Shown in pieces: positions 1-64,000 of a stretch of DNA of 64,000 nucleotides. The position numbers and the translations under genes are program-made. Positions within the stretch are counted from its first letter, which is position 1, and every line of letters starts with the position of its first letter. This DNA comes from Psychromonas ossibalaenae ATCC BAA-1528 (GTDB lineage Bacteria > Pseudomonadota > Gammaproteobacteria > Enterobacterales > Psychromonadaceae): contig NZ_KB906984.1 of NCBI RefSeq assembly GCF_000381745.1, positions 1-64,000 of the forward strand, given 5' to 3'. The notes beneath the pieces are model-generated. The model did no database searches. It was given only the letters and a program-made list of their open reading frames with translations, and had not been told where the DNA came from.

Positions 1-2953
1 TACCCAGCGCATAACCATTTATTGTGCCGCTAATGCCGCCGCTGCCTGTAGTATAATCATCGCTATCGGTACTGACCGTGATGGTGGCCGTAACCGTGTC
101 CCCGACTTTATGTGCACTGTTAGCAATACTCACTGCACTAATAGTCGGCGCAACATTATCAGTAACCGTGATAGTCATCGTTTTTTCAAAACTAAAGTCA
201 GCATCTTTGACATGCACGCAGACTTTATAACTGCCGGCGGTAAGTACACCGGCAGTTTCGAGTATTGCCGTATTAATCTGAAAACTGGCATTATCGGCAT
301 CATTGCCGACACCACAAGCCCCATAATCAGCAGTACCATTACCGGCTAAAAAATAATCAAAACTGTTATCATCTAGATCAACGGCACTTAAAGTGCCGAT
401 ATCAGCGCCTAATGCCGTTAGGCCTTGATTAATACTCGAAGCAGACAACGCTATATCAGTAGGCGCATCATTAACTGCATCAACACTGACTGTTGAAGAC
501 ACTGCAAGTGTATTGTTGATATTGTCGTTTGATCCCGTACTGCTGCCGCTGTCGGTTAATGAAGTAATAGTAATAATACGGTTAGATGTATTAGGGTTTT
601 GACTGTTATTTTGATAAGAGACGCCATCGACAAGGGTTTGCAGTTCGGCTGTCGATACTGTCATACTGTTTAATGTTACCGTGGCAGTGGTACCTGAAAC
701 ACTCACCGAATAAGAAGCACTATTGGTAGCTGTGGTACCCGAAGTGCCATGAGTAAGCGTCACAGCAGTGCCGTCAATGAGTAATATTTCATTCGATCCG
801 TCGTTCACATTGGTCACTGTCAGGATTAAAGCTGTCAGCGTTTGTCCCGATTCAACAGTGGAAGCGGCGGCACTGCTGAATACACTTACGGCGGTGCCGC
901 CTTCAGTGAAAGTCGGCTTCTCATCTGCAGCTGAAAGTGTTGGTTGATCATTAAGTGCGGTAAAGACGATTGTTCGGGTATCATTGGCTGATGCAGAGTT
1001 TGTATCAGTAGCTGTAAAGGTCACCGTACGGTCAGATGTTCCGGGGTCATCTGATGTACTGCGGTAACTGATCGCCTGTAAAACCTGTTGTACCAAAACA
1101 TTAGTTGCACTGCTATTGAAAGTGATAGTCAGTGCAGTTCCGTTAGTTACTGTACCTTCACTAGCACTCAGAGTGCCTATAACCGTTGCACTATCCCGTA
1201 TATTTGTTCCACTGCTGTTAATATTACCAATAATATTGTCTTGAATAGATAGTTCATCACCCGCTTCATTATTGCCGGTAATCTGCACCACCAGCGTACC
1301 GTTATCCCAGTCGCTATCCCCGTCTGCGTCGGAGAGAGCAGCTGCCGAATCAATCTGAGTCGTTGTGGAATTTTCGGTATAAGCGAAGCTGGTATTATTT
1401 ATAGTGATGGTAGGGAGTGCATTGACAACAGTGCTCATGCTCATGATAGAGAAGCCAATCAAATTAAATTCATTTTGTTTATCTCCTATGCTCATAGTAT
1501 AAAAAACTTCAAATTCATCAACATCCACACCTGAAAAATCAGCCCAACTTATCGCTGTGTAATCGGTAAGATAAGTATCTAATGGAGGGGTGTACAACGC
1601 TGACTGAGCAACTGAAACGCCGTCTTTATAGCCTATTACTTGTATATTGATAAAGTTATTCGATGCTGCAGAAGAATCTGATTTATACTCACCTAATTCC
1701 ATATCGGTTATTTGAAAACTTCCAGGAACGGTCATATTAACTTTAATTGAAGAAGTGAATGATGATGGAGCGGGGACTATATCGTCAATATAAGCACCAT
1801 ATTGATCTGCTTCAAGCGCCTTGTCAGTGCCAGAGCCATCCAATCTTGTTAAATTAAAATAACCATCGTTGGTTTGGCCAATATTATTAATTATTGCTAT
1901 ACCTGTAAATGTTTGAGCGCCATCTGGAGTGGCTCCTAAAGCAGCGGTGGTTAAGTCTATTTTGACAGGAAGCGTATCATTCACCCCCGATTTATCCGCT
2001 TCATCTTTATCATACCCTATCACATAAACATCATAAGTTGTCTCGGTACTTAACCCATTTATGACCGTGCTAAAAGCGGTATTGGCAGGATTACTGTCAC
2101 TTGTTGAGTACGCGGCTATTGCTGCATTTCCACTTCCATCTGTACCACTTTGCACTTGAACATTGGTCGGAGCACTTGCACCGTCAGGTAATACTACATA
2201 ACTAGCTCCCCCTTCCATATTTAACTCTACAGTTAGCGTTCCCCCGCCAGGTGAAATATTCAAAATATCTGGCGGAGTGTTAAACACGGGGGTAGCCAGC
2301 ACATGTGAGTACTGGTTTTCTAATTCTTTAGACCAAAGCCTAGCCGAGTTAATTTTTCCTGTCGAAACTTCTAGCTCCCAATTTCCCCCTAATAAAAAAG
2401 CCCCCGTTAAATCATTTGACGCAGCAACATTAACGTGCGCTTGATCTGCAATAAGTTCTATTAAATCTTCACCCGCTTTTCCTGATCCTAGATTACAACC
2501 ATAAAGCAATACATCAGCTCCATCCTTCATCGCGTCGTCAAGGGTAATCAAAGTATCAGCCTGCTTCAGTAAGCGTTCAAATGTGACCTGCGTTTGTCCC
2601 AGATAAATCACACCGTCACTGGCATGAGAAACTAAATGCAGTACATCTAGATTTTGATGATTTTTTAGAATATTAACTAACTGTGTCAAACCGTCTTCAT
2701 TGCTTTGAATTTCAACAATTTTCGTACCAGGCTTATTTTGCTGATAAAACATCAGCTTATCGGGTACTGCAGCATCAATAATAACCAGTTCACTAACAGT
2801 TGAATCAGTAGACAAAGAAAATCTATCTGCTGAAACTCTACCTTTAGAGGCAGAAATGAACTCAGTATCATAGGAAAAAGCTTGTGTCTGCACGCCATAT
2901 GATCCAATTAATAACATTACAGCTGCGGTGATATTAAATAAATGTTTGCTCAT
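1..2953 (-). CDS. Giant exported DUF4347 / cadherin-like repeat protein (partial, 3' end outside window)
   Basis: An open frame runs without a stop from an ATG at 2953 to the window edge (about 984 residues). The N-terminus (MSKHLFNITAAVMLL...) is a signal peptide ending near residue 25. Residues about 45-200 match the DUF4347 pattern (HLVSHAS, LLYGCNLG, ASNDLTGA, GGNWELE), a caspase-like fold found at the N-terminus of very large surface or secreted repeat proteins. It is followed by fibronectin/cadherin-like segments with Ca-binding style Asp/Gly-rich turns (DADGDSDWDNGTL) and Ser/Thr-rich Ig-like repeats. Likely a giant adhesin or matrix protein exported by a system encoded elsewhere. Its C-terminus and secretion signal are not visible here. 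The family assignment is good; the function is inferred. Confidence 0.8.
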   Translation of the reverse strand, partial: MSKHLFNITAAVMLLIGSYGVQTQAFSYDTEFISASKGRVSADRFSLSTDSTVSELVIIDAAVPDKLMFYQQNKPGTKIVEIQSNEDGLTQLVNILKNHQNLDVLHLVSHASDGVIYLGQTQVTFERLLKQADTLITLDDAMKDGADVLLYGCNLGSGKAGEDLIELIADQAHVNVAASNDLTGAFLLGGNWELEVSTGKINSARLWSKELENQYSHVLATPVFNTPPDILNISPGGGTLTVELNMEGGASYVVLPDGASAPTNVQVQSGTDGSGNAAIAAYSTSDSNPANTAFSTVINGLSTETTYDVYVIGYDKDEADKSGVNDTLPVKIDLTTAALGATPDGAQTFTGIAIINNIGQTNDGYFNLTRLDGSGTDKALEADQYGAYIDDIVPAPSSFTSSIKVNMTVPGSFQITDMELGEYKSDSSAASNNFINIQVIGYKDGVSVAQSALYTPPLDTYLTDYTAISWADFSGVDVDEFEVFYTMSIGDKQNEFNLIGFSIMSMSTVVNALPTITINNTSFAYTENSTTTQIDSAAALSDADGDSDWDNGTLVVQITGNNEAGDELSIQDNIIGNINSSGTNIRDSATVIGTLSASEGTVTNGTALTITFNSSATNVLVQQVLQAISYRSTSDDPGTSDRTVTFTATDTNSASANDTRTIVFTALNDQPTLSAADEKPTFTEGGTAVSVFSSAAASTVESGQTLTALILTVTNVNDGSNEILLIDGTAVTLTHGTSGTTATNSASYSVSVSGTTATVTLNSMTVSTAELQTLVDGVSYQNNSQNPNTSNRIITITSLTDSGSSTGSNDNINNTLAVSSTVSVDAVNDAPTDIALSASSINQGLTALGADIGTLSAVDLDDNSFDYFLAGNGTADYGACGVGNDADNASFQINTAILETAGVLTAGSYKVCVHVKDADFSFEKTMTITVTDNVAPTISAVSIANSAHKVGDTVTATITVSTDSDDYTTGSGGISGTINGYALG

Positions 2954-3528
2954 AGTGGACATCCTGTTCCATTTGAGTTTTTTATCAGGCCTCGAATTAG
3001 CAATGATGGCTTAATTATCAAAGAAAACCGAAACGGCTGCATACATATCTATAAATACGGCTCTAATCTTTTTTATTATGCTTATATTAATATCAGTGAC
3101 ATTGAAGCCTGTTATCCAGTAGAAATCAGCAACAATGAAAAATTAGTCAACAAAAAGAGCTTAGCATCAAAAAACAATATTTTTGCGTATAGAGAATATG
3201 AGTGATGGAATATCTGTTTTTCTACAAATAATTTGAAGTAGGTTAACTTTTAAGTGGGCACATTTTGATATAACTCAACAACCATCTGCTAAAGACCCCT
3301 TGCTTTAGCTCTCGGTCCTAAAATTATCATCAGCTTTAGGCTCAAAGTAATGGACTAAATGCTCTTTAATCATTTCTTCGGTAACATCAGCATCTCCTAA
3401 CTTAATACCTGTTCAGATATTATAGCTAAAGCTGACCGGCTAAAGTCGATGGTTTTAACCTTTTCAGGAGGCTAATAAAAATACTTGGAGTCTAAACGCG
3501 CGCCCCGATAAAAGGCCAGCCTTTCAGG
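2954..3528. other. Intergenic stretch with a decayed minus-strand coding remnant
   Basis: No intact gene. On the minus strand, about 3440-3310 reads as two short segments in different frames (KTIDFSRSALAIISEQVLS, then GDADVTEEMIKEHLVHYFEP...) that together look like the C-terminal end of a protein broken by a frameshift. I could not assign a family. An 87-codon plus-strand frame at 2942-3205 overlaps the start and signal-peptide region of the giant exported gene on the other strand and has no convincing ribosome binding site, so I do not call it. Confidence 0.3.
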
Positions 3529-4437
3529 CTAGATCCTTTGGTTTTTATCTATCTGACTAAAAATCCATTTTGAGAATGCTTGAAATTTTGCGCGGTTTTG
3601 TAATCCCTGCGGGCAGACTAAATCATAACCTTTACCGGAATCAACCGCAGCAAAAGGAGCAACTAACTCGCCTGAGTCTACTTGATCCCGCACAAACTCT
3701 AACCTTCCCATTGCCACCCCCATTGAAAAACGGGCAGCCTCAATGGATAAATCATTATGACTGAACAGTGAACGCCGCTGCATACAGTTTATCTCTATGC
3801 CGAGCTTATCTAACTCCATTTTAGTTAACCAGTACTTCCAAGCCGAATCACTCGCACTATGAATAAAGTTAACCTCTTTTAGGTTCTGCAGCCCCTGCTC
3901 TAGCTTGAATTTTTCAGCGTACTGCTTACTACAGACAGGTAAACGAATACCAGAAAACAGACGTTGTGAAAAACATTCAGGATAATCACCTTTGCTGTAA
4001 TAAATAGCTAAGTCGATAGGTTCAAACTGAAAGTCGACCCGCTTTTCACTTGCTTGTAATTTGATATTAAGGTTTGGGTACAAAGCCTGAAATTCAGCCA
4101 GCCGGGGAATTAACCAGGCAGAAGCAAAATAAGGAGATGTGCCGATATATAACTCGCCGCTGAGTTCCCTGCTGCGAATATCATCAAGCTCAGAAAATAA
4201 CAGATCAAAGGAGTGATTAAACATGGTTAATAATCGCTCTCCTTCCGGAGTTAATGCTAAACGCCGGGTTAAACGGATAAACACTTTAAAACCAAGCTCC
4301 TGTTCAAGCTTTTTTATACGGTGACTTACTGCACTTTGAGTCAGGTGTAACTGCTCGGCGGCTAAGGTAAAACTTAAACAGCGTGCTGCAATGCTAAAGG
4401 TATGCATATTAGCCAGTAAATTTTGTTTGCTATTCAT
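3529..4437 (-). CDS. LysR-family transcriptional regulator, DsdC-like
   Basis: 302 residues, normal LysR length. The N-terminal winged helix-turn-helix (residues about 9-68: MHTFSIAARCLSFTLAAEQL, SAVSHRIKKLEQELG, LTPEGERLL) is followed by a periplasmic-binding-protein-type effector domain (LSGELYIGTSPYFASAWLIP, GVAMGRLEFV, SGELVAPF). These phrases match the DsdC / GcvA branch of LysR regulators, DsdC being the D-serine deaminase activator. No dsdA lies nearby. It diverges from the ChbG-type deacetylase at 4656, which is its most likely target by position. The effector is unknown. Confidence 0.85.
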   Translation of the reverse strand: MNSKQNLLANMHTFSIAARCLSFTLAAEQLHLTQSAVSHRIKKLEQELGFKVFIRLTRRLALTPEGERLLTMFNHSFDLLFSELDDIRSRELSGELYIGTSPYFASAWLIPRLAEFQALYPNLNIKLQASEKRVDFQFEPIDLAIYYSKGDYPECFSQRLFSGIRLPVCSKQYAEKFKLEQGLQNLKEVNFIHSASDSAWKYWLTKMELDKLGIEINCMQRRSLFSHNDLSIEAARFSMGVAMGRLEFVRDQVDSGELVAPFAAVDSGKGYDLVCPQGLQNRAKFQAFSKWIFSQIDKNQRI

Positions 4438-4541
4438 ACAGAACCTATTAACAATATTAATCCGTTACTAGAGTTTATTCGTTTGTGAGCGCTTTTAAAA
4501 TAGCTTTAAATAAACTCAGTTAATCGATAGCAGCAACATTT

Positions 4542-4646
4542 ATGAAAACACAGTCTATTAAAAAACGTTATCAGAAGCAGCTTAAGTTACACAGCCGAGC
4601 ATATAGCGCAGTTTTTACTAAAACTAATGCTTATCTCACTAATTGA
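4542..4646 (+). CDS. Possible 34-residue basic peptide upstream of the deacetylase
   Basis: A short ATG frame (MKTQSIKKRYQKQLKLHSR..., 34 residues) ends nine bases before the ATG of the next gene. It is strongly basic, with only a weak purine stretch upstream. It could be a leader peptide or chance. No similarity recognised. Confidence 0.2.
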   Translation: MKTQSIKKRYQKQLKLHSRAYSAVFTKTNAYLTN

Positions 4647-4655
4647 GAATTTTAA

Positions 4656-5426
4656 ATGAAACTAATTATGAATGCCGACGACTTGGGTTTAACAGAAAAG
4701 GTGAATAATGCCATTGTTGACTGTTTTGCAGCCGGTGTCGTTAAATCAACAACATTAATGATTAATCAACAGGCAACAGATCACGCAGTTTCACTAATAA
4801 AGCAGGGGCTCATACCAGAAGTGGGCCTGCATATAACGATAAGCAGCGGCAAACCAGTTTTACCTGCAGAGCAGGTATCGGATTTAGTCGATCAACAAGG
4901 CTGCTTTTTATCTACGCAGATATTAAGAGAGAAAAAATCACTCAGTACCGAGCAAATATATCAGGAGCTGCAGGCGCAGTATAATAAAGCTGTAAACAGC
5001 GGTATTAAAATTAATCATCTTGACAGCCATCACTTTGCCGCAACATTTCCTGCACTTAAAGAAACCTATATTCGATTTGCAAATGATCTCGGTTTACCAT
5101 CACGCCGTGTGGATACTGTCTCAGCGGGTCAAACGGGTTTAAATGTACAAACACCTCAGGCATTCGATATGGGTTTTTATGATGACGGAGTCGATTTCAA
5201 AAAACTGCAGGAGCTGCTGCTTGAATATAAAAGAAAGATCGGCAGCGGTACGCTGGAGTTAATGTGCCACCCTGCCCGTGCTCAGGATAAGCAGCTGGCG
5301 GCAGTTTCAAGTTACTGTGATAAAAGAGCAGAGGAATTTGAAATATTAACGTCACCAGAACTTATACAGTGGTTGTCTGATAACGACATTGAATGTGTCG
5401 GTTTTGAAAGTTATGCGCAGAAATAA
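4656..5426 (+). CDS. chbG: ChbG/YdjC-family carbohydrate deacetylase
   Basis: 256 residues, the usual family length. The metal-binding and catalytic pattern is visible: N-D-D at residues 7-9 (MNADDLG), His59 (GLHIT), His121/His125/His126 (HLDSHHFAA) and a late MCHPA motif. The family removes N-acetyl groups from chitooligosaccharide or chitobiose-phosphate type substrates in the cytoplasm. No chb PTS is adjacent, so the actual substrate is open. The start is supported by GAGA eight bases upstream. It stands alone, divergent from the DsdC-like regulator and followed by a stem-loop at 5433-5465. Confidence 0.82.
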   Translation: MKLIMNADDLGLTEKVNNAIVDCFAAGVVKSTTLMINQQATDHAVSLIKQGLIPEVGLHITISSGKPVLPAEQVSDLVDQQGCFLSTQILREKKSLSTEQIYQELQAQYNKAVNSGIKINHLDSHHFAATFPALKETYIRFANDLGLPSRRVDTVSAGQTGLNVQTPQAFDMGFYDDGVDFKKLQELLLEYKRKIGSGTLELMCHPARAQDKQLAAVSSYCDKRAEEFEILTSPELIQWLSDNDIECVGFESYAQK

Positions 5427-5432
5427 GCGCCA

Positions 5433-5465
5433 GGTTACAAGAACAGTAAAGGCTTTCTTGTAACC
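5433..5465. terminator. Stem-loop between convergent genes
   Basis: Inverted repeat GGTTACAAGAA / TTCTTGTAACC with an 11-base loop, just after the deacetylase stop. It lacks a clear T-run, so it is a weak or bidirectional terminator between convergent transcripts. Confidence 0.55.
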
Positions 5466-5533
5466 TCGTTATAGATCGTTTCGTTTGTTTTTGTTTTAAT
5501 TATTAACTGCTTTACTGCAGTCCGCATTATGCT

Positions 5534-7201
5534 TTATTTCTGGAACTGATTTACCTGATTCTGCAGACGGATACTGATCTCCGCCAGCTCCTGACTGGAC
5601 TGAGCTGTCTGCTTAGCACCTGAAGCTAACTCCTCAGAAGTACTGAGAATATTAATGATATTTTGATTAACCTCTTCAGATACGGCGCTCTGCTCTTCTG
5701 AAGCACTGGCAATCTGAGTACTCATCTGATTTATCTCATCCATCGCAGCTGCAATCACAGTTAATGCTTCACCTGAACGACTGGCATAATCTACCGCAGA
5801 TTTTGACTGCTCACGGCTCTTATCCATTACGACTACCGCCTGTTGAGAGCCGTTTTGAAGCTTATCGATGATCTCATTGATCTCTGTGGTTGACTGCTGG
5901 GTGCGGCTGGCAAGCGTGCGCACTTCATCAGCAACGACGGCAAAACCGCGGCCCTGCTCTCCGGCTCGAGCGGCCTCAATAGCAGCATTTAAAGCCAACA
6001 GGTTCGTTTGTTCCGCGATCCCCTTAATAACATCCAGCATTGAAGTAATCGCACCGCTTTGCTGCTCTACATCGGAGATAGCTTGTGCCGATGTTTCCAG
6101 CTGCAGGGCTAATTGATCGATCTCTTCTATCGTCTGCTGCACAACGATTGTCCCGTCATTGGTCTGTTCATTTGCATGGGCTGCGGAGCTGGCTGTGACC
6201 GCTATATTTGATGCAACATCCCGGCTGGTTGCAGTAAATTCATTCATGGCGGTGGCCACCTGATCTGTCTCGCCGCGCTGCACTTCAACTATCCTGCTAG
6301 TTTGACCTGCGACGACAGAGACCTCCTCCGCAGCCGCCGACAACTGGGCTGTCATTTCTGAAATTTCCGAGAACAAATTGAGAAGCTTTTCGCGCATGCC
6401 GTTCATTGCTGTAAGTAGCTCACCTATCTCATCTGAACTTTTTACTTCAATGGTCTGGGTAAGATCGCCTGATGCAGTGACAATCGCCGCCCGAATCCCG
6501 TTAATTATGGTTCGAGTGGTAAACCAGCTAACTACAATACCAAAAACAACACTGACAGCTGCGATAATAATAAGCATGAAAATGGCAGTGTGTTCATAAT
6601 CTTCAGCGTGTTTGGCGCTAGCTTCGGTAAACCTGCTTATTTCAGTCAGGAGTTCTTCCAGTTCACTATTAAGCTGCTCTTCCTCATGATGTACCTGTTC
6701 AGCCATTTTTTCTGCTTTGTGTAAATCCCCTTTGCTCAGCATAATAAATACGCTGTGAGCATGCTCAACAAAATCTTCATGCTCGCTTTCAATATTTTTT
6801 AGTGCCAGCTCTACTGACTGGAACTCTTTCAACGCCTCACCCGATGCTCCTTTCATCGCATCTTTAGCCATTAATTCTGCGGCCATAATCTCTTCATCAA
6901 TCTTTTCCGTGCCTTGGTCAAAACGTTTAACAGCCTCCTGAAAATGTCCGACAGCATCATCCTCGTCTAGTAAAAGAATGCCGTAATACAGAGCCCGCTC
7001 AAACTGGATCGACTGCTCCAGCTGATGAGTGGTGACCGCGGTGATTTTTTCTGTTAGCGGGATATCCTGCTCGGCAACGGCAGCCAGCTCCCGGCCGATT
7101 TTATTCATCGAATATATAGCGTATCCGGCACTGAATATAAGCAGAGCAATCAGTATGGCGGCACTGCCCATTAATTTAGTTTTTAACGAAAGATTATTCA
7201 T
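5534..7201 (-). CDS. Methyl-accepting chemotaxis protein
   Basis: 555 residues. TM1 is at about 10-30. A helical, charged periplasmic sensor of about 170 residues (four-helix-bundle type) follows, then TM2 at about 203-228, a HAMP segment, and a long coiled-coil signalling domain with the highly conserved hairpin tip ([31 protein letters not shown]). It reports a ligand or membrane state to the CheA/CheW array. No C-terminal CheR-binding pentapeptide is seen. The start ATG has AAGGAA eight bases upstream. No chemotaxis genes are adjacent. The ligand is unknown. Confidence 0.92.
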
Positions 7202-7224
7202 GATGATTTCCTTTTCAAAACTTT

Positions 7225-8067
7225 TTATTCAGACAACAGCATAGAGCGCCACAATATTTCTTGTAAAGGGCGGGCGTTAGCACCGATCAGCTGCGTAAAA
7301 CGACTCACCTGCTGACCCGATACTTCCATTGCATCCTTCATTACCAGCCAGTTGACGTTTTCACTGCAGGGAGGTGTGGTCAATGAGCCGCTGTAATGAA
7401 AGTACTGACGCTTATCAGGCAGCAGATCGGCAGAGTTAACCATAATGCCGGTTACATTAACCTTATTGATTGTGCCGGAAACATTATCGAGGACTTTCTG
7501 CAGCAGCTGATTTTTCGCTCCGCGTTTCAGCAGTACGCCTACCACGGCTAAGTTTCCATCATCACTCTGATGCACCAGATGAACCTCCATGGCGTAACGC
7601 TCCCCCGTAACAGCATGCTCACTGGGAGTATGAAAATGGAACTGCAGCAGTTTATAAGGCACATCGCCCAGCATCAGTTTACTGTTATAAACGGGTCTTG
7701 ATTTAACTGGAAAAGACTTTCCGCCAATACTGACCGTCTTTTGCTGTACTGGGCTGTCATAATTGACCTGCAGGGTATGCCCGTTATTCACAACCTTTAA
7801 AGGAACCGGCTGATATTCAAAAAGCAGCGGATATAATTCAACTGAATAGTCATATTCAATATCAACAGGAGACTGGCGCATACCACTGCCGCAAAGAACA
7901 AATTTATTCGCAAGAGTGCCCCAGTGCTCAGGACCTGCTGAGCCTGAATATCCCCAATGTAACGAATGCCTAATTTGTTTATCTTTTAAAGTGGAGGCCT
8001 GCAGCAGTGCCGGGAAGAGAGTCAGCGCGAAAAATGCAGAAACACCTAGTCTATTTACTGCTTTCAT
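7225..8067 (-). CDS. Periplasmic alpha-type carbonic anhydrase
   Basis: 280 residues with an N-terminal signal peptide (about 1-24). Zinc ligands are His144, His146 ([10 protein letters not shown]) and His163 (EVHLVH). The active-site strand [11 protein letters not shown] is intact, with Cys59 available to pair with its cysteine. It interconverts CO2 and bicarbonate in the periplasm. The start ATG follows AAGGAAATACA. It sits 23 bases upstream of the chemoreceptor start on the same strand, so the two may be co-transcribed. Confidence 0.93.
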
Positions 8068-8414
8068 TGTATTTCCTTTACACTTTTCATTCTAAATAGG
8101 TATGCAAATAAACCTAATCTCCATTATACCTGTGTCCAGCGGAGTCATAGAAAGCAGAAGATTAGAAGCTTTATAAAATAACTTGTTTATTAAAAAATAG
8201 TGTAAATATAAAAAAACAGCCAAAGATATTGAGAGAATAAAATATAGAGTGCGCACGGGACGACATCCTCTTTATCTACAGAGTAGAAAACTGCCCGTAA
8301 TAATGATGACGGGCTTTTAGATGCAGATATAACCAGGCGGCTTGTAACCACCTGCAAGGTATCATTTTATCGTTCAGGATGTTAACAACTTCACATGGAA
8401 AGAAGGGAGCTGGT
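8068..8414. other. Intergenic region containing one terminator
   Basis: Promoter region of the carbonic anhydrase gene on the right-to-left strand plus the terminator listed at 8293-8318. A 73-codon minus-strand frame here (8276-8497) overlaps the TPR lipoprotein gene in another frame and is rejected. Confidence 0.4.
8293..8318 (-). terminator. Terminator of the mrcB-TPR lipoprotein operon
   Basis: Stem GCCCGT/ACGGGC with a 10-base loop. On the minus strand it is followed by AGTTTTC, and on the plus strand by TTTT, so it may act both ways. Confidence 0.6.
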
Positions 8415-8837
8415 TTAAAACAAGATTCGTTCCAGCAGCGCTTCTGCCTGCCTGCGAAGCATACCTTCAGCCCCCAGGCTAATGGATTTCTGCGCAAACG
8501 TTCGCGCTAAATTATCACTGCCCTGTTTATAGTGCAGTTCGGCCAGGCGGTAATAACTTTCCGGATAACGCGGTGCAATACGAATTGCCCGCTCCAGAGA
8601 AGCAATTGCGGCGGCATGCTCCTGGTTATCTTCCTGGCGATCTGCCCTATCCAATAAAGAAATCACTGCTGCCGGCGCTTCAGCGGCACTGTCGACCGGT
8701 GCTGGTTGAGGTTTAACAACGGATTTCGGCGCCTGAGTTTTTGCCGGTGCCTGTTTATCCTGCTGCTGCGGCAGTGTTGAGCAGGCGGCTAAAAACCAAG
8801 GTAAGCACAGCAGGCTTGTTTTTTTCAGTAAACTCAA
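8415..8837 (-). CDS. TPR-containing lipoprotein
   Basis: 140 residues starting at TTG (AGAG upstream; no ATG precedes the lipobox). The lipoprotein signal peptide ends in LAAC with Cys19 as the lipidated residue. A Pro/Ala/Gln-rich linker (about 25-60) is followed by about two tetratricopeptide repeats (ASLERAIRIAPRYPESYYRLAELHY...). It begins 14 bases after the mrcB stop, so it is co-transcribed with PBP1B. It is positioned like envelope lipoproteins that help PBP1B or cell-wall synthesis, but it is not a recognisable LpoB. That role is inference from context. Confidence 0.8.
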   Translation of the reverse strand: MSLLKKTSLLCLPWFLAACSTLPQQQDKQAPAKTQAPKSVVKPQPAPVDSAAEAPAAVISLLDRADRQEDNQEHAAAIASLERAIRIAPRYPESYYRLAELHYKQGSDNLARTFAQKSISLGAEGMLRRQAEALLERILF

Positions 8838-8851
8838 AATTTTTCTCTTAT

Positions 8852-11119
8852 CTATTGTATTAAGTCGCTGAACCAGTCGATAATCTTATCCACTCCGCGG
8901 CTGCAGCGGATTTCCTGTTCAGGCTGAAAGCCGTTAATAAAAGGCAATGGAAGCGCATTATCACAGGACTCCTGACTGCCCAGGCCGCTATCCTGGTCAA
9001 CCCAGCTTATGCTGATATCCTGCGGCGGTAAATTCTGCACAGACAGATCCGAACGCTGCGCAAAAATATCAGCCCAGATCCGCAGCGCACCACTGGAGCC
9101 GGTTAATCCGGTATTCTTATTATCGTCACGCCCTAACCAGACAACCGCCATCATATCACCGGAAAAACCGGCAAACCAACTGTCACGCAGATCATTCGTT
9201 GTACCAGTCTTACCTGCCACAGCAAACTCCGGGAGCAGCCACTGCAGCGCCTTAGCAGTACCTTCATGAGTCACCGCCTGCATGGCATAACGTAACATAT
9301 AAATTGAATCAGCATCAAAACGCTGCTCGACCTGAAGCGGATAGCGGGTTAATACCTTACCTCCCGGCTCCATAACAGAATTAATAGCCATTAAAGGCGT
9401 ATAAAAACCATCAGCGGAGAGAGTCTGATAGATTTGTGCAACCTCAATAGGCGCCATATCCACAGCCCCTAAAGTAAGCGACGGCAAAATTCTGTCTAAC
9501 GGCTCGGCGCCCAGGCGATGCAGCGTATCTGCGATCTTATCCAGCCCGATTGTATTACCCAGGCGTGCTGTAGACTGATTGTAAGAGTTAGCAAATGCCT
9601 TATATAACAGCACATCACCATGACTCTTTTTATCGTAATTCTTCGGTGACCACTGCCTGCCGTTCTCCTCTGTCAGGGTAAACGGATCATCACTGAGCAC
9701 AGTAGCGAGATTATACACCTCGGGCTGTTCAAGCGCCGTCAGATAAACGGCAGGTTTTATTAAAGAGCCTACCTGACGAGATGCATCCAGCGCCCGGTTG
9801 AAACCGGCGTAACTACCATCCCGCCCACCGACAACTGCTATCACTGCTCCGGTATTCGGGCGCGTAATAACCACGGCACCTTCAAGTTCAGCGCTGCGCC
9901 CCTCAGACTCCTGTTTAGCAGCCGCTTTTTCCAGGCTGGTCTGCGCACTTTCCTGTACTAGAGGATCAAAGTGAGTAAAAATTGACAGGCCGCTGGAATT
10001 AAGATCTTCAACTTTATAATCCCGCTGCAGCTGACGCCGTACCAGATCCAGATAAGCCGGATAACGTTTACTGCCGGCAGTGCTGCGTTCACCGATGCCC
10101 AGAGGCTGTTTTTTTGCCTGCTCAGCTAAAGCACTATCCAGACTGTTTTCTCGTACCGCGATATCCAGTACTAAATTACGACGCTTTAAGGCGCGTTCAG
10201 GATTACGCCAGGGATTGTAATAACTCGCTCCGCGTACTAAAGCGACCAGCAGAGCCTGCTGATCAAGCGACAGCTCAGTTAAAGGACGTCGAAAATAATA
10301 CTGACTGGCTAAGCCAAAGCCGTGTATAGCGCGCGGCCCGTCCTGACCAAGGTAAATTTCATTAATATAACCTTCTAAAATATCATCTTTACTAAAATGC
10401 ATTTCCAGAAGCAGCGCCATTAATGCTTCCTGCGCCTTGCGCGACAATGTCTGCTCTGAACTGAGGTAATAATTTTTTATCAGCTGCTGGGTCAGTGTCG
10501 AGGCTCCTTGAGAAATACCGCCTTTTTTAATATTGGCGGCGGCAGCACGGATAATACCGCGCAGTGAAATACCATAGTGATCATAAAAACCACTATCTTC
10601 AACGGCCACCAGCATTTTCTGCAGAGAAACAGGAACTTCAGACAGCTGCACCAGCAGACGGTCTTCATTATGAGCCGGGTAAATACCACCGACTGCGACG
10701 GGTTCCAGGCGCAGCAGCGCAGCTCCGTCATCACTGCTAAGATCTGCAATAACACCATTTTTCAGGGTTAATTTTATCTTACGGGCAGGTTCAAGCTCGT
10801 CACTAAACTGAAAACCGGGAGTGTATATTTTAACTTGCTTAGCGCTGAATACAGCCTGTCCGGGTTTGTTAAGCCGTGATACAAAATGGTAGCCCAGCAG
10901 CTCTAATTCCTTTTTTAAATCACCTTTGCTTAACTGCGCCCCCTGATATATTTCTAACGGACGCGCATAAACAGTCGAAGGCACCGACCACTTTTTACCG
11001 GCGAAGGTAGAGCGGATTGTACTGTCCAGGTTAACCACAACAACCAGCCCGATAACAGCCGGAATCAGTAGTAAAAACCAGTAATAAGAGCGCTTAAATC
11101 TTTTGTTTTTATTAACCAA
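8852..11119 (-). CDS. mrcB: Penicillin-binding protein 1B (bifunctional glycosyltransferase/transpeptidase)
   Basis: Chosen start is TTG at 11119 (755 residues) because AGAGGTAG sits six bases upstream; a longer TTG start at 11158 has no binding site. TM helix at about 12-32, a UB2H-like regulatory segment (LLGYHFVSRLNKPGQ), then the family-51 glycosyltransferase (VAVEDSGFYDHYGISLRG, QGASTLTQQLIKNYY). The transpeptidase carries S-x-x-K (GSLIKP), S-x-N (SYNQST) and KTGT (AGKTGTTND). It polymerises and cross-links peptidoglycan at the inner membrane. It is shorter than E. coli PBP1B, mainly at the N-terminus. Operon with the TPR lipoprotein downstream. Confidence 0.95.
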   Translation of the reverse strand: MVNKNKRFKRSYYWFLLLIPAVIGLVVVVNLDSTIRSTFAGKKWSVPSTVYARPLEIYQGAQLSKGDLKKELELLGYHFVSRLNKPGQAVFSAKQVKIYTPGFQFSDELEPARKIKLTLKNGVIADLSSDDGAALLRLEPVAVGGIYPAHNEDRLLVQLSEVPVSLQKMLVAVEDSGFYDHYGISLRGIIRAAAANIKKGGISQGASTLTQQLIKNYYLSSEQTLSRKAQEALMALLLEMHFSKDDILEGYINEIYLGQDGPRAIHGFGLASQYYFRRPLTELSLDQQALLVALVRGASYYNPWRNPERALKRRNLVLDIAVRENSLDSALAEQAKKQPLGIGERSTAGSKRYPAYLDLVRRQLQRDYKVEDLNSSGLSIFTHFDPLVQESAQTSLEKAAAKQESEGRSAELEGAVVITRPNTGAVIAVVGGRDGSYAGFNRALDASRQVGSLIKPAVYLTALEQPEVYNLATVLSDDPFTLTEENGRQWSPKNYDKKSHGDVLLYKAFANSYNQSTARLGNTIGLDKIADTLHRLGAEPLDRILPSLTLGAVDMAPIEVAQIYQTLSADGFYTPLMAINSVMEPGGKVLTRYPLQVEQRFDADSIYMLRYAMQAVTHEGTAKALQWLLPEFAVAGKTGTTNDLRDSWFAGFSGDMMAVVWLGRDDNKNTGLTGSSGALRIWADIFAQRSDLSVQNLPPQDISISWVDQDSGLGSQESCDNALPLPFINGFQPEQEIRCSRGVDKIIDWFSDLIQ

Positions 11120-11287
11120 ATCTACCTCTTTTACAATCACAGCCCGATAACAGGGCAATAGGTATAAAAATCCAAGTATAAGGATACCTTAATCGAATAC
11201 TGATAATAACAAAATAAAATAGATGACCGAGTACTAAAAATGGAAGGTAATAAAAGATCAAACAGAAGAGGTATTCATTAATGTAAG

Positions 11288-11318
11288 AAGATAAGCACAT
11301 ATTTTATGTGCTTATCTT
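11288..11318. terminator. Long stem-loop downstream of cdd
   Basis: Near-perfect 14-bp inverted repeat (arm TATGTGCTTATCTT) with a 3-base loop. The T-run (ATTTTTTATT) lies on the plus-strand side, while cdd and mrcB are both minus-strand genes. It may therefore end plus-strand readthrough as well as cdd transcription. Confidence 0.55.
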
Positions 11319-11329
11319 ATTTTTTATTC

Positions 11330-12223
11330 TTATTGTGCAGACAATAATTGATAGCTGTCAATGCTGATATCAGCAAGCAGAGTCTGCGTTGCCTGAGCAT
11401 GGCTCATTTTCGTATCGGCTTTTTCTACCAGAATCACATTACTGATATCACTCAGCGAAAAACCGGCTAAGTTCAAATTAATCAAGGCCGACTGCAGTGG
11501 TGATAATGACGGATTAAAGGCCGCATTTTCAATGTAACGTCCGCGAATGATAACACCGCTCTTAGTCTGCAGAGCAATGCCTGCATGACAAAAACTATAA
11601 GGGGCATAGCTGCTGTTTGCCGCATCTAATGCAGCCTGCGCTAACTCAGTATTTTCACCCTGCAGCAGCTTCATAGATACCGGTTCTGCCGCCAGCAGCG
11701 GCGAGGTAATACCAAGATCGACAGGACCAAATGAATCTGGTAATAATGTAGATAATAGCTTATTACCGCTAGCGGCTAAATTTACCGTTAACTTATCCGC
11801 ACAGTTTAATTCATTCATAAACTGACGGCAGTGACCGCAGGGACTTGCCGTAACCGTAACATCAACAATGCCCGACTCCTGATGACTGACGACATTATTA
11901 ATAGCCGCTTGTTCAGCGTGTATACTGTTAAATAAAGCCTGATTAGTAAATTCGTAATTGGCACCAAAATATAAATTACCGGAAGTACCGCGTGCAATCG
12001 CACCGACATTAAAGTCAGAGATAGGGGCAACTGAATAAACGGCGGCCAGGGGTAATAAGCTCAACAGTAATTCAGACATTTCAAGTGCCGAGTTCTGCTG
12101 TAATAATTCAACCTCTTCCGCTTTAATCACACCGCTAAAATTGTCACGACTGATAATCGGAAAAACATGACTCTGCAGAGGTTCAGGTAAGCGTTCGAGC
12201 GCTGTAAGGAGTTGTTGCTGCAT
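11330..12223 (-). CDS. cdd: Cytidine deaminase (E. coli-type dimeric, two-domain)
   Basis: 297 residues from ATG at 12223 (AAGG eight bases upstream). With this start the zinc ligands and proton shuttle fall at His102, Glu104 (HAEQAAI), Cys129 and Cys132 (PCGHC), the same numbers as E. coli Cdd, which supports the start over the extension to 12292. The C-terminal domain is the catalytically broken copy (SSYAPYSFCHAGIALQT, NAAFNPSLSPLQSALI). It deaminates cytidine and deoxycytidine to uridine in pyrimidine salvage. Monocistronic. Confidence 0.96.
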   Translation of the reverse strand: MQQQLLTALERLPEPLQSHVFPIISRDNFSGVIKAEEVELLQQNSALEMSELLLSLLPLAAVYSVAPISDFNVGAIARGTSGNLYFGANYEFTNQALFNSIHAEQAAINNVVSHQESGIVDVTVTASPCGHCRQFMNELNCADKLTVNLAASGNKLLSTLLPDSFGPVDLGITSPLLAAEPVSMKLLQGENTELAQAALDAANSSYAPYSFCHAGIALQTKSGVIIRGRYIENAAFNPSLSPLQSALINLNLAGFSLSDISNVILVEKADTKMSHAQATQTLLADISIDSYQLLSAQ

Positions 12224-12501
12224 AAATATAACCTTGTTAATAAGTGGCTCTGAATAGAAACTAAACGTTCTATCTGGGCAAGGACTTTGCAACTAAAACT
12301 TTTAAATTACAAGAGTTTCATGCCATTTATAGATTGAGATCTCAAAAATGGACCGTCAAAGGTCTTGTACAGGGACAAAGCGGCAGTAGAAATCAGTCAC
12401 AAAGAGCGCCTCGTAATCAACGGTTTTCTCTTTGATAACGCTCTGAATTAATTATCTGTTAGGATATGTTGATATATCACCTTCTTCGCACAGGATTCAT
12501 C

Positions 12502-12618
12502 ATGAGCCATTACAAAAAACTTTCCGAACATTACAAAAAAATTTCTAATTTCAGTCATCTGTCTGCAGTCAGCAGCTGGGAGCAAGTAACGACTAACATA
12601 TGCCTAAGTTATCGCTAA
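12502..12618 (+). pseudogene. 5' fragment of M32 (Taq-type) carboxypeptidase gene, cut by element insertion
   Basis: ATG with AGGA upstream encodes MSHYKKLSEHYKKISNFSHL then SAVSSW, the N-terminus expected for M32 metallocarboxypeptidases. After the Trp-Glu-Gln codons the frame passes into unrelated sequence and stops at 12616-12618. The rest of the gene resumes at 27416 with Asp-Gln-Ala-Val-Met-Met-Pro. Rejoining 12502-12580 to 27416-28822 gives about 494 residues, normal for the family, with a restored W-D-Q. The fragment itself would make a useless 38-residue peptide. Confidence 0.88.
12560..12602. other. attL, left boundary of the integrated element
   Basis: Junction of carboxypeptidase codons (AGCAGCTGG) with element sequence (GCAAGTAACGACTAAC). 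The inferred crossover dinucleotide is GA at 12580-12581. Choosing GA makes the reconstituted attB encode Trp-Asp-Gln and makes the reconstituted attP symmetric around it. Confidence 0.8.
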
Positions 12619-12636
12619 CCAGAACGCTAACCAGAA
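12613..12636. repeat. Tandem 12-bp repeat near the left end
   Basis: Two perfect copies of CGCTAACCAGAA followed by a partial third (CGCTATCC). The complement contains CTGGTTAG, a motif also seen in a cluster at 20783-20814 in the non-coding region. Confidence 0.6.
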
Positions 12637-12774
12637 CGCTATCCGCTACCTCAACATTCACAGAACCACCACCACTTTAACAACTCAGAACCGCACTTAT
12701 AAAACCAATTTAAATTCAGTGACTTTGCTTTAAGCCGCCCTCATAATCTCGTTATCAGCAAAGCAATTTAAAGA

Positions 12775-15057
12775 ATGGATGACATGAGCAACATTGAAGA
12801 CGAAAAGATAATCAATTGGATTAAAAACCAAGAATTCTCGAACCTAGCTTTCCTAGATGACTGTTGGCGCTCTCATGATAATGAATGGTATCTAGGGTTT
12901 TATTATTTCATCCATTACCTAAAGCAAGAAAGCTTAGATGATGTTTTGGCTGAAGCCATTTCACGACACGGTGACGAATCATCTGCGTACTACTATCTAG
13001 GCAACACAGCAAAGAAAATTTTCAGTTATATTGATGAATATCGCATTGCCGCTAGTTTCTATAGACGTGCCATACAACTAAACCCAAACAATGGAGACGC
13101 GCACTGGGGTCTATTCGAGACAGCTGGCGACGCTGAATCATGCATTTTCTCATTAAAAAGTGATTACGATAATGGCAAGTTTGAATATCTAGGCAGAAAG
13201 ATTTACCACCTAACGAGCTACTATCGAAATGAGTTTTCGAAGCTTTCAAACAAAAACTTACTAACAATAAAGTCATTCATACAGGATGAACGAATCACAT
13301 GCAGGGATGAGACACTTGTTTATGTTCATTTTTATCTTGATGATGTCGAGGGCTGTTTGGCTTTGATGGAAACGTTAGATAACGTGACCATTGACATCTT
13401 AAAACCCTACTTTGAAAAAGGGTTAATCAGCAAAGAATTTGCCCTATCAAAGGTATATTACTCAAATGTTCATGAGCTTTTAGGTGATGACCATGTAAGC
13501 GTTTACCAAGCACACAAGGAGGAAGCTAAAAAAGGGAAGTCCAATCCCACACTTGCAGTGCTAATACAGAAAGCCTTTCGAGCAAATGAATACGCAGACA
13601 TAGTAACCTACTATGAGGAAGCGCCCGATGATAAAGCACTTTTCTGGCACGATGAGTCACCACGCTTATATTACTTATTAGCACTGTCGTACTTAAAACA
13701 AGCCCCAAACAGTCTAGTTTTAGAATTCGTTAACAACAGAGCTGATACGCTAAGAGACGAATCTAAGGTGTTATATCAAGCCGTTAAATGTAGACATAAT
13801 ATTGATAAACTCAATCAACGCCATTCGGAGCAAAAAGACTTTGATATAGCAATTGATTCTATGGCTCTTTATAAGAATGCTGTTGATGCCATTGAAACAT
13901 CCGAAGCAATGAGGCACTACTTGTACGAGTCGCTAACCAGTGAATTACAAGCACTCAAAACCAAGTGGAATAAAGCTCACCACCAACAGCAATTAAAAGA
14001 AATGAAAGCCAAGCTGTCTCAAGGTGACATGAATAACGATGACTTTCTTCGTCTATTTGGTTTAGGTATAAACTGCAATGAATTTGACTTTGTAATAGAT
14101 AACATTGATGAATTTCATAAGCACAGTACACCTACAATGGCATCGTATAACTGCATTGCTGTCTGTCATGATTTTAAAAAAGAATTCAGAGCCGCCTTTA
14201 AGTACTACAAGCTTGCCCTAGATTTAATGACGTCATCTAAAGACTATAACGATACCATCATCAGTAATTACGTCACCTGCGCCAAAAGGTTACCTGACGT
14301 AGAAATACCAAAAGATGAATTCGATAGATTACGTGACCGATATAACATAGAGCTAACCAATCGATTCAAATGGGGCATATTTACGGCTCGAAAAAGCAAG
14401 CTATTCAAATACTCCCCTTTAAACGTTAACACTATTGACGCACTTACAAATCAATACCTCTATCTTGCATCTAAGCAGCAGCTAAATGACCCTATAGAGC
14501 TACCTGCTCTTAGTAAGTTTGATTCTGATAACTTAGTCGACCCAATTAACTATAGAGTTTGTTCGCTATCTTACAATCAGAACTCTATGTTGATGTGGTC
14601 TCATTACGCACAAGAACATCAGGGCGTCATGGTTGAATACTGGTTTGGCGGGGAGTTTCCTAGCGGTGTTGGAGTGAACAGAATTGATTACGCAGACCAC
14701 TTCAAGAGAAATAAAGAAAAAGACTTGTATGTGTTTAACCAGTACCTCCTAACTAAAAACAAAGAATGGGAATATGAAGATGAAGTTAGAATATTTTCCT
14801 ACCAACGAGAAACCGTAGGGTTTTACAGTTATGACTACCCGAACAACGATAGAGAAAAAATCAACGCTCAAATTCGTAGTATCACACTAGGCTGCAAATT
14901 CCCAAGCAACAAAAGAAAGCTTATTGCCAACATAGTCAACACGCTTAATGCCAATAGAGAATCTCACGAACCAAAAGTTACTCTGCGTGAAGCTTTCATT
15001 CCAGAAGATAACTGCTTTGCATTAGAGTACAGGGACATCGATATTTCAAAAATCTAA
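12775..15057 (+). CDS. Large TPR protein with C-terminal DUF2971 domain
   Basis: 760 residues, no signal peptide. The first about 520 residues are helical with TPR-like repeats (SSAYYYLGNTAKKIF, ASFYRRAIQLNPNNGDAHWG, YNCIAVCHDFKKEFRAAFKY). Residues about 530-740 carry the DUF2971 pattern: an entry segment (KWGIFTARKSKLFKYSPL, QLNDPIE), MLMWSHYAQEHQGVMVEY, and K-EWEYEDEVRIF. The molecular function of DUF2971 is not established to my knowledge. It is the first gene inside the left boundary, is monocistronic and is followed by a terminator. This is a typical cargo position, and an anti-phage role is possible but unproven. It starts at ATG 12775, with an in-frame ATG four codons later. Confidence 0.8.
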   Translation: MDDMSNIEDEKIINWIKNQEFSNLAFLDDCWRSHDNEWYLGFYYFIHYLKQESLDDVLAEAISRHGDESSAYYYLGNTAKKIFSYIDEYRIAASFYRRAIQLNPNNGDAHWGLFETAGDAESCIFSLKSDYDNGKFEYLGRKIYHLTSYYRNEFSKLSNKNLLTIKSFIQDERITCRDETLVYVHFYLDDVEGCLALMETLDNVTIDILKPYFEKGLISKEFALSKVYYSNVHELLGDDHVSVYQAHKEEAKKGKSNPTLAVLIQKAFRANEYADIVTYYEEAPDDKALFWHDESPRLYYLLALSYLKQAPNSLVLEFVNNRADTLRDESKVLYQAVKCRHNIDKLNQRHSEQKDFDIAIDSMALYKNAVDAIETSEAMRHYLYESLTSELQALKTKWNKAHHQQQLKEMKAKLSQGDMNNDDFLRLFGLGINCNEFDFVIDNIDEFHKHSTPTMASYNCIAVCHDFKKEFRAAFKYYKLALDLMTSSKDYNDTIISNYVTCAKRLPDVEIPKDEFDRLRDRYNIELTNRFKWGIFTARKSKLFKYSPLNVNTIDALTNQYLYLASKQQLNDPIELPALSKFDSDNLVDPINYRVCSLSYNQNSMLMWSHYAQEHQGVMVEYWFGGEFPSGVGVNRIDYADHFKRNKEKDLYVFNQYLLTKNKEWEYEDEVRIFSYQRETVGFYSYDYPNNDREKINAQIRSITLGCKFPSNKRKLIANIVNTLNANRESHEPKVTLREAFIPEDNCFALEYRDIDISKI

Positions 15058-15061
15058 CAAA

Positions 15062-15085
15062 AAGCCGACCTCATTGGGTCGGCTT
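15062..15085. terminator. Bidirectional terminator between convergent transcripts
   Basis: Nine-base stem AAGCCGACC/GGTCGGCTT with T-rich flanks on both sides. It ends the TPR-DUF2971 gene (plus) and the eight-gene operon (minus), and overlaps the stop codon of the last minus-strand gene. Confidence 0.75.
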
Positions 15086-15253
15086 ACTCTTTTCACTATC
15101 ACACTGCTTTTCATCTTCAACCACATAACAAATCGGCTTTACTTTAAATTCAGTGTCATTGAAACTATTCACGATAATACTATTTGATATGTTGCCATTA
15201 GACGTATCAGGCACAGGATTGATAAGGCAACATACTAAAATTAAGACTTCCAT
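15071..15253 (-). CDS. Small protein with hydrophobic N-terminus (last gene of the eight-gene operon)
   Basis: 60 residues. Start ATG overlaps the end of the upstream gene and has a strong AAGGAG eight bases before it. The N-terminus (MEVLILVCCLINPVPD) is hydrophobic with paired cysteines and no positive charge, so it is not a standard lipoprotein signal. A small membrane peptide or an Rz1-like o-spanin are possibilities I cannot separate. The rest is polar and acidic. Its TGA lies inside the terminator stem. Confidence 0.5.
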   Translation of the reverse strand: MEVLILVCCLINPVPDTSNGNISNSIIVNSFNDTEFKVKPICYVVEDEKQCDSEKSKPTQ

Positions 15254-15420
15254 TTCTTCCGCTCCTTGCTTTGCTCTGCACTACCATATTTTTTGAGCAT
15301 GTCGTTAAAAGTGCCAATGAAAACAATTTCTTGGTCTTGCTCAACCTGTTCGCCGATATCAATTTGATATACGTCTTTTTCTAGTACTAACGGGATACTA
15401 GATTCTGGTTTTTCACCCAT
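15241..15420 (-). CDS. Unknown small protein (operon gene 7)
   Basis: 59 residues from ATG at 15420. The ATG overlaps the stop of the preceding gene (ATGGGTGA) and GGGGGT lies five bases upstream, so it is translationally coupled. A longer frame to 15489 would overlap the upstream gene by 77 bases and has no binding site. It is acidic in the N-terminal half (LEKDVYQIDIGEQVEQDQ) and ends in a Lys-rich tail. No family recognised. Confidence 0.6.
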   Translation of the reverse strand: MGEKPESSIPLVLEKDVYQIDIGEQVEQDQEIVFIGTFNDMLKKYGSAEQSKERKKWKS

Positions 15421-15907
15421 TACGACCCCCGTTAAAAGCTCGCCAGATTGATAGTAAGCGGTTTTGCTCATCAATCGGTGGCTCATCACTCTTATTCTGA
15501 GAGAACAAGGTCAGTAGCTCTCTACTGCTTGTATTACTCATTACATACGTTGTTATCAAGTCATCAAATTGCCAAACGCACTTGCTGTTATTCAAATCTG
15601 GGTGACTTTTGATTTCTAACACATCAGTGCTTTTTAAGTCGGCTTTTAGTTGTTCAAGCTCAAGTTTATGAGATTGCTTTTGCTGTTCGAGAATGGATTG
15701 AACAAGGATTTCTTGGGCTGAATTTAGCAACCACTCACCGCCCAGTTTTGTACTAGCTAACTGCTCAGAGTTTGCGCCAATCAGCTTCGCGATAAGCTCA
15801 GGCTTTTTGGTCAACGCATCATTCAAAGCTCGACGAGCTAACGCATTTTCGGTTCTAGCCTTTGCTGATAGTTTTTGTAACTCACGTGCCTTTTCTGAAT
15901 CAAGCAT
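15413..15907 (-). CDS. Unknown protein, mostly helical (operon gene 6)
   Basis: 164 residues from ATG at 15907, which shares its A with the stop of the upstream gene (TGATG) and has GGGGGAG just before. The N-terminal half is Lys/Ala/Glu-rich and predicted helical or coiled-coil (KARELQKLSAKARTENALAR, QKQSHKLELEQLKADLK). The C-terminal half is mixed (SSRELLTLFSQNK). No family recognised. It could be a structural adaptor or scaffold-like protein, but that is only a guess from composition. Confidence 0.6.
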   Translation of the reverse strand: MLDSEKARELQKLSAKARTENALARRALNDALTKKPELIAKLIGANSEQLASTKLGGEWLLNSAQEILVQSILEQQKQSHKLELEQLKADLKSTDVLEIKSHPDLNNSKCVWQFDDLITTYVMSNTSSRELLTLFSQNKSDEPPIDEQNRLLSIWRAFNGGRNG

Positions 15908-16191
15908 CACTCCCCCTTACGGCCTTTCTTGGCGTATTTGTAGCGAGATACTAGCGTTCTAGCGTGTTTCGTATACACACTCTGCTTTTCAACAATAAAC
16001 GTGTGACGCATGCCTAGAGCTTCATTCATATGTGGTTTAGCGTCATTTGATTCGATATCCGCTTTGATTGCTTCTTGCCATTCTTTCGGCAAAGTCTCGA
16101 CGAATTTCATATCAACATAACGACCTTTCGGTAGTTGGAATTTCTCAGGCAATACCCATGCATTGTTTGTCGTAGTATTTTTAATAATCAT
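15907..16191 (-). CDS. Unknown 94-residue protein (operon gene 5)
   Basis: Preferred start is the ATG at 16191, right after the upstream gene's stop; an ATG at 16218 would extend it nine residues into that gene. Basic C-terminus (RTLVSRYKYAKKGRKGE). It contains WVLPEKFQLPKGRYVDMKFVE and a Met/His-rich centre (HMNEALGMRH). No family recognised. Confidence 0.6.
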   Translation of the reverse strand: MIIKNTTTNNAWVLPEKFQLPKGRYVDMKFVETLPKEWQEAIKADIESNDAKPHMNEALGMRHTFIVEKQSVYTKHARTLVSRYKYAKKGRKGE

Positions 16192-16193
16192 TC

Positions 16194-17060
16194 TTATAAT
16201 CCGTTTTTGTTTAGCCATGAAAGAGATTCAGCAACGATATCTTTCGGCTTTAGCATGCTTTTGATTTCTTTTCTGACTGCATCAACACCTTTGGCTGGTG
16301 GCTGTGCTTGCTCATATGAATCTAGAATGTCGTTTAGCTCGACCTTAACTGCTTCAACCTCATCAAGATTGCCGTGACGTAGCTCTAGACCTAATTTACT
16401 CAAAAGTCCTTGAACCTCTGCCAATGCATCAACCTGTACACTTTCATTGATATCAGACTGACGTAAGAACTTGATAATATTCACCACTTCTCGGGCAGTA
16501 AGTGTCTTGTTTACGATTTCCCATTCTCCATCACCATCAACTTTGATTTCAAAATCAGATGAAATAAGATTTGCGATATCTGGTCTTAGTGTGAACTTAC
16601 CGTCGGCAGTAACTTGACCCACACTAAATGCAGTTTCATCGCCATCATTATCAACTAGCGATTTGTGACCAAACCACAGGCCAGTAAAACTATCTGTTTC
16701 TGATTCTTCGATATGGGCTGTGAACCCCGATTCATTGAGATATTCGACTGACTCGACGCCCTCGTTCAATGCGCTCATACTTTCGAAATCAAGCTTGTGC
16801 TCATTCATTGCCAGAACATCATCGACACTCGCGACGTATAGCGCGTTATTGATTTTTTCGATATGGAGACCAAAGCCTGACCGATATAAACTGGCGTATT
16901 TTGAGCCGATTTGCTTATCATCGATGAATGCGATTGAACCGCTATCCTCATCAAAACGTCCTATAGTTTTCAACATGTTACGCTGTAAGGCCGCTTCTTT
17001 ATTTTCAAACACAACATCAGTGTGTGACGGCGAAAAGTCACCAATTTTTAATACTTTCAT
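16194..17060 (-). CDS. Unknown 288-residue acidic protein (operon gene 4)
   Basis: The largest product of the minus-strand operon. Start ATG at 17060 follows AGGGAAC and the upstream stop directly. Strongly acidic, with many Asp/Glu clusters. The N-terminal half looks beta-rich (GSIAFIDDKQIGSKYASLYR). About 210-260 is helical (VDALAEVQGLLSKLGLELRH, KVELNDILDSYEQ). No catalytic motif or family recognised. Gene order among small overlapping genes resembles phage modules, but I cannot assign a structural role. Confidence 0.6.
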   Translation of the reverse strand: MKVLKIGDFSPSHTDVVFENKEAALQRNMLKTIGRFDEDSGSIAFIDDKQIGSKYASLYRSGFGLHIEKINNALYVASVDDVLAMNEHKLDFESMSALNEGVESVEYLNESGFTAHIEESETDSFTGLWFGHKSLVDNDGDETAFSVGQVTADGKFTLRPDIANLISSDFEIKVDGDGEWEIVNKTLTAREVVNIIKFLRQSDINESVQVDALAEVQGLLSKLGLELRHGNLDEVEAVKVELNDILDSYEQAQPPAKGVDAVRKEIKSMLKPKDIVAESLSWLNKNGL

Positions 17061-17387
17061 TTAAAAGTTCCCTCTTTCGTATTCGTTCATTTGCTTGGCT
17101 TGCTGCTCTGCTAACTCATCAAAATGTGAGATAACGACCTCACGCGCCAATGTAGTAGTGACTTTGTTCGATAGCCCCGTTAGGTTGGTTAGTGTCACTA
17201 GCTTGTCGTTCACTAGAGAATTAATGAAATCAGGCGAGTCGCCCTTACCGTTCTTTGATTTGGTTACCCGATAGTCGATACATGCTTGAACAAACGTTTT
17301 ACAAGCTTTTTCAAGCTCGGGTGGCATAATAAAATCATCAACACTCTTTCTTGCTTCTTCGTTTTGCTCTGCGAAATGGTTCAGCAT
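17061..17387 (-). CDS. Unknown 108-residue protein (operon gene 3)
   Basis: ATG at 17387 with AGAGGGTG six bases upstream. Predicted helical. Features ELEKACKTFVQACIDYRV and an internal TLTNLTGLSNKVTTTLAREV stretch. It ends immediately before the next start. No family recognised. Confidence 0.6.
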   Translation of the reverse strand: MLNHFAEQNEEARKSVDDFIMPPELEKACKTFVQACIDYRVTKSKNGKGDSPDFINSLVNDKLVTLTNLTGLSNKVTTTLAREVVISHFDELAEQQAKQMNEYERGNF

Positions 17388-17390
17388 GTA

Positions 17391-17666
17391 TCACCCTCTT
17401 AATTGATTAAATAACTCATTAGCACCCGCTGTAGGCTTCGATGTAGTTTCAACTTCTTCACGAAACTGCTTGGCAGCACTATAAAAATCTCTAGCGCTCA
17501 CCTTTAAGTGAAGCCCGTCGCCTTTCGACCAGATAAGGGTGTTATTACCGATTTCAATGAAAAAATGGTCGTCTTTAGCAATGAAATGCAAACCTTGTTC
17601 CTCATTAAAATGCAGTGTTGTTTTCCAAAGCTTTGCCACTTTCTGTAGCTCTCGTAATGCAGCCAT
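17391..17666 (-). CDS. Unknown 91-residue protein (operon gene 2)
   Basis: ATG at 17666 shares its A with the upstream gene's TAA; GAGGCT lies upstream. An alternating beta pattern in the middle (KTTLHFNEEQGLHFIAKDDH, FIEIGNNTLIWSKGDGLHLK) suggests a small beta-sandwich with a helical C-terminus. No family recognised. Confidence 0.6.
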   Translation of the reverse strand: MAALRELQKVAKLWKTTLHFNEEQGLHFIAKDDHFFIEIGNNTLIWSKGDGLHLKVSARDFYSAAKQFREEVETTSKPTAGANELFNQLRG

Positions 17667-17992
17667 TATCTAGCCTCCATCCAATCAATGAACGGTTGCT
17701 TATGCTCATCAACATTTGAGATTGTTACGAATCCCGCGTGTTTATGCTCTTGTTTGTACTGCTTCCACAACATCGCGATATGGTCAGGCTCAAGCTTCTT
17801 ATCAAGATTGGTTAATACATCTCGTAGCAATACCGCCTCTAGCTTGATACGACTATCTGCGAGTTCGTTAAGTAATGTGCCAAACGTCTTGCTTGCCTTT
17901 GCTTTGCGACTACGCTCCGCCGCATTTTGGATAATCTTCTTGTGGTGCTTTTCATAATATTCTCGGTTTAACTGCTTCTTTGACTTTGTCAT
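17666..17992 (-). CDS. Unknown basic 108-residue protein (operon gene 1)
   Basis: First gene of the operon, ATG at 17992 with AGGAAG upstream. The N-terminus is highly basic and helical (KSKKQLNREYYEKHHKKIIQ, AAERSRKAKASK), compatible with nucleic-acid binding. The C-terminal half is mixed (LEPDHIAMLWKQYKQEHKHA). No family recognised. It may be a regulator of the operon, by position only. Confidence 0.6.
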   Translation of the reverse strand: MTKSKKQLNREYYEKHHKKIIQNAAERSRKAKASKTFGTLLNELADSRIKLEAVLLRDVLTNLDKKLEPDHIAMLWKQYKQEHKHAGFVTISNVDEHKQPFIDWMEAR

Positions 17993-18356
17993 TTTTCTTC
18001 CTCAACACCGACGGGAATCAGACCGTCGATATAAATTTAATTTTAAAAAGCGGTTTTTCTATAAGAACTGGATTACCGCGAACCAGTGAGAGCGATGTCA
18101 ATCAACTCTGATACTTCTATTTAGTGGTCTGAATATTCAGTGTTTCGGGCGAAAGGATGAATTGACTGGCAAATGTGTTTTTATGGTTGGCGGGGTTTTG
18201 GATATGAAAAAAGGGCAGTCTCGAATAATCGAAAATGCCCCGAAAGGCGACCTAAAGCGGGGACGCCCAAACTGATAATGAAGATTTCACAAATGATGTA
18301 AAACTAGAGGTGAGCACGATGGTTTTGACGAAAGACCATCAAAGCTACATAACTAT
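17993..18356. other. Intergenic: operon promoter region and short hairpins
   Basis: Contains the candidate promoter at 18072-18101, a leader hairpin CGACGG/CCGTCG at about 18009-18027, a stem CCCCG/CGGGG near 18237-18265, and an inverted repeat GATGGT/ACCATC near 18318-18340 just past the end of the small recombinase gene, possibly its terminator. No gene seen. Confidence 0.4.
18072..18101 (-). promoter_or_regulatory. Candidate promoter of the eight-gene operon
   Basis: On the minus strand: -35 TTGACA (18101-18096), 18-bp spacer, -10 GGTAAT (18077-18072). A short palindrome ACTGG/CCAGT overlaps the -10 and could be an operator. Inferred from sequence only. Confidence 0.4.
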
Positions 18357-18968
18357 TTATGCGCCTGATTTTAGCTCTCGACTAACTTGTTGAACTAGGT
18401 AAGGACTACAGCCCACAGTGTCTTGGATAAATGTATAAGTTTGCCCTAGTTTTAGTAGCTCCCTGACTTTTTCGCGCTTTGCTTCATCTTTCTTTCGACC
18501 TTTATACTTACCACTCGCTTTAGCCCTCTCAATACCTTGCTTCTGACGCTTAGCCCTAGTCTCGTAGTCATCGCGCGCCATACCTGCGGCCAAGTCCAAC
18601 ATGAACGCGGTAAGCGCCTTTGTTATAAAGCTATCTTGAACATCATTTGAAAACGCTTTATGTGTAATTTGATTATCTATAACAACAATCTGAATGCCAC
18701 GTTCTTCAAGTTGTCTTTGTAGTGTTTTCCAACTCTCGTATGGCAAGCGCGTCAATCTATCTAGTTTTTCAACTAATAGAATGTCGCCTTTTTCGCTATC
18801 TTCTATGAGTCTTGATAACTCAGGGCGCTCAAGTTTTGTCCCGCTAATATTCTCAACATAGTAACCTGCAACCTTTTCGCTAAAGCTATTAACAAACTCT
18901 CGAATTTCTTGCTTTGCACGTAACGCATCTTGCTTATCGGTTGACGCTCTTAGGTATGCTCTAATCAT
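18357..18968 (-). CDS. Small serine recombinase (resolvase/invertase family)
   Basis: 203 residues from ATG at 18968 (a GTG at 18980 would add four residues but lies within an operator repeat). The catalytic domain has RASTDKQ (nucleophile Ser9 from this start), the DRLTR motif (VEKLDRLTRLPYESW) and the long E-helix region (FMLDLAAGMARDDYETRAKR). A C-terminal helix-turn-helix (YTFIQDTVGCSPYLVQQVSR) follows. It is the size of resolvases and DNA invertases and distinct from the large integrase at 25801. It may resolve multimers, invert a segment or regulate. Two direct repeats upstream are candidate self-binding sites. Confidence 0.88.
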   Translation of the reverse strand: MIRAYLRASTDKQDALRAKQEIREFVNSFSEKVAGYYVENISGTKLERPELSRLIEDSEKGDILLVEKLDRLTRLPYESWKTLQRQLEERGIQIVVIDNQITHKAFSNDVQDSFITKALTAFMLDLAAGMARDDYETRAKRQKQGIERAKASGKYKGRKKDEAKREKVRELLKLGQTYTFIQDTVGCSPYLVQQVSRELKSGA

Positions 18969-18978
18969 TGTCTCACTC

Positions 18979-19027
18979 ACTATGTTTTAAGTACTATGAA
19001 TAATATACTATGTTTTAAGTGCCTCAA
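18979..19027 (-). promoter_or_regulatory. Promoter of the small recombinase with two direct-repeat operators
   Basis: Minus-strand -35 TTGAGG (19027-19022), 16-bp spacer, -10 TATTAT (19005-19000). Two perfect 14-bp copies of ACTATGTTTTAAGT lie at 18979-18992 and 19007-19020, 28 bp apart. One is in the spacer and one just downstream of the -10, a classic autorepression layout. They could also be recombination sites. Confidence 0.6.
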
Positions 19028-19230
19028 AATCAATTGTCATAGTGACGCCATAGCAAGAAACCCACTACGACTGGCCTACACTCAAATCATAGCGAAATGA
19101 GAAACGCATAAACAATCGAGAAAAACATCATCTCCACATGCACCAAGTGCGCCCAACCTCACAAATACAAACTTAGACTCAAGCAAGACACAGTCCGTCA
19201 GGCATAATTCCACTTTTAATGAGGAATAAC

Positions 19231-19695
19231 ATGAACAACCCAAAGGTAAGAGAGCACGAAGAACTTGCTAAAGAGTTTTACTCGAAAATCACCAACAAAG
19301 ACGCGAAAAACGACATTTTCGAGTGGATAACCGACGAGCAATTCGAGCTTATAAAGAAAAGCTTTAGTGCTGAGACAAGAAAGAGAAACCAGAAGCGTTA
19401 CTATCGATTTGAGTGCCCCCTCCAAAACCAAATAATCTGGTGCATTGAGAGCAAGCTAGGTACTCACTTAAAATGCCAGCAATTTAAAAGGTACTTAAAG
19501 ACATTAGGAAAAGGCAACAAATCAGCCAATAGAAACAAAGAAAGCTCAATATACATCTACCCACACCCAGCTGAAAAACCTTACTTAAACTCTGACGAGC
19601 TTGAATCTCACTTCACTCAAGACCCCAATGGCATGCTAGCTCAACCTCACGCTATCGAGAAAAGACCGCACAAACTGGCAAAACTACAAGCTTAG
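19231..19695 (+). CDS. Unknown basic protein, 154 residues
   Basis: Start ATG at 19231 chosen for GAGGA five bases upstream; a frame from 19219 lacks one. Rich in Lys/Asn with WITDEQFELIKKSFSAETRK, QNQIIWCIESKLGTHLKCQQ and KRYLKTLGKGNKS. Predicted mixed alpha/beta and possibly nucleic-acid binding by charge. No family recognised. It precedes the 287-residue gene on the same strand by 47 bases, so the two probably share a transcript. Confidence 0.6.
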   Translation: MNNPKVREHEELAKEFYSKITNKDAKNDIFEWITDEQFELIKKSFSAETRKRNQKRYYRFECPLQNQIIWCIESKLGTHLKCQQFKRYLKTLGKGNKSANRNKESSIYIYPHPAEKPYLNSDELESHFTQDPNGMLAQPHAIEKRPHKLAKLQA

Positions 19696-19742
19696 ACGAC
19701 ACCACAAAGAAGCTATCACTTAGCAATACAGAGTTAAAAGCT

Positions 19743-20606
19743 ATGGCAAGAATTAAAAAAAAATCCGTTGATGAATTTTATTCCGACGTAGATTCCAGTC
19801 TCCTGAAATCTTTTAGAAGACTTCAAATGTCAATCGGTGAAATGTGCGACATGGGCTACAATGCCTCACTTCTCGATAAGCTCGGATTAACAAAAAAGAA
19901 CAGAACTATCGCTTCCGGCCTCTTTTGTGCAGGTCGATACAGTGAGGATAGAAATAATATTTTCATATCTGAGAATGTATTAACACTCTTGGAAAAATCT
20001 AGCTTTGACAATATTCCCAACTCAAAAGTTAGACTCCCATTCAAGACATTTAAGATTCGCTTCCCTAAATCCTCAGGGTTGGGAGCTTGTATTTTTACAG
20101 TATCTCGCTCCAGCTATATTAGGTTTCTAGGGGGGGAGACATCTGATATTGACGAATCAAAGGAGCACGAAGCAATCTTTGTCACGACAACCGACGCCAC
20201 CCAAAATGGAAAGCACACCTTTGTCACAAAGAAGCACACCATTGATAAGCTACTTACGCCAACAACTGAGCAAGGTGACACCAATAATACGCCAACTAGA
20301 ACGCACGACCTTGCCGTAAAATTTTGTATTCTATATTCAACTGGTGCAATCAGCATGGAGGACGGCCACCCACTCCCTACAAAGTACGATAAACCCAAGC
20401 AAGGCGGCAAAAGCTTTAGGTTCGGCTTTAATGATACAGAGTTTAACAATGAGGCATTTGTGCGCCCTCACTTTCGAAATTTACGCGATGAAAGGTATTA
20501 CAAAAAAGAGCCGTATAATAACTGGGAGCGTGGCAGTCGATGGACTTTTGTGACTGGCAAAACCATTAACGCCAAAAGCTATACTGCCACCAATGCTATG
20601 ACTTAA
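19743..20606 (+). CDS. Unknown 287-residue protein with a conserved-looking C-terminal R-x-H / W motif
   Basis: Basic N-terminus (MARIKKKSVDEFY). The middle is beta-rich (RLPFKTFKIRFPKSSGLGA). The C-terminal region has FVRPHFRNLRDERYY followed by RGSRWTFVTGKTINAKSYTA. The order of Arg/His pair, aromatic Tyr pair and W-x-F-V-x-G resembles a small domain seen at the C-terminus of many phage-related proteins. I have no function for it. It contains a G7 run at about 20129-20136 but the frame is intact. A terminator follows. Confidence 0.6.
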   Translation: MARIKKKSVDEFYSDVDSSLLKSFRRLQMSIGEMCDMGYNASLLDKLGLTKKNRTIASGLFCAGRYSEDRNNIFISENVLTLLEKSSFDNIPNSKVRLPFKTFKIRFPKSSGLGACIFTVSRSSYIRFLGGETSDIDESKEHEAIFVTTTDATQNGKHTFVTKKHTIDKLLTPTTEQGDTNNTPTRTHDLAVKFCILYSTGAISMEDGHPLPTKYDKPKQGGKSFRFGFNDTEFNNEAFVRPHFRNLRDERYYKKEPYNNWERGSRWTFVTGKTINAKSYTATNAMT

Positions 20607-20620
20607 AGCTCTTAAAAAAT

Positions 20621-20646
20621 GCATCGCCTCCGTGCGATGCCTTTTC
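20621..20646 (+). terminator. Terminator of the 287-residue gene
   Basis: Stem GCATCGC/GCGATGC, 6-base loop, followed by CTTTTCT. Confidence 0.7.
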
Positions 20647-20782
20647 TGGCTTACCTAGCCCTTTTGTCAATTTCTCGTAACAGCCAGGGTAGTTACGCCC
20701 CTAGTACTAGCATTTGTTCATTCGAACACTTTTATTTATGCGTAGGCCGCTGTCTAACGACGTTTAGGCTTGATTTGATACG

Positions 20783-20814
20783 TTGGTTAGAATTGGCTAG
20801 AACACTGGTTAGAA
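20783..20814. repeat. Iteron-like repeats TTGGTTAGAA
   Basis: Three near-identical decamers: TTGGTTAGAA, TTGGCTAGAA and CTGGTTAGAA, spaced 10 and 12 bases. The core CTGGTTAG also occurs (inverted) in the 12-bp tandem repeat at the element's left end. Confidence 0.5.
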
Positions 20815-20952
20815 TTGATTTGACTTGCGCTCTACGCGGCTAGTATGTTCGACCACGTTAAAATTCACATGAAGATTGACGGCTTTGCCGTTCGCGAGGA
20901 ACGAGCCTATAAACGTATTCTAACGTGTTGGTTTAAAAAACTTTCGGCATAC

Positions 20953-21033
20953 TACGTTTTCAAACTTAAAGTCCTTACTATAAGAAACTTTATATTTGAA
21001 TTCTGAAATACCACAAACCAGTACGTTGGTATG
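20953..21033. repeat. 81-bp direct repeat, copy 1
   Basis: Identical over 81 bases to 21239-21319. It begins TACGTTTTCAAACTTAAAG and ends CCAGTACGTTGGTATG. Non-coding. A repeat with no mismatch in otherwise unique sequence implies recent duplication or functional constraint. Confidence 0.9.
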
Positions 21034-21238
21034 AGGTTTTATCGCATCGACACGCGACGGCGTCGCTTAGTCTTGCTCTGTCGGCTGCACCGACGCAGTG
21101 TTTAATCTCATTGAATGGAGTTTGAAATATAAATTGTTTGGACGAATCGAGCAAAGCGAGATTTGGACATTCACGCCACTGCGTGACTAGTTACGTTCAA
21201 CGTGATTAATCAGTAAAACTCCATCAGATTACGTTTAA

Positions 21239-21319
21239 TACGTTTTCAAACTTAAAGTCCTTACTATAAGAAACTTTATATTTGAATTCTGAAATACCAC
21301 AAACCAGTACGTTGGTATG
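21239..21319. repeat. 81-bp direct repeat, copy 2
   Basis: Exact copy of 20953-21033, 286 bp downstream in the same orientation. Weaker similarity continues further along each unit (CGCAGTGTTTA at 21094 and 21391), so this is a diverged duplication of roughly 0.3 kb with a conserved core. Confidence 0.9.
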
Positions 21320-21654
21320 TGATTAGTCGGTTCACTCAGTCATTCGGCCTGAGGCCTCATTCCATCGCTACCCTCTGCCTCGTCCCTCGGCGCAGTGTTT
21401 ATTTAAATCAATATGAAGTTTTAACGTAGGTGAGCAACGCGAACTAATAATTCGGATACCGATACATGTTTATGGAGGGTGCAATTTCTCGAAAAACGCT
21501 TAAAACCCACGGCCTATAAGGGATTCAAGCTTTTTGTCCATTTTGAAACGTCCCTTTTTTTGTCCTTTTTCTTGATAATTCGTCCCTAATCACTTCTGAT
21601 TCTTGTCACTTTTCTCGATACTAAATATGTTAGAAAAACATAAAAGCCAGTTTG

Positions 21655-21683
21655 TTTACCACTAACTGGCCATGCATTATAAT
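21655..21683 (+). promoter_or_regulatory. Promoter of the coiled-coil gene
   Basis: -35 TTTACC (21655-21660), 17-bp spacer, consensus -10 TATAAT (21678-21683). Overlapped by an inverted repeat GCCAGTT/AACTGGC (about 21646-21670) that could be an operator. Predicted transcription start is near 21690. Confidence 0.6.
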
Positions 21684-21693
21684 AAACATATCG

Positions 21694-21776
21694 AGAGACT
21701 TTAGAGGAATTTTCATTCCAAATCCGTTGTCGAATATTCGTATAGCCTGCAAGCTGAATATTCCTCTAAAGTCTCT
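21694..21776 (+). ncRNA. Structured 5' leader: 17-bp inverted repeat
   Basis: AGAGACTTTAGAGGAAT (21694-21710) and its exact complement (21760-21776) enclose a 49-base loop containing two GAATATTC palindromes. The stem starts a few bases after the predicted transcription start, so the mRNA should begin with a stable 83-base hairpin, 41 bases before the next ATG. It could be an attenuator, RNA-stability element, riboregulator or protein-binding site. Confidence 0.5.
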
Positions 21777-21817
21777 TGTCAGAAATTGCAGTTTCTGAGT
21801 AATTAAACGGACTTAAA

Positions 21818-22561
21818 ATGAAAAAAGATTTAAAAGAAGCAAAGGTATTCATGTTTTTGAACCTTGCGGAAAACCATTACGCACCACTAAACAAATCAAA
21901 CGCTGCCGCAGTCACTATCGAAACTGATACTAAATTCAACATATACTTGAACCATGCGACTAAGTCAGTGAATGACCGAGGACAAGCAATCCCATTCAAT
22001 AAGTATTTGGTATCACAAGGCATAACACGTGATAGTCATAACGGCTTTTATAAGCAGATTTCACGAAAACTACCAACCATTCAAAATTGTTATTACGGTC
22101 ATGCTGAATTTGATACACACCATATATTTGTTATTGTTGAAGTTTGTCCATCTGGTAAATATGCGCCTGAGTTATTTGTTGTACAGTTATTCAAAAATAA
22201 CAGAACCAAAATATACACACCGAAACGCGCAGTCTCATTTAACATCAAAAACCTATTTTCCAGTAAGCTAATTCCTGCCACTACATATGATAAGAAGAGC
22301 CGTGACGATAGAATCATTGAGGCGACCGAAAATAAAACCAAAGATATTATGAACGAGAAACTAATGCCTGAAAGAGTCAAGCATCTAGAAACTGAAATTG
22401 AAAATGGTGAATTGAAAATGACTATTAAAAACTTACAAGCTGAATTAAGAATGCGCGACGAAAAAGAATGCGCGACAATCAAAGACCTAAAAAACACTGT
22501 TAATGTATTTGAATCAGAAATCGAAGCATTGAAAGCTCAAATTGAAAAGCTGAAAGGCTAA
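21818..22561 (+). CDS. Unknown protein with C-terminal coiled coil
   Basis: 247 residues. The N-terminal about 150 residues form an unrecognised mixed domain (FNKYLVSQGITRDSHNGFYK, IFVIVEVCPSGKYAPELFVV). Residues about 185-247 are a coiled coil with clear heptads (RVKHLETEIENGELKMTIKN, EIEALKAQIEKLKG). This layout resembles phage-encoded DNA-binding or regulatory proteins ending in a dimerisation coil, but no family is claimed. It sits behind a strong promoter and structured leader and is followed by a strong terminator. Start ATG 21818; the upstream purine signal is weak (ACGGACTTAAA). Confidence 0.6.
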   Translation: MKKDLKEAKVFMFLNLAENHYAPLNKSNAAAVTIETDTKFNIYLNHATKSVNDRGQAIPFNKYLVSQGITRDSHNGFYKQISRKLPTIQNCYYGHAEFDTHHIFVIVEVCPSGKYAPELFVVQLFKNNRTKIYTPKRAVSFNIKNLFSSKLIPATTYDKKSRDDRIIEATENKTKDIMNEKLMPERVKHLETEIENGELKMTIKNLQAELRMRDEKECATIKDLKNTVNVFESEIEALKAQIEKLKG

Positions 22562-22563
22562 TG

Positions 22564-22592
22564 AAAAACCGCTATTTACTAGCGGTTTTTTT
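22564..22592 (+). terminator. Intrinsic terminator
   Basis: AAAAACCGCTA / TAGCGGTTTTTTT, five-base loop, perfect stem with a long T-run. Confidence 0.9.
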
Positions 22593-22723
22593 GTATCTAG
22601 CCACCAGCCAAACGCATTCTAAGCGGTCTAATCGCACCCCCATACCAACACATCAAAGTAAGCCTCAAGACGCTCTGCCGAACAGCCTGTTTTGCATAAA
22701 TACATGCAAAACAGGAGTTACAA

Positions 22724-23863
22724 ATGATTAAACAACTTTTAGCTGAATCCAACACATCGGCCAACATTGAAAACGGTCGCCCCGCTCTAGTTGGATTGAC
22801 TCGAAAAATCAACGACAAGATTTTTACTGATATCTGTTCAGTTCAACCAACATCACAACCACGCGCTACCGTCTACGGCGTTCGTTATGAGATGGTTTCA
22901 AAAGACGGTGAAAGTCGCGAGATTCAAGCAGGCCATAGAACTGGTACAGGTAAGTACCCATTTAAAGACCACGGTTTGCCAGTCGGCTCAGACAGCATGA
23001 CAGTAGGTTCGCACTTTTCAGAATATGATTATGTGTTTGGTGTCGTAGTAGATGGTGATTACTTAGGGCTTACCGAATCAGAACTACTAGAAAAGGTTTT
23101 GCTTGGCGACTTACGTCTAGTGACTGACGCGGATGATGACGATACAAGCGACGTTCAAAGCTCACGATTTATAATGGATAGATGGCAATCTCATATCAAA
23201 TCACGTCGCGTCAAATCGCCTACTACGTGGGAATTACTTCATGATATGCAAAGTAACGGTCTAGATGGTTCTAGCGCGGTTGAGGACTTGCTTGCCACAT
23301 CGATTTCAGACGAGGTAAACAGCGATATCATCATGAAAACGATAACCGTTGCTAAAAAAGGCACACCTATCGATTTGAGCAATGGCGAGCTATATCAACA
23401 AGGCCGCTCATTAATTGCACGTGCATTAGAGCTAGGTGCTGATATCCAACGCAATACCACATTTCCGGCTAGTTTCGTTCTAGCGTCGCCTAAAGTTGCA
23501 TCTGCGATTCGAGCAAGTGGTCAAGTCGGCAATAACGATATGATTGATGGTACGAACCTAAAGCTTGTAACTGATGGTAAGGCTATCGGTGAGTACATGC
23601 TAGTAGGTTCTAAACTTGATTTTGATGGTTTAGATACAGTCGCGCCAATCCATTATTCACCATATGTTGAGACTGACAACGCAGGCACATATCTGATTGC
23701 TACCGACAGTGAGAACCTACAACCTGTACCCGCTCTAATTTCTCGCTACGCTATTACGTGTTCGCCCGATTTCAGTGACGTTAACGGTGTACAAGATGGT
23801 GAGGACTGGGAAACTTTGGCAAACAAAAGTCCACTAGCGACGCTAGTCCTTGTAAACCTATAA
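22724..23863 (+). CDS. T4 gp23-like major capsid protein homologue
   Basis: 379 residues. The core matches the gp23 family in order. ALVGLTRKINDKIFTDICSV then QPTSQPRATVYGVRY corresponds to T4's LVGMVRRAIPNLIAFDICGV then QP-x(2,3)-P. WELLHDMQSNGLDGSSAVED with ISDEVNSDII corresponds to T4's ELAQDLKAVHGLDADAEL with EIMLEIN. FVLASPKVASAIRASG is the conserved strand-helix, and HYSPYV...ENLQPVPALISRYAI corresponds to YYAPYV...KNFQPVMGFKTRYGI. It is much shorter than T4 gp23 (521) and has no obvious long propeptide. Strong ribosome binding site (AGGAG) and its own terminator. No other capsid, protease or packaging gene was seen in the element. It may build or poison capsids of a helper phage. Confidence 0.82.
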   Translation: MIKQLLAESNTSANIENGRPALVGLTRKINDKIFTDICSVQPTSQPRATVYGVRYEMVSKDGESREIQAGHRTGTGKYPFKDHGLPVGSDSMTVGSHFSEYDYVFGVVVDGDYLGLTESELLEKVLLGDLRLVTDADDDDTSDVQSSRFIMDRWQSHIKSRRVKSPTTWELLHDMQSNGLDGSSAVEDLLATSISDEVNSDIIMKTITVAKKGTPIDLSNGELYQQGRSLIARALELGADIQRNTTFPASFVLASPKVASAIRASGQVGNNDMIDGTNLKLVTDGKAIGEYMLVGSKLDFDGLDTVAPIHYSPYVETDNAGTYLIATDSENLQPVPALISRYAITCSPDFSDVNGVQDGEDWETLANKSPLATLVLVNL

Positions 23864-23867
23864 AAAA

Positions 23868-23893
23868 GGCGAACTGTTAAAGTTCGCCCCTCT
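23868..23893 (+). terminator. Terminator of the capsid gene
   Basis: Stem GGCGAAC/GTTCGCC with a 7-base loop followed by CCTCTT. A-rich on the left side, so it may also serve the convergent lipoprotein operon. Confidence 0.7.
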
Positions 23894-23910
23894 TGGTATT
23901 TGATTTAGTC

Positions 23911-24852
23911 TTAAAGCTTCATTAGCCCGACTGCATACCTAGTTTCTGTGCATGTATCGTATTTTAGAGCATGAGATGACATTGCTACTGCCGTTATCTT
24001 GACAATCCCATCTTCAATACCTTGATTTACGTACTTGTCTTCATAAGGTTGCTTGAACTCTTTTCTATAATCAGCCTCTAGCGACTTGCGAACCTTTGGT
24101 ATGTCACGTCGATTGATATAGCCCTCTTTAGAACAGAACTGAACCATTCCAAGAAACTCGCCATTCCTTTTCATTTTCGTAATATGAGCGTTTTGTTTGC
24201 GTTCTTTCTCTTGTTTTGCGATTAGAGCGGCGCGCTCTTTCTGCTCCTCAGCAATTCGAGCGTCTTCCTTTGCCTTGAATTTTGCATATTCAATACGTTT
24301 TCGCTCCGATATTGGAGTTGCTATCGGCAACCACTTATCCTTAATGAATTGTTGTACTGCATCACGGTTATAATGACACTTTGTTAAAGGCTTCGTAGTT
24401 GGAGTTAATGACTCAGCTAATGCAAGGCTTATAGATATTTTATGAAAATTGGGGTCAAAAACTGTAGGTGGTATGGCTATTTTATAATTAACCTGCGTCT
24501 CTCCATTTAAAGTTCCAAAAGAACCGACAGTACAAGTGCTACCTAAAGTTTCCAAGCTGACCTGCCCCATTAAAGTATCAGTATTTACATCTGAGCCCGA
24601 CACGTAGCGTGTATCATAGCGAAGACCACTAGTAAAGTTCTGAGGTTGTATGTACTTAGTCTCGGAGAGGAAGGCGCTAATACTATCAATATGAGTCATG
24701 CTTTCAGCATCGCGATGCTCAACAGTGCGGTATATGTTGCGATTATCAAGGTCAATAATATCGCTCGGTGGCCCCATATTTTCGGGCATCAAACCCATTG
24801 ATTGACAGCCAGAAAGAAGAGTAACAAACGCAAATGGAACTAAATTTTTCAC
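23911..24852 (-). CDS. Lipoprotein of unknown function
   Basis: 313 residues with a lipoprotein signal (MKNLVPFAFVTLLSGC; lipobox LSGC, Cys16). The middle is beta-rich (RYDTRYVSGSDVNTDTLMGQ). Residues about 195-225 are a charged helix (KFKAEDARIAEEQKERAAL-type, Lys/Glu/Arg-rich). The C-terminal domain contains cysteines. Start three bases after the stop of the upstream exported protein, so they form an operon. No family recognised. Envelope cargo such as a phage-entry blocker is possible by context only. Confidence 0.65.
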   Translation of the reverse strand: MKNLVPFAFVTLLSGCQSMGLMPENMGPPSDIIDLDNRNIYRTVEHRDAESMTHIDSISAFLSETKYIQPQNFTSGLRYDTRYVSGSDVNTDTLMGQVSLETLGSTCTVGSFGTLNGETQVNYKIAIPPTVFDPNFHKISISLALAESLTPTTKPLTKCHYNRDAVQQFIKDKWLPIATPISERKRIEYAKFKAKEDARIAEEQKERAALIAKQEKERKQNAHITKMKRNGEFLGMVQFCSKEGYINRRDIPKVRKSLEADYRKEFKQPYEDKYVNQGIEDGIVKITAVAMSSHALKYDTCTETRYAVGLMKL

Positions 24853-24855
24853 TGT

Positions 24856-25389
24856 TTACACCCCTTGCTTCGCAATCCATGACCTAAAATCACTACCAAC
24901 GCACGATAAGAACTCTTTGCTAGCGTCCTGACTAATAGCGTCATATTTAAAATCTTGTTCGAATACACTTGAGCGTAATGTAATAGAACCAGAATCCATT
25001 AACGCAGTTAAAGCCTTGACTGCAAAGTAACCGTTATTAGGGAACTCGACTGAATAAAAATGAGTCCCACCATCTGGTTCATATTGAGCATTCATATCAG
25101 TGAACATATCCTTTTCACCTCTATGGGAGACAGACCATAACTCCATATTGGTAAACACTTGGTCTGACTCAACTCCCATCTCAACACCTATAGTCATTTC
25201 TTTCATCTCATCAAACCACATCACATGCATGACAGATGACCATTCATCAGCCGAATGCGGGTATTCAATACTTATACTACAAACTTTCCCGTAGAAATCG
25301 TCAACTTCCTCATTGACAACAACTCGCTCAGCAAAGGCAAGGCTAGAACTAATTACAAGACCCGCAGTTAGTAACAACTTAATTTTCAT
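24856..25389 (-). CDS. Exported protein of unknown function
   Basis: 177 residues with a clear Sec signal peptide (MKIKLLLTAGLVISSSLAFA, cleavage after AFA at about 20). The mature part is acidic and beta-rich with two cysteines that could form a disulfide. The ATG follows GAGGAAGACGA. First gene of a two-gene operon divergent from the XRE regulator across a palindromic operator, so probably under its control. No family recognised. Confidence 0.65.
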   Translation of the reverse strand: MKIKLLLTAGLVISSSLAFAERVVVNEEVDDFYGKVCSISIEYPHSADEWSSVMHVMWFDEMKEMTIGVEMGVESDQVFTNMELWSVSHRGEKDMFTDMNAQYEPDGGTHFYSVEFPNNGYFAVKALTALMDSGSITLRSSVFEQDFKYDAISQDASKEFLSCVGSDFRSWIAKQGV

Positions 25390-25412
25390 TCGTCTTCCTC
25401 AAAAATAACAAA

Positions 25413-25447
25413 GTTTCGGAAATCCGAAACATTCAAGCCAATATAAT
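25413..25447. promoter_or_regulatory. Divergent promoter with palindromic operator for the XRE regulator
   Basis: Perfect palindrome GTTTCGGA-AA-TCCGAAAC at 25413-25430. On the plus strand a consensus -10 TATAAT lies at 25442-25447. On the minus strand a TTGAAT -35 (25437-25432) puts the palindrome in the spacer. A repressor bound here would block both the exported-protein operon and the regulator's own gene. Confidence 0.65.
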
Positions 25448-25490
25448 GCTTAGCCTATTGCTCAACAAATCGAATAGTAATAATCGTGAT

Positions 25491-25754
25491 ATGAGCAAGA
25501 ATTTAGTAGGAACTCGCATCAAAGAGTTAAGAAAGGCGCAAGGGTTAACACAAGTAAATCTTGCCACTCAATTCCAATTGAGGGGCTGGGATATGAGTCA
25601 TCAGACTATCGCAAAAATAGAAACAGGCGTTAAACCTGTGAGAGACATCGAGATTGTTCAGCTATCTTTAATCTTAGACGTGCCAGTCGCAGAGATATTT
25701 CAAATATCTGACCTGCAACCTCGCCTACAGAGGTACATAGCCAATAAGCAGTAA
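25491..25754 (+). CDS. XRE-family helix-turn-helix regulator
   Basis: 87 residues from ATG at 25491. An upstream ATG at 25446 overlaps the -10 box and would lie before the transcription start, so it is rejected. Residues about 6-65 are a Cro/C1-type HTH (GTRIKELRKAQGLTQVNLAT, MSHQTIAKIETGVKPVRDIE). Little else is present, so it is a small DNA-binding protein and a likely autorepressor at the adjacent palindrome. A leaderless or weakly initiated mRNA is suggested by the lack of a Shine-Dalgarno. Confidence 0.85.
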   Translation: MSKNLVGTRIKELRKAQGLTQVNLATQFQLRGWDMSHQTIAKIETGVKPVRDIEIVQLSLILDVPVAEIFQISDLQPRLQRYIANKQ

Positions 25755-25800
25755 AAAGGATGATATCGCCCTTGCCGTTTGTTGGTTTTAACAACAAGCA

Positions 25801-27372
25801 CTACATCAATTTGACCATACCGTTGTTTAACATTTCATTTCGAACAATCAATGAAACAGCATCTTTCTTCTTCCTACAAATCTCTATTTCAAAAGTAGTA
25901 TTATCTTTCAATTCAACCGTCACCGTAACTGTGTTTTTATAGTCTGCATGACCATTAAAAAACACCTCTATTCTGCTCACTAGCTTTGAAATGTACGTTC
26001 GAGCTAATGCAATTGATTCTTGGCATTTCTTATCAAAGATATCGGCTTCTAGCTCAATGAGTTTCATATAAACATCGTCGTCGATATCTTCCGCGCTTTT
26101 CTCAAGCTCTAACTTGCTCAAGCCCCTTTTTAAGCTATTGATTTCATTATTCAACTTACCAACACGCTCACTTACCATTGCAGCCAGACTTGGGTCGTTT
26201 TCCATCATATCGAAATAAGTTTGTATTGAACTCTCTTTAGCCTTGATATCAACCAACACACTATTGATTCTATTGTCTACATCAGAGTCGGTTTTATTCA
26301 TATGTGGTTTAAAATCGAACGCTAATACAGAGAAAGCCTTTTCCTCTATGAAATGTAATAGTGCTGACGCTTTGCGCCCCTCTTTACTTGCTCCCCTGCT
26401 ACATACAGGACATTTCAATACATACCTGCCGAATCTATCTCTGTTCTTTACAACTGCGCCATGACAATCACCACAACGAGTAATCCCACCTAACGCGGTT
26501 ATCAATGTTTGACCGAACTTTTGACCACCTCTGCCGAACTTCTCGCGCTGTGATAAAGCAAGTTTCAATTTTGTATACTTTTCATCCGACATCATTTTAG
26601 GGAACATATTCACGATAGTTTCGCCGTTGATATGAAAATCACCGTGTAAGCTCTTATGATGCAACAACGTCGATACGTGAGAACCTAACCACTCTGACGA
26701 CTTTCTAGTAGAACCTTTGTAGCCTTCTTCCTGTAAGACTTTAGCTATGTACCCATACCCATGACCATCTAAGTACAAATCAACCGCTCTATTAACGGCC
26801 TGTTTGTAATAATCATGATAGAAATAGTCTTTCTTTACACTATCCCAATAGTAATAATGTGGAATTTGGTTAAACGGTGTTTTCTCACCTGCCTTAGCGC
26901 GTCTAATCTTCTCACGATATGCGCCTTTGATTTTATGTGATTTCGCGTCTGACTCTTGTTGAGCTAGTGCAAGTTTGACAGTCGTTAGTAAGGAGCTAAC
27001 CAACTCTTTACCCTGAACACCGTCTTTTGTATGTACAGTCACACCACCTTGGCGCATTTGAATTAATGCAAGTGTACCCGCGTCGTTATCTCTAGAAAGT
27101 CTGTCCATATCTTCGACAATGAAAACGTCGCCGTCGTGCTTACCTTTCGCTACATCATCTAGAAACTTTCGTAATTTGCCATGCGTTATGTTGGTTTTCT
27201 TTTTTGACGAACTCGCGTGGGCACTCATACCCGTATCATCGATGATTATCGGATTATCGCAGCCAAGCGACTTAGCACATTCATTAATGAATTTAAGTTG
27301 TCGTTGAACGCCCGTTTTCTCGCTCTTTTTCTGTTCCTCAGTGGAAACCCTGATATAACCGTATGTATTCAT
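25801..27372 (-). CDS. Large serine recombinase (integrase of the element)
   Basis: 523 residues. N-terminal catalytic domain with the nucleophile Ser10 (YGYIRVSTEEQ), VEDMDRLSRD and the long helix containing the LALAQQESDAKSHKIKGA region. A recombinase domain follows (PFNQIPHYYYW, VNRAVDLYLDGHGYGYIAKV), then a zinc ribbon (CGDC ... CPVC) and a coiled-coil plus C-terminal tail. The ATG lies 44 bases from the attR crossover, reading inward, which is the usual position for an integrase. It should catalyse attP x attB recombination. Excision would need a directionality factor, not identified here. Confidence 0.95.
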   Translation of the reverse strand: MNTYGYIRVSTEEQKKSEKTGVQRQLKFINECAKSLGCDNPIIIDDTGMSAHASSSKKKTNITHGKLRKFLDDVAKGKHDGDVFIVEDMDRLSRDNDAGTLALIQMRQGGVTVHTKDGVQGKELVSSLLTTVKLALAQQESDAKSHKIKGAYREKIRRAKAGEKTPFNQIPHYYYWDSVKKDYFYHDYYKQAVNRAVDLYLDGHGYGYIAKVLQEEGYKGSTRKSSEWLGSHVSTLLHHKSLHGDFHINGETIVNMFPKMMSDEKYTKLKLALSQREKFGRGGQKFGQTLITALGGITRCGDCHGAVVKNRDRFGRYVLKCPVCSRGASKEGRKASALLHFIEEKAFSVLAFDFKPHMNKTDSDVDNRINSVLVDIKAKESSIQTYFDMMENDPSLAAMVSERVGKLNNEINSLKRGLSKLELEKSAEDIDDDVYMKLIELEADIFDKKCQESIALARTYISKLVSRIEVFFNGHADYKNTVTVTVELKDNTTFEIEICRKKKDAVSLIVRNEMLNNGMVKLM

Positions 27373-27395
27373 AGAACCTCACAAATCAATTAGGC

Positions 27396-27437
27396 ATATC
27401 TTACCATACACTTGCGATCAGGCGGTGATGATGCCTG
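27396..27437. other. attR, right boundary of the integrated element
   Basis: Element sequence (CTTACCATACACTTGC) meets carboxypeptidase codons (TCAGGCGGTGATGATG) at GA 27416-27417. Joined to the left end it gives ACTTGC-GA-GCAAGT, a perfect 6-bp dyad around the dinucleotide. Symmetry continues outward (CATAT...TTA on both arms; 14 of 21 positions per arm). Confidence 0.8.
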
Positions 27438-28822
27438 CAGGCGGTAATGAATCACGATCTGACGCAATGGCTGAACTGTCCCTGCATATCCATCAGTTAG
27501 CAACCGCTCCGCATCTTGGCGAGCTGTTTGATAAGGCGGCATCAGAAACTCTCAACCAGATTGAATCGGCAAGTCTGCGGGAAATGAAAAGTCAGTGGCA
27601 GCAGTCAACTGTGCTGCCCGATGACTTAGTACAGGCGCAGTCATTAGCCGGTTCTAAATGCGAACACGCCTGGCGCACGCAGCGCGGCGCTAATGACTGG
27701 CAGGGTTTTGCACAAAACTTTAAAGAGGTGGTAAATTTATCTCAACAAGAAGCACAGATCAGAGCCGATGCTTCCGATAAAACACCCTATGATGCCATGC
27801 TGGATCTCTATGAACCCGGAGTTTCATGTCAGCAGCTTGATGATATTTTCGATAACTTAAAAAGCTGGCTGCCGCAGTTAACTCAGCAGGTGCAGCAGAA
27901 ACAAGCATCGGAAACCTTTCTGAAACCCACTGAAGTATATGCAGCTGAGCAGCAGAAGTGGCTGGGTTTAGATGTTATGAAACTGCTTGATTTTGATTTT
28001 AATCACGGACGTTTAGATATCAGTTCACACCCGTTCTGCGGCGGGGTAAGTCAGGATGTACGTATTACCACTCGTTATGATGAAGCTGATTTTGTACAGT
28101 CACTAATGGGCATTGTCCATGAAACCGGCCATGCCCGTTACGAACAGGGACTGCCCGATTCATTAAAAGGTCTGCCCGTTGGTCAGGCGCGTTCCATGGG
28201 GATCCATGAGTCACAAAGCCTGTTTTTTGAAATGCAGTTAGGACGCAGCAGTGAATTTATTAACCAGCTGGTACCACTGGCATTAAAGCATTTTCCTAAT
28301 AATAATCCGGCGGTATTTGACCCCGCCAATCTGCAGAAAATTTATACCCGTGTGGCACCGGGCCTGATTCGCGTTGATGCCGATGAAATCACCTATCCCG
28401 CGCATGTTATTTTACGTTATGAAATTGAACGCGACTTAATGAACGGAAAAATCGGCTGTCAGGATATCCCGGAATTATGGGATGTTAAAATGCAGCAGTA
28501 TTTAGGGATTTCTACAGCAGGTAATTATAAAGACGGCTGTATGCAGGATATTCACTGGACTGATGGTTCATTCGGTTATTTTCCAAGTTATACATTAGGC
28601 GCGATGTATGCGGCACAATTTATGGCATCAATGCACAAAGAGGTGGATGTAGCCGCATGTATTTCCACTAAGTCGTTAGGCCCGATTTTCAACTGGCTGC
28701 AGAATAACATCTGGAGCAAAGCAAGTTCATTAACAACCAGTGAATTAGTTAAACAGGCAAGCGGTGAAGCATTGAATGCAGCCCACTTTAAAAAACACCT
28801 CGAGCAGAGATACTTGGGCTGA
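27425..28822 (+). pseudogene. 3' part of M32 (Taq-type) metallocarboxypeptidase gene
   Basis: Carboxypeptidase codons start at 27416 (Asp-Gln-Ala-Val-Met-Met-Pro-Ala-Gly-Gly). The first possible in-frame starts are GTG 27425 and ATG 27428/27431, preceded by AGGCGG. The zinc and catalytic motif HETGH (IVHETGHARYEQ) and the family motif HESQSLFFE are intact, so only about 26 N-terminal residues are lost to the insertion. The enzyme trims C-terminal residues from peptides in the cytoplasm. A truncated product could be made if a promoter inside the element reads out, but none is evident. Confidence 0.88.
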
Positions 28823-28844
28823 TTAACCGCTCATGTTTTTATTT

Positions 28845-28874
28845 ATACGTGCAGTCGTCATATGCTGCACGTAT
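28845..28874. terminator. Stem-loop between convergent genes
   Basis: Perfect 10-bp stem ATACGTGCAG/CTGCACGTAT with a 10-base loop and no strong T-run on either side. It separates the carboxypeptidase gene from the convergent aldehyde dehydrogenase operon. Confidence 0.55.
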
Positions 28875-28882
28875 GAACAAGA

Positions 28883-30427
28883 CTAAATATTTTCAGGTAA
28901 TTCAAAACTAATGCCCTGCGCCAGAGGCAGTTCACTACCGTAATTAATAGTATTCGTGCAGCGGCGCATGTAATTTTTCCAGGCATCAGAGCCGCTTTCC
29001 CGGCCGCCGCCGGTGTCTTTTTCTCCGCCGAAAGCGCCTCCTATCTCCGCACCGGAAGTACCTATATTGACATTAGCAATGCCGCAGTCCGAACCTTTAG
29101 CACTTAAAAACAGCTCGGCTTCGCTGATATCCCGGGTAAAAATCGCTGATGATAAACCTTGATCGACGCTGTTCTGCTCTTTTACTGCCTGTTCTAAACA
29201 GTGATAGCTATGAATGTATAATAAAGGCGCAAAAGTTTCCTTCTGTACAATCTCCGCCTGCGCATCTATTTCAATAATAGCAGGAGTAATATAAAAACCT
29301 TTTTTATCAGTGACAACCTGACCTCCCGCCAGCAGTTTCCCCCCTTGTGCGACAGCCGCCTTAATGCTCGCCAGCATTACATCGACGGCCTGCTGATTAA
29401 TCACCGGCCCCATTAAATTCTGCTGGTCAAAGGGATCGCCTATTTTAACCGTGGCGTAAACCGCCTGCAGTTTAGTTATTATATTTTCCTTAATCGTCTG
29501 TTCAACAAAAAGTCGTCTCAGTGTAGTGCAGCGCTGTCCGCTGGTACCTAAAGCAGAAAAAGTGATCGCCCTGACTGCCAGCTCTAAGTCAGCACTGGGG
29601 CAGAGAATCATCGCATTGTTGCCGCCGAGTTCCAGCAGCGAACGCCCCATTCTGGCAGCCACTCTGGTTCCTACTGCCCGCCCCATTGCGCAGGATCCCG
29701 TGGCAGAGACTAAAGCAATATTCTTGTTGTCGACCAGCATTTCCACCTGTGGTTTTCCGCCGAATACAACACTGCTAAGCGCACGATTACCGCCGAATTC
29801 ATCAATCGCCGCCAGCAGCAGAGCGTGACAGGCTAAAGCACTTAACGGACACTGACTCGATGGTTTCCAGATTAAACTATTACCACAGACTAATGCCAGT
29901 GCGGCGTTCCAGCCCCAAACCGCCATCGGGAAATTAAACGCAGTGATCACCAGCACCGGCCCTATCGGGTGCCACTGTTCCATCATACGGTGATTAACCC
30001 TTTCTGTTGCTATGGTTAAGCCATAAAGCTGTCTGGATAAACCCACTGCGAAATCACAAACATCAATCAGTTCCTGCACTTCGCCAAGACTTTCCTGTAG
30101 AGGTTTACCCGCTTCTAAAGTAATAATGCGCGCCAGAGGCTCCTTGAACTTCCGCAGCTGCCCGGCAAACAAACGTACTAATTCACCTCGTTTCGGCGCA
30201 GGTACGCTCGACCACTGCTGGTATGCCTGGCGGGCACTTTCCACCACAATATTGATCTGTTTCTGAGCTGCAGTTTCAATACAAGCAAACACTAAACCAT
30301 CGTTGGGGGAAACCACTTCAACAGCCCCGCTGCCGGCGAAACGAGTTTCTCCAATATAAGCACAGCCATAGTGATTATTTTTATCATAAAGGCCGGGAAG
30401 AACCGACTCAAAAGGAATATCCTGCAT
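28883..30427 (-). CDS. ALDH7-type aldehyde dehydrogenase, probable 2-aminoadipate-6-semialdehyde dehydrogenase
   Basis: 514 residues from ATG at 30427 (GAGG upstream). NAD(P) aldehyde dehydrogenase with LELGGNNA (general base Glu), GTSGQRCTT (catalytic Cys) and the antiquitin-type C-terminus (GGEKDTGGGRESGSDAWKNY then MRRCT), which separates ALDH7 from other ALDHs. It oxidises 2-aminoadipate semialdehyde to 2-aminoadipate in lysine breakdown. Third gene of a lysine-catabolic operon after a saccharopine-dehydrogenase-family gene and a DUF1338 gene, which supports the specificity. Confidence 0.88.
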   Translation of the reverse strand: MQDIPFESVLPGLYDKNNHYGCAYIGETRFAGSGAVEVVSPNDGLVFACIETAAQKQINIVVESARQAYQQWSSVPAPKRGELVRLFAGQLRKFKEPLARIITLEAGKPLQESLGEVQELIDVCDFAVGLSRQLYGLTIATERVNHRMMEQWHPIGPVLVITAFNFPMAVWGWNAALALVCGNSLIWKPSSQCPLSALACHALLLAAIDEFGGNRALSSVVFGGKPQVEMLVDNKNIALVSATGSCAMGRAVGTRVAARMGRSLLELGGNNAMILCPSADLELAVRAITFSALGTSGQRCTTLRRLFVEQTIKENIITKLQAVYATVKIGDPFDQQNLMGPVINQQAVDVMLASIKAAVAQGGKLLAGGQVVTDKKGFYITPAIIEIDAQAEIVQKETFAPLLYIHSYHCLEQAVKEQNSVDQGLSSAIFTRDISEAELFLSAKGSDCGIANVNIGTSGAEIGGAFGGEKDTGGGRESGSDAWKNYMRRCTNTINYGSELPLAQGISFELPENI

Positions 30428-30441
30428 AATAACCACCTCGT

Positions 30442-31536
30442 TTATATTGGATTACAAATACCTAATTCAGCTTCACGATAGGATTTGGCAAACTCATTAT
30501 TTAAAAAGGATTCAATATCTAATACTTCCTGTTCAACAAAACCTGTCCGCAGCACTTTACTGTGCAGCATTAAATCGACTGTTGTTACGGCGGCAGTGGC
30601 TGTGGCTATCTGAATCGCACTTTGATCGATAGTATGATGAAGTAGAAATGTACGGCTCCGCTGCTGCAGTTTCTGCCCGGCATACCCTGTTGCTACCACC
30701 GAAATCAAGACTAAATCCTGGCTGGTAGTGGCCACTGAACTTTCTAGAATATCCATCAGCATCCGCCTTCGGTCCCCTTCTTCACCTAAGCGTAAATCAT
30801 TAAAAAGAAAACGCATTAAGCTGCAGTGTCCGGGATAACGAATCGTTTTATAGGTCAGTTCACGTACTTTTCCGTCAAGTGTCTGACATAAATTAGCCAG
30901 GCCGCCGGAAGTATTAAAAGCTTCATAGGTCACACCAGAAACAGAAAACTCTTCACGTCCTTCAAGAGGTTCGATCAGGGTGATTTTGTTGTTTTTTATT
31001 GCTTCGCAGGGATTGGCATATTCATTCACCAGCCCTTCCGTATTCCAGGTCAAGTTGTACATCATCTGATTAGAGGGAAATTCAGGCAGTGCACCGACCC
31101 GTAGTTTTAAGCTGTCCAGTTGTTCGAATTTTTGGGCAAAACTGTAGGCAAGAATACCGATAAAACCGGGAGCCAAACCGCACTGAGGCATAAAGACCTG
31201 ACCTTTCACCGCCTGACGGGCAATGGTTTTTATTGCCTCAGTGCAGCGCACATCTTCAGTGAGATCAAAATAACTGCAGCCGCTTTCCAGGGCGGCCTGC
31301 GCAACATAGGGATTATCATTAAAACTCAGCGCTGATATCACCGCATCCTGATCCTTGAGCAGCGAAGAATAATCATGATTAGTAATCAGACGGCAGGGGA
31401 AAAAATCGCCATGCTCCTGCACGGCGGCCGGGTTAATATCAGCCCCTAATACTTGATAATTTTTATCTGCGGCTAATATCCCGGCAATGCTGCTGCCGAT
31501 CCGTCCTAGTCCCAGTACTACAATACGTTTAATCAT
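30442..31536 (-). CDS. Saccharopine/lysine-6-dehydrogenase family protein
   Basis: 364 residues from ATG at 31536, where GGAGG lies six bases upstream; a frame running further upstream overlaps the previous gene. The N-terminal Rossmann fold has VVLGLGRIGSSIA. The C-terminal domain is of the saccharopine dehydrogenase type (LWNTEGLVNEYANP-like, GLANLCQTLDGKVRELTYKT, RYPGH). By length and context it is either an L-glutamate-forming saccharopine dehydrogenase or, more likely, a lysine 6-dehydrogenase delivering aminoadipate semialdehyde to the ALDH next door. Its start overlaps the preceding gene's stop by 8 bases, so the genes are translationally coupled. Confidence 0.82.
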   Translation of the reverse strand: MIKRIVVLGLGRIGSSIAGILAADKNYQVLGADINPAAVQEHGDFFPCRLITNHDYSSLLKDQDAVISALSFNDNPYVAQAALESGCSYFDLTEDVRCTEAIKTIARQAVKGQVFMPQCGLAPGFIGILAYSFAQKFEQLDSLKLRVGALPEFPSNQMMYNLTWNTEGLVNEYANPCEAIKNNKITLIEPLEGREEFSVSGVTYEAFNTSGGLANLCQTLDGKVRELTYKTIRYPGHCSLMRFLFNDLRLGEEGDRRRMLMDILESSVATTSQDLVLISVVATGYAGQKLQQRSRTFLLHHTIDQSAIQIATATAAVTTVDLMLHSKVLRTGFVEQEVLDIESFLNNEFAKSYREAELGICNPI

Positions 31537-32332
31537 TAGAGCCTCCAATATTTGTTGACTCGAAAATTTTATCCGCACTGCCGGGTACAAAACCTTGAAA
31601 CAGCTGCCCGTCCGCCTGTTTAAAACGCTGTGCAAATTCATAATAACAAGTTGTTATGCGCTGCTTTCCAGCATCCTCAAACTCAACCTCACACAGATCA
31701 GCCATCGTTGACGCTTGAATTAACAAATCATCTGCACTGCCTTTGATCACACCACCGGCACTGTTGAGCTGATAACCCTGTTGTTGTAATAAATCCACCA
31801 CCTGTGAAAGCTGCCGGTATTTCTTAAAATGATTTACAAACAGCGTAAAATGATTTGCCCGCAGTCCCCATACTGACAGCCAGGCAGCATATTCTGATTC
31901 TTCAAGCAGTGTTAGATAATCAGCATAATCTGGTAACTGCCAGATTCGTCCGGCATGTAGATCTATACAAGCTTCCGTGGTTATCTGCTCCAGCAGCTTA
32001 TTAATAATATTCTGTGCCCCGACTGACAATTCACTGCGCAGCAGTTCACTGATAAATATCTTAGTTGCAGACTGAGGGTGTATATAACAGCGGGCATCGA
32101 GCTTTTTCTTCGCAAAATGATAGCTATCGAGGTGTCGATACCCTAATGCAAAAATTTCTTTTTCTAAATAATCAATAGATATTGGGCTGTCTGCGAAGGT
32201 TCTAAATGCGATATGGTCGTTAACTAACGGCTCGCCCTCTTCAGCAAATAAGCGCTGAATAGCTGAAGCCTGTGGACTGATAGCACTATACTGCTGCCAC
32301 AGAGGTGAAAAAAAATCATTCAATACAGTCAT
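31529..32332 (-). CDS. DUF1338 protein, probable 2-oxoadipate dioxygenase/decarboxylase
   Basis: 267 residues from ATG at 32332 (GGGAG five bases upstream). Family features: NDHIAFRTFADSPI, GYRHLDSYHFAKKKLDARCY and FISELL; a His / Glu metal site of the VOC type is expected. DUF1338 proteins such as Pseudomonas HglS convert 2-oxoadipate to 2-hydroxyglutarate using Fe(II) and O2. First gene of the lysine operon, and its product would act after the ALDH plus a transaminase encoded elsewhere. Confidence 0.82.
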   Translation of the reverse strand: MTVLNDFFSPLWQQYSAISPQASAIQRLFAEEGEPLVNDHIAFRTFADSPISIDYLEKEIFALGYRHLDSYHFAKKKLDARCYIHPQSATKIFISELLRSELSVGAQNIINKLLEQITTEACIDLHAGRIWQLPDYADYLTLLEESEYAAWLSVWGLRANHFTLFVNHFKKYRQLSQVVDLLQQQGYQLNSAGGVIKGSADDLLIQASTMADLCEVEFEDAGKQRITTCYYEFAQRFKQADGQLFQGFVPGSADKIFESTNIGGSND

Positions 32333-32610
32333 AAACTCTCCCGATAGCGCATCGCTTTGGTAATGAATAAAAGGAATAAATTCCTGCGGGCAGTGAATGG
32401 AGAAATACTTAACTAATCGGACAGTTATTAACAAGATAGGTGACAACAGTGCCTTTATCCAGAAACAGACCCGGCTCAAACACGCTGCAAAATCGGATTT
32501 TAAGGCTGAAAGCACTCAATTTGACATAGGCAATCCGTTTACTAAGCTGAAAAATACACTTGCGGACGGTTTTGACCAACACTTATATCGGCCGTTATTT
32601 AGGAGGTCAT

Positions 32611-33603
32611 ATGAAAATTTTTATTAACTCAATATTACTGACACTATGCACTTTTTTTATGCTTAGCAGCGCAGCATCTGCACAGAGTAAATCAGTGCTG
32701 ATTATTGAAAGCTACCACAGTGAATATCCCTGGGACAGCAGTTATATTGAAGGTATCAAAGAAGGTTTGAAAGGCGACTACCAGTTTTTTACTTTTCAGA
32801 TGGATACCAAAAGAACAGCAAAATCAGAGTTCGACAACAGCGCACAGAAAGCCTGGGATTTTTATCTGCACACAAAACCTTCTATCGTCTTTCTTGGAGA
32901 TGATAACGCACTAAAATATCTTGGAACTAAGTTTTCTGCTGTTGATACGCCAGTTGTATTTTTAGGTATAAATAACAACCCTAGAGCCTATAAGGTCGGC
33001 TCCGCGACTAATATCACAGGTGTACTGGAAAGACCGCTGCTGAAAAGATCCATTATTGAGATGAAAAAGATAGTTGATCTGAAAAAAGTGCTGGTGCTGT
33101 TTGATTCCGGTACAACATCCAAAGTCACCTTTGATGAAATACTTAAGGGTAAGGATAAAATAAAACTCAGCGGCATCGAAGCGCATATGAAATTAATCGG
33201 CTCCTGGGAGGTCTGGCAGGAAACTGTTAAGTCCGCTAAAGAGAAAGGTTATGATGCCGTGTTTATCGGTTTATACCACACCATTGTTGATAAAAATAAT
33301 GATCATATTGCAGCCGATAAAGTCTTACAATGGACATCCGAGAATACTCCCGTTCCCCCTTTTGCATTTTGGGATTTTTCGGTAGGTCCAGAAAAAGCAA
33401 TTGGCGGTTTAACACTTTTCGGTAAAACTCAAGGGCTGCTGGCCGCAGAAATGGCGACACAGATCATTAGCGGTACACAGCCCGGCCAAATTAAAGTAAG
33501 AATTGGTGAAAAAGGTAAACTGTTGTTCAGTAAAACTCAACTGCAGAAATACAATATTGAATTACCCCAGGCAATAGCTTCAAAAGCGACGTTAATGGAG
33601 TAA
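32611..33603 (+). CDS. Periplasmic ABC-type substrate-binding protein
   Basis: 330 residues from ATG at 32611 with a perfect AGGAGG six bases upstream; an extension to 32560 is rejected. Signal peptide to about residue 23 (LSSAASAQS). Two-lobed binding-protein fold of the sugar-binding-like / DUF534 type (VLIIESYHSEYPWDSSYIEG, FLGINNNPRAYKVG, ITGVLERP). Such proteins are also found as the sensory part of two-component systems. No permease or ATPase genes are adjacent, so the partner and ligand are unknown. Monocistronic with a terminator. Confidence 0.78.
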   Translation: MKIFINSILLTLCTFFMLSSAASAQSKSVLIIESYHSEYPWDSSYIEGIKEGLKGDYQFFTFQMDTKRTAKSEFDNSAQKAWDFYLHTKPSIVFLGDDNALKYLGTKFSAVDTPVVFLGINNNPRAYKVGSATNITGVLERPLLKRSIIEMKKIVDLKKVLVLFDSGTTSKVTFDEILKGKDKIKLSGIEAHMKLIGSWEVWQETVKSAKEKGYDAVFIGLYHTIVDKNNDHIAADKVLQWTSENTPVPPFAFWDFSVGPEKAIGGLTLFGKTQGLLAAEMATQIISGTQPGQIKVRIGEKGKLLFSKTQLQKYNIELPQAIASKATLME

Positions 33604-33637
33604 CTCCATTATGAAGAGTTTTTATTTCTAACAAAAC

Positions 33638-33661
33638 AAAGGAGCATCAAGCTCCTTTATC
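33638..33661 (+). terminator. Terminator of the binding-protein gene
   Basis: Stem AAAGGAGC/GCTCCTTT with a 5-base loop, then ATCCTTT. Confidence 0.7.
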
Positions 33662-33755
33662 CTTTATGACCGGCAGGGAGTTGATATTGGTTAAACATTT
33701 TTAGCTAAATTAAGCTACTCTAGCGCTTAATAAAATCTTCATAGGGAGCGCTTTG

Positions 33756-34067
33756 ATGAGCCGTCCATTTGTAACAAAAGCACAACTGCTTACCGAGCTT
33801 AACGCCTGGAATGCAGGAAAAATATCCGCAGAACAGCTTCAGGACTGGATGGTCACTTATTATGATCCTCCAGAGGTTGAAATCGGTCCGGGTGAAACTG
33901 AATGGGTTCAGGAAGCGATGAATATCATTATGAATGAATATGAATTAGCAAAGATACCCAAGTTCAAAAAAGAGGGTTATGCATTCGCACTGGCATTTCT
34001 TGAATGCGATGAAAGTAATTTTTATCAGGCTAAGCACCATTTTGTACATGACGGTTTTTCTGATTAG
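33756..34067 (+). CDS. Hypothetical small acidic protein
   Basis: 103 residues from ATG at 33756 (AGGGAGCG upstream). Helical and acidic, no signal peptide: LLTELNAWNAGKISAEQLQD, WMVTYYDPPEVEIGPGETEW, FLECDESNFYQAKHHF. No family recognised. Flanked by its own terminator, so it is an independently expressed gene. Confidence 0.65.
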   Translation: MSRPFVTKAQLLTELNAWNAGKISAEQLQDWMVTYYDPPEVEIGPGETEWVQEAMNIIMNEYELAKIPKFKKEGYAFALAFLECDESNFYQAKHHFVHDGFSD

Positions 34068-34076
34068 AGTAAAAAA

Positions 34077-34098
34077 GGGAGCTTATACAGCTCCCTTT
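34077..34098. terminator. Bidirectional terminator
   Basis: AAAAAAGGGAGC / GCTCCCTTT with a 7-base loop. It ends the small acidic gene and the convergent AbgT gene. Confidence 0.8.
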
Positions 34099-34137
34099 CA
34101 CATCAATTGTTATCAGCTGCTTTACTGTTAATTAGCC

Positions 34138-35745
34138 TTATGGAGTGTAATAGGTTGCAGAGCCAGGTCCGACCGGCAGACCTAATACAAATACCCAGAC
34201 GAAAAACAGCAGCGTCCAGCCTATAGTAAAGATAATAGAATAAGGCAGCATAGTTGAAATCAGGGTACCTATACCTAGATCTTTCTTATATCTAGTCGCA
34301 ACAGCCAGGATTAAACCGAAATAACTCATCATAGGTGTAATAATATTGGTGACCGAATCACCAATACGATAAGCCGCCTGAATGGTCTCCGGCGCATACC
34401 CCACCAGCATTAACATAGGTACAAAAATAGGCGCGGTAACGGCCCATTGTGCGGAAGCACTACCTATCATTAAGTTGATAAAACCACACATCATAATAAA
34501 CATAACGAACAACAACGGGCCCGTTAAATTAATTGACTGCAGGAATTCAGCACCGGTAACGGCTATAACAGCACCAAAATTAGTCCAGCTGAAAAACGCA
34601 ACAAACTGTGCAGCAAAGAAAACTAATACAATATACATTCCCATGGTGCTCATGGAATGCGACATTGCATCGATCATGTCACGGTAACTTTTAATTGAGC
34701 CCGTTGTTTTGCCGTAAAAATAACCGGGAATAGCAAAACAAATAAAGATAAAGGCAACTACACCGCCAAAGAAAGGAGATCCGGCAACCGCCCCGGTTTC
34801 TGGATGACGCAGAATTCCCGACTCAGGTACAATAGTCCAGGCTAACAAAACAGCAATAACTAGCAGTACTACCCCCGCTATTTTAAGGCCTTTTTTCTCA
34901 ATCGCTGTCAGTGCGCCCATATTTTCAGCCTGACTCAGATCTTCTTCTGCTTCATCTGAATTGTATTTACCCAGTTTAGGCTCAACAATTTTTTCGGTTA
35001 CCAGGGCACCAAGAATCGTGATCAGGAAGGTACTGATAAACATAAAGTACCAGTTTGCTTCCGGACCAACTGAGTAGCTCGGTTCGATAATTTGAGAGGC
35101 AGCTTCAGTTATGCCTGAAAGCAGCGGATCAACGGTACCGATTAACAAGTTAGCACTATAGCCGCCGGAAACCCCCGCAAAAGCGGCCGCAAGCCCGGCT
35201 AAAGGATGACGTCCCAGAGAATGAAATATCAGCGCTGCCATAGGGACAAGCACAACATAACCTAACTCAGAGGCGGTATTAGAAATGATACCGGCAAAAA
35301 CAACAGCAAAAGTAACCGTACGTTTTGACGCGCCCATTACAATACCGCGCATTGCTGCGGAAATAAGACCGGAGCGCTCTGCGATACCGACCCCCAGCAG
35401 TGCAACCAGTACAGTCCCTAGGGGAGCAAATCCAGTAAAGTTGGTGACCAGACTGGTAACAATACGCTGCAGGCCTTCAGCGTTCAGCAGGCTGACCACG
35501 CGAATGACACCATCAGCAGCACGCCCGGAAGCGCCTTCTGGTCGCGGATCAATAACAGACATATCAAAATAGCCTGCGATCCCGGATGAAATTAAAATAG
35601 TTAAACAGAAAATAGCAAACAGTGCTATCGGGTGGGGAAGTAGATTCCCAAGCCACTCAACGGTGGTCAAAAAGCGGTTAAACAATCCTGATTGTTTGGT
35701 CGTGCATTCCTTTGCGGCTGTCGCTTTCATATCTGCAGCCGGCAT
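34138..35745 (-). CDS. AbgT-family transporter
   Basis: 535 residues, about 12 membrane segments. Family phrases include FLTTVEWLGNLLPHPIALFA, SNTASELGYVVLVPMAAL, GGYSANLLIGTVDPLLSGIT and SVTNIITPMMSYFGLI. AbgT proteins take up p-aminobenzoyl-glutamate (a folate breakdown product) or export sulfonamide-like antimetabolites (MtrF, YdaH), driven by the proton motive force in the inner membrane. No abgA/abgB hydrolase genes are adjacent, so import versus export is open. ATG with AGGAG seven bases upstream. Confidence 0.9.
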   Translation of the reverse strand: MPAADMKATAAKECTTKQSGLFNRFLTTVEWLGNLLPHPIALFAIFCLTILISSGIAGYFDMSVIDPRPEGASGRAADGVIRVVSLLNAEGLQRIVTSLVTNFTGFAPLGTVLVALLGVGIAERSGLISAAMRGIVMGASKRTVTFAVVFAGIISNTASELGYVVLVPMAALIFHSLGRHPLAGLAAAFAGVSGGYSANLLIGTVDPLLSGITEAASQIIEPSYSVGPEANWYFMFISTFLITILGALVTEKIVEPKLGKYNSDEAEEDLSQAENMGALTAIEKKGLKIAGVVLLVIAVLLAWTIVPESGILRHPETGAVAGSPFFGGVVAFIFICFAIPGYFYGKTTGSIKSYRDMIDAMSHSMSTMGMYIVLVFFAAQFVAFFSWTNFGAVIAVTGAEFLQSINLTGPLLFVMFIMMCGFINLMIGSASAQWAVTAPIFVPMLMLVGYAPETIQAAYRIGDSVTNIITPMMSYFGLILAVATRYKKDLGIGTLISTMLPYSIIFTIGWTLLFFVWVFVLGLPVGPGSATYYTP

Positions 35746-36065
35746 AAATAAACTCCTATTATTTTATTGATAAAGTGAGAAGCTTGTTTTTATGCTTCGA
35801 CAAGAGAGTATTGGCAAATAGAAAATTTTCAAAGAACGGAGTTCAAATCTTTATAGATTTTAACATTTATTTTACAAATACTGTTATTCAACTCAGCTCA
35901 GGGGATAAGTAAATGATAAATATTAAGTTATTTTTCAGGTGCAAAAATGAATTATAGAGTTAAAATTTTTACTGGTGAAAGACAGATAATGCTTCTATAT
36001 ATAAACAATAAAGGCACACCTTAAATAAGGCATGCCTTTAATATCGGTTAAATTAGCGATAGTGC
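35746..36065. other. Intergenic region
   Basis: AT-rich promoter region of the AbgT gene and the terminator of the nucleotidase gene at 36010-36039. Nothing else is seen. Confidence 0.4.
36010..36039 (-). terminator. Terminator of the 5'-nucleotidase gene
   Basis: 13-bp imperfect stem AAAGGCATGCCTT / AAGGTGTGCCTTT with a short loop; TTTATTG follows on the minus strand. Confidence 0.65.
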
Positions 36066-38078
36066 TTACTTAGCATAGTGCATTGTTGTTGTTTCGTAAT
36101 CGATAGGTGCAATGACTCCTTTGCTTTTAGCATAACTGATAAATGCCTGCGCATCGGTATTACAGCTCACGCCGGAAGCTTTACAGTTAACAGCAGAAAC
36201 TGTCTGATATTGCGGAGAATAATTGCCTCTAGCCGCGTTAAAGTTAAGTTTATTTACTTTATAACCAACATAAGTGCCGTTTTCCACTACCACATCAGTA
36301 CGATCAGTCTGCTTTTCCTGCGCTTGTGCAATCACATCCCAGCCGTCACGACCGTTAGCGTTATAATTACCCAGCACCACACCGTATTCTGCTCTATCCT
36401 GAATTTTTTCCCAAACCGGGGCACTTTCCGTACCGCTGTTTACTTCAAGTGAACTGATATAACCGGCTGTTTCTCTAGCCGTTTCAGTAAAGGTATAACG
36501 CATTCCGCCGACATAAGGGAATTTGCCTGCATGTGCGTCTCTTTTAAGCGTCTGCGTAATGGTGCTTTCAAGTACAGCTTTAATCTCTTTACCCGTTAAA
36601 GTCAGCACCGACAGGTAGGTATTAAAAGGCAGCATTTCGAATGTTACGTTGCCCTCTTTCATTTCACCCGCACTGATACCGGTGCGCACTCCGCCGGCAG
36701 GCATAAAAGCGATCTGCACGTTTTTACCGGTTACCGCTTTAACGGCATCCTGATTAGCCCAGTGAAGAAAAGACTGCGCAATAATCGGCGCAGTATCTGA
36801 GCCGTGTTTATCGGTGCCTTTATCACCAGGACGGCGTTCCTGGTTAATAGTCTGGTTTACTTTAGCGATAACATCACCAAAAGCCGCATCATAAGCTGGT
36901 TTATAGGTGCTGTCGATATGAGCCCGCAGCCCTGGTTCCTGGTCAACAATAGCAATTTTAGGTTCACTGCTGATGTAGTCTACAACTTGATTTTTGTCGC
37001 CGCCGACAAGCAGATCCTGCTGATCACGTTTTTCTTTATTATAAAATTGATCGTTAGATAACAGAGTGTTGCTACCACTGCAGGAAGCCAGATCACCGTC
37101 TGCATCAAACTCAACCTCAGCCACACCGATTGCCTGTGCATACTGGCCCGCCTGGACAATACAGGTTTTACCTAAACCGTCTTTCTGGGTGATCAGCTGC
37201 GCATAGCCGCCGTTATCCCCAAAGCCTAACTCGGTAAAATCTCCCAGCAGTGTATGCGAGTGCCCGCCGACAATAACATCGACACCTGTGGTTCCCTGTG
37301 CAAGCAGGATATCGCGTTCAGTACCGATATGGGTCAGCAGCACTATTTTATTAACACCAGCAGCCGTTAACTGATCAACCGTCTGCTGCGTAGAAGCAAT
37401 TTCACCGGCAAATTTAACATCCCCTACACCTTCAGACATACTGGCCATATCTTCCAGGGCAATACCGATAACCGCAACAACCACTTCGCCGCCGGCAGCT
37501 TCTGAAGGGTCATTAATAAGACGCTTATTCACGCCGTCGCTAAAAGCAAAAAGCTGATAAGCTTTAAGATTGTCAGAGTCACTTAACTGCGCGTCAGCAC
37601 CTGCATCGATATTGGCGGCAAGCACAGGAAAATTCACCTCATCTATAAACGCAGCCAGTTCCGTTGTGGAGAGATCAAATTCATGATTACCCATAGCCAT
37701 CGCATCTATATGCATTTTAGAAAGCAGATCCGCGTTAGCCGCCCCTTTATTTAAGCTGAAATAAACTGTTCCCTGCCATGCATCGCCGCCATGCAGCAGC
37801 AGCAGAGGTTTATCTGCCTGTTCAGCGGCTTCAATGATATCGTTAGATGCCTGAAGCAGTCGCGGATAACCGCCGAACTCATTATAAATAAGCTGTCCGT
37901 CACTACCCGTTGTAAAACTGGACTTTACCGGGTCAAAATTTGAATGAGTGTCATTCATATGCGCAATCGTTAACGTAAATGATTCCGCGCGGGTGTTACT
38001 TGTATCATTAGTACTGCAGCCGATTAAAGCAGCCAGCACGGCAGCAGCAGCCGCACCTTTTGTGAAATTTTTGGTCAT
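36066..38078 (-). CDS. 5'-nucleotidase / UDP-sugar hydrolase family lipoprotein
   Basis: 670 residues from ATG at 38078 (AAGGA upstream; a longer frame is rejected because the lipoprotein signal begins here). Lipobox LIGC. The metallophosphatase domain has HMNDTHSNFDP, HGGDAWQGT, GNHEFD and VGGHSHTLLGD. The C-terminal substrate-binding domain has FMPAGGVRTGI and GNYNANGRDGW. It dephosphorylates nucleotides or UDP-sugars in the periplasm. It diverges from an exported amidohydrolase, which together suggests extracellular nucleotide salvage. A NAD-pyrophosphatase-type (NadN) specificity is also possible. Confidence 0.88.
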   Translation of the reverse strand: MTKNFTKGAAAAAVLAALIGCSTNDTSNTRAESFTLTIAHMNDTHSNFDPVKSSFTTGSDGQLIYNEFGGYPRLLQASNDIIEAAEQADKPLLLLHGGDAWQGTVYFSLNKGAANADLLSKMHIDAMAMGNHEFDLSTTELAAFIDEVNFPVLAANIDAGADAQLSDSDNLKAYQLFAFSDGVNKRLINDPSEAAGGEVVVAVIGIALEDMASMSEGVGDVKFAGEIASTQQTVDQLTAAGVNKIVLLTHIGTERDILLAQGTTGVDVIVGGHSHTLLGDFTELGFGDNGGYAQLITQKDGLGKTCIVQAGQYAQAIGVAEVEFDADGDLASCSGSNTLLSNDQFYNKEKRDQQDLLVGGDKNQVVDYISSEPKIAIVDQEPGLRAHIDSTYKPAYDAAFGDVIAKVNQTINQERRPGDKGTDKHGSDTAPIIAQSFLHWANQDAVKAVTGKNVQIAFMPAGGVRTGISAGEMKEGNVTFEMLPFNTYLSVLTLTGKEIKAVLESTITQTLKRDAHAGKFPYVGGMRYTFTETARETAGYISSLEVNSGTESAPVWEKIQDRAEYGVVLGNYNANGRDGWDVIAQAQEKQTDRTDVVVENGTYVGYKVNKLNFNAARGNYSPQYQTVSAVNCKASGVSCNTDAQAFISYAKSKGVIAPIDYETTTMHYAK

Positions 38079-38342
38079 TACATCTAATCCTTCGATTATT
38101 ATTTTTATATAAGACATAGTCGTTAAGGCGCATCCTAACAAAAAATTAATTTAATTCATGTCTGTTTCGCAAATAAATGTGAACCTTAACGTATCATGTT
38201 GATTTTGCTAACATAACAAAGTTATCATAGACATTTTAAATTTTTAATTACGGTTAGTTTTTAGTACTTGTAACGACTGATTTGCTGGATAATGACAGAC
38301 GCTAAATTCGCTTATAACACTTTCCTTAACGAGTAATTATTT

Positions 38343-39749
38343 ATGCTTAAAAAAACGCACCTTGCTATATTCCTTTGCGCATCCTCATTGTTCAGTACAG
38401 CATCGAACGCTCTTGAAAAAGTGGATCTGCTGATAAAAAATGCAGCGGTACTGACCATGAATGAAGATAAAACGATTTTTCAACAAGGTTTAGTAGCAGT
38501 CAAAGGTAATAAGATTATCGCCGTAACCAACGGTGAAGATATTAAAAATTACCAGGCAGAAACAATCATAGACGCCGATGGCGACATCGTGATGCCCGGC
38601 TTAATAAATACCCACACACATGCTTCCATGACTGTATTCCGCTCCCTGGCTGACGATGTTCCAGACCGTCTGCACCGTTATATTTTTCCATTAGAAAAAA
38701 AACTGGTCTCCCGAGATATGGTACGTATCGGCGCACAGCTGGGTAACGTTGAGATGCTTAAAGGCGGAGTAACAACCTACGCTGATATGTATTACTTTGA
38801 AGATGAAGTAGCCAAAACCGTAGACAAAATAGGTATGCGCGCCGTATTAGGCGAATCAGTGATCAAATTCCCGGTTGCCGATGCGGAGAATGCGCAGCAG
38901 GGTATTGATTATGCTCTTAATTTTATCAATGAATATAAAGATCATCCGCGTATTACGCCGGCGTTTGCACCACATGCGACCTATACCAACAGCACTGAAA
39001 CACTGCAGAAGATTACTAAGCTGTCACTGCAGCATGATGTGCCTGTTATGATCCACCTTGCCGAATCAGAGCGTGAAAACCAGGTTATCGCAGAACGCAG
39101 CGGTGGTAAATCCCCTATCGCTTATATGGCGGAAATCGGCGCATTAACCCCCAATCTCATCGCAGCCCACGTGATCAATGCTGATGATAACGATATTGCA
39201 CTGCTTAAAAAATATGATGTGGGCATTGCTCATAATATGAGTGCTAATATCAAATCGGCAAAAGGCGTGGCACCAATAATCAAGATGCAGGAACAGGGAC
39301 TGCGTATCGGTCTCGGAACGGACGGCCCGATGTCAGGCAATACATTAAGCACCATTGATGAATTTAATCAGGTCGCCAAAGTCCATAAACTGGTGAATCA
39401 GGACCGCGCAGCTATGCCGCCGGTTGATGTGATTGAAATGGCAACCATAGGCTCTGCCCGTGCACTGCATATGGAAGACAAAATTGGATCGCTGGAAGTT
39501 GGAAAACTAGCCGATATCATTATTATCGATACAAAAGCACCGAATATGGTACCCGTTTATAATCCTTATTCCGCTTTAGTGTACTCAGCATACGCTGCAA
39601 ATGTTAAGCACACGATTGTTGACGGAAAAGTGCTGATGCACCATCGAAAGATGTTAACTGTTGATGAAGATGCGATCCGTAGTGAAGCACTGCAGTTTGC
39701 CGACAAAGTGCGTAAAACTGTCATAGAAAGCGGTGAAATCGTGCAGTAA
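38343..39749 (+). CDS. Exported amidohydrolase, MTA/SAH deaminase-like
   Basis: 468 residues with a signal peptide (about 1-23, FSTASNALE), unusual for this normally cytoplasmic family. Metal ligands: NTHTHASM, HLAES, HVIN and GLGTDGPMSGNT. The C-terminal phrase GSLEVGKLADIIIID is typical of the TRZ/ATZ/MtaD group of the amidohydrolase superfamily. It probably deaminates an adenine- or guanine-type compound outside the inner membrane. It diverges from the 5'-nucleotidase, fitting a periplasmic purine-nucleotide scavenging pair. Substrate inferred. Confidence 0.83.
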   Translation: MLKKTHLAIFLCASSLFSTASNALEKVDLLIKNAAVLTMNEDKTIFQQGLVAVKGNKIIAVTNGEDIKNYQAETIIDADGDIVMPGLINTHTHASMTVFRSLADDVPDRLHRYIFPLEKKLVSRDMVRIGAQLGNVEMLKGGVTTYADMYYFEDEVAKTVDKIGMRAVLGESVIKFPVADAENAQQGIDYALNFINEYKDHPRITPAFAPHATYTNSTETLQKITKLSLQHDVPVMIHLAESERENQVIAERSGGKSPIAYMAEIGALTPNLIAAHVINADDNDIALLKKYDVGIAHNMSANIKSAKGVAPIIKMQEQGLRIGLGTDGPMSGNTLSTIDEFNQVAKVHKLVNQDRAAMPPVDVIEMATIGSARALHMEDKIGSLEVGKLADIIIIDTKAPNMVPVYNPYSALVYSAYAANVKHTIVDGKVLMHHRKMLTVDEDAIRSEALQFADKVRKTVIESGEIVQ

Positions 39750-40193
39750 CAACTTCTCCTATCAAGTGCATAGCATAGGGACTTGCTCTGCTTTTTACCC
39801 TCATGATCAGGTTAAAGAAAAATGCATCTGTTTATTAACTCCAAAATGAGAATATCCTCCCTTATTTGAACTACTTATTGCCCGATAAACGCGCTACACT
39901 TTTTTAAAAAGAAAATAAGCAGGGCACATACCCGTTACCAATCGAAATGCAAAAATCAGCAAGTAGAGAGGTAGGTAGATTCTAGGCATGAAGTTGAAGA
40001 TCTAACGGGTTAAATCAATACTTCATAACAACGAAGATGCTTGCCTCTCTACTTGCCCTTTGGGGAGCACGCTCGAAAACCAGCTCTGCGTAACAACAAT
40101 CGTAAAGGGAACACCATTCACTCATGTTGCACCTTGCACTGGTGTCCGAGCGTGCTCCTGATAAATGAATTTTGAATGATAACGGGTATAAAT
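39750..40193. other. Intergenic region occupied by a MITE-like repeat
   Basis: Apart from about 180 bases after the amidohydrolase gene, the region is filled by the 262-bp repeat at 39928-40189, which ends four bases before the dGTPase start codon. Confidence 0.6.
39928..40189. repeat. 262-bp MITE-like structured repeat, copy 1
   Basis: Terminal inverted repeats begin ATACCCGTTA and end TAACGGGTAT (19 of 23 positions pair). Two internal stems occur: AAGTAGAGAGG with CCTCTCTACTT (39961-39971 / 40044-40054) and GGAGCACGCTCG with its exact complement (40064-40075 / 40147-40158), giving a three-way-junction shape. Same length, order and orientation as copy 2 at 47364, though the sequences have diverged. 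No coding capacity. Confidence 0.8.
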
Positions 40194-41561
40194 ATGAATT
40201 CAGAAAAAACACTGACAATTTCCAAGCAATGGCTGCTGCGTTTAGCCGAAGAGCCGGGAAAAACGCGCCGTCTGGATCAGCGTTCTCCTTTTCAGCGCGA
40301 TAAAGCCCGAGTATTACACTCAGCCGCCTTCCGCCGTTTACAGTCAAAAACGCAGATTCACAATAACGGTTTAAGCGATTTTTACCGTACGCGCCTTACC
40401 CACTCATTAGAAGTGGCGCAGATTGGGGCCGGGATCATTGCGCATCTGCAGCTGGTGCAGCCGCAGTTTAGCGCTCTGCTGCCCGGTAATAACCTTATTG
40501 AAACGATCTGTTTAAGTCACGATATAGGTCACCCGCCCTTCGGACACGGTGGTGAAACTGCACTGAATTATATGATGATAAATCACGGTGGTTTTGAGGG
40601 TAACGGGCAGACATTCCGCATATTAACCCAGCTTGAACCCTACACTGAATTTAACGGTATGAACCTGACCCGGCGCAGCCTGCTGGGCATAGTAAAGTAC
40701 CCGGTTTATCTAAGCGAAATCAGCGCACCTTATCCGCAGGATACCAGCCGTAATTTTCGCGAGCTGAAAACAGAAGAGTGGATGCCGGGAAAAGGGATTT
40801 ATGATCATGATAAAACGCTGTTAGAAAATGTGCTCAGCCCCCTGTCGGAAAATGATCGAAAATTATTCGGCAGAATGCGGCCTCAGGATAACAACCTGAA
40901 ATTACATAAAAAATCTCGCTATAAATCAATCGACTGTTCAATTATGGAAATAGCCGATGATATCGCCTACGGCGTACACGATCTAGAAGACGCCATTGCC
41001 ATGGGCATTGTCAGCAAAACTCTATGGCAGGAAAAAGTCGCCACGCAGCTTGCTGAAATTAGCGGTTTCTGCCTGGTCGATCAGTTAACCGAGCTCACTA
41101 ATAATCTCTTTTCACTGCAGCACTTTAAACGCAAAGATGCGATCGGCGCATTAGTTAACGCTTTAATCACCTCCATTGAAATTAAAAAAGTGAATGAGGA
41201 TTTCAGCGATTCGCTTCTCGCCTATAACGCTTATCTTACGCCGGCAATGTTTAAAGTACTCGAAACTCTGAAAGGGTTTGTTCTAAATTACGTCATTAAA
41301 AGCCCGGATTTACAAGTGCTCGAATATCGCGGTCAGCTGATTGTGATGGAGCTGTTTGAAGCATTTAATGCCGGCCCGCTGCGTTTTTTACCCGAGCAGG
41401 CTAAGCTGCTTTGGCTGGCACAAAATGGTGATGTCTCTCGAGAAAAGCGGGTTATCGCAGATTATATTTCCAGCCTGACCGACAACCATGCTTTACGCTT
41501 ACATGCCAGCTTATTCAGCAGCAGCCAGACTAGTCCAATGATTGGTCAGCACGGTTTTTAA
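40194..41561 (+). CDS. dgt: Deoxyguanosinetriphosphate triphosphohydrolase (dGTPase)
   Basis: 455 residues from ATG at 40194. HD-domain motif: RLTHSLEVAQ (His), CLSHDIGHPPFGHGGE (His-Asp) and MEIADDIAYGVHDLED (Asp). An N-terminal RRLDQRSPFQRDKARVLHSA segment is typical of the dGTPase subgroup with about 450-residue length. It removes triphosphate from dGTP (and possibly other dNTPs), affecting dNTP pools; relatives contribute to phage defence. A MITE-like repeat ends four bases before the start codon, so the 5' region and any ribosome binding site come from the repeat (weak GGGTATAA). Confidence 0.9.
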   Translation: MNSEKTLTISKQWLLRLAEEPGKTRRLDQRSPFQRDKARVLHSAAFRRLQSKTQIHNNGLSDFYRTRLTHSLEVAQIGAGIIAHLQLVQPQFSALLPGNNLIETICLSHDIGHPPFGHGGETALNYMMINHGGFEGNGQTFRILTQLEPYTEFNGMNLTRRSLLGIVKYPVYLSEISAPYPQDTSRNFRELKTEEWMPGKGIYDHDKTLLENVLSPLSENDRKLFGRMRPQDNNLKLHKKSRYKSIDCSIMEIADDIAYGVHDLEDAIAMGIVSKTLWQEKVATQLAEISGFCLVDQLTELTNNLFSLQHFKRKDAIGALVNALITSIEIKKVNEDFSDSLLAYNAYLTPAMFKVLETLKGFVLNYVIKSPDLQVLEYRGQLIVMELFEAFNAGPLRFLPEQAKLLWLAQNGDVSREKRVIADYISSLTDNHALRLHASLFSSSQTSPMIGQHGF

Positions 41562-41568
41562 TATTATC

Positions 41569-41609
41569 CACAGGCCGGAAATTGTAACCCCTACAGTTTC
41601 TGGCCTGTG
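41569..41609 (+). terminator. Hairpin after dgt
   Basis: Long imperfect inverted repeat with outer arms CACAGGCC/GGCCTGTG. T-poor downstream. Convergent with the small exported protein gene. Confidence 0.5.
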
Positions 41610-41631
41610 TTACATTCAACGATTAACAGCT

Positions 41632-42042
41632 TTATTCATTTTTACTTGTATAAACAGATAAAATTGGAAACTTGCTCACACCGAACGAAACCGTAATTGA
41701 CTGTGTTTCATTGCCGGCAAAGTGCTGCTGGTAAGGTACAGGGGTACCACGATCACCGTTGGCAAATAGAGCCATCAAGTGATTATGCACCAGTGTACGG
41801 CTTCCCGATGATAAATTCGTTAGCGTAATAACAGCCCAGCGCTCTCCCTGTTCATTACTCATAAGCACGTAATTGTTTATTTCAAAATCCCCCTCTTTAG
41901 GATAAATATTCTGGTCGTTTGCAAAAGATAGATGGATATTGTCAGCAGCGGCACGGTCCACGGATAAAGCATCCATCTCAGCAGCTTGAACAGCAGATGA
42001 AAAAATTAAAACTACAACAGCGATAAATTTAAACACAAACAT
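41632..42042 (-). CDS. Small exported protein of unknown function
   Basis: 136 residues with a Sec signal peptide (about 1-20, IFSSAVQAAE). Mature domain of about 115 residues, beta-rich (WAVITLTNLSSGSRTLVHNH, GNETQSITVSFGVSKFPILS), resembling a small periplasmic immunoglobulin-like fold. AAGGAA is very close to the ATG; the GTG two codons in has better spacing. It follows the large outer-membrane fusion gene by 45 bases and is probably co-transcribed. No family recognised. Confidence 0.65.
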   Translation of the reverse strand: MFVFKFIAVVVLIFSSAVQAAEMDALSVDRAAADNIHLSFANDQNIYPKEGDFEINNYVLMSNEQGERWAVITLTNLSSGSRTLVHNHLMALFANGDRGTPVPYQQHFAGNETQSITVSFGVSKFPILSVYTSKNE

Positions 42043-42087
42043 TTCCTTATAAATTTTAGTTAAAAAAACGGCAGAACAAACGGATCT

Positions 42088-44940
42088 CTAAAAACCCACC
42101 TGCAGCTGCATATAACCCTGATATTTTCCGTATTTGTCATCAAGTCCTTTAGCAAGGCCGACGGTAACTGGCAGTGTTATGTTATAACCCAGCTTCAGCT
42201 CTGCTGTTAACTCGCCGCCGATACCGGTAAGCTGTTTGACATCCTGCCCGTCATGCCAGGCGGCACCAGAATCAACAAAAAGTTTTCCGGAAATATCACC
42301 TAAACCAACAGGAAACAACGACCAGTTGCGCTCAACACGTCCCAGCCAGCTGTTCACTTCCAGACGCTGTACTACATAACGATCTCCCTGCTGCACAGAC
42401 TCGTCATAACCTCTTAAAGCCTGGCTGTCACGTCCGAACAAAAGAGCTTCTTCAGCCGTTTTATAACCGCCCAGTTTGAATGCCTTCGCACCGCTGTCGG
42501 CATAACCGAAACCTAAGCGTGCTGTCAAAGTCGTTCTGCCGGGTAAATCTAAAGTTCCCAGCCACTGCGCCTGATATTTCTGACCGCTGTAATCGCCGCT
42601 GAACAACTCATTACTTTCCACAACAAGATCCGCATAATTCCCCCAGCCGGTACCGGGAACATTTAAGTAACCTTCACGATTATCAAAGGTCAGTGCCAGA
42701 CCCGCTAAGGCCTCATCAGCGGCTCGATACTGACCAATACTGCTGAAGTTGGGCTCCTCTACCAGACTCTCTTTATCCAGGACCATACCAGCGTGCAGCC
42801 TAAGATTATCTTCCAGCGCAGTAAAAATATTACGCCGCTGCACAGTAACGATATCGTCCCGGGTTACACGATACTCTTTCCGGCCGTTTTCCGAGAAGCC
42901 GGTAAAACTATGGGAGCGCTGCGCGCTCACTAACCAGCGGTTATCGTACTGATAGTTCAGGTTATAAGCAGCAAGAGAGTTTTTAAAATCCCAGTCTGCC
43001 GCCGCCTGATAATTATGCCGTCCCAGCGCATCTGAACCGTTAAAAATGATCCCGGCTCTGCTGCTCATATCATCAAACGACAAAATAGGCAGCCAGGTAC
43101 GCGGACGTAATGTTGACCAGGGGCTATAGGATTGAGGCTCTGATTTTTCGCTCTTTTCAAGCACCGCATCCGGATAATCATAACGGCCCTGATAACTGTC
43201 CACAGCAGAAACAGATAACGACTGAGGCTGTTCAATATGACGTAAAACATACCCGTCTGTGCTGTATGCCTGATAAACCAGGCCTAAACCGGGCTGCCAC
43301 TGAGGCGCAAAAGCACCGCCTGTTTCGCGTGTCCATTGTGTGACGGTGCTGCTTTGCGGCTCCAGCAGATAAATATTATAAACACCGTCATAATCTGCAC
43401 TAAAAGCAATACGTCCGTCGGGTAAAAAGACCGGACTGTTTTCCACCGCTTTACTGTCGGTCAAAGCCTGCCAGTGCAGATAATTCTTATCCGCGCGATT
43501 CAGTGTCAAACGTTCCAGGTTCCAGCCCTGATTCGGGCGTTTAACAGCGGCAGCCAGATAATAGCCGTCCGGCGAAACAGAAAATGCGCCCAGTACCAAG
43601 CCCTCTTCGCCCCGCCACAGTTGTGTTTGTTTCTCACCGGACTGCGCATCGATCATCCACAGCTCGCTTAAGCCGTCAACTTTACGACTAGCAGCTAGCT
43701 GTTTACCGCCTGGCATCCAGGCGACCTTACGAAAACGCTGACGCTGCGTTAAACGCTTCCAGTTTCCATTCTGATAGACAAACAGATCATTTAATACACG
43801 TCCATCTGCATAACTTATCTGTCTAGAAGCGGCCAGGCCCCCGTTTGGATAAGAGGAGATAGAGGTAACCCCCTTACTGTTAACTATTGTCTGCCAGTCT
43901 GATGTTTTGTCTTCTTTTAGATTAAGCACAGCAATATCAGGCCGGTCTTCACCGTTATTACGGTTAACCAGCAGGCCGTTACTACCGGCAGCCGTTACCT
44001 GCAGAAACACGTTTTTCTGTAAATCATTACCGACGACAGCCTGCTGCTCAAGACTGTTAATCTGCTCCGCAAAACGCTTGTTTAAATAACTCTGATAGTC
44101 GGACCATAATACTAAAAAGTCTTTACCAAAAACCTGCTTAGCGGATTTGTTAAGTAAAAAGTAGGGTAATAGTTTGCGGCTGTAATTCTGTAAAAATAGC
44201 TGCAGCTTATCTTCGCCGTAAGTATCGGCAAGATACTCAATAAAATAAGCGCCATAAAGATAAGGAGAGCCGAGCGGCCACTCCCGAGATGCGACAGCAA
44301 CCTGCTGCAGATCTTTTAATTGTTCACCGGATACCTGCATACGCATCTTCATCGCATAATTAGATCCCTGCAGACGGCCGTAACCTAACTCTTTATTGGT
44401 TTCCAGATAAACAGCCAGCCCTTCGAGCAGCAGGGAAGGTGTCAATGCATGCGGAAATAAAAACATATTGCGCCCGAATACATTACGCAGTGCGCTGACC
44501 GCGCCGCCGGACAGTTCCATATGCATAATATGGACATACTCATGGCGAATGAGCATATGCATCCATTCATCATTGGCTTCCAGATCATTGACATCTTCTG
44601 GCGGACTCATAATCAGCCGGATCTGCGCAAACGGCATCGGTGTCGCCCAGCCGTTGGAAAAATCATAATCATCAACCAGTACGATTTCAGTGCGATCCAC
44701 AGGCGCCTTTTCAAAAAACGGCAGCAGCTCACTGTGCACACGTTCGGCAATATCTAATGCTCTGGCTGCATTAAGCTGATGGCCGTCTAAAAAACTAATA
44801 GTAAAATGCGCTGACTGCTGACTAAGCCAGACCTGTTCCTGCTGATCCCAGGCCACCGGGTTCGCCGTAACCGCTGGTGCCGACAAGCACAGGCCGGATA
44901 AAGCAGCGGTCAGTATCCAGGAAGATTTATTCTTTATCAT
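42088..44940 (-). CDS. Outer-membrane fusion protein: zinc-peptidase-like domain, TolB-like propeller, BamA/TamA-type barrel
   Basis: 950 residues. Signal peptide about 1-27. Residues about 30-290 resemble a gluzincin-type peptidase domain with HEYVH (LIRHEYVHIMHMEL) and a downstream glutamate (LLLEGLAVYLE). Residues about 310-580 are WD/TolB-like beta-propeller blades (SELWMIDAQSGEKQTQLWRG, GRIAFSADYDGVYNIYLLEP). Residues about 610-950 are an outer-membrane beta-barrel with a GDISGKLFVDSGAAWHDG strand and terminal Phe (YMQLQVGF). This suggests a surface-anchored or periplasm-facing protease on a 16-strand-type barrel. Activity is inferred from the motif only. Confidence 0.8.
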   Translation of the reverse strand: MIKNKSSWILTAALSGLCLSAPAVTANPVAWDQQEQVWLSQQSAHFTISFLDGHQLNAARALDIAERVHSELLPFFEKAPVDRTEIVLVDDYDFSNGWATPMPFAQIRLIMSPPEDVNDLEANDEWMHMLIRHEYVHIMHMELSGGAVSALRNVFGRNMFLFPHALTPSLLLEGLAVYLETNKELGYGRLQGSNYAMKMRMQVSGEQLKDLQQVAVASREWPLGSPYLYGAYFIEYLADTYGEDKLQLFLQNYSRKLLPYFLLNKSAKQVFGKDFLVLWSDYQSYLNKRFAEQINSLEQQAVVGNDLQKNVFLQVTAAGSNGLLVNRNNGEDRPDIAVLNLKEDKTSDWQTIVNSKGVTSISSYPNGGLAASRQISYADGRVLNDLFVYQNGNWKRLTQRQRFRKVAWMPGGKQLAASRKVDGLSELWMIDAQSGEKQTQLWRGEEGLVLGAFSVSPDGYYLAAAVKRPNQGWNLERLTLNRADKNYLHWQALTDSKAVENSPVFLPDGRIAFSADYDGVYNIYLLEPQSSTVTQWTRETGGAFAPQWQPGLGLVYQAYSTDGYVLRHIEQPQSLSVSAVDSYQGRYDYPDAVLEKSEKSEPQSYSPWSTLRPRTWLPILSFDDMSSRAGIIFNGSDALGRHNYQAAADWDFKNSLAAYNLNYQYDNRWLVSAQRSHSFTGFSENGRKEYRVTRDDIVTVQRRNIFTALEDNLRLHAGMVLDKESLVEEPNFSSIGQYRAADEALAGLALTFDNREGYLNVPGTGWGNYADLVVESNELFSGDYSGQKYQAQWLGTLDLPGRTTLTARLGFGYADSGAKAFKLGGYKTAEEALLFGRDSQALRGYDESVQQGDRYVVQRLEVNSWLGRVERNWSLFPVGLGDISGKLFVDSGAAWHDGQDVKQLTGIGGELTAELKLGYNITLPVTVGLAKGLDDKYGKYQGYMQLQVGF

Positions 44941-45032
44941 GTTAGTCCCTTAATTTTACTCTGATTTATACCTGTTAGATTACTCTGCTGAATATTTTCT
45001 GCTGTATGGAAATGTACGGAAAGCGCATAAAA

Positions 45033-45800
45033 TTAACATTTAGCCTGTTGTGCTAACATAGCCGCTAACATAGCGGCCTGCAGCTGAACAGGCGCATCGG
45101 CAAGCAGGCGGCAGATATTTTCATCCACCAGTTTTTTAGACAGATTAGTAAAAGCCCGGATCATCTCAATAGAGGCAGGTTTAGGCAGTGCAGCTGCAAT
45201 AATACAGCGCACCGGTCCTCGTGGTGAATGCCAGTCCAGCGGCTCAGGTAGCGAGGTTAATATAATCGAGGGAACAGTCACGAGTTCCGTCATAATATGC
45301 GGCAGCGCAACCTGCGGGCCCATCACGGTAGCAGCATGCTTTTCTCTGTTCAGAAAAAGAGAACAAAGGGTGTGGCTGTCGGCAGGCGTTTGAATAGATG
45401 CCGCAATTTGATTCAACAGTTCAGACTTATCTAACCTTTGCAGCGACTTTAAATCAGATGCACTTAAAATATGAAAGTGGCATTCAAGTCCAGAACTGCG
45501 CACAAAATTAAAATCTTGATCCGACTGAAATATTTTAAAATGTTCACTAATATAATCCAGCAGCACTAAGTGCGCTAATTCAGCATCCATTCCCTCGATA
45601 AATAACAAGCAGAAATCATCCGGTTTATTACCTGCCGCCATCACTTTAAGACTGTTTTCAAGCGGTACACGGCAGCATTGTGAGACATTAAATAAAGATA
45701 CTGACGCATGAAAATAGCCGCACAGTTTGCGCAGTTTTTCCGCCTGCCAGCTTTCCAGCCCGTTAATACCGAGATAAAAAGCCGCACGCCGGATCAGCAT
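45033..45800 (-). CDS. HPr-like/EIIA-Fru fusion with degenerate HPr domain
   Basis: 255 residues. Residues about 1-90 follow the HPr fold (N13-G14-L15, then ENSLKVMAAGNKPDDFCLLF, EGMDAELAHLVL), but the phospho-acceptor His is replaced by Glu16 (NGLES instead of NGLHA). Residues about 110-250 are an EIIA of the fructose/mannitol type with His168 in the ALPHIMTE motif. The EIIA could still pass phosphate to the EIIB encoded just upstream. The HPr-like part looks regulatory or vestigial. It overlaps the EIIB gene by 7 bases. Confidence 0.75.
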   Translation of the reverse strand: MLIRRAAFYLGINGLESWQAEKLRKLCGYFHASVSLFNVSQCCRVPLENSLKVMAAGNKPDDFCLLFIEGMDAELAHLVLLDYISEHFKIFQSDQDFNFVRSSGLECHFHILSASDLKSLQRLDKSELLNQIAASIQTPADSHTLCSLFLNREKHAATVMGPQVALPHIMTELVTVPSIILTSLPEPLDWHSPRGPVRCIIAAALPKPASIEMIRAFTNLSKKLVDENICRLLADAPVQLQAAMLAAMLAQQAKC

Positions 45801-46102
45801 AACTGCAGGCAGTCTTGTAATACTTGATCAGCGTCGGTAAGCGCAGACTCAATACTGGCTGTGCTGATGGGTATTCCGTGAAAGCGCGCCGTATGCTCAA
45901 TCTCGATATCAGAAACAATCAGTACCAGATCCGCCTGAGCAATATCCTGCGGGCTTAACTGATTCTCTATTCCCATTGCCCCCTGCGTTTCCACGCGAAT
46001 ATGGATACCGAGTTTCTGTGCGCCTTTTCTGAGCAGATCGGCAGCCATGTAGGTATGCGCAATGCCCGTAGGACAAGCTGTTACCGCTACTATATTTTTC
46101 AT
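45794..46102 (-). CDS. PTS fructose-type EIIB component
   Basis: 102 residues. Phospho-acceptor Cys10 in VTACPTGIAHTYMAADLL, followed by IRVETQGAMGIENQLS, the standard IIB-Fru signature. It receives phosphate from EIIA and gives it to sugar bound by an EIIC. No EIIC lies in this minus-strand pair; the IIABC protein at 47667 or the EIIC at 57020 are possible partners. ATG with AGGAA seven bases upstream. Probably controlled by the AraC regulator directly upstream. Confidence 0.88.
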   Translation of the reverse strand: MKNIVAVTACPTGIAHTYMAADLLRKGAQKLGIHIRVETQGAMGIENQLSPQDIAQADLVLIVSDIEIEHTARFHGIPISTASIESALTDADQVLQDCLQLC

Positions 46103-46155
46103 TTTATTTTCCTAAAATTTCATTAAAACAACAGCTCCTGCTAACAAGCTAAAAG

Positions 46156-47040
46156 CTATTTCAAACTTAAACGGTATTCACTCGGCGTTTTTCCTGTGCG
46201 GGTTTTAAATACCCGGCAGAAATAGTTTACATCCTGAAAACCACAGCGAACCGCCACTTCATGCAGACGGAAAGGATATTTACTAAGCATAAATTTTGCA
46301 CGCTCCAGACGTACCCATATAATATAATCACTTAAACGCATATGCCCCTGTTTACGAAACAAGCGGGAAAGGTGATTAGCAGACATATTAAAACGTGCTG
46401 CTATACTGTCGCGGCTGATTGCACGATGAAAATTTTCCTGAATATAGATACAGATGCTCTGGTAAGTATCCTCACTTCTACTTTTAATATTGGCAGCAGA
46501 GGCAAAAGCCATGCTTCTACTGTAGGTCAGCAGTGACAGTAACAGATGATTGTCCATGGGATGTTTAACCGGTTCTCCCGCCAGGCTGTTCAAAGCAGAT
46601 AAGATCCCGTCTATTGCATGCCCGGTCCGGGCCGTAATACTGAATTTCTGTACATCATAAAACTGTGTATCGCCCTTGTTTTTACTGACTAAACTAAAAC
46701 CCAGCTGACGTTTACCAAAAAGCAGACTTAACACCGAGCAGGTCGTATCCCAGTCCGGTTTATTCCAGCTGTTGGGAGGAATAAAAAGCGCATCTCCCAC
46801 ACATAAATCGACCTCAGTAATACCGGTTTCCGGATCATCTAACTGATTACGGTACATACCGGAAATCACGATCTCCAGACGGGGGAAATTCACCTGATAA
46901 CTGAACGGCGGCGGATCGTGTTTATCCGTTGCAAACCAGATGTTCTGGATACTTTCCTTTTCGCTGATAACACTTTCTAACAGATCCGTGAAAATAATGG
47001 AGTCGGCATTCACAACTTTTACCTGCTGAATAAATTTCAC
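46156..47040 (-). CDS. AraC-family transcriptional regulator (paralogue of 58823-59665)
   Basis: 294 residues from GTG at 47040; a GTG at 47013 with AGG upstream better matches the paralogue's start. The N-terminal cupin-like sensor (SYQVNFPRLEIVISGMYRN, GDALFIPPNSWNKPDWD, VLSLLFGKRQLGFSLVS) is followed by a C-terminal double helix-turn-helix (RDSIAARFNMSANHLSRLFR, FRLHEVAVRCGFQDVNYFCR, GKTPSEYR). It is about half identical to the second AraC regulator by eye. It likely senses a sugar phosphate and controls the flanking PTS genes. A consensus CRP site lies 32 bases upstream of its start. Confidence 0.87.
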   Translation of the reverse strand: MKFIQQVKVVNADSIIFTDLLESVISEKESIQNIWFATDKHDPPPFSYQVNFPRLEIVISGMYRNQLDDPETGITEVDLCVGDALFIPPNSWNKPDWDTTCSVLSLLFGKRQLGFSLVSKNKGDTQFYDVQKFSITARTGHAIDGILSALNSLAGEPVKHPMDNHLLLSLLTYSRSMAFASAANIKSRSEDTYQSICIYIQENFHRAISRDSIAARFNMSANHLSRLFRKQGHMRLSDYIIWVRLERAKFMLSKYPFRLHEVAVRCGFQDVNYFCRVFKTRTGKTPSEYRLSLK

Positions 47041-47071
47041 TGCATCTTAGCCTAAGGCGCCCGGGGAGCAC

Positions 47072-47087
47072 TGTGACCTAGTTCACA
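47072..47087. promoter_or_regulatory. CRP (cAMP receptor protein) binding site
   Basis: TGTGA-CCTAGT-TCACA, a perfect match to the TGTGA-N6-TCACA consensus, in the control region of the AraC gene and facing the PTS IIABC gene. It fits catabolite control of sugar uptake. Confidence 0.75.
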
Positions 47088-47363
47088 GTAACTATTCAAC
47101 ATGGACGTTTTTTGCACTTTAAAGACAACACCAGTCCAACTAAATTCTTTTAATAACCCACGAATGTTTATTCGCCGTTTCACTGACAGTCACAAACCGG
47201 CAAAACAAAACCTTTAAAATCAATCAGATAAAACACAAACACAAACAAAATCAATGAGTTAATGAAAACACAACGAAGATCACACTATTATATTGGCGTT
47301 ACAATAATCCAGCAAATGCTTACTGGCTCCACTACTAAAAACAGCTTACTTCTCCGATACTAT

Positions 47364-47625
47364 ATACCCAAGCTACTTGAAGATGCAGAAATCAGCAAGA
47401 CGAGAGGTAACTAGATTCAAGGCATAAAACTGAAGGTTTAGCATTCTATATCGAGGTTTTATAACGATGAAGATGGTTGCCTCTCGCCTTGCCCTGCGGG
47501 AGCCTAGTTCGAAAGCCAGCACGGCGTTACAATATTTGAAAAGGGATCACCATTCTCTACATATTGTGCCTTGTTCTGACCTCCGAGCTAGACTCTGAAT
47601 CAGCATCTTCAAGTCGTTTGGGTAT
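47364..47625. repeat. 262-bp MITE-like structured repeat, copy 2
   Basis: Terminal inverted repeats ATACCCAAGCTACTTGAAG... / ...TTCAAGTCGTTTGGGTAT pair at 21 of 23 positions. Internal stems are AAGACGAGAGG with CCTCTCGCCTT (47397-47407 / 47480-47490) and GGAGCCTAGTTCG with CGAGCTAGACTCT (47499-47511 / 47584-47596), the latter with two wobble pairs and one mismatch. The stems fall at the same offsets as in copy 1 but with different sequences. Confidence 0.8.
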
Positions 47626-47666
47626 AAATATATATTTCTTCAACAGGCATAACCCAAGGAACCGCT

Positions 47667-49574
47667 ATGATTAATACACTCATTAATGAAAGCCTTATCT
47701 GCTTAAACTTAAAAGCATCCAGCAAGGAGCAGGTGTTCGAAGAACTGGCTGATATGCTGGTCAAAAACGGCAAAGTCGATCAGCGTGAACAGTTCATCGC
47801 TGATGTTAAAGCACGAGAGGAACTCGGTAACACCGGATTTGATGAAGGTGTGGCACTGCCTCATGCAAAAAGTGCGGCCGTCAGCAGCCCGGCGGTTGCA
47901 ATCGGTGTCAGCCGCGCAGGCATTGATTACGGCGCAGAAGACGGCGAACTGTCGAAACTATTTTTTATGATCGCTTCGCCGCTTAACGGTGGTGATCATC
48001 ATATTGATGTACTGGCTTCGTTATCATCAAAACTGATTGAAGATGGTTTTATTGATAAAATAATGCAGGCAGAAAGCTCCCAGGAAGCACTTTCGCTGCT
48101 GCTTGCTAAAAAACAAGCAGCGGTGGCCGCCGAAGGACAAAGTAAAGGTTTCATTATTGGTGTTACCGGCTGTCCAGCGGGCATTGCTCATACCTATCTA
48201 GCAGCGGAAGCGCTGGAAAATGCAGGCGCAGCAATGGGTTATGAGATGAAAGTGGAAACCAACGGTTCAATCGGAGTAAAAAACAGCCCGAGTGATGAAG
48301 AGATAAGACGAGCTGATGCGGTTATCATCAGCTGTGACAAACAGGTTGATATGGCCCGTTTTGCAGGTAAAAAGCTGATTAAAACCAGTGTTAAAGAGCC
48401 CATTAAAAATGCGCAGAAATTAATTACCCAGGTACTCGATGCCGAACCTTATCAGGCAGATTCAGCTGCAGATAAAAGCGCAAACAGCAGCCAGGTATCC
48501 AGTGGCCGTTCTGAGCTATATACCTACCTGATGAACGGCGTCTCGCACATGATCCCGTTTGTGGTAACCGGCGGTATTTTGATCGCCATTTCTCTGGCAC
48601 TCGGCGGTGAGCCGACAGATGCCGGCATGGCTATTCCTGAAGGCAGCTTATGGCAGTCCGTCTTAGATGTCGGTGTTATCGCATTTACTCTGATGATTCC
48701 TGTTCTGGCCGGTTATATTGCATTTGCAATTGGCGACCGCCCTGCTCTGGTTCCCGGTTTCATCGGCGGCTGGATTGCTAATAACGGCTCTTTCTATGAT
48801 GCTCCGGGATCAACTGGTTTTCTCGGCGCTATTCTTGCGGGCTTACTAGTCGGTTACTTTGTGCGCTGGATTGCCACTCGACGTTATCACAAAATGATAC
48901 TGCCCTTAGTACCGATTATGATTGCACCGATCTTAGGTACACTGTTTATCTCTTCACTGTTTATTTTTGTGATCGGTGCGCCGATCGCAGATTTAATGGA
49001 ATGGTTAAACCAGGTGCTGATCAACCTCAGTACGGGTAATGTTATTCTGCTGGGTATCGTTCTCGGCGGCATGGCTGGTTTTGATATGGGCGGCCCGTTT
49101 AACAAAGTGGCTTTCCTTTTCTCGGTGGGCATGATTGCCAACGGTCAGACGCAGTTTATGGGCGCAATGGCCTGTGCAATTCCGGTTGCACCGCTAGGCA
49201 TGGGATTAGCAACGCTGATCGGACGTAAAATAGGTGTATTCACTGACGCAGAACTGGAAACAGGTAAAGCATCGGGTGCAATGGGGTTAGTGGGAATATC
49301 CGAAGGTGCGATTCCATTTGCAGCTCAAGATCCATTATCCGTTATTCCGGCCAATATCCTCGGCAGCATGCTGGCGGCAGTAATGGCATTTTCATTCGGC
49401 ATTACTAACAGTGTTGCTCACGGCGGTCCGATTGTTGCGCTGCTTGGTGTAATGAACAAACCTGTCTTAGCGCTGCTTTGTATGGCAGCCGGCGCGCTGG
49501 CAACTGCGGTTATAGTAATCACCTTAAAGAAGTACCGTCAGGCTAAAGCGACACCTGAAATGGTCTTAAGTTAA
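47667..49574 (+). CDS. PTS fructose-type IIABC fusion transporter
   Basis: 635 residues in one chain. IIA (about 1-145) with phospho-His66 (GVALPHAKSA). IIB (about 160-265) with phospho-Cys169 (VTGCPAGIAHTYLAAEAL). IIC (about 285-625), eight or more membrane segments with SHMIPFVVTGGILIAISLAL, GGMAGFDMGGPFNKVA and EGAIPFAAQDPL. It imports and phosphorylates a hexose, giving a 1- or 6-phosphate. With manA downstream, mannose or a mannosyl compound is a candidate, but fructose is not excluded. ATG with AAGGA eight bases upstream. A terminator follows. Confidence 0.9.
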   Translation: MINTLINESLICLNLKASSKEQVFEELADMLVKNGKVDQREQFIADVKAREELGNTGFDEGVALPHAKSAAVSSPAVAIGVSRAGIDYGAEDGELSKLFFMIASPLNGGDHHIDVLASLSSKLIEDGFIDKIMQAESSQEALSLLLAKKQAAVAAEGQSKGFIIGVTGCPAGIAHTYLAAEALENAGAAMGYEMKVETNGSIGVKNSPSDEEIRRADAVIISCDKQVDMARFAGKKLIKTSVKEPIKNAQKLITQVLDAEPYQADSAADKSANSSQVSSGRSELYTYLMNGVSHMIPFVVTGGILIAISLALGGEPTDAGMAIPEGSLWQSVLDVGVIAFTLMIPVLAGYIAFAIGDRPALVPGFIGGWIANNGSFYDAPGSTGFLGAILAGLLVGYFVRWIATRRYHKMILPLVPIMIAPILGTLFISSLFIFVIGAPIADLMEWLNQVLINLSTGNVILLGIVLGGMAGFDMGGPFNKVAFLFSVGMIANGQTQFMGAMACAIPVAPLGMGLATLIGRKIGVFTDAELETGKASGAMGLVGISEGAIPFAAQDPLSVIPANILGSMLAAVMAFSFGITNSVAHGGPIVALLGVMNKPVLALLCMAAGALATAVIVITLKKYRQAKATPEMVLS

Positions 49575-49904
49575 GATCAGCAGCAGCTTAAACCTTAACA
49601 AACAGCGTACCCGGGTACGCTGTTTTCCTGAGTTATAAATCGGGACTGAAGTCTATGAAATACTACTCTCCTGTTTCACAGCTTCAGCTCTCGGTTTTAT
49701 AGCAATATTAATAAGCAGCAGCTCTTTTATACATAAACCATCAAAAACTAAGCATTTTTTATAAAGACTTCAGTCTCGCTGTTCAAGCTTAGTTGTAATA
49801 TAAGATTTTAAATTTTACCATATTCGATGAATTTGCCTGCTTTTAAAAATTAAAAGCTCCCTGATCAACTATCTGAATCAACACTCTTAAAGGCCGTGAA
49901 CATA
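49575..49904. other. Intergenic region with terminator and dyad repeats
   Basis: Besides the terminator there are nested inverted repeats: GACTGAAGTCT (49644) with AGACTTCAGTC (49765), and ACTAAGC (49747) with GCTTAGT (49787). Possible operators for manA. No gene seen. Confidence 0.4.
49601..49628 (+). terminator. Terminator after PTS IIABC gene
   Basis: Perfect 24-base palindrome with arm AACAGCGTACCC, followed by TTCCTG; GC-rich stem. Confidence 0.75.
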
Positions 49905-51092
49905 ATGAACAACCCGCAACCAAACTTCTTTCTAATGAATAATACAATTCAAAACTACGCCTGGGGAAGCACTGACTCAATGACAGCACTTTTTGACACA
50001 GCAAATCCTCAGCAGGAGCCTCAAGCGGAAATGTGGATGGGTGATCACCCTAACGGCTGTTCAAAAATTTTCAACGAGAATCATGAAATTCTACTGTCTG
50101 ATTTTATCGCTTCAAATACCGATGCTGTTCTCGGCCGCTGCGCTGCGGTTAAAGCAATGCCCTTTCTGTTTAAAGTTCTGGCGGCAGAAAAGGCTTTGTC
50201 TGTACAGGTTCACCCGAATAAACAGCAGGCGGAAACAGGTTTTGCCTTAGAAGAAAAATCCGGGATTGCTCAGGATGCCTCGAACCGTAATTATCGCGAT
50301 GCCAATCATAAACCAGAGCTGGTTTTTGCGTTAACCGAGTACCAGGCGATGAACGGTTTTAGAGATTTACAAACCATTGCTGATGATTTTAACTCTCTAG
50401 GTATCAACGCCTTAAACGAAGCGCTTAACAGTTTTAAAGCAGACTTCTCTGAACAGGGGCTGGCACGATTTTTCTCCTCGGTACTGAGCCTGCAGGAAAA
50501 ACAGAAAGATCAGGCTATCGAACACCTTCTACACTACGCAGCGAAGCAGAGCAGTACCCGTTTTGAGCTGATTATGCAGCTGAAAGAACAGTACCCCGGT
50601 GATATTGGTCTGTTTTCACCACTGTTTTTACACACTGTGACCCTGCAGCCGGGACAGGCGATGTTTTTAAATGCAGGTACCCCCCATGCTTATATTCACG
50701 GTACGGCATTAGAGATTATGGCCAACTCAGATAACGTACTGCGTGCAGGATTAACGCCGAAGTATATTGATGTCGCTGAGCTTATCGATAAAACCCGCTT
50801 TAACGCGCTTAAATATGAGCAGCTGTGCCTGGAGCCTGTCCGTGAGCAGAACAGCGAGCACTATCTGGTACCGGTTGATGACTTCCGCTTCTCTGTTTAT
50901 AAACAACCGCAGAAACAGCAGCTGAAAGTTGACACAGCTGAAATACTGTTTGCTGTTGATGCTCCCGTCTCATTACTGCACAGCTCGGGTGAAGAGGTTG
51001 CCTTTAATAAAGGTCAGGCAGTTTTTATTCCCGCCTACGCCCAAGAATACAGCATAAGCACTAACGGTACGCTTGCAAGAGCTTACTGCTAA
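49905..51092 (+). CDS. manA: Mannose-6-phosphate isomerase, class I
   Basis: 395 residues from ATG at 49905; a GTG at 49896 is possible but too close to AAAGG. Zinc site and family motifs: NTIQNYAWGS, PEAEMW-type segment (QAEMWMGDHP), VQVHPNKQQAE, NHKPELVFAL and FLNAGTPHAYIHGTALEIM followed by NSDNVLRAG. It interconverts mannose-6-phosphate and fructose-6-phosphate, linking mannose PTS uptake to glycolysis. Lies between the PTS IIABC gene and uhpT, each separately terminated. Confidence 0.95.
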   Translation: MNNPQPNFFLMNNTIQNYAWGSTDSMTALFDTANPQQEPQAEMWMGDHPNGCSKIFNENHEILLSDFIASNTDAVLGRCAAVKAMPFLFKVLAAEKALSVQVHPNKQQAETGFALEEKSGIAQDASNRNYRDANHKPELVFALTEYQAMNGFRDLQTIADDFNSLGINALNEALNSFKADFSEQGLARFFSSVLSLQEKQKDQAIEHLLHYAAKQSSTRFELIMQLKEQYPGDIGLFSPLFLHTVTLQPGQAMFLNAGTPHAYIHGTALEIMANSDNVLRAGLTPKYIDVAELIDKTRFNALKYEQLCLEPVREQNSEHYLVPVDDFRFSVYKQPQKQQLKVDTAEILFAVDAPVSLLHSSGEEVAFNKGQAVFIPAYAQEYSISTNGTLARAYC

Positions 51093-51094
51093 CT

Positions 51095-51137
51095 GCAGGT
51101 TCAAGTACAGCTTAAACTTACTTGAACCTGCTTTTTT
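51095..51137 (+). terminator. Terminator of manA
   Basis: Perfect 13-bp stem GCAGGTTCAAGTA / TACTTGAACCTGC, 11-base loop, then TTTTTT. Confidence 0.9.
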
Positions 51138-51220
51138 ACAGCCTATTTTGACCTGCCGGTTAACTCCCTTTCTTCACTTCAAAAAAACCGCGACATTGCT
51201 CACACTTTTCAAGCAGAAAA

Positions 51221-51244
51221 CCTAGAACTAGGAATTTTTCCTAG
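51221..51244. promoter_or_regulatory. Candidate UhpA-controlled operator upstream of uhpT
   Basis: Inverted repeat CCTAGAACTAGG followed after 7 bases by CCTAG, about 215 bases before the uhpT start. Assignment to UhpA rests only on location; no -10/-35 was confidently placed. Confidence 0.25.
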
Positions 51245-51458
51245 CACCAGTAAGCCGCCTTCTCAAGCCTCGATCATATTAACCCTTTAAACTCTGCGCC
51301 ATATCTGGTTGATCAGCAGATCTGTCAGCGTAATAGAGAAGTGTGCCTCTATTTCGATACTCTGAACAAATTGCTTTGATCATAACCAGTCCCTGTTTAC
51401 CGGGTATCGACTCTGTAAACATATACCTATTTTTGAATAAATCTATTGAGGATTTCAT

Positions 51459-52865
51459 ATGTTTAAGCTGTTGGATCAGGTCAGAAAACCAACTCTCAAC
51501 CTATCCGTCGAAGAGCGACGTAAAATGTGGTTCAAACCATTTATGCAGTCATACCTGGTTGTATTTATCGGTTATATGGCAATGTATTTAGTACGTAAGA
51601 ACTTTAACATTGCACAGAATGATATGATCACTACCTACGGCCTGTCGATGACAGATCTAGGTCTAATCGGTCTGGGTTTTTCGATCACCTATGGTATTGG
51701 TAAAACCGCTGTTTCCTATTACGCAGATGGTAAAAATACCAAACAGTTCCTGCCCTTTATGCTGATCTTGTCCGGTATCGCTATGATCGGATTCAGTATG
51801 AGTATGGGCGGTTCAAGTATCAGTTTATTCCTGATGATGGCTTTCTATGCCCTGAGCGGTTTCTTCCAGAGTACCGGCGGCCCGTCAAGTTACTCAACCA
51901 TTACCAAATGGACCCCGCGTAATAAGCGCGGTTCTTATCTGGGTTTATGGAATATGTCGCATAACGTAGGTGGTGCAGCAGCTGCCGGTGTTGCATTATT
52001 CGGTTCTAACTACCTGTTCGGCGGTCACGTTATCGGTATGTTTATCTTCCCGTCGATGATTGCGATTGTGGTTGGTTTTATCGGTCTGCGTTACGGTAAC
52101 GATTCACCGGAAGCTTACGGTTTAGGTAAAGTAGAAGAACTGTTTGACGAAGAAGTCAGCACTGAAGATATTGAAGCTGAAGAAAACAAAATGACTAAAC
52201 GTGAAATCTTCGTTAAGTACATTCTGAAAAACAAAGTCATCTGGTTATTATGTTTCGCTAATATCTTCCTGTATATCGTACGTATTGGTATAGATCAGTG
52301 GTCTACTGTTTATGCTTTCCAGGAACTTGGTCTTTCAAAAGAAACAGCCATCACAGGTTTTACCCTGTTTGAAGTCGGCGCACTGGTCGGCACATTAATG
52401 TGGGGTTACCTTTCTGACCTGGCAAACGGCCGCCGTGCGATTGTTGCCTGTGTTTCCTTAGTATTAATCATTTTTGCACTAGAGTTTTACCGCACTGCAA
52501 CCAATGAATATATGTACCTGGGTTCACTGTTTGTACTTGGTTTCCTAGTATTCGGCCCGCAGCTGCTGATTGGTGTTGCTGCTGTTGGTTTTGTACCGAA
52601 AAAAGCAATCAGTGTCGCCGATGGTGTTAAAGGGACGTTTGCTTACCTGATTGGTGACAGCTTTGCTAAACTAGGTTTAGGCATGATTGCCGACGGCACC
52701 CCGATCTTCGGTCTGACCGGCTGGGCAGGTACCTTTGCCGCCTTAGACGCCTCAGCAGCTGCATGTATTGCTCTGCTGCTGTTTGTTGCTGTCGCTGAAG
52801 AGAAGAAAATCCGTCGCGAAAAACGTATTCACCGCGAAATGTTAGCGGCTGCTGAATCTGTTTAA
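51459..52865 (+). CDS. uhpT: Hexose-6-phosphate:phosphate antiporter
   Basis: 468 residues, near-identical in pattern to E. coli Uhp[40 protein letters not shown] with the essential Arg46, [39 protein letters not shown] (second essential Arg), and [20 protein letters not shown]. Twelve membrane segments of the major facilitator superfamily. It exchanges external sugar phosphates for internal phosphate. ATG with GAGG seven bases upstream. Followed by a terminator and then uhpABC, the reverse of the E. coli order. Confidence 0.97.
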
Positions 52866-53229
52866 TACAGCCTGACAACTTATGCAGATAAAACAAAATC
52901 CCCGCTCTTAGTTTTAGGAACGGGGATTTTTTAATTTGGAATGCACTCCGCTGCTTAGTGATACCTATACAACAATGTTTCACAAAATTTTAGTTAATAA
53001 TTGAGTTTATTATCTGTTTAAAGTCTTTCTTCTCTTGGTGTCAAATTGATGGTGATTTGAATAATAAATTCATTCACTTATATAACATGCTAAAGACTGC
53101 TGACAGCACTTATCGAAATAATCAATATATTAACATCAGTTTGGTCTGTCTTGTTTATGCCTGCGCTATTGCTTACGCTCCGGGATAAGAGTAATTTACG
53201 CATTTTTCCCTCAGTCTGGATATCTAAAT
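52866..53229. other. Intergenic: uhpT terminator and uhpA promoter region
   Basis: Terminator at 52897-52933, then AT-rich sequence (52980-53110) and a GC-richer stretch before uhpA. No gene or clear operator seen. Confidence 0.4.
52897..52933 (+). terminator. Terminator of uhpT
   Basis: Stem AATCCCCG/CGGGGATT, 16-base loop, followed by TTTTTAA. Confidence 0.85.
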
Positions 53230-53838
53230 ATGATCAAAGTTGCCCTCGTTGATGATCACATCATTGTGCGCTCTGGATTTGCACAACTATTATCACTGGA
53301 AACCGATATACAGGTGGCCGGAGAATTCAGTTCAGCAGCAGAAGCGCGTAACGGTCTACCCGGCCTGAATACCGACGTATGCATTATTGATATCTCCATG
53401 CCCGATGAGAGCGGCCTGTCCTTATTAGACGATCTGCCCAAAGGTATCTCCTGTATTATGCTGAGTGTGCATGATTCGGTTGCGATTGTAGAAAAAGCCC
53501 TGGAATCAGGCGCGCGCGGTTATTTAACCAAACGCTGCAGCCCCGATGAACTGGTCCAGGCAGTGCGTACAGTGGCCGGCGGCGGCTGTTATTTAACACC
53601 GGATATCACCATGCAGTTAGTGGCCCCCGACAGCGGCCGAAAACCGATTACCCAGCTGACTAAACGCGAACATGAGGTCGGCACCATGTTAGCACTCGGC
53701 CTCAATGTAAAAACCGTTGCGGTACGCCTAGGATTAAGCCATAAAACCGTGCATGTACATCGTGCTAATGCCATGGATAAACTTAACGTTCAAAATAATG
53801 TTGAACTGGCAAAACATTTTGCGAATGAAGCGCTATAG
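53230..53838 (+). CDS. uhpA: Response regulator of hexose-phosphate uptake
   Basis: 202 residues. Receiver domain with the acidic pair Asp8-Asp9 ([12 protein letters not shown]), phospho-acceptor Asp54 ([11 protein letters not shown]) as in E. coli UhpA, and the Lys switch ([15 protein letters not shown]). C-terminal LuxR/NarL-type helix-turn-helix ([40 protein letters not shown]). Activates uhpT on signal from UhpB/UhpC. Its TAG overlaps the GTG start of uhpB by one base. Confidence 0.95.
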
Positions 53839-55346
53839 TGCCTAATATCTGGATTACATCATTATGCAGCTGGCTGCTGGTATCGTGCAGCTGGTTCTGT
53901 CTGTGGGTGTTGTCCTACTCTTTTATTGTCGAGGCGGAGCTGGCGATCCTGCTGTTTCCCTTTGCGCTTCGTCTTGGTATTACCCTGCATAGTGAAAAAC
54001 GTTACTGGCCGGCCGTATACGGCGCTGAATTATGGCTGATGATATCATTAGCAGTTTTACTTGAGCAGCCACAGTGGATAGCCGTTATTATTGCCAGTCT
54101 CAGCAGCATCCCGCTTGTATGGTACGCGCAGAAATATTATTACGGTTCGCAGCTGCGCAGACTGTGCGTAATGGGGGTGGTGATATTAACGGCAGCCTTG
54201 ATTAATACATTGATACTGGAGTTCTGGTTAGATTCTGCCGGCATGGTATTTTTAGTCAGCGTAACCGGCGGCTTAATGCTGGTACCCAGCTGCTATTTAA
54301 TCTGGAGTTATCTGTTCCAGAATGTCTGGATGCCGTTAACCGTCAATCTGGTCGCTAAACCCGTAGAACTTCGCAGCCGCCATATTATCTTTTATGTTTT
54401 GCTGTTTGCCCTGAATATTATTGTGCAGCTCGGTCTGCCCGATGACCTGAGACGCTTTGCGCCGTTTTGTCTGGCCATACCGATTATACTGCTGGCTTTT
54501 CGCTACGGCTGGAAAGGCGCTCTGCTCGGTACCCTGCTTAACAGTATCGCATTGATTACTGCGCGTAACGGTGTCAGCCATATGGAAATTACCGATCTGC
54601 TGCTGTCTCTTTCGGCGCAAAGCCTGACCGGTATATTATTAGGCATGGGTATTCAGCGCCAGCGGGAGCTGAATCAGAAACTGCGTCACGAATTAGCTAA
54701 AAATCACAATTTATCCCGAGAATTGATTAAAGCAGAAGAATCTGTACGCCGTGATATTGCACGAGAGCTGCACGATGAGATAGGTCAGAATATTACTGCT
54801 ATCCGCACTCAGGCGAGTATCCTCAAACGCGTTGAAAATACCCCGGTGGGTGAGCGCTGTGCATCAACCATTGAAAACCTGTCACTTAATATTTACGACA
54901 CCACCAAAGGGCTGCTCACCCGCTTACGCCCCAAAACCCTGGATGACCTTGGCCTTAAAGAAGCCGTGCAGCAGTTAGTACGTGAGTTAGAGTGTGAAGC
55001 AAACGGTATAAAAACCACCATTATCTGGAATGAGCCGCAGACGGATCGCGAATTAAGTGATGCCACGAATGTCACTCTGTACCGAATCTGTCAGGAAGCC
55101 TTAAATAATATGGTTAAATACGCACAGGCCACAGAAGCCACAATCACCCTTACTTTTCAGCAGCAGGCGCACCTGTCGGTTAAAGATAATGGCATAGGGT
55201 TTAAGCAGGAAGATACCTTAGGCGGGTTTGGTTTACGCGGCATACGTGAACGGGTACAGGTTCTGGGTGGAAAATTCATACTTACCACTCAGTCTGAGAG
55301 TAAATCGCCGGGTACAGAATTACAGGTAGTTTTACCTATGCTGTGA
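53838..55346 (+). CDS. uhpB: Membrane sensor histidine kinase of hexose-phosphate uptake
   Basis: 502 residues from a GTG that overlaps the uhpA stop, so it is translationally coupled. About eight N-terminal membrane segments (MASE1-like) to about residue 275. A HisKA_3-type dimerisation helix follows with phospho-His312 (RRDIARELHDEIGQNITAIR), then an HATPase domain (CQEALNNMVKYAQAT, VKDNGIGF, GGFGLRGIRERVQ). It receives the signal from UhpC and phosphorylates UhpA. Confidence 0.95.
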   Translation: MPNIWITSLCSWLLVSCSWFCLWVLSYSFIVEAELAILLFPFALRLGITLHSEKRYWPAVYGAELWLMISLAVLLEQPQWIAVIIASLSSIPLVWYAQKYYYGSQLRRLCVMGVVILTAALINTLILEFWLDSAGMVFLVSVTGGLMLVPSCYLIWSYLFQNVWMPLTVNLVAKPVELRSRHIIFYVLLFALNIIVQLGLPDDLRRFAPFCLAIPIILLAFRYGWKGALLGTLLNSIALITARNGVSHMEITDLLLSLSAQSLTGILLGMGIQRQRELNQKLRHELAKNHNLSRELIKAEESVRRDIARELHDEIGQNITAIRTQASILKRVENTPVGERCASTIENLSLNIYDTTKGLLTRLRPKTLDDLGLKEAVQQLVRELECEANGIKTTIIWNEPQTDRELSDATNVTLYRICQEALNNMVKYAQATEATITLTFQQQAHLSVKDNGIGFKQEDTLGGFGLRGIRERVQVLGGKFILTTQSESKSPGTELQVVLPML

Positions 55347-55389
55347 AAACAGTTATTACCTATTTATCAATATTTGAAGACCCTAAGTA

Positions 55390-56754
55390 ATGATCAATTT
55401 TTTAAAGTCAGAACAACACAGCCCGCAGCTGCATGATCCGAAACAGGTGGATGCGCTGTATAAATACTGGCGTTTCCATATCATGTTTACCATGTATATC
55501 GGTTATGCCATGTTTTATTTTACCCGTAAAAGTTTTAACTATGCGATGCCGGCAATGATCGCAGACTTAGGTTTAGATAAAGCAGATATCGGAATGATGG
55601 GCACCCTGTTTTACCTTACCTACGGTTTCTCGAAGTTTTTTTCCGGCATTGTTTCAGACCGTTCCAATCCACGCTTTTTTATGGGCTTAGGTCTGATAAT
55701 GACCGGGATTATTAATATCCTGTTCGGCTTTTCCAGCAGTGTGCTGATGCTGACCTCCTTATGGGTACTTAATGCGCTATTTCAGGGCTGGGGCTGGCCG
55801 TCTTGTTCTAAATTACTAACCACCTGGTATTCCCGTTCCGAGCGCGGCTTCTGGTGGGCACTATGGAATACCGCGCACAATATCGGCGGTGCATTGATTC
55901 CGCTGCTGGTCGGTTTTGTAACCCTGCATTACAGCTGGCGTTACGGTTTTATTATTCCCGGTATTATGGCGGTAACAGTAGGAGTATTTCTGTGCTGGCG
56001 GCTGCGCGACAAACCGGTAACACTAGGGCTGCCGACCGTCGGACACTGGCGTAAAGACCGCCTTGAACTAACCCAGGAAAACGAAGGGCTGGGGCTCAGC
56101 CGCAGTCAAATTCTGAAGAAGTATGTCTTAAATAATAAATATATATGGCTGCTGGCATGCAGTTATGTCTTAGTTTACATCGTCCGCACTGCTATTAATG
56201 ACTGGGGAAATTTATATCTGACCGAGCAGCATAATTACAGCTTAATTACTGCTAACGGCGCATTGTCACTGTTTGAAGCGGGCGGTTTTATCGGCTCGCT
56301 GGTTGCAGGATGGGGGTCAGACAAGGTATTCGGCGGTAATCGAGGCCCGATGAATCTGATCTTTTCGATCGGTATATTTTTATCGGTTGCCGCCCTGTGG
56401 TTAATGCCGGTAACAGGTTTCGTACTGCAGGCTGCCTGTTTCTTTGCGATTGGTTTCTTTGTCTTCGGACCACAGATGTTAATCGGCATGGCTGCCGCCG
56501 AATGCTCTCATAAAGATTCCGTCGGGGCTGCTACAGGTTTTGTCGGATTATTTGCCTATATGGGCGCCGCGCTGGCGGGTTACCCTTTAGCCCTGATAAT
56601 GGAGCAGTATCACTGGAACGGATTTTTTACCGTTATTTCCTGTGCCGCTGCTATGGTGGGATTACTGCTGCTACCTTTCTTAAAAGCACAGTCAGCTAGT
56701 ACAGCAGAAAAATCCTCCCGCCAGGGGCCGGATTATTTAACCGCCGAGCGCTGA
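55390..56754 (+). CDS. uhpC: UhpC, transporter-like sensor of glucose-6-phosphate
   Basis: 454 residues, 12 membrane segments, homologous to UhpT but with the receptor-type signature: DALYKYWRFHIMFTMYIGYA, FYFTRKSFNYAMP, KFFSGIVSDRSNPRFFMGLG, QGWGWPSC and ECSHKDSVGAATGFVGLFAY. It binds external glucose-6-phosphate and switches UhpB. It follows uhpB by 43 bases in the same operon. Confidence 0.95.
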   Translation: MINFLKSEQHSPQLHDPKQVDALYKYWRFHIMFTMYIGYAMFYFTRKSFNYAMPAMIADLGLDKADIGMMGTLFYLTYGFSKFFSGIVSDRSNPRFFMGLGLIMTGIINILFGFSSSVLMLTSLWVLNALFQGWGWPSCSKLLTTWYSRSERGFWWALWNTAHNIGGALIPLLVGFVTLHYSWRYGFIIPGIMAVTVGVFLCWRLRDKPVTLGLPTVGHWRKDRLELTQENEGLGLSRSQILKKYVLNNKYIWLLACSYVLVYIVRTAINDWGNLYLTEQHNYSLITANGALSLFEAGGFIGSLVAGWGSDKVFGGNRGPMNLIFSIGIFLSVAALWLMPVTGFVLQAACFFAIGFFVFGPQMLIGMAAAECSHKDSVGAATGFVGLFAYMGAALAGYPLALIMEQYHWNGFFTVISCAAAMVGLLLLPFLKAQSASTAEKSSRQGPDYLTAER

Positions 56755-56827
56755 ATAAATACTTTTATTTCCCTTAAAATCACAGAGAATAATCATTGTC
56801 GATTTTCTCTGTGATCCCTGTCAAAGT

Positions 56828-56895
56828 TGATACGAGATCTGTATCACAGTCAATCCCGGTTGATACATTTGTCCAGTTAATACCCTATTTGTCCA
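56828..56895 (+). promoter_or_regulatory. Control region of the EIIC-EIIB operon: dyad and AraC-type direct repeats
   Basis: Palindrome TGATAC-N7-GTATCA at 56828-56846, then two direct repeats ATTTGTCCA at 56867-56875 and 56887-56895, spaced exactly 20 bp (two helical turns), as expected for an AraC-family activator. The AraC gene at 58823 is the likely reader. Confidence 0.5.
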
Positions 56896-57019
56896 ATATA
56901 TTTCTATCTGCTTCAGTTTCATAATCCTCCCAACAAAACAGCAATATTTATCTTAAACAGTTTTTACCTGAGTCTTCGCGATGCAGATAAAAATCAAACG
57001 TAAAAATGGAGTGATTGTG

Positions 57020-58075
57020 ATGAAAAATCAAATTTCGGAATTAAAACGACATCTGTTGACTGGTACCAGCCATATGCTGCCGTTTATTGTTGCCGGTGGT
57101 GTACTGCTTGCTTTATCTGTCATGCTCAACGGTAAAGGCGCACAGCCTGAAGGCGTATTTTTAACTGGTATCTGGGACATGGGTATCGCGGGTTTTACCC
57201 TGTTTATTCCAGTATTAGGCGGTTACATTGCCTACTCGATTGCTGACCGCCCGGCTTTAGCACCCGGTATGATCGGTGCCTATTTAGCGAACCAGGTTAA
57301 CGCCGGTTTCCTCGGCGCAATCATTGTCGGCTTTCTTGCTGGTTACGTGGTACTGACACTGAAAAAGATCCCACTGTCAACCAGACTGCGCGCACTGTCG
57401 ACCTATTTTATCCTGCCTATCGGCGGCACCTTTATCGTATCCGGATTAGTTATCTGGGTAATCGGCGGCCCGATTGCTTATGCCATGGCGAATATGAATG
57501 AATGGCTGCAGGGTATGGCCGGTGCTTCTAAAGCGGTATTAGGTGTAATTCTAGGTGGTATGACAGCCTTTGATATGGGCGGCCCGATCAACAAAGTGGC
57601 TACATTGTTTGCACAAACTCAAGTATTTGAAAATCCACAGCTGATGGGCGGCGTGGGCGTGGCTATCTGTGTTCCACCTCTAGGTATGTTCCTGGCGACA
57701 TTAATGTCACCTAAACGTTACAGCGCTGAAGAACGTGAAGCAGGTAAAGCGGCCGGCATCATGGGCTGTATCGGTATTACTGAAGGCGCGATTCCATTTG
57801 CGGCTCAAGATCCGCTGCGTGTAATTCCATCCATTGTAGCCGGTGCGATTGTCGGTAATGTGACCGCCTTTATGTTTAATGTTGCTAACCATGCACCATG
57901 GGGCGGGCTGATTGTACTGCCGGTAGTTGACGGACGAATTTATTACATTGCGGCAACCGCAGCCGGTGCACTTACCACTGCGATCATCGTTAATATACTG
58001 AAAAAACCCATTGCTGAACGCGATGAAACTGAGACACAAGAAAAACAAGACTCTCTTGAGTTAGACTTTAACTAA
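57020..58075 (+). CDS. PTS fructose-type EIIC component
   Basis: 351 residues from ATG at 57020 (GGAGTG eight bases upstream); a frame from 56981 adds 13 residues without a binding site. Membrane permease: LLTGTSHMLPFIVAGGVLLA, ADRPALAPGMIGAYL, GMTAFDMGGPINKVATLFAQ and EGAIPFAAQDPLRVIPS. It pairs with the EIIB gene 21 bases downstream, like FrwC/FrwB of E. coli. EIIA must come from elsewhere, possibly the HPr-like/EIIA protein at 45033. Substrate unknown. Confidence 0.9.
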   Translation: MKNQISELKRHLLTGTSHMLPFIVAGGVLLALSVMLNGKGAQPEGVFLTGIWDMGIAGFTLFIPVLGGYIAYSIADRPALAPGMIGAYLANQVNAGFLGAIIVGFLAGYVVLTLKKIPLSTRLRALSTYFILPIGGTFIVSGLVIWVIGGPIAYAMANMNEWLQGMAGASKAVLGVILGGMTAFDMGGPINKVATLFAQTQVFENPQLMGGVGVAICVPPLGMFLATLMSPKRYSAEEREAGKAAGIMGCIGITEGAIPFAAQDPLRVIPSIVAGAIVGNVTAFMFNVANHAPWGGLIVLPVVDGRIYYIAATAAGALTTAIIVNILKKPIAERDETETQEKQDSLELDFN

Positions 58076-58096
58076 TCCAAAAATAAGGTTACAAAC

Positions 58097-58411
58097 ATGA
58101 AAATATTAGGCGTTACATCCTGCCCGTCAGGCGTTGCACATACTTATATGGCAGCAGAAGCATTAGAAACAGCAGCTAAAAGCAAAGGCTGGACAGTAAA
58201 AATAGAAACTCAGGGTGCTATCGGCATTGAAAATGAAATCACTCTTTCAGAAGTACAGGATGCCGATATCATTATTCTGACTAAAGATATCGCCATTAAA
58301 AAAGAAGAGCGTTTTAAAGACAAAAAAATCGTGCGTATCGGTGTATCAGACGCAGTGAAGAAAGCACCGCAGATTATGGATAAAATTGCAGCGCACCTTG
58401 CTTCAGCATAA
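58097..58411 (+). CDS. PTS fructose-type EIIB component
   Basis: 104 residues with phospho-acceptor Cys9 (GVTSCPSGVAHTYMAAEALE) and the WTVKIETQGAIGIENEIT segment. About half identical to the EIIB at 45794 by eye. Same operon as the EIIC gene and followed by a strong terminator. Confidence 0.9.
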   Translation: MKILGVTSCPSGVAHTYMAAEALETAAKSKGWTVKIETQGAIGIENEITLSEVQDADIIILTKDIAIKKEERFKDKKIVRIGVSDAVKKAPQIMDKIAAHLASA

Positions 58412-58434
58412 ATCTATACAGCCATAATTATCTT

Positions 58435-58463
58435 GCGGGACGAAGCTTTTTTGTCCCGCTTTT
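58435..58463 (+). terminator. Terminator of the EIIC-EIIB operon
   Basis: Stem GCGGGAC/GTCCCGC, 11-base loop, followed by TTTTAA. Confidence 0.85.
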
Positions 58464-58585
58464 AATTCACAGCAAAAAAACTGTTATACCCGGATCACTT
58501 TACTGAATAAATTATGTCGTAAATAATCGCTAAGTAGCGATAATAGAAAGGATAAATAGAGTGATATTGAGGGAAACAGGCTGCA

Positions 58586-58634
58586 GAGATACATTACGAA
58601 ATGTATTTTAGAATTCAAATCCCCCCGCCTCTAC
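58586..58634 (+). other. tRNA/tmRNA-like 3' fragment
   Basis: ATACATT-ACGA-AATGTAT looks like a long variable-arm stem (as in tRNA-Ser), followed by TTCAAATCCCCCC (T-loop plus one T-stem strand) and GCCTCTAC, an acceptor-like end lacking CCA. The 5' strand of the T-stem (would be GGGGG) is missing, so no functional tRNA. Possibly a scar of an integration event or chance. Confidence 0.25.
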
Positions 58635-58822
58635 AATAGATGAAGATGATAAATCTTCTTCATCTGCTCCATTTTTACAGCCTGAATATAAACAAGGACC
58701 CGCGTTAGACTTTTTAAAATTAAACGCTGCGTATTTTTGCTAAAGGGATATTAGCATCTAGCAGTCTCTTGAACTGGTCTCAAGAGACAACCTGATACTT
58801 CCTACAATGCAGAATAACCATT

Positions 58823-59665
58823 ATGAAGAATACGTTTGCTGATCTACTGGACAACGCTATCACGGATAGTGAGTCCTTTAATAAAATCTGGTTTGCCGGT
58901 GACAGCACGCCGCCGCCGGAGTCCAGTTATCAGGTTAACTTTCCCCGTTTAGAGCTGGTCTTTAAAGGACGCTACGAAAACCTCCTGGAAACCGAACAAC
59001 AGAATGTCGATAATATTTTTCTAGACAGCGGTAATGCGCTGTTTATTCCGGCCAACGCCTGGAATAAACCCAGCTGGAATCATGAATGTTCGGTACTCAG
59101 CCTGCTGTTTGGTAAAAACCAGCTTGGCCTGAGCCTGGTCAGTAAACACGAAAATGAAGAGGGATTCTACGATGTGATCAAATACAGTGTATCGCAGCGT
59201 ACCGGTCATGCTATCGAGCATATTCTTTCCGCATTAAGCACTCTTGCTCATGAAAAACAAAAACAGCCGGTAGACCGCTACCTGCTGCAGGCGCTGCTCA
59301 GCTACTGTAAAGAGATGATTGAAAACCCGTGTGATGAAAGCAGCCGGCGCAGTGAAGATATCTTTAAAGGGATCTGCATTTATGTACAGGAAAACTTCCA
59401 CCGTAATATTAACCGTAACACGGTAGCGATGCGTTTTAATATTTCACCTAATCACTTATCACGCCTGTTCCGCCAGGAAGGTCACATGCGCTTTGCTGAC
59501 TATATCTCCTGGGTGCGTCTGGAGCGGGCAAAATTCATGCTCAAGCGTTATAACTTCCGCCTTGAAGAGGTCGCGCAGCGCTGCGGTTATCAGGATTCCA
59601 ATTATTTCTGCCGCGTATTCAAACGCAAAACCGGAAAAACCCCCACCCAGTACCGCAGTTATTAA
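58823..59665 (+). CDS. AraC-family transcriptional regulator (paralogue of 46156-47040)
   Basis: 280 residues. Same cupin-like sensor and double helix-turn-helix as the first AraC gene (SYQVNFPRLELVFKGRYENL, NALFIPANAWNKPSWN, SVLSLLFGKNQLGLSLVSKH, MRFNISPNHLSRLFRQEGHM, RCGYQDSNYFCRVFKRKTGK). It resembles YijO/FrvR-type regulators linked to frw/frv PTS genes. Placed directly after the EIIC-EIIB operon, which it probably controls through the ATTTGTCCA repeats at 56867. Confidence 0.87.
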   Translation: MKNTFADLLDNAITDSESFNKIWFAGDSTPPPESSYQVNFPRLELVFKGRYENLLETEQQNVDNIFLDSGNALFIPANAWNKPSWNHECSVLSLLFGKNQLGLSLVSKHENEEGFYDVIKYSVSQRTGHAIEHILSALSTLAHEKQKQPVDRYLLQALLSYCKEMIENPCDESSRRSEDIFKGICIYVQENFHRNINRNTVAMRFNISPNHLSRLFRQEGHMRFADYISWVRLERAKFMLKRYNFRLEEVAQRCGYQDSNYFCRVFKRKTGKTPTQYRSY

Positions 59666-60047
59666 TACATTATTAAGCAAAATATATGTTACCAACACCC
59701 TACTGCTCTGCTCTACAGCGTACTGACAGAAAAATTGCGCTTAGCAGACAGGCTGTTTGTCGGCCTTGTCAGTGAAGTCAATATTTTCTAAAACGGTAGA
59801 ATCATTAAATATTAACCTCCCCCCACCCCAGGTACCACTAAATAGGCTGAAAAATCACATTAATTTGCCTCCACAGTCTATTTGTGACAAAAACCATGTA
59901 TTATTAACAACTTAAGTTTTTGGCTAGGCAATATACGCTTCCATTTAACAACAAGGCAGCTAATAAACAGCAGCATGCTGAACAGCAAAACTGCCCAGAT
60001 AAAGGTTAACAGCACTACTTATTTATCATTATTAACAAGGGTAAATC
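59666..60047. other. Intergenic region before preT
   Basis: AT-rich, about 380 bases. Includes a small dyad near 59745 (GACAGGCTGTTTGTC) and presumably the promoter of the pyrimidine operon. No gene or certain site seen. Confidence 0.4.
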
Positions 60048-60926
60048 ATGAATTTTACAAACGATATAAAATCAGAACGCCTGCTTGATGTAGAAATAAT
60101 TACTAATTTTACAGATATATCCCCAATCCTCACCGAAAAACAAGCCTTAGCAGCTAGTGAACGCTGCCTTTTCTGCCATGATGCACCTTGTATCAATGCC
60201 TGCCCGACAGCTATCGATATTCCGTTATTTATCCGAAAAATCAACAGTGGTAATCTTCACGGCGCGACCAAAGAAGTCCTGTCAGCCAATATTCTAGGCG
60301 GGAGCTGTGCCCGAGTCTGTCCAGAAGAAACCTTGTGTGAGCAGGCATGTGTGAGAAATACGCATGAAGAAGCACCGGTAGAAATTGCCCGCCTGCAGCG
60401 CTATGCCGTTGATAATTTAGACCCTCTAATGCCTCATCCTTTTGTGCGGAGTAAAGAAACAAATAAACATATCGCGATTATTGGGGCCGGTCCAGCCGGG
60501 CTTGCCTGTGCTCATCAGCTTGCTGTAAACGGCCATCAAGTCACTATTTTTGAAGCTGCGCCTAAAAGCGGCGGTCTAAATGAATACGGAATAGCACAGT
60601 ACAAGCTGGTTGATGACTATGCGCAAAAAGAAGTCAACTTTCTTCTAAAAATTGGCGGAATAAACATCCAGTATGATCACGCACTAGGTAAAGATATTTC
60701 ACTTCTTCAATTACGCGAAACTTATGACGCTGTATTTATCGCTATCGGTATGAACGCAGTTAATAAATTAAATATTCCCGGTGAAACAGCGGCCGGTGTC
60801 GAAGATGCCGTTGCTTATATTCGTACATTACGTCAGGAGAAAAATTTAGCAGCTCTGCCTGTCGGACGCAGGGTTGTCGTTATAGGGGGGGGGGATGACA
60901 GCCATAGATATTGCAGTACAGAGTAA
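60048..60926 (+). pseudogene. preT: Dihydropyrimidine dehydrogenase subunit PreT, 5' part (frameshift at G10 tract)
   Basis: Codes for the N-terminal two thirds of PreT: Fe-S cysteines (CLFCHDAPCINACPTAIDIP, CARVCPEETLCEQACV), the FAD Rossmann motif (IAIIGAGPAGLACAHQLA) and the start of the NADH-binding domain (VVVIGGG). At a run of ten G (60885-60894) the frame shifts and ends in DDSHRYCSTE. With nine G it would continue as GGGMTAIDIAVQ, the normal PreT sequence at 60895. PreT feeds NADH electrons to PreA for uracil/thymine reduction. Either a real or phase-variable mutation or a sequencing error. Confidence 0.85.
60885..60894 (+). repeat. Homopolymer G10 tract inside preT
   Basis: Ten consecutive G at the exact point where the preT frame breaks. 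Removing one G restores a single open frame of about 450 residues. Such tracts are slippage-prone in replication and also in sequencing. Confidence 0.9.
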
Positions 60927-61398
60927 AAAATTAGGTGCTGAAGAAGTCACTATTGCTTATCGCCGCGATAAAAAATCAATGGGCGCTTCACCTCATGAGC
61001 AGGAGCTAGCACATAAAAACGATATTAGTTTTATTTATAATGTTCAACCGCAAAAGGTAACCACCAGCCAGGCAGGTATTACAGCGATCGAGTTTAATCG
61101 TACCAGGATAGACAGCAGCGGTAAGTTAACGCCCACAGATACCATTCTTTCCCTACCCTGCGACGTTGTATTTAAAGCCGTCGGTCAACACTTTGAAAAT
61201 TCATCACTATCAGCAGAAGAGGAACAGCCTCGCTTGAATCAACAGGGAAGAATCGCGGTAGATGATAATTATCAAACTAGTTTAACAGGCGTTTATGCCG
61301 GTGGAGACTGTATTAACGGCAAGGATTTAGTAGTAGAGGCAGTTAATCACGGCACTCAGGCAGCTTTAGCGATTCATCAACAATTACAACAAGATTAA
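60895..61398 (+). pseudogene. preT: Dihydropyrimidine dehydrogenase subunit PreT, 3' part
   Basis: 167 codons from MTAIDIAVQSKKLGAEEVTI to the stop, carrying the rest of the NAD(P)H-binding and FAD domains (YRRDKKSMGASPHEQELAHK, CDVVFKAVGQHFENS, TGVYAGGDCINGKDLVVEAV). It is in the +1 frame relative to the 5' part because of the G10 tract. Alone it lacks the Fe-S and FAD-entry parts and would not function. It ends 10 bases before preA. Confidence 0.85.
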
Positions 61399-61408
61399 CA
61401 GGGAATAA

Positions 61409-62683
61409 ATGATGGCAAATTTAGCATGTGAATTTATAGGAATTAAATCAATCAACCCTTTCTGGCTAGCTTCTGCTCCGCCCACAGACAAAGCGTATAA
61501 TGTCATTCGAGCATTTGAAGCCGGCTGGGGTGGGGTTGTCTGGAAAACACTAGGAGAAGACCCGGCTCCCGTTAATGTTTCTTCACGTTATGTGGCTCAC
61601 TATGGTCAAAACAGACAAGTATCAGGGTTCAGCAATATTGAGCTAGTCAGTGACCGGCCGCTGCAGGTAAATCTGGATGAAATTACTCAAGTAAAAAAAG
61701 ACTGGCCGGACAGAGTTATTATTGTCTCATTAATGGTGCCCTGTGAAGAGAATGCCTGGAAAAATATATTACCCCGAGTTGAAGCTACCGGCGCTGACGG
61801 TATAGAGCTTAATTTCGGCTGCCCTCACGGCATGCCGGAGCGTGGTATGGGGGCAGCTGTCGGTCAGGTACCGGAATATATTGAAATGGTTACCCGTTGG
61901 TGCAAGCAGTACAGCTCACTGCCGGTCATCGTAAAATTAACACCAAATATTACCGATATTCGTCAGCCGGCAGCTGCTGCAATGCGTGGCGGCGCTGATG
62001 CAGTTAGCCTGATTAATACTATTAATTCTATTCCATCAGTCAATCTCGACACTATGTCGCCGGAGCCGAGTGTTGATGGAAAAAGTACTAACGGCGGTTA
62101 CTGCGGCTCTGCTGTAAAACCGATTGCCTTAAGCATGGTATCGCAGATTGCTCGCAACCCAGAAACCTCCAGTCTGCCGATCTCGGGCATAGGCGGCGTT
62201 TCTAACTGGCGTGATGCGGCCGAATTCATTACCTTAGGCGCCAGTAACGTTCAAATTTGTACTGCTGCGATGTTATACGGCTTCAAAATTATTGACGATT
62301 TATGTGACGGCCTAAGTGACTGGATGGATAAAAAAGGTTATCAGTCAATAAGCGACTTTAGTCGGGCTGCTGTTGTAAATACCGTCGCCTGGCAGGAACT
62401 CAATATTAATTACAAACGCATTGCATATATTAATCAGGATGCCTGTATTCAGTGCGGACGCTGTTTTGCCGCCTGCGAAGATACTTCGCATCAGGCGGTT
62501 TTAAAAAGTGGTGATATCGATAACAGAAAATACAGCATCATCGATGAAGAGTGTGTCGGCTGTAATTTATGTCAAATTACCTGTCCAGAGCCGGGTGTCA
62601 TTGTTATGCAGGATGTTGAAACTGGAAAAGCCTCCCTAAACTGGAAGAATCACCCTAAAAATCCCTATCAGGAAAAAATTTAA
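61409..62683 (+). CDS. preA: Dihydropyrimidine dehydrogenase subunit PreA
   Basis: 424 residues (the second ATG at 61412 has better spacing from GGGA). Dihydroorotate-dehydrogenase-like FMN barrel (LASAPPTDKAYNVIRAFEAG, NFGCPHGMPERGMGAAVGQV, IVKLTPNITDIR, SGIGGVSNWRDAAEFI). Two C-terminal 4Fe-4S clusters follow (CIQCGRCFAACEDTSH, CVGCNLCQITCPEPG). With PreT it reduces uracil or thymine with NADH, the first step of reductive pyrimidine breakdown. Operon with preT and the downstream nucleobase permease. Confidence 0.95.
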   Translation: MMANLACEFIGIKSINPFWLASAPPTDKAYNVIRAFEAGWGGVVWKTLGEDPAPVNVSSRYVAHYGQNRQVSGFSNIELVSDRPLQVNLDEITQVKKDWPDRVIIVSLMVPCEENAWKNILPRVEATGADGIELNFGCPHGMPERGMGAAVGQVPEYIEMVTRWCKQYSSLPVIVKLTPNITDIRQPAAAAMRGGADAVSLINTINSIPSVNLDTMSPEPSVDGKSTNGGYCGSAVKPIALSMVSQIARNPETSSLPISGIGGVSNWRDAAEFITLGASNVQICTAAMLYGFKIIDDLCDGLSDWMDKKGYQSISDFSRAAVVNTVAWQELNINYKRIAYINQDACIQCGRCFAACEDTSHQAVLKSGDIDNRKYSIIDEECVGCNLCQITCPEPGVIVMQDVETGKASLNWKNHPKNPYQEKI

Positions 62684-62731
62684 GCTTACTGATACTCACA
62701 ATAATGTTCCACACAAGAAAAGGAAGGCAAG

Positions 62732-64000
62732 ATGCTAACCAGTTTACCCATTACACGTCGTGATACGTGTAATGATAATAAAACTTTGTTTACATCATCG
62801 GCTCGCCAGAGTGGTGAGTTCATTGAGCTCAATGTGCAAAAAGACATTTCTGACAGTCCGCTTTACAATAAAGATCTGGCTCCCACCAGCATTAAGCAGC
62901 GAACTTGGCATAAAGGCAATGTTGCAGCTTTATGGGTAGGTATGGCCATTTGTGTACCTACGTACACGCTCGGAGGTGTATTAACTTCCTATTTTGGACT
63001 TTCTGTAGTAGAGGCTTTAATTACCATTCTTATCGCTAATATTATTGTTTTAATTCCACTCACACTCAATGCTTTTGCCGGCACTAAATATGGGATTCCT
63101 TTTCCTGTACTTTTACGTTCTTCTTTCGGTTTGTACGGTTCAAATATTCCCTGTTTGATTCGTGCAGTCGTGGCCTGCGGCTGGTTTGGTATACAAACGT
63201 TATTTGGCGGTATTGCCTGCCACCTTTTACTATCTACTGTCTCTCAGAGCTGGGCATCACTCGGAAGTATTGGTGAGGTTTACGGTTTTTTCATTTTCTT
63301 AGCACTTAATCTTTACGTAGTAATAAAAGGCGCTAATTCAATTAAGAAATTAGAAAACTGGTCCGCACCTATCCTGTTAACATCCGGAATAGGACTCATG
63401 CTCTGGGCACTACCGCAGATCAACTTACAAGAATTACTTTTAAGTAAAGTAGCTAGACCTGAAACGGACAGTCCAGTTCCTTATTTTATGGCTGGAATAA
63501 CCGCTATGGTTGGGTTTTGGGCAACATTAAGTTTAAATATTCCTGATTTCAGTCGTTTTGTTAAATCGCAGAAAGATCAAGTCATCGGACAGGTTATCGG
63601 GCTTCCTTTAACCATGTTTTTCTTTGCTGCATTAGGCGTCGTTTTAACTTCTGCTTCTGTCTCGCTGGTTGGCGAAGCCGTATCTGATCCTATTAACCTG
63701 ATAGGTAAAATAAATGATCCGCTAATAGTTATCATTGCTATGATCTTAATTATTATTGCTACGGTATCAACGAACAGTGCTTCAAATATCGTTTCACCCA
63801 CTAACGATTTTCAGAATATGGCCCCAAAACTGATCAGTGAAAAGCGCGGAGTACTACTAACCGGTTTTATCGGCGTACTCATCATGAGCTGGGAGCTAAT
63901 GAAAAAGATGCACTGGATAGAATCAGACATCAGTACAGAAGCCTTATTTTCCAACTGGTTGTTAGGCTACTCCAGTTTACTCGGCCCTATTGCCGGCATC
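62732..64000 (+). CDS. NCS1-family nucleobase/hydantoin permease (partial, runs off the window)
   Basis: ATG at 62732 with GGAAGG nine bases upstream; open to the window edge (423 codons). Family signature at the start (SPLYNKDLAPTSIKQRTWHK, NVAALWVGMAICVPTYTLGG), then repeated membrane helices (GIPFPVLLRSSFGLYGSNIP, VACGWFGIQTLFGG, GFWATLSLNIPDFSRF, NSASNIVSPTNDF). NCS1 transporters take up uracil, allantoin, cytosine or hydantoins with Na+ or H+. The operon with preTA points to a pyrimidine (uracil/thymine) or dihydropyrimidine substrate. Confidence 0.92.
   Translation, partial: MLTSLPITRRDTCNDNKTLFTSSARQSGEFIELNVQKDISDSPLYNKDLAPTSIKQRTWHKGNVAALWVGMAICVPTYTLGGVLTSYFGLSVVEALITILIANIIVLIPLTLNAFAGTKYGIPFPVLLRSSFGLYGSNIPCLIRAVVACGWFGIQTLFGGIACHLLLSTVSQSWASLGSIGEVYGFFIFLALNLYVVIKGANSIKKLENWSAPILLTSGIGLMLWALPQINLQELLLSKVARPETDSPVPYFMAGITAMVGFWATLSLNIPDFSRFVKSQKDQVIGQVIGLPLTMFFFAALGVVLTSASVSLVGEAVSDPINLIGKINDPLIVIIAMILIIIATVSTNSASNIVSPTNDFQNMAPKLISEKRGVLLTGFIGVLIMSWELMKKMHWIESDISTEALFSNWLLGYSSLLGPIAGI

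Follow-up and report, generated by a model that had tools for sequence, protein, structure and literature searches.

In the 64-kb window (the whole stretch of 64,000 nucleotides that was analysed), an integrative element of 14,836 bp lies at positions 12582..27417, inside an M32 carboxypeptidase gene. The 5' piece of this gene is found at 12502-12581 and its 3' piece, which begins at position 26 of the Pfam M32 profile, at 27416-28822; the dinucleotide GA is common to both ends of the element (12580-12581 on the left and 27416-27417 on the right). When 23 further genomes of the genus were searched, 15 had a match to the 3' piece, and the junction was inspected in seven of these 15 relatives: four (L033-L036) read straight through it as ...WDQAVMMPAGGN, and three were minus-strand matches that left the junction out of view. 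The limits of the element were set at 12582-27417 because the gene pieces flank both ends and relatives read through the junction. As the carboxypeptidase gene is split by the element, the insertion probably inactivates it.

At the left end of the element, the + strand gene 12775..15057 encodes a 760-aa TPR protein with a DUF2971-like C-terminus, which matches the candidate defence family PDC-S31 and is probably cargo. An operon of small genes (15413..17992) and a small serine resolvase gene (18357..18980; best PDB match Tn552 bin3, chain 2r0q, E 1.4e-9) follow on the - strand, and a large serine recombinase (integrase) gene lies towards the right end (25801..27372, - strand). Between them, on the + strand, are the genes of a 287-aa protein of a rare family (19743..20606), a 247-aa protein whose family was not recognised (21818..22561) and a homolog of the T4-type capsid vertex protein gp24 (22724..23863). 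The space between the first two is a non-coding region (NCR) of 1,211 bp, 20607..21817. Seventeen proteins of the element were scanned against Pfam and 10 of these also against PHROGs, at E 0.1, and no terminase, portal or tail family was found among them; a late sigma family was weakly matched by 15907-16218 (E 0.077). The public collections used in our searches may lack the source genome itself.

The gp24-like gene is the only clear phage structural gene of the element. Its product is 46.3% identical over 99% of its length to the head vertex protein of Aeromonas phage AS-zj, and it matched T4 gp24 in the PDB (E 1.7e-43), the Pfam family Gp23 (218.5 bits) and PHROG 138. The gene is preceded by a hairpin (22686..22715, + strand) that contains CATAAATA, the latter ending 21 bp upstream of the start; the fold of 22680-22723 gave a z score of -6.86. 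A T4-type late promoter at CATAAATA, judged by the consensus, was kept only as a lead, since GCATAAATA occurs six times in the window, three of them outside the element.

Three loci carry distant relatives of the 287-aa gene: L013 belongs to a further element of the source genome, L014 to a member of the genus and L015 to a member of the order; the gene was matched in 3 of 394 genomes and its alignment in 1 of 369. The family is also present on plasmids (nine records with the L013 relative as query), on other elements and on one viral contig (IMG/VR contig L025, the single relative from all viral-contig scans). One of these plasmids, from Shewanella, has a separately annotated replication initiation protein. 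Because the relatives sit on plasmids and a viral contig, one of them with an initiator of its own, we do not call the 287-aa gene a Rep, a candidate role that these contexts weaken. The L013 (9955-12006) and L014 (9537-11408) elements are of another type, in which the 287-aa relative lies near an ArdC-like gene (named by eye) and is accompanied by a non-coding gap of roughly 1 kb without long repeats.

The 247-aa gene was found in its own genome only (1 of 394 genomes), and its protein had no match in phages. The weak PHROG matches of its coiled coil, to a transposase family (1.1e-4) and a major head family (0.0025), are taken as coiled-coil matches. AlphaFold models of the two proteins that flank the NCR were too poor for use (mean pLDDT 42.0 and 41.7); in that of the 247-aa protein the C-terminal helix alone, coiled-coil-like, was modelled with confidence. 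No Rep family in Pfam or PHROG was matched by either flanking gene.

Repeats and folds of the gene-free stretch

The NCR is the largest gap between ORFs of at least 80 aa in the window, the runner-up measuring 918 bp. Seven of its eight ORFs have codon-usage scores of -0.13 to 0.03, whereas the 15 scored genes of the element range from 0.07 to 0.24; the eighth, 20824-21006, scores 0.133 and falls within the gene range. Hidden genes were nevertheless rejected, as seven NCR ORFs, 20824-21006 among them, had no PHROG match at E 0.1. The 1.2 kb described as lacking a gene in the preliminary description is therefore upheld. At the DNA level, the NCR was matched in two of 60 relatives, the second with matches of just 30 and 39 bp, and had no match in phages and plasmids.

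Two copies of an 81-bp direct repeat, each with an internal dyad, lie at 20953..21033 and 21239..21319. They are identical at 81 of 81 positions, as had been reported, and 97% identical when lengthened to 89 bp; the 286 bp previously given as the distance between them is measured from start to start, with 205 bp in between. For a background, the longest exact direct repeat was recorded in each of 105 segments of 1,211 bp taken over the 64 kb at a step of 600. The 81-bp pair was the longest, and no unrelated segment exceeded 14 bp; an entry of 33 bp (segment from 21001) was taken as the same pair clipped by the segment edge because its position shows so.

Other repeats noted earlier were also recovered. 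The occurrences of CGCAGTGTTTA at 21094 and 21391 each end a copy of a diverged 29-nt repeat (21076..21104 and 21373..21401; 72% identity), and the repeat placed near 20783 is TGGTTAGAATTG, present at 20784 and 20806 (20784..20817). Outside the 81 bp, the alignment score of the repeat surroundings was reached by 34 of 500 shuffles, which is not significant, and a diverged tandem duplication of a 286-bp unit was rejected. A terminator-like stem-loop (20621..20640, + strand) follows the 287-aa gene. Further downstream, a stretch that is T-rich by composition (21531..21570, + strand) holds two TTTTTGTCC units and may be an unwinding region.

Folding of the DNA was compared with that of dinucleotide shuffles (n=200 for the dyad and the leader) and is given as z scores. 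The dyad of the 81-bp repeat reached -2.74 on the + strand (3 of 200 shuffles as good) and -1.94 on the - strand (7 of 200). Among the stretches with GC stems, three folded like their shuffles (-0.81, -0.20 and -0.59) and one, 21160-21216, folded better (-2.29). The strongest fold in the region was that of the leader, 21690-21812, with z -5.91 and 0 of 200 shuffles as good. It consists of an inverted repeat at 21694..21776 (22-nt arms, 95% complementary, with a 39-nt loop), ending 41 bp upstream of the start codon of the next gene, and a second, small hairpin at 21779..21798, seen as a self-inverse match (90% of 20) and in the fold. A promoter-like site, TTTACC-17-TATAAT (21655..21683, + strand; a consensus match only), lies directly 5' of the leader hairpin. 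When RNA windows of 120 nt were folded, the bulk of the NCR stayed at z about 0 to -2, with lows at 21180-21299 (+ strand, -3.52), 20940-21059 (- strand, -3.30) and 21600-21779 (-3.4 to -5.4). The label "hairpin-rich", and with it the folding of the repeat units that had been proposed as a check, is thus borne out for the 81-bp dyad, most clearly on the + strand, and for the leader inverted repeat, and is not for three of the four GC stems. A core common to the arms of the inverted repeat and the direct repeats was rejected as well: no sharing beyond chance was seen (259 and 519 of 2000 shuffles), the former being the best of six comparisons.

Signals of the kind found in replication origins were then sought in the NCR. 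The motif ACGTT/AACGT occurs 14 times in it, against none in 1,388 bp of upstream genes and two in 2,046 bp downstream. The most enriched 6-mer was AACGTA/TACGTT, with seven occurrences against 1.04 expected; over all 6-mers, 24 of 300 shuffles were as extreme. Once one of the two repeat copies (the second) had been removed and every word of a given length was taken into account, an iteron array was not significant, 55, 24, 44 and 50 of 300 shuffles being as extreme for words of 5, 6, 7 and 8. The iterons invoked in the preliminary description accordingly fell away, no array of short direct repeats standing above chance after correction. The DnaA-box pattern had no match within the element. 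No Rfam family was found at gathering level anywhere in the window; two matches had E <1, but their scores of 20.5 and 17.1 bits lie below the respective cut-offs (89 and 208), and they cover the leader only.

A probable sister element with a similar gap

A relative of a 288-aa operon gene led us to an element in another species of the genus (L049; G002:C24:26000-45900, about 7918-17635). The 288-aa protein and its L049 relative are 35% identical over 182 aa (E 2e-21 in a small comparison). The proteins of both elements were compared as single sequences by hhalign, with reversed decoys, giving probabilities of 98.4% for the 288-aa gene, 96.9% for the resolvases and 94.7% for the large recombinases. 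Two further operon genes scored 47.1 and 26.1%, with their order kept; a third pair, at 6.4%, could not be told apart from the highest-scoring reversed decoy (5.5%). Between the elements, resolvases and recombinases share 25-30% identity, and both come from large families; the L049 resolvase gene stands at the opposite end of the operon compared with the element in the window. The large recombinase of the window as query matched 3 of 24 genomes of the genus, and the genome of L049 (G002) was not among them. For these reasons the argument for relatedness draws chiefly on the 288-aa gene and on gene order, which make L049 a probable sister element.

The 288-aa gene was matched in two of 148 genomes. 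Its alignment matched five of 187 at E up to 0.01, of which three weak tails (columns 196-287, E 0.0056-0.0078) were dropped; neither the window protein nor the L049 protein had a match in phages and plasmids. A 227-aa gene of L049 was found in 1 of 99 genomes. A TIR effector of the CAP12/Pycsar type is the cargo of L049, which also has a ParB-like gene.

At the place that matches the NCR, L049 has a 712-bp gap between + strand genes. It contains direct repeats of 59 nt (85%) and 31 nt (97%), a tandem repeat of 21 nt (100%) and a dyad, all found with lower size limits than those used for the NCR. An inverted repeat (21-nt arms, 46-nt loop) ends 36 bp upstream of the next start codon. The inverted repeats of the two gaps are similar in build, with arms of 21-22 nt, one mismatch each and loops of 39 nt (window) and 46 nt (L049). 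In six control intergenic regions, of which two measure only 328 and 364 bp and those of L013 and L014 are related to each other, the inverted repeat was 10-13 nt and the exact direct repeat at most 12 bp, against 22 nt and 81 bp in the NCR and 21 nt and 26 bp in the L049 gap.

When the two leader stems were superposed at zero offset, 19 positions were paired in both; the pair is identical at eight of them, and at 11 both bases differ. The sequences of the two gaps were not significantly alike (30 of 200 shuffles reached the score in the forward and 12 of 200 in the reverse direction). The 81-mer and the dyad of L049 have a short match in common, ACTTAAAG..TTACTATA, which was rejected, its score being reached by 22 of 500 shuffles. 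The genes directly beside the two gaps have no detectable homology between the elements, and a coiled-coil tail that is alike in L049 was judged by eye. Because the sequence similarity is not significant, we claim shared architecture alone: the layout is common to the two gaps and the sequence is not.

A putative origin in a satellite-like setting

Two testable traits of phage satellites were found in the element: it is integrative, with its own recombinase and recognisable junctions, and its complement of phage genes for structure and packaging is incomplete, gp24 being its sole strong phage match. A gp24 homolog without a terminase, portal or tail family points to a satellite, and the candidate defence gene fits that setting too. 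A T4-type prophage remnant should hold several T4-type genes together; with just one in the element (17 proteins in Pfam, 10 in PHROGs), that reading finds no support. The defining traits of PLE and PICMI that we looked for were absent, the comparison with PLE being one of traits.

The closest parallel for the NCR is PLE, the satellite of Vibrio cholerae phage ICP1. Like PLE, the element carries a large serine integrase. Both are also integrative and phage-related with repeats in a non-coding region, which in PLE is the origin: its repeats are semi-palindromic, three iterons of ~30 bp, bound by the RepA_N initiator of the satellite (PMC8263062). Unlike PLE, the element has two 81-bp repeats and no recognised initiator; RepA_N and ~30-bp iterons are absent here, and no RepA-like Pfam match was found among the element proteins at E 0.1. 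PLE is not known to carry a gp24-type gene. PICMI, the Vibrionaceae satellites of virulent phages, resemble the element in being small and integrative and in carrying a defence gene (a candidate in the element); a typical PICMI is integrated beside fis and lacks a gene for capsid remodelling (PMC10803314), whereas the element carries a capsid vertex gene and sits in an M32 carboxypeptidase gene. Iteron-type plasmid origins likewise have direct repeats, dyads and a T-rich stretch upstream of a gene, and differ in that the element has no DnaA-box match, significant iteron array or known Rep. A limited literature search found no description of a satellite of this type with gp24 or with such a non-coding region.

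We put it at somewhat less than an even chance that a satellite-like integrative element has its cis-acting core in the NCR, made up of a replication origin, a promoter and a leader. An origin/control region is the likeliest reading because of the satellite-like setting and the repeat-rich gap at the matching place in L049. A gene-free stretch rich in repeats and in T that, at matching places of two integrative elements, precedes a leader hairpin and then a gene would most simply be such a region, and the best reading is that it may work like the origin region of PLE. The origin proposed in the preliminary description thus keeps its satellite-like setting and gains the L049 gap, and it loses the iteron array, with neither a DnaA box nor a recognised Rep to replace it. 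The setting, seen in gene content and junctions, is better supported than the origin itself.

In such a scheme the large serine recombinase, whose gene and junctions are observed, would excise the element as a circle. An initiator from the element or its helper would bind the dyads of the two 81-bp repeats, and the nearby T-rich stretch would melt. The promoter-like site just 5' of the 22-nt inverted repeat would drive transcription of the coiled-coil gene through the hairpin leader, and the gp24-like gene would be expressed next, from behind its own hairpin leader. Upon infection by a T4-type phage, the vertex protein of the element might join helper head assembly and divert or mis-size the capsid, a role suggested by its homology. 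Activation of the protease in T4 has been linked to the binding of gp24 to the prohead (PMC9958956), and a satellite-made gp24 could therefore disturb or redirect the maturation of the helper head. The element may depend on a helper, of which the gp24 homology is only a hint. L049 has no gp24-like gene, nor has its genome a gp24 match, and a T4-type helper is therefore no trait of the family.

The NCR could also be purely regulatory, with operators and a hairpin leader serving the coiled-coil and gp24-like genes while replication starts elsewhere or never. The promoter-like site and strong leader hairpin immediately 5' of the gene are what this would predict, and of all features the inverted repeat of the leader has its closest counterpart in L049; yet a span of 0.7-1.2 kb, with repeats 500-860 bp upstream of the start codon, seems long for simple control, and we think this explanation rather unlikely, if worth keeping in mind. 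The NCR might instead be neutral, decayed DNA in which 81 bp were duplicated recently; this would fit the lack of significant alignment between the flanks of the copies, their exact identity, which could mean youth, and the gene-like codon usage of the ORF 20824-21006. As L049 has the same kind of region at the matching place and no remnant of a known phage gene was found (seven NCR ORFs, PHROG), decay appears improbable.

The second proposal of the preliminary description was a set of structured RNAs, which might be a pair of related small RNAs. The leader hairpin and the + strand dyad do fold better than shuffles (z -5.91 and -2.74); against this, the GC stems are mostly shuffle-like, and the set of RNAs finds no Rfam support, as no family reached gathering level and the two sub-cut-off matches cover the leader alone, so that we regard it as quite improbable. 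Lastly, it is very improbable that the 81-bp repeats are res/six-like recombination sites for the small serine resolvase: its best PDB match is a Sin-group protein, and Sin-group sites, about 86-90 bp long, are near the repeat in size (81-89 bp), but with two copies in direct orientation the resolvase could remove the intervening DNA, the two dyads of the repeat show no common half-site on reading, and the repeat has no similarity to the stretch upstream of the resolvase gene.

A vertex protein on a 15-kb element would, if satellite-borne, represent a new route of capsid hijacking. Known satellites remodel helper capsids through scaffold or major capsid proteins. It is a speculative and somewhat doubtful extension that T4-type phages have a new satellite family, of which the element is a member, and that the element replicates from its dyad-repeat origin and redirects the helper head by its own gp24, unlike scaffold- or major-capsid-based hijacking. 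Two elements whose gaps are laid out alike, yet share no significant sequence there, offer a defined target in the search for the origin and initiator of the family.

In comparison with T4-type phages (Straboviridae), the element shares gene 24, its vertex protein being 46% identical to those of Aeromonas phages over 99% of its length, and differs in having no other recognised T4-type gene. In seven phage regions, gene 24 follows the major capsid gene in five and a hypothetical gene in one, and has no annotated upstream gene within the stretch in one. Judging by the searches made, few bacterial genomes seem to carry the gp24 gene. The protein was matched in 1 of 295 genomes of the order, that of the window, and none of 39 pattern-matching stretches was confirmed when genome contigs were searched with the single protein. 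A search with the gp24 alignment and one pattern gave 96 stretches, one of them confirmed. This one, on a contig of Aliivibrio sp. S4MY1 (L023, 1336-10010), has a gp24-like gene amid further phage-like ORFs, read by eye, and is possibly a T4-type prophage or phage fragment.
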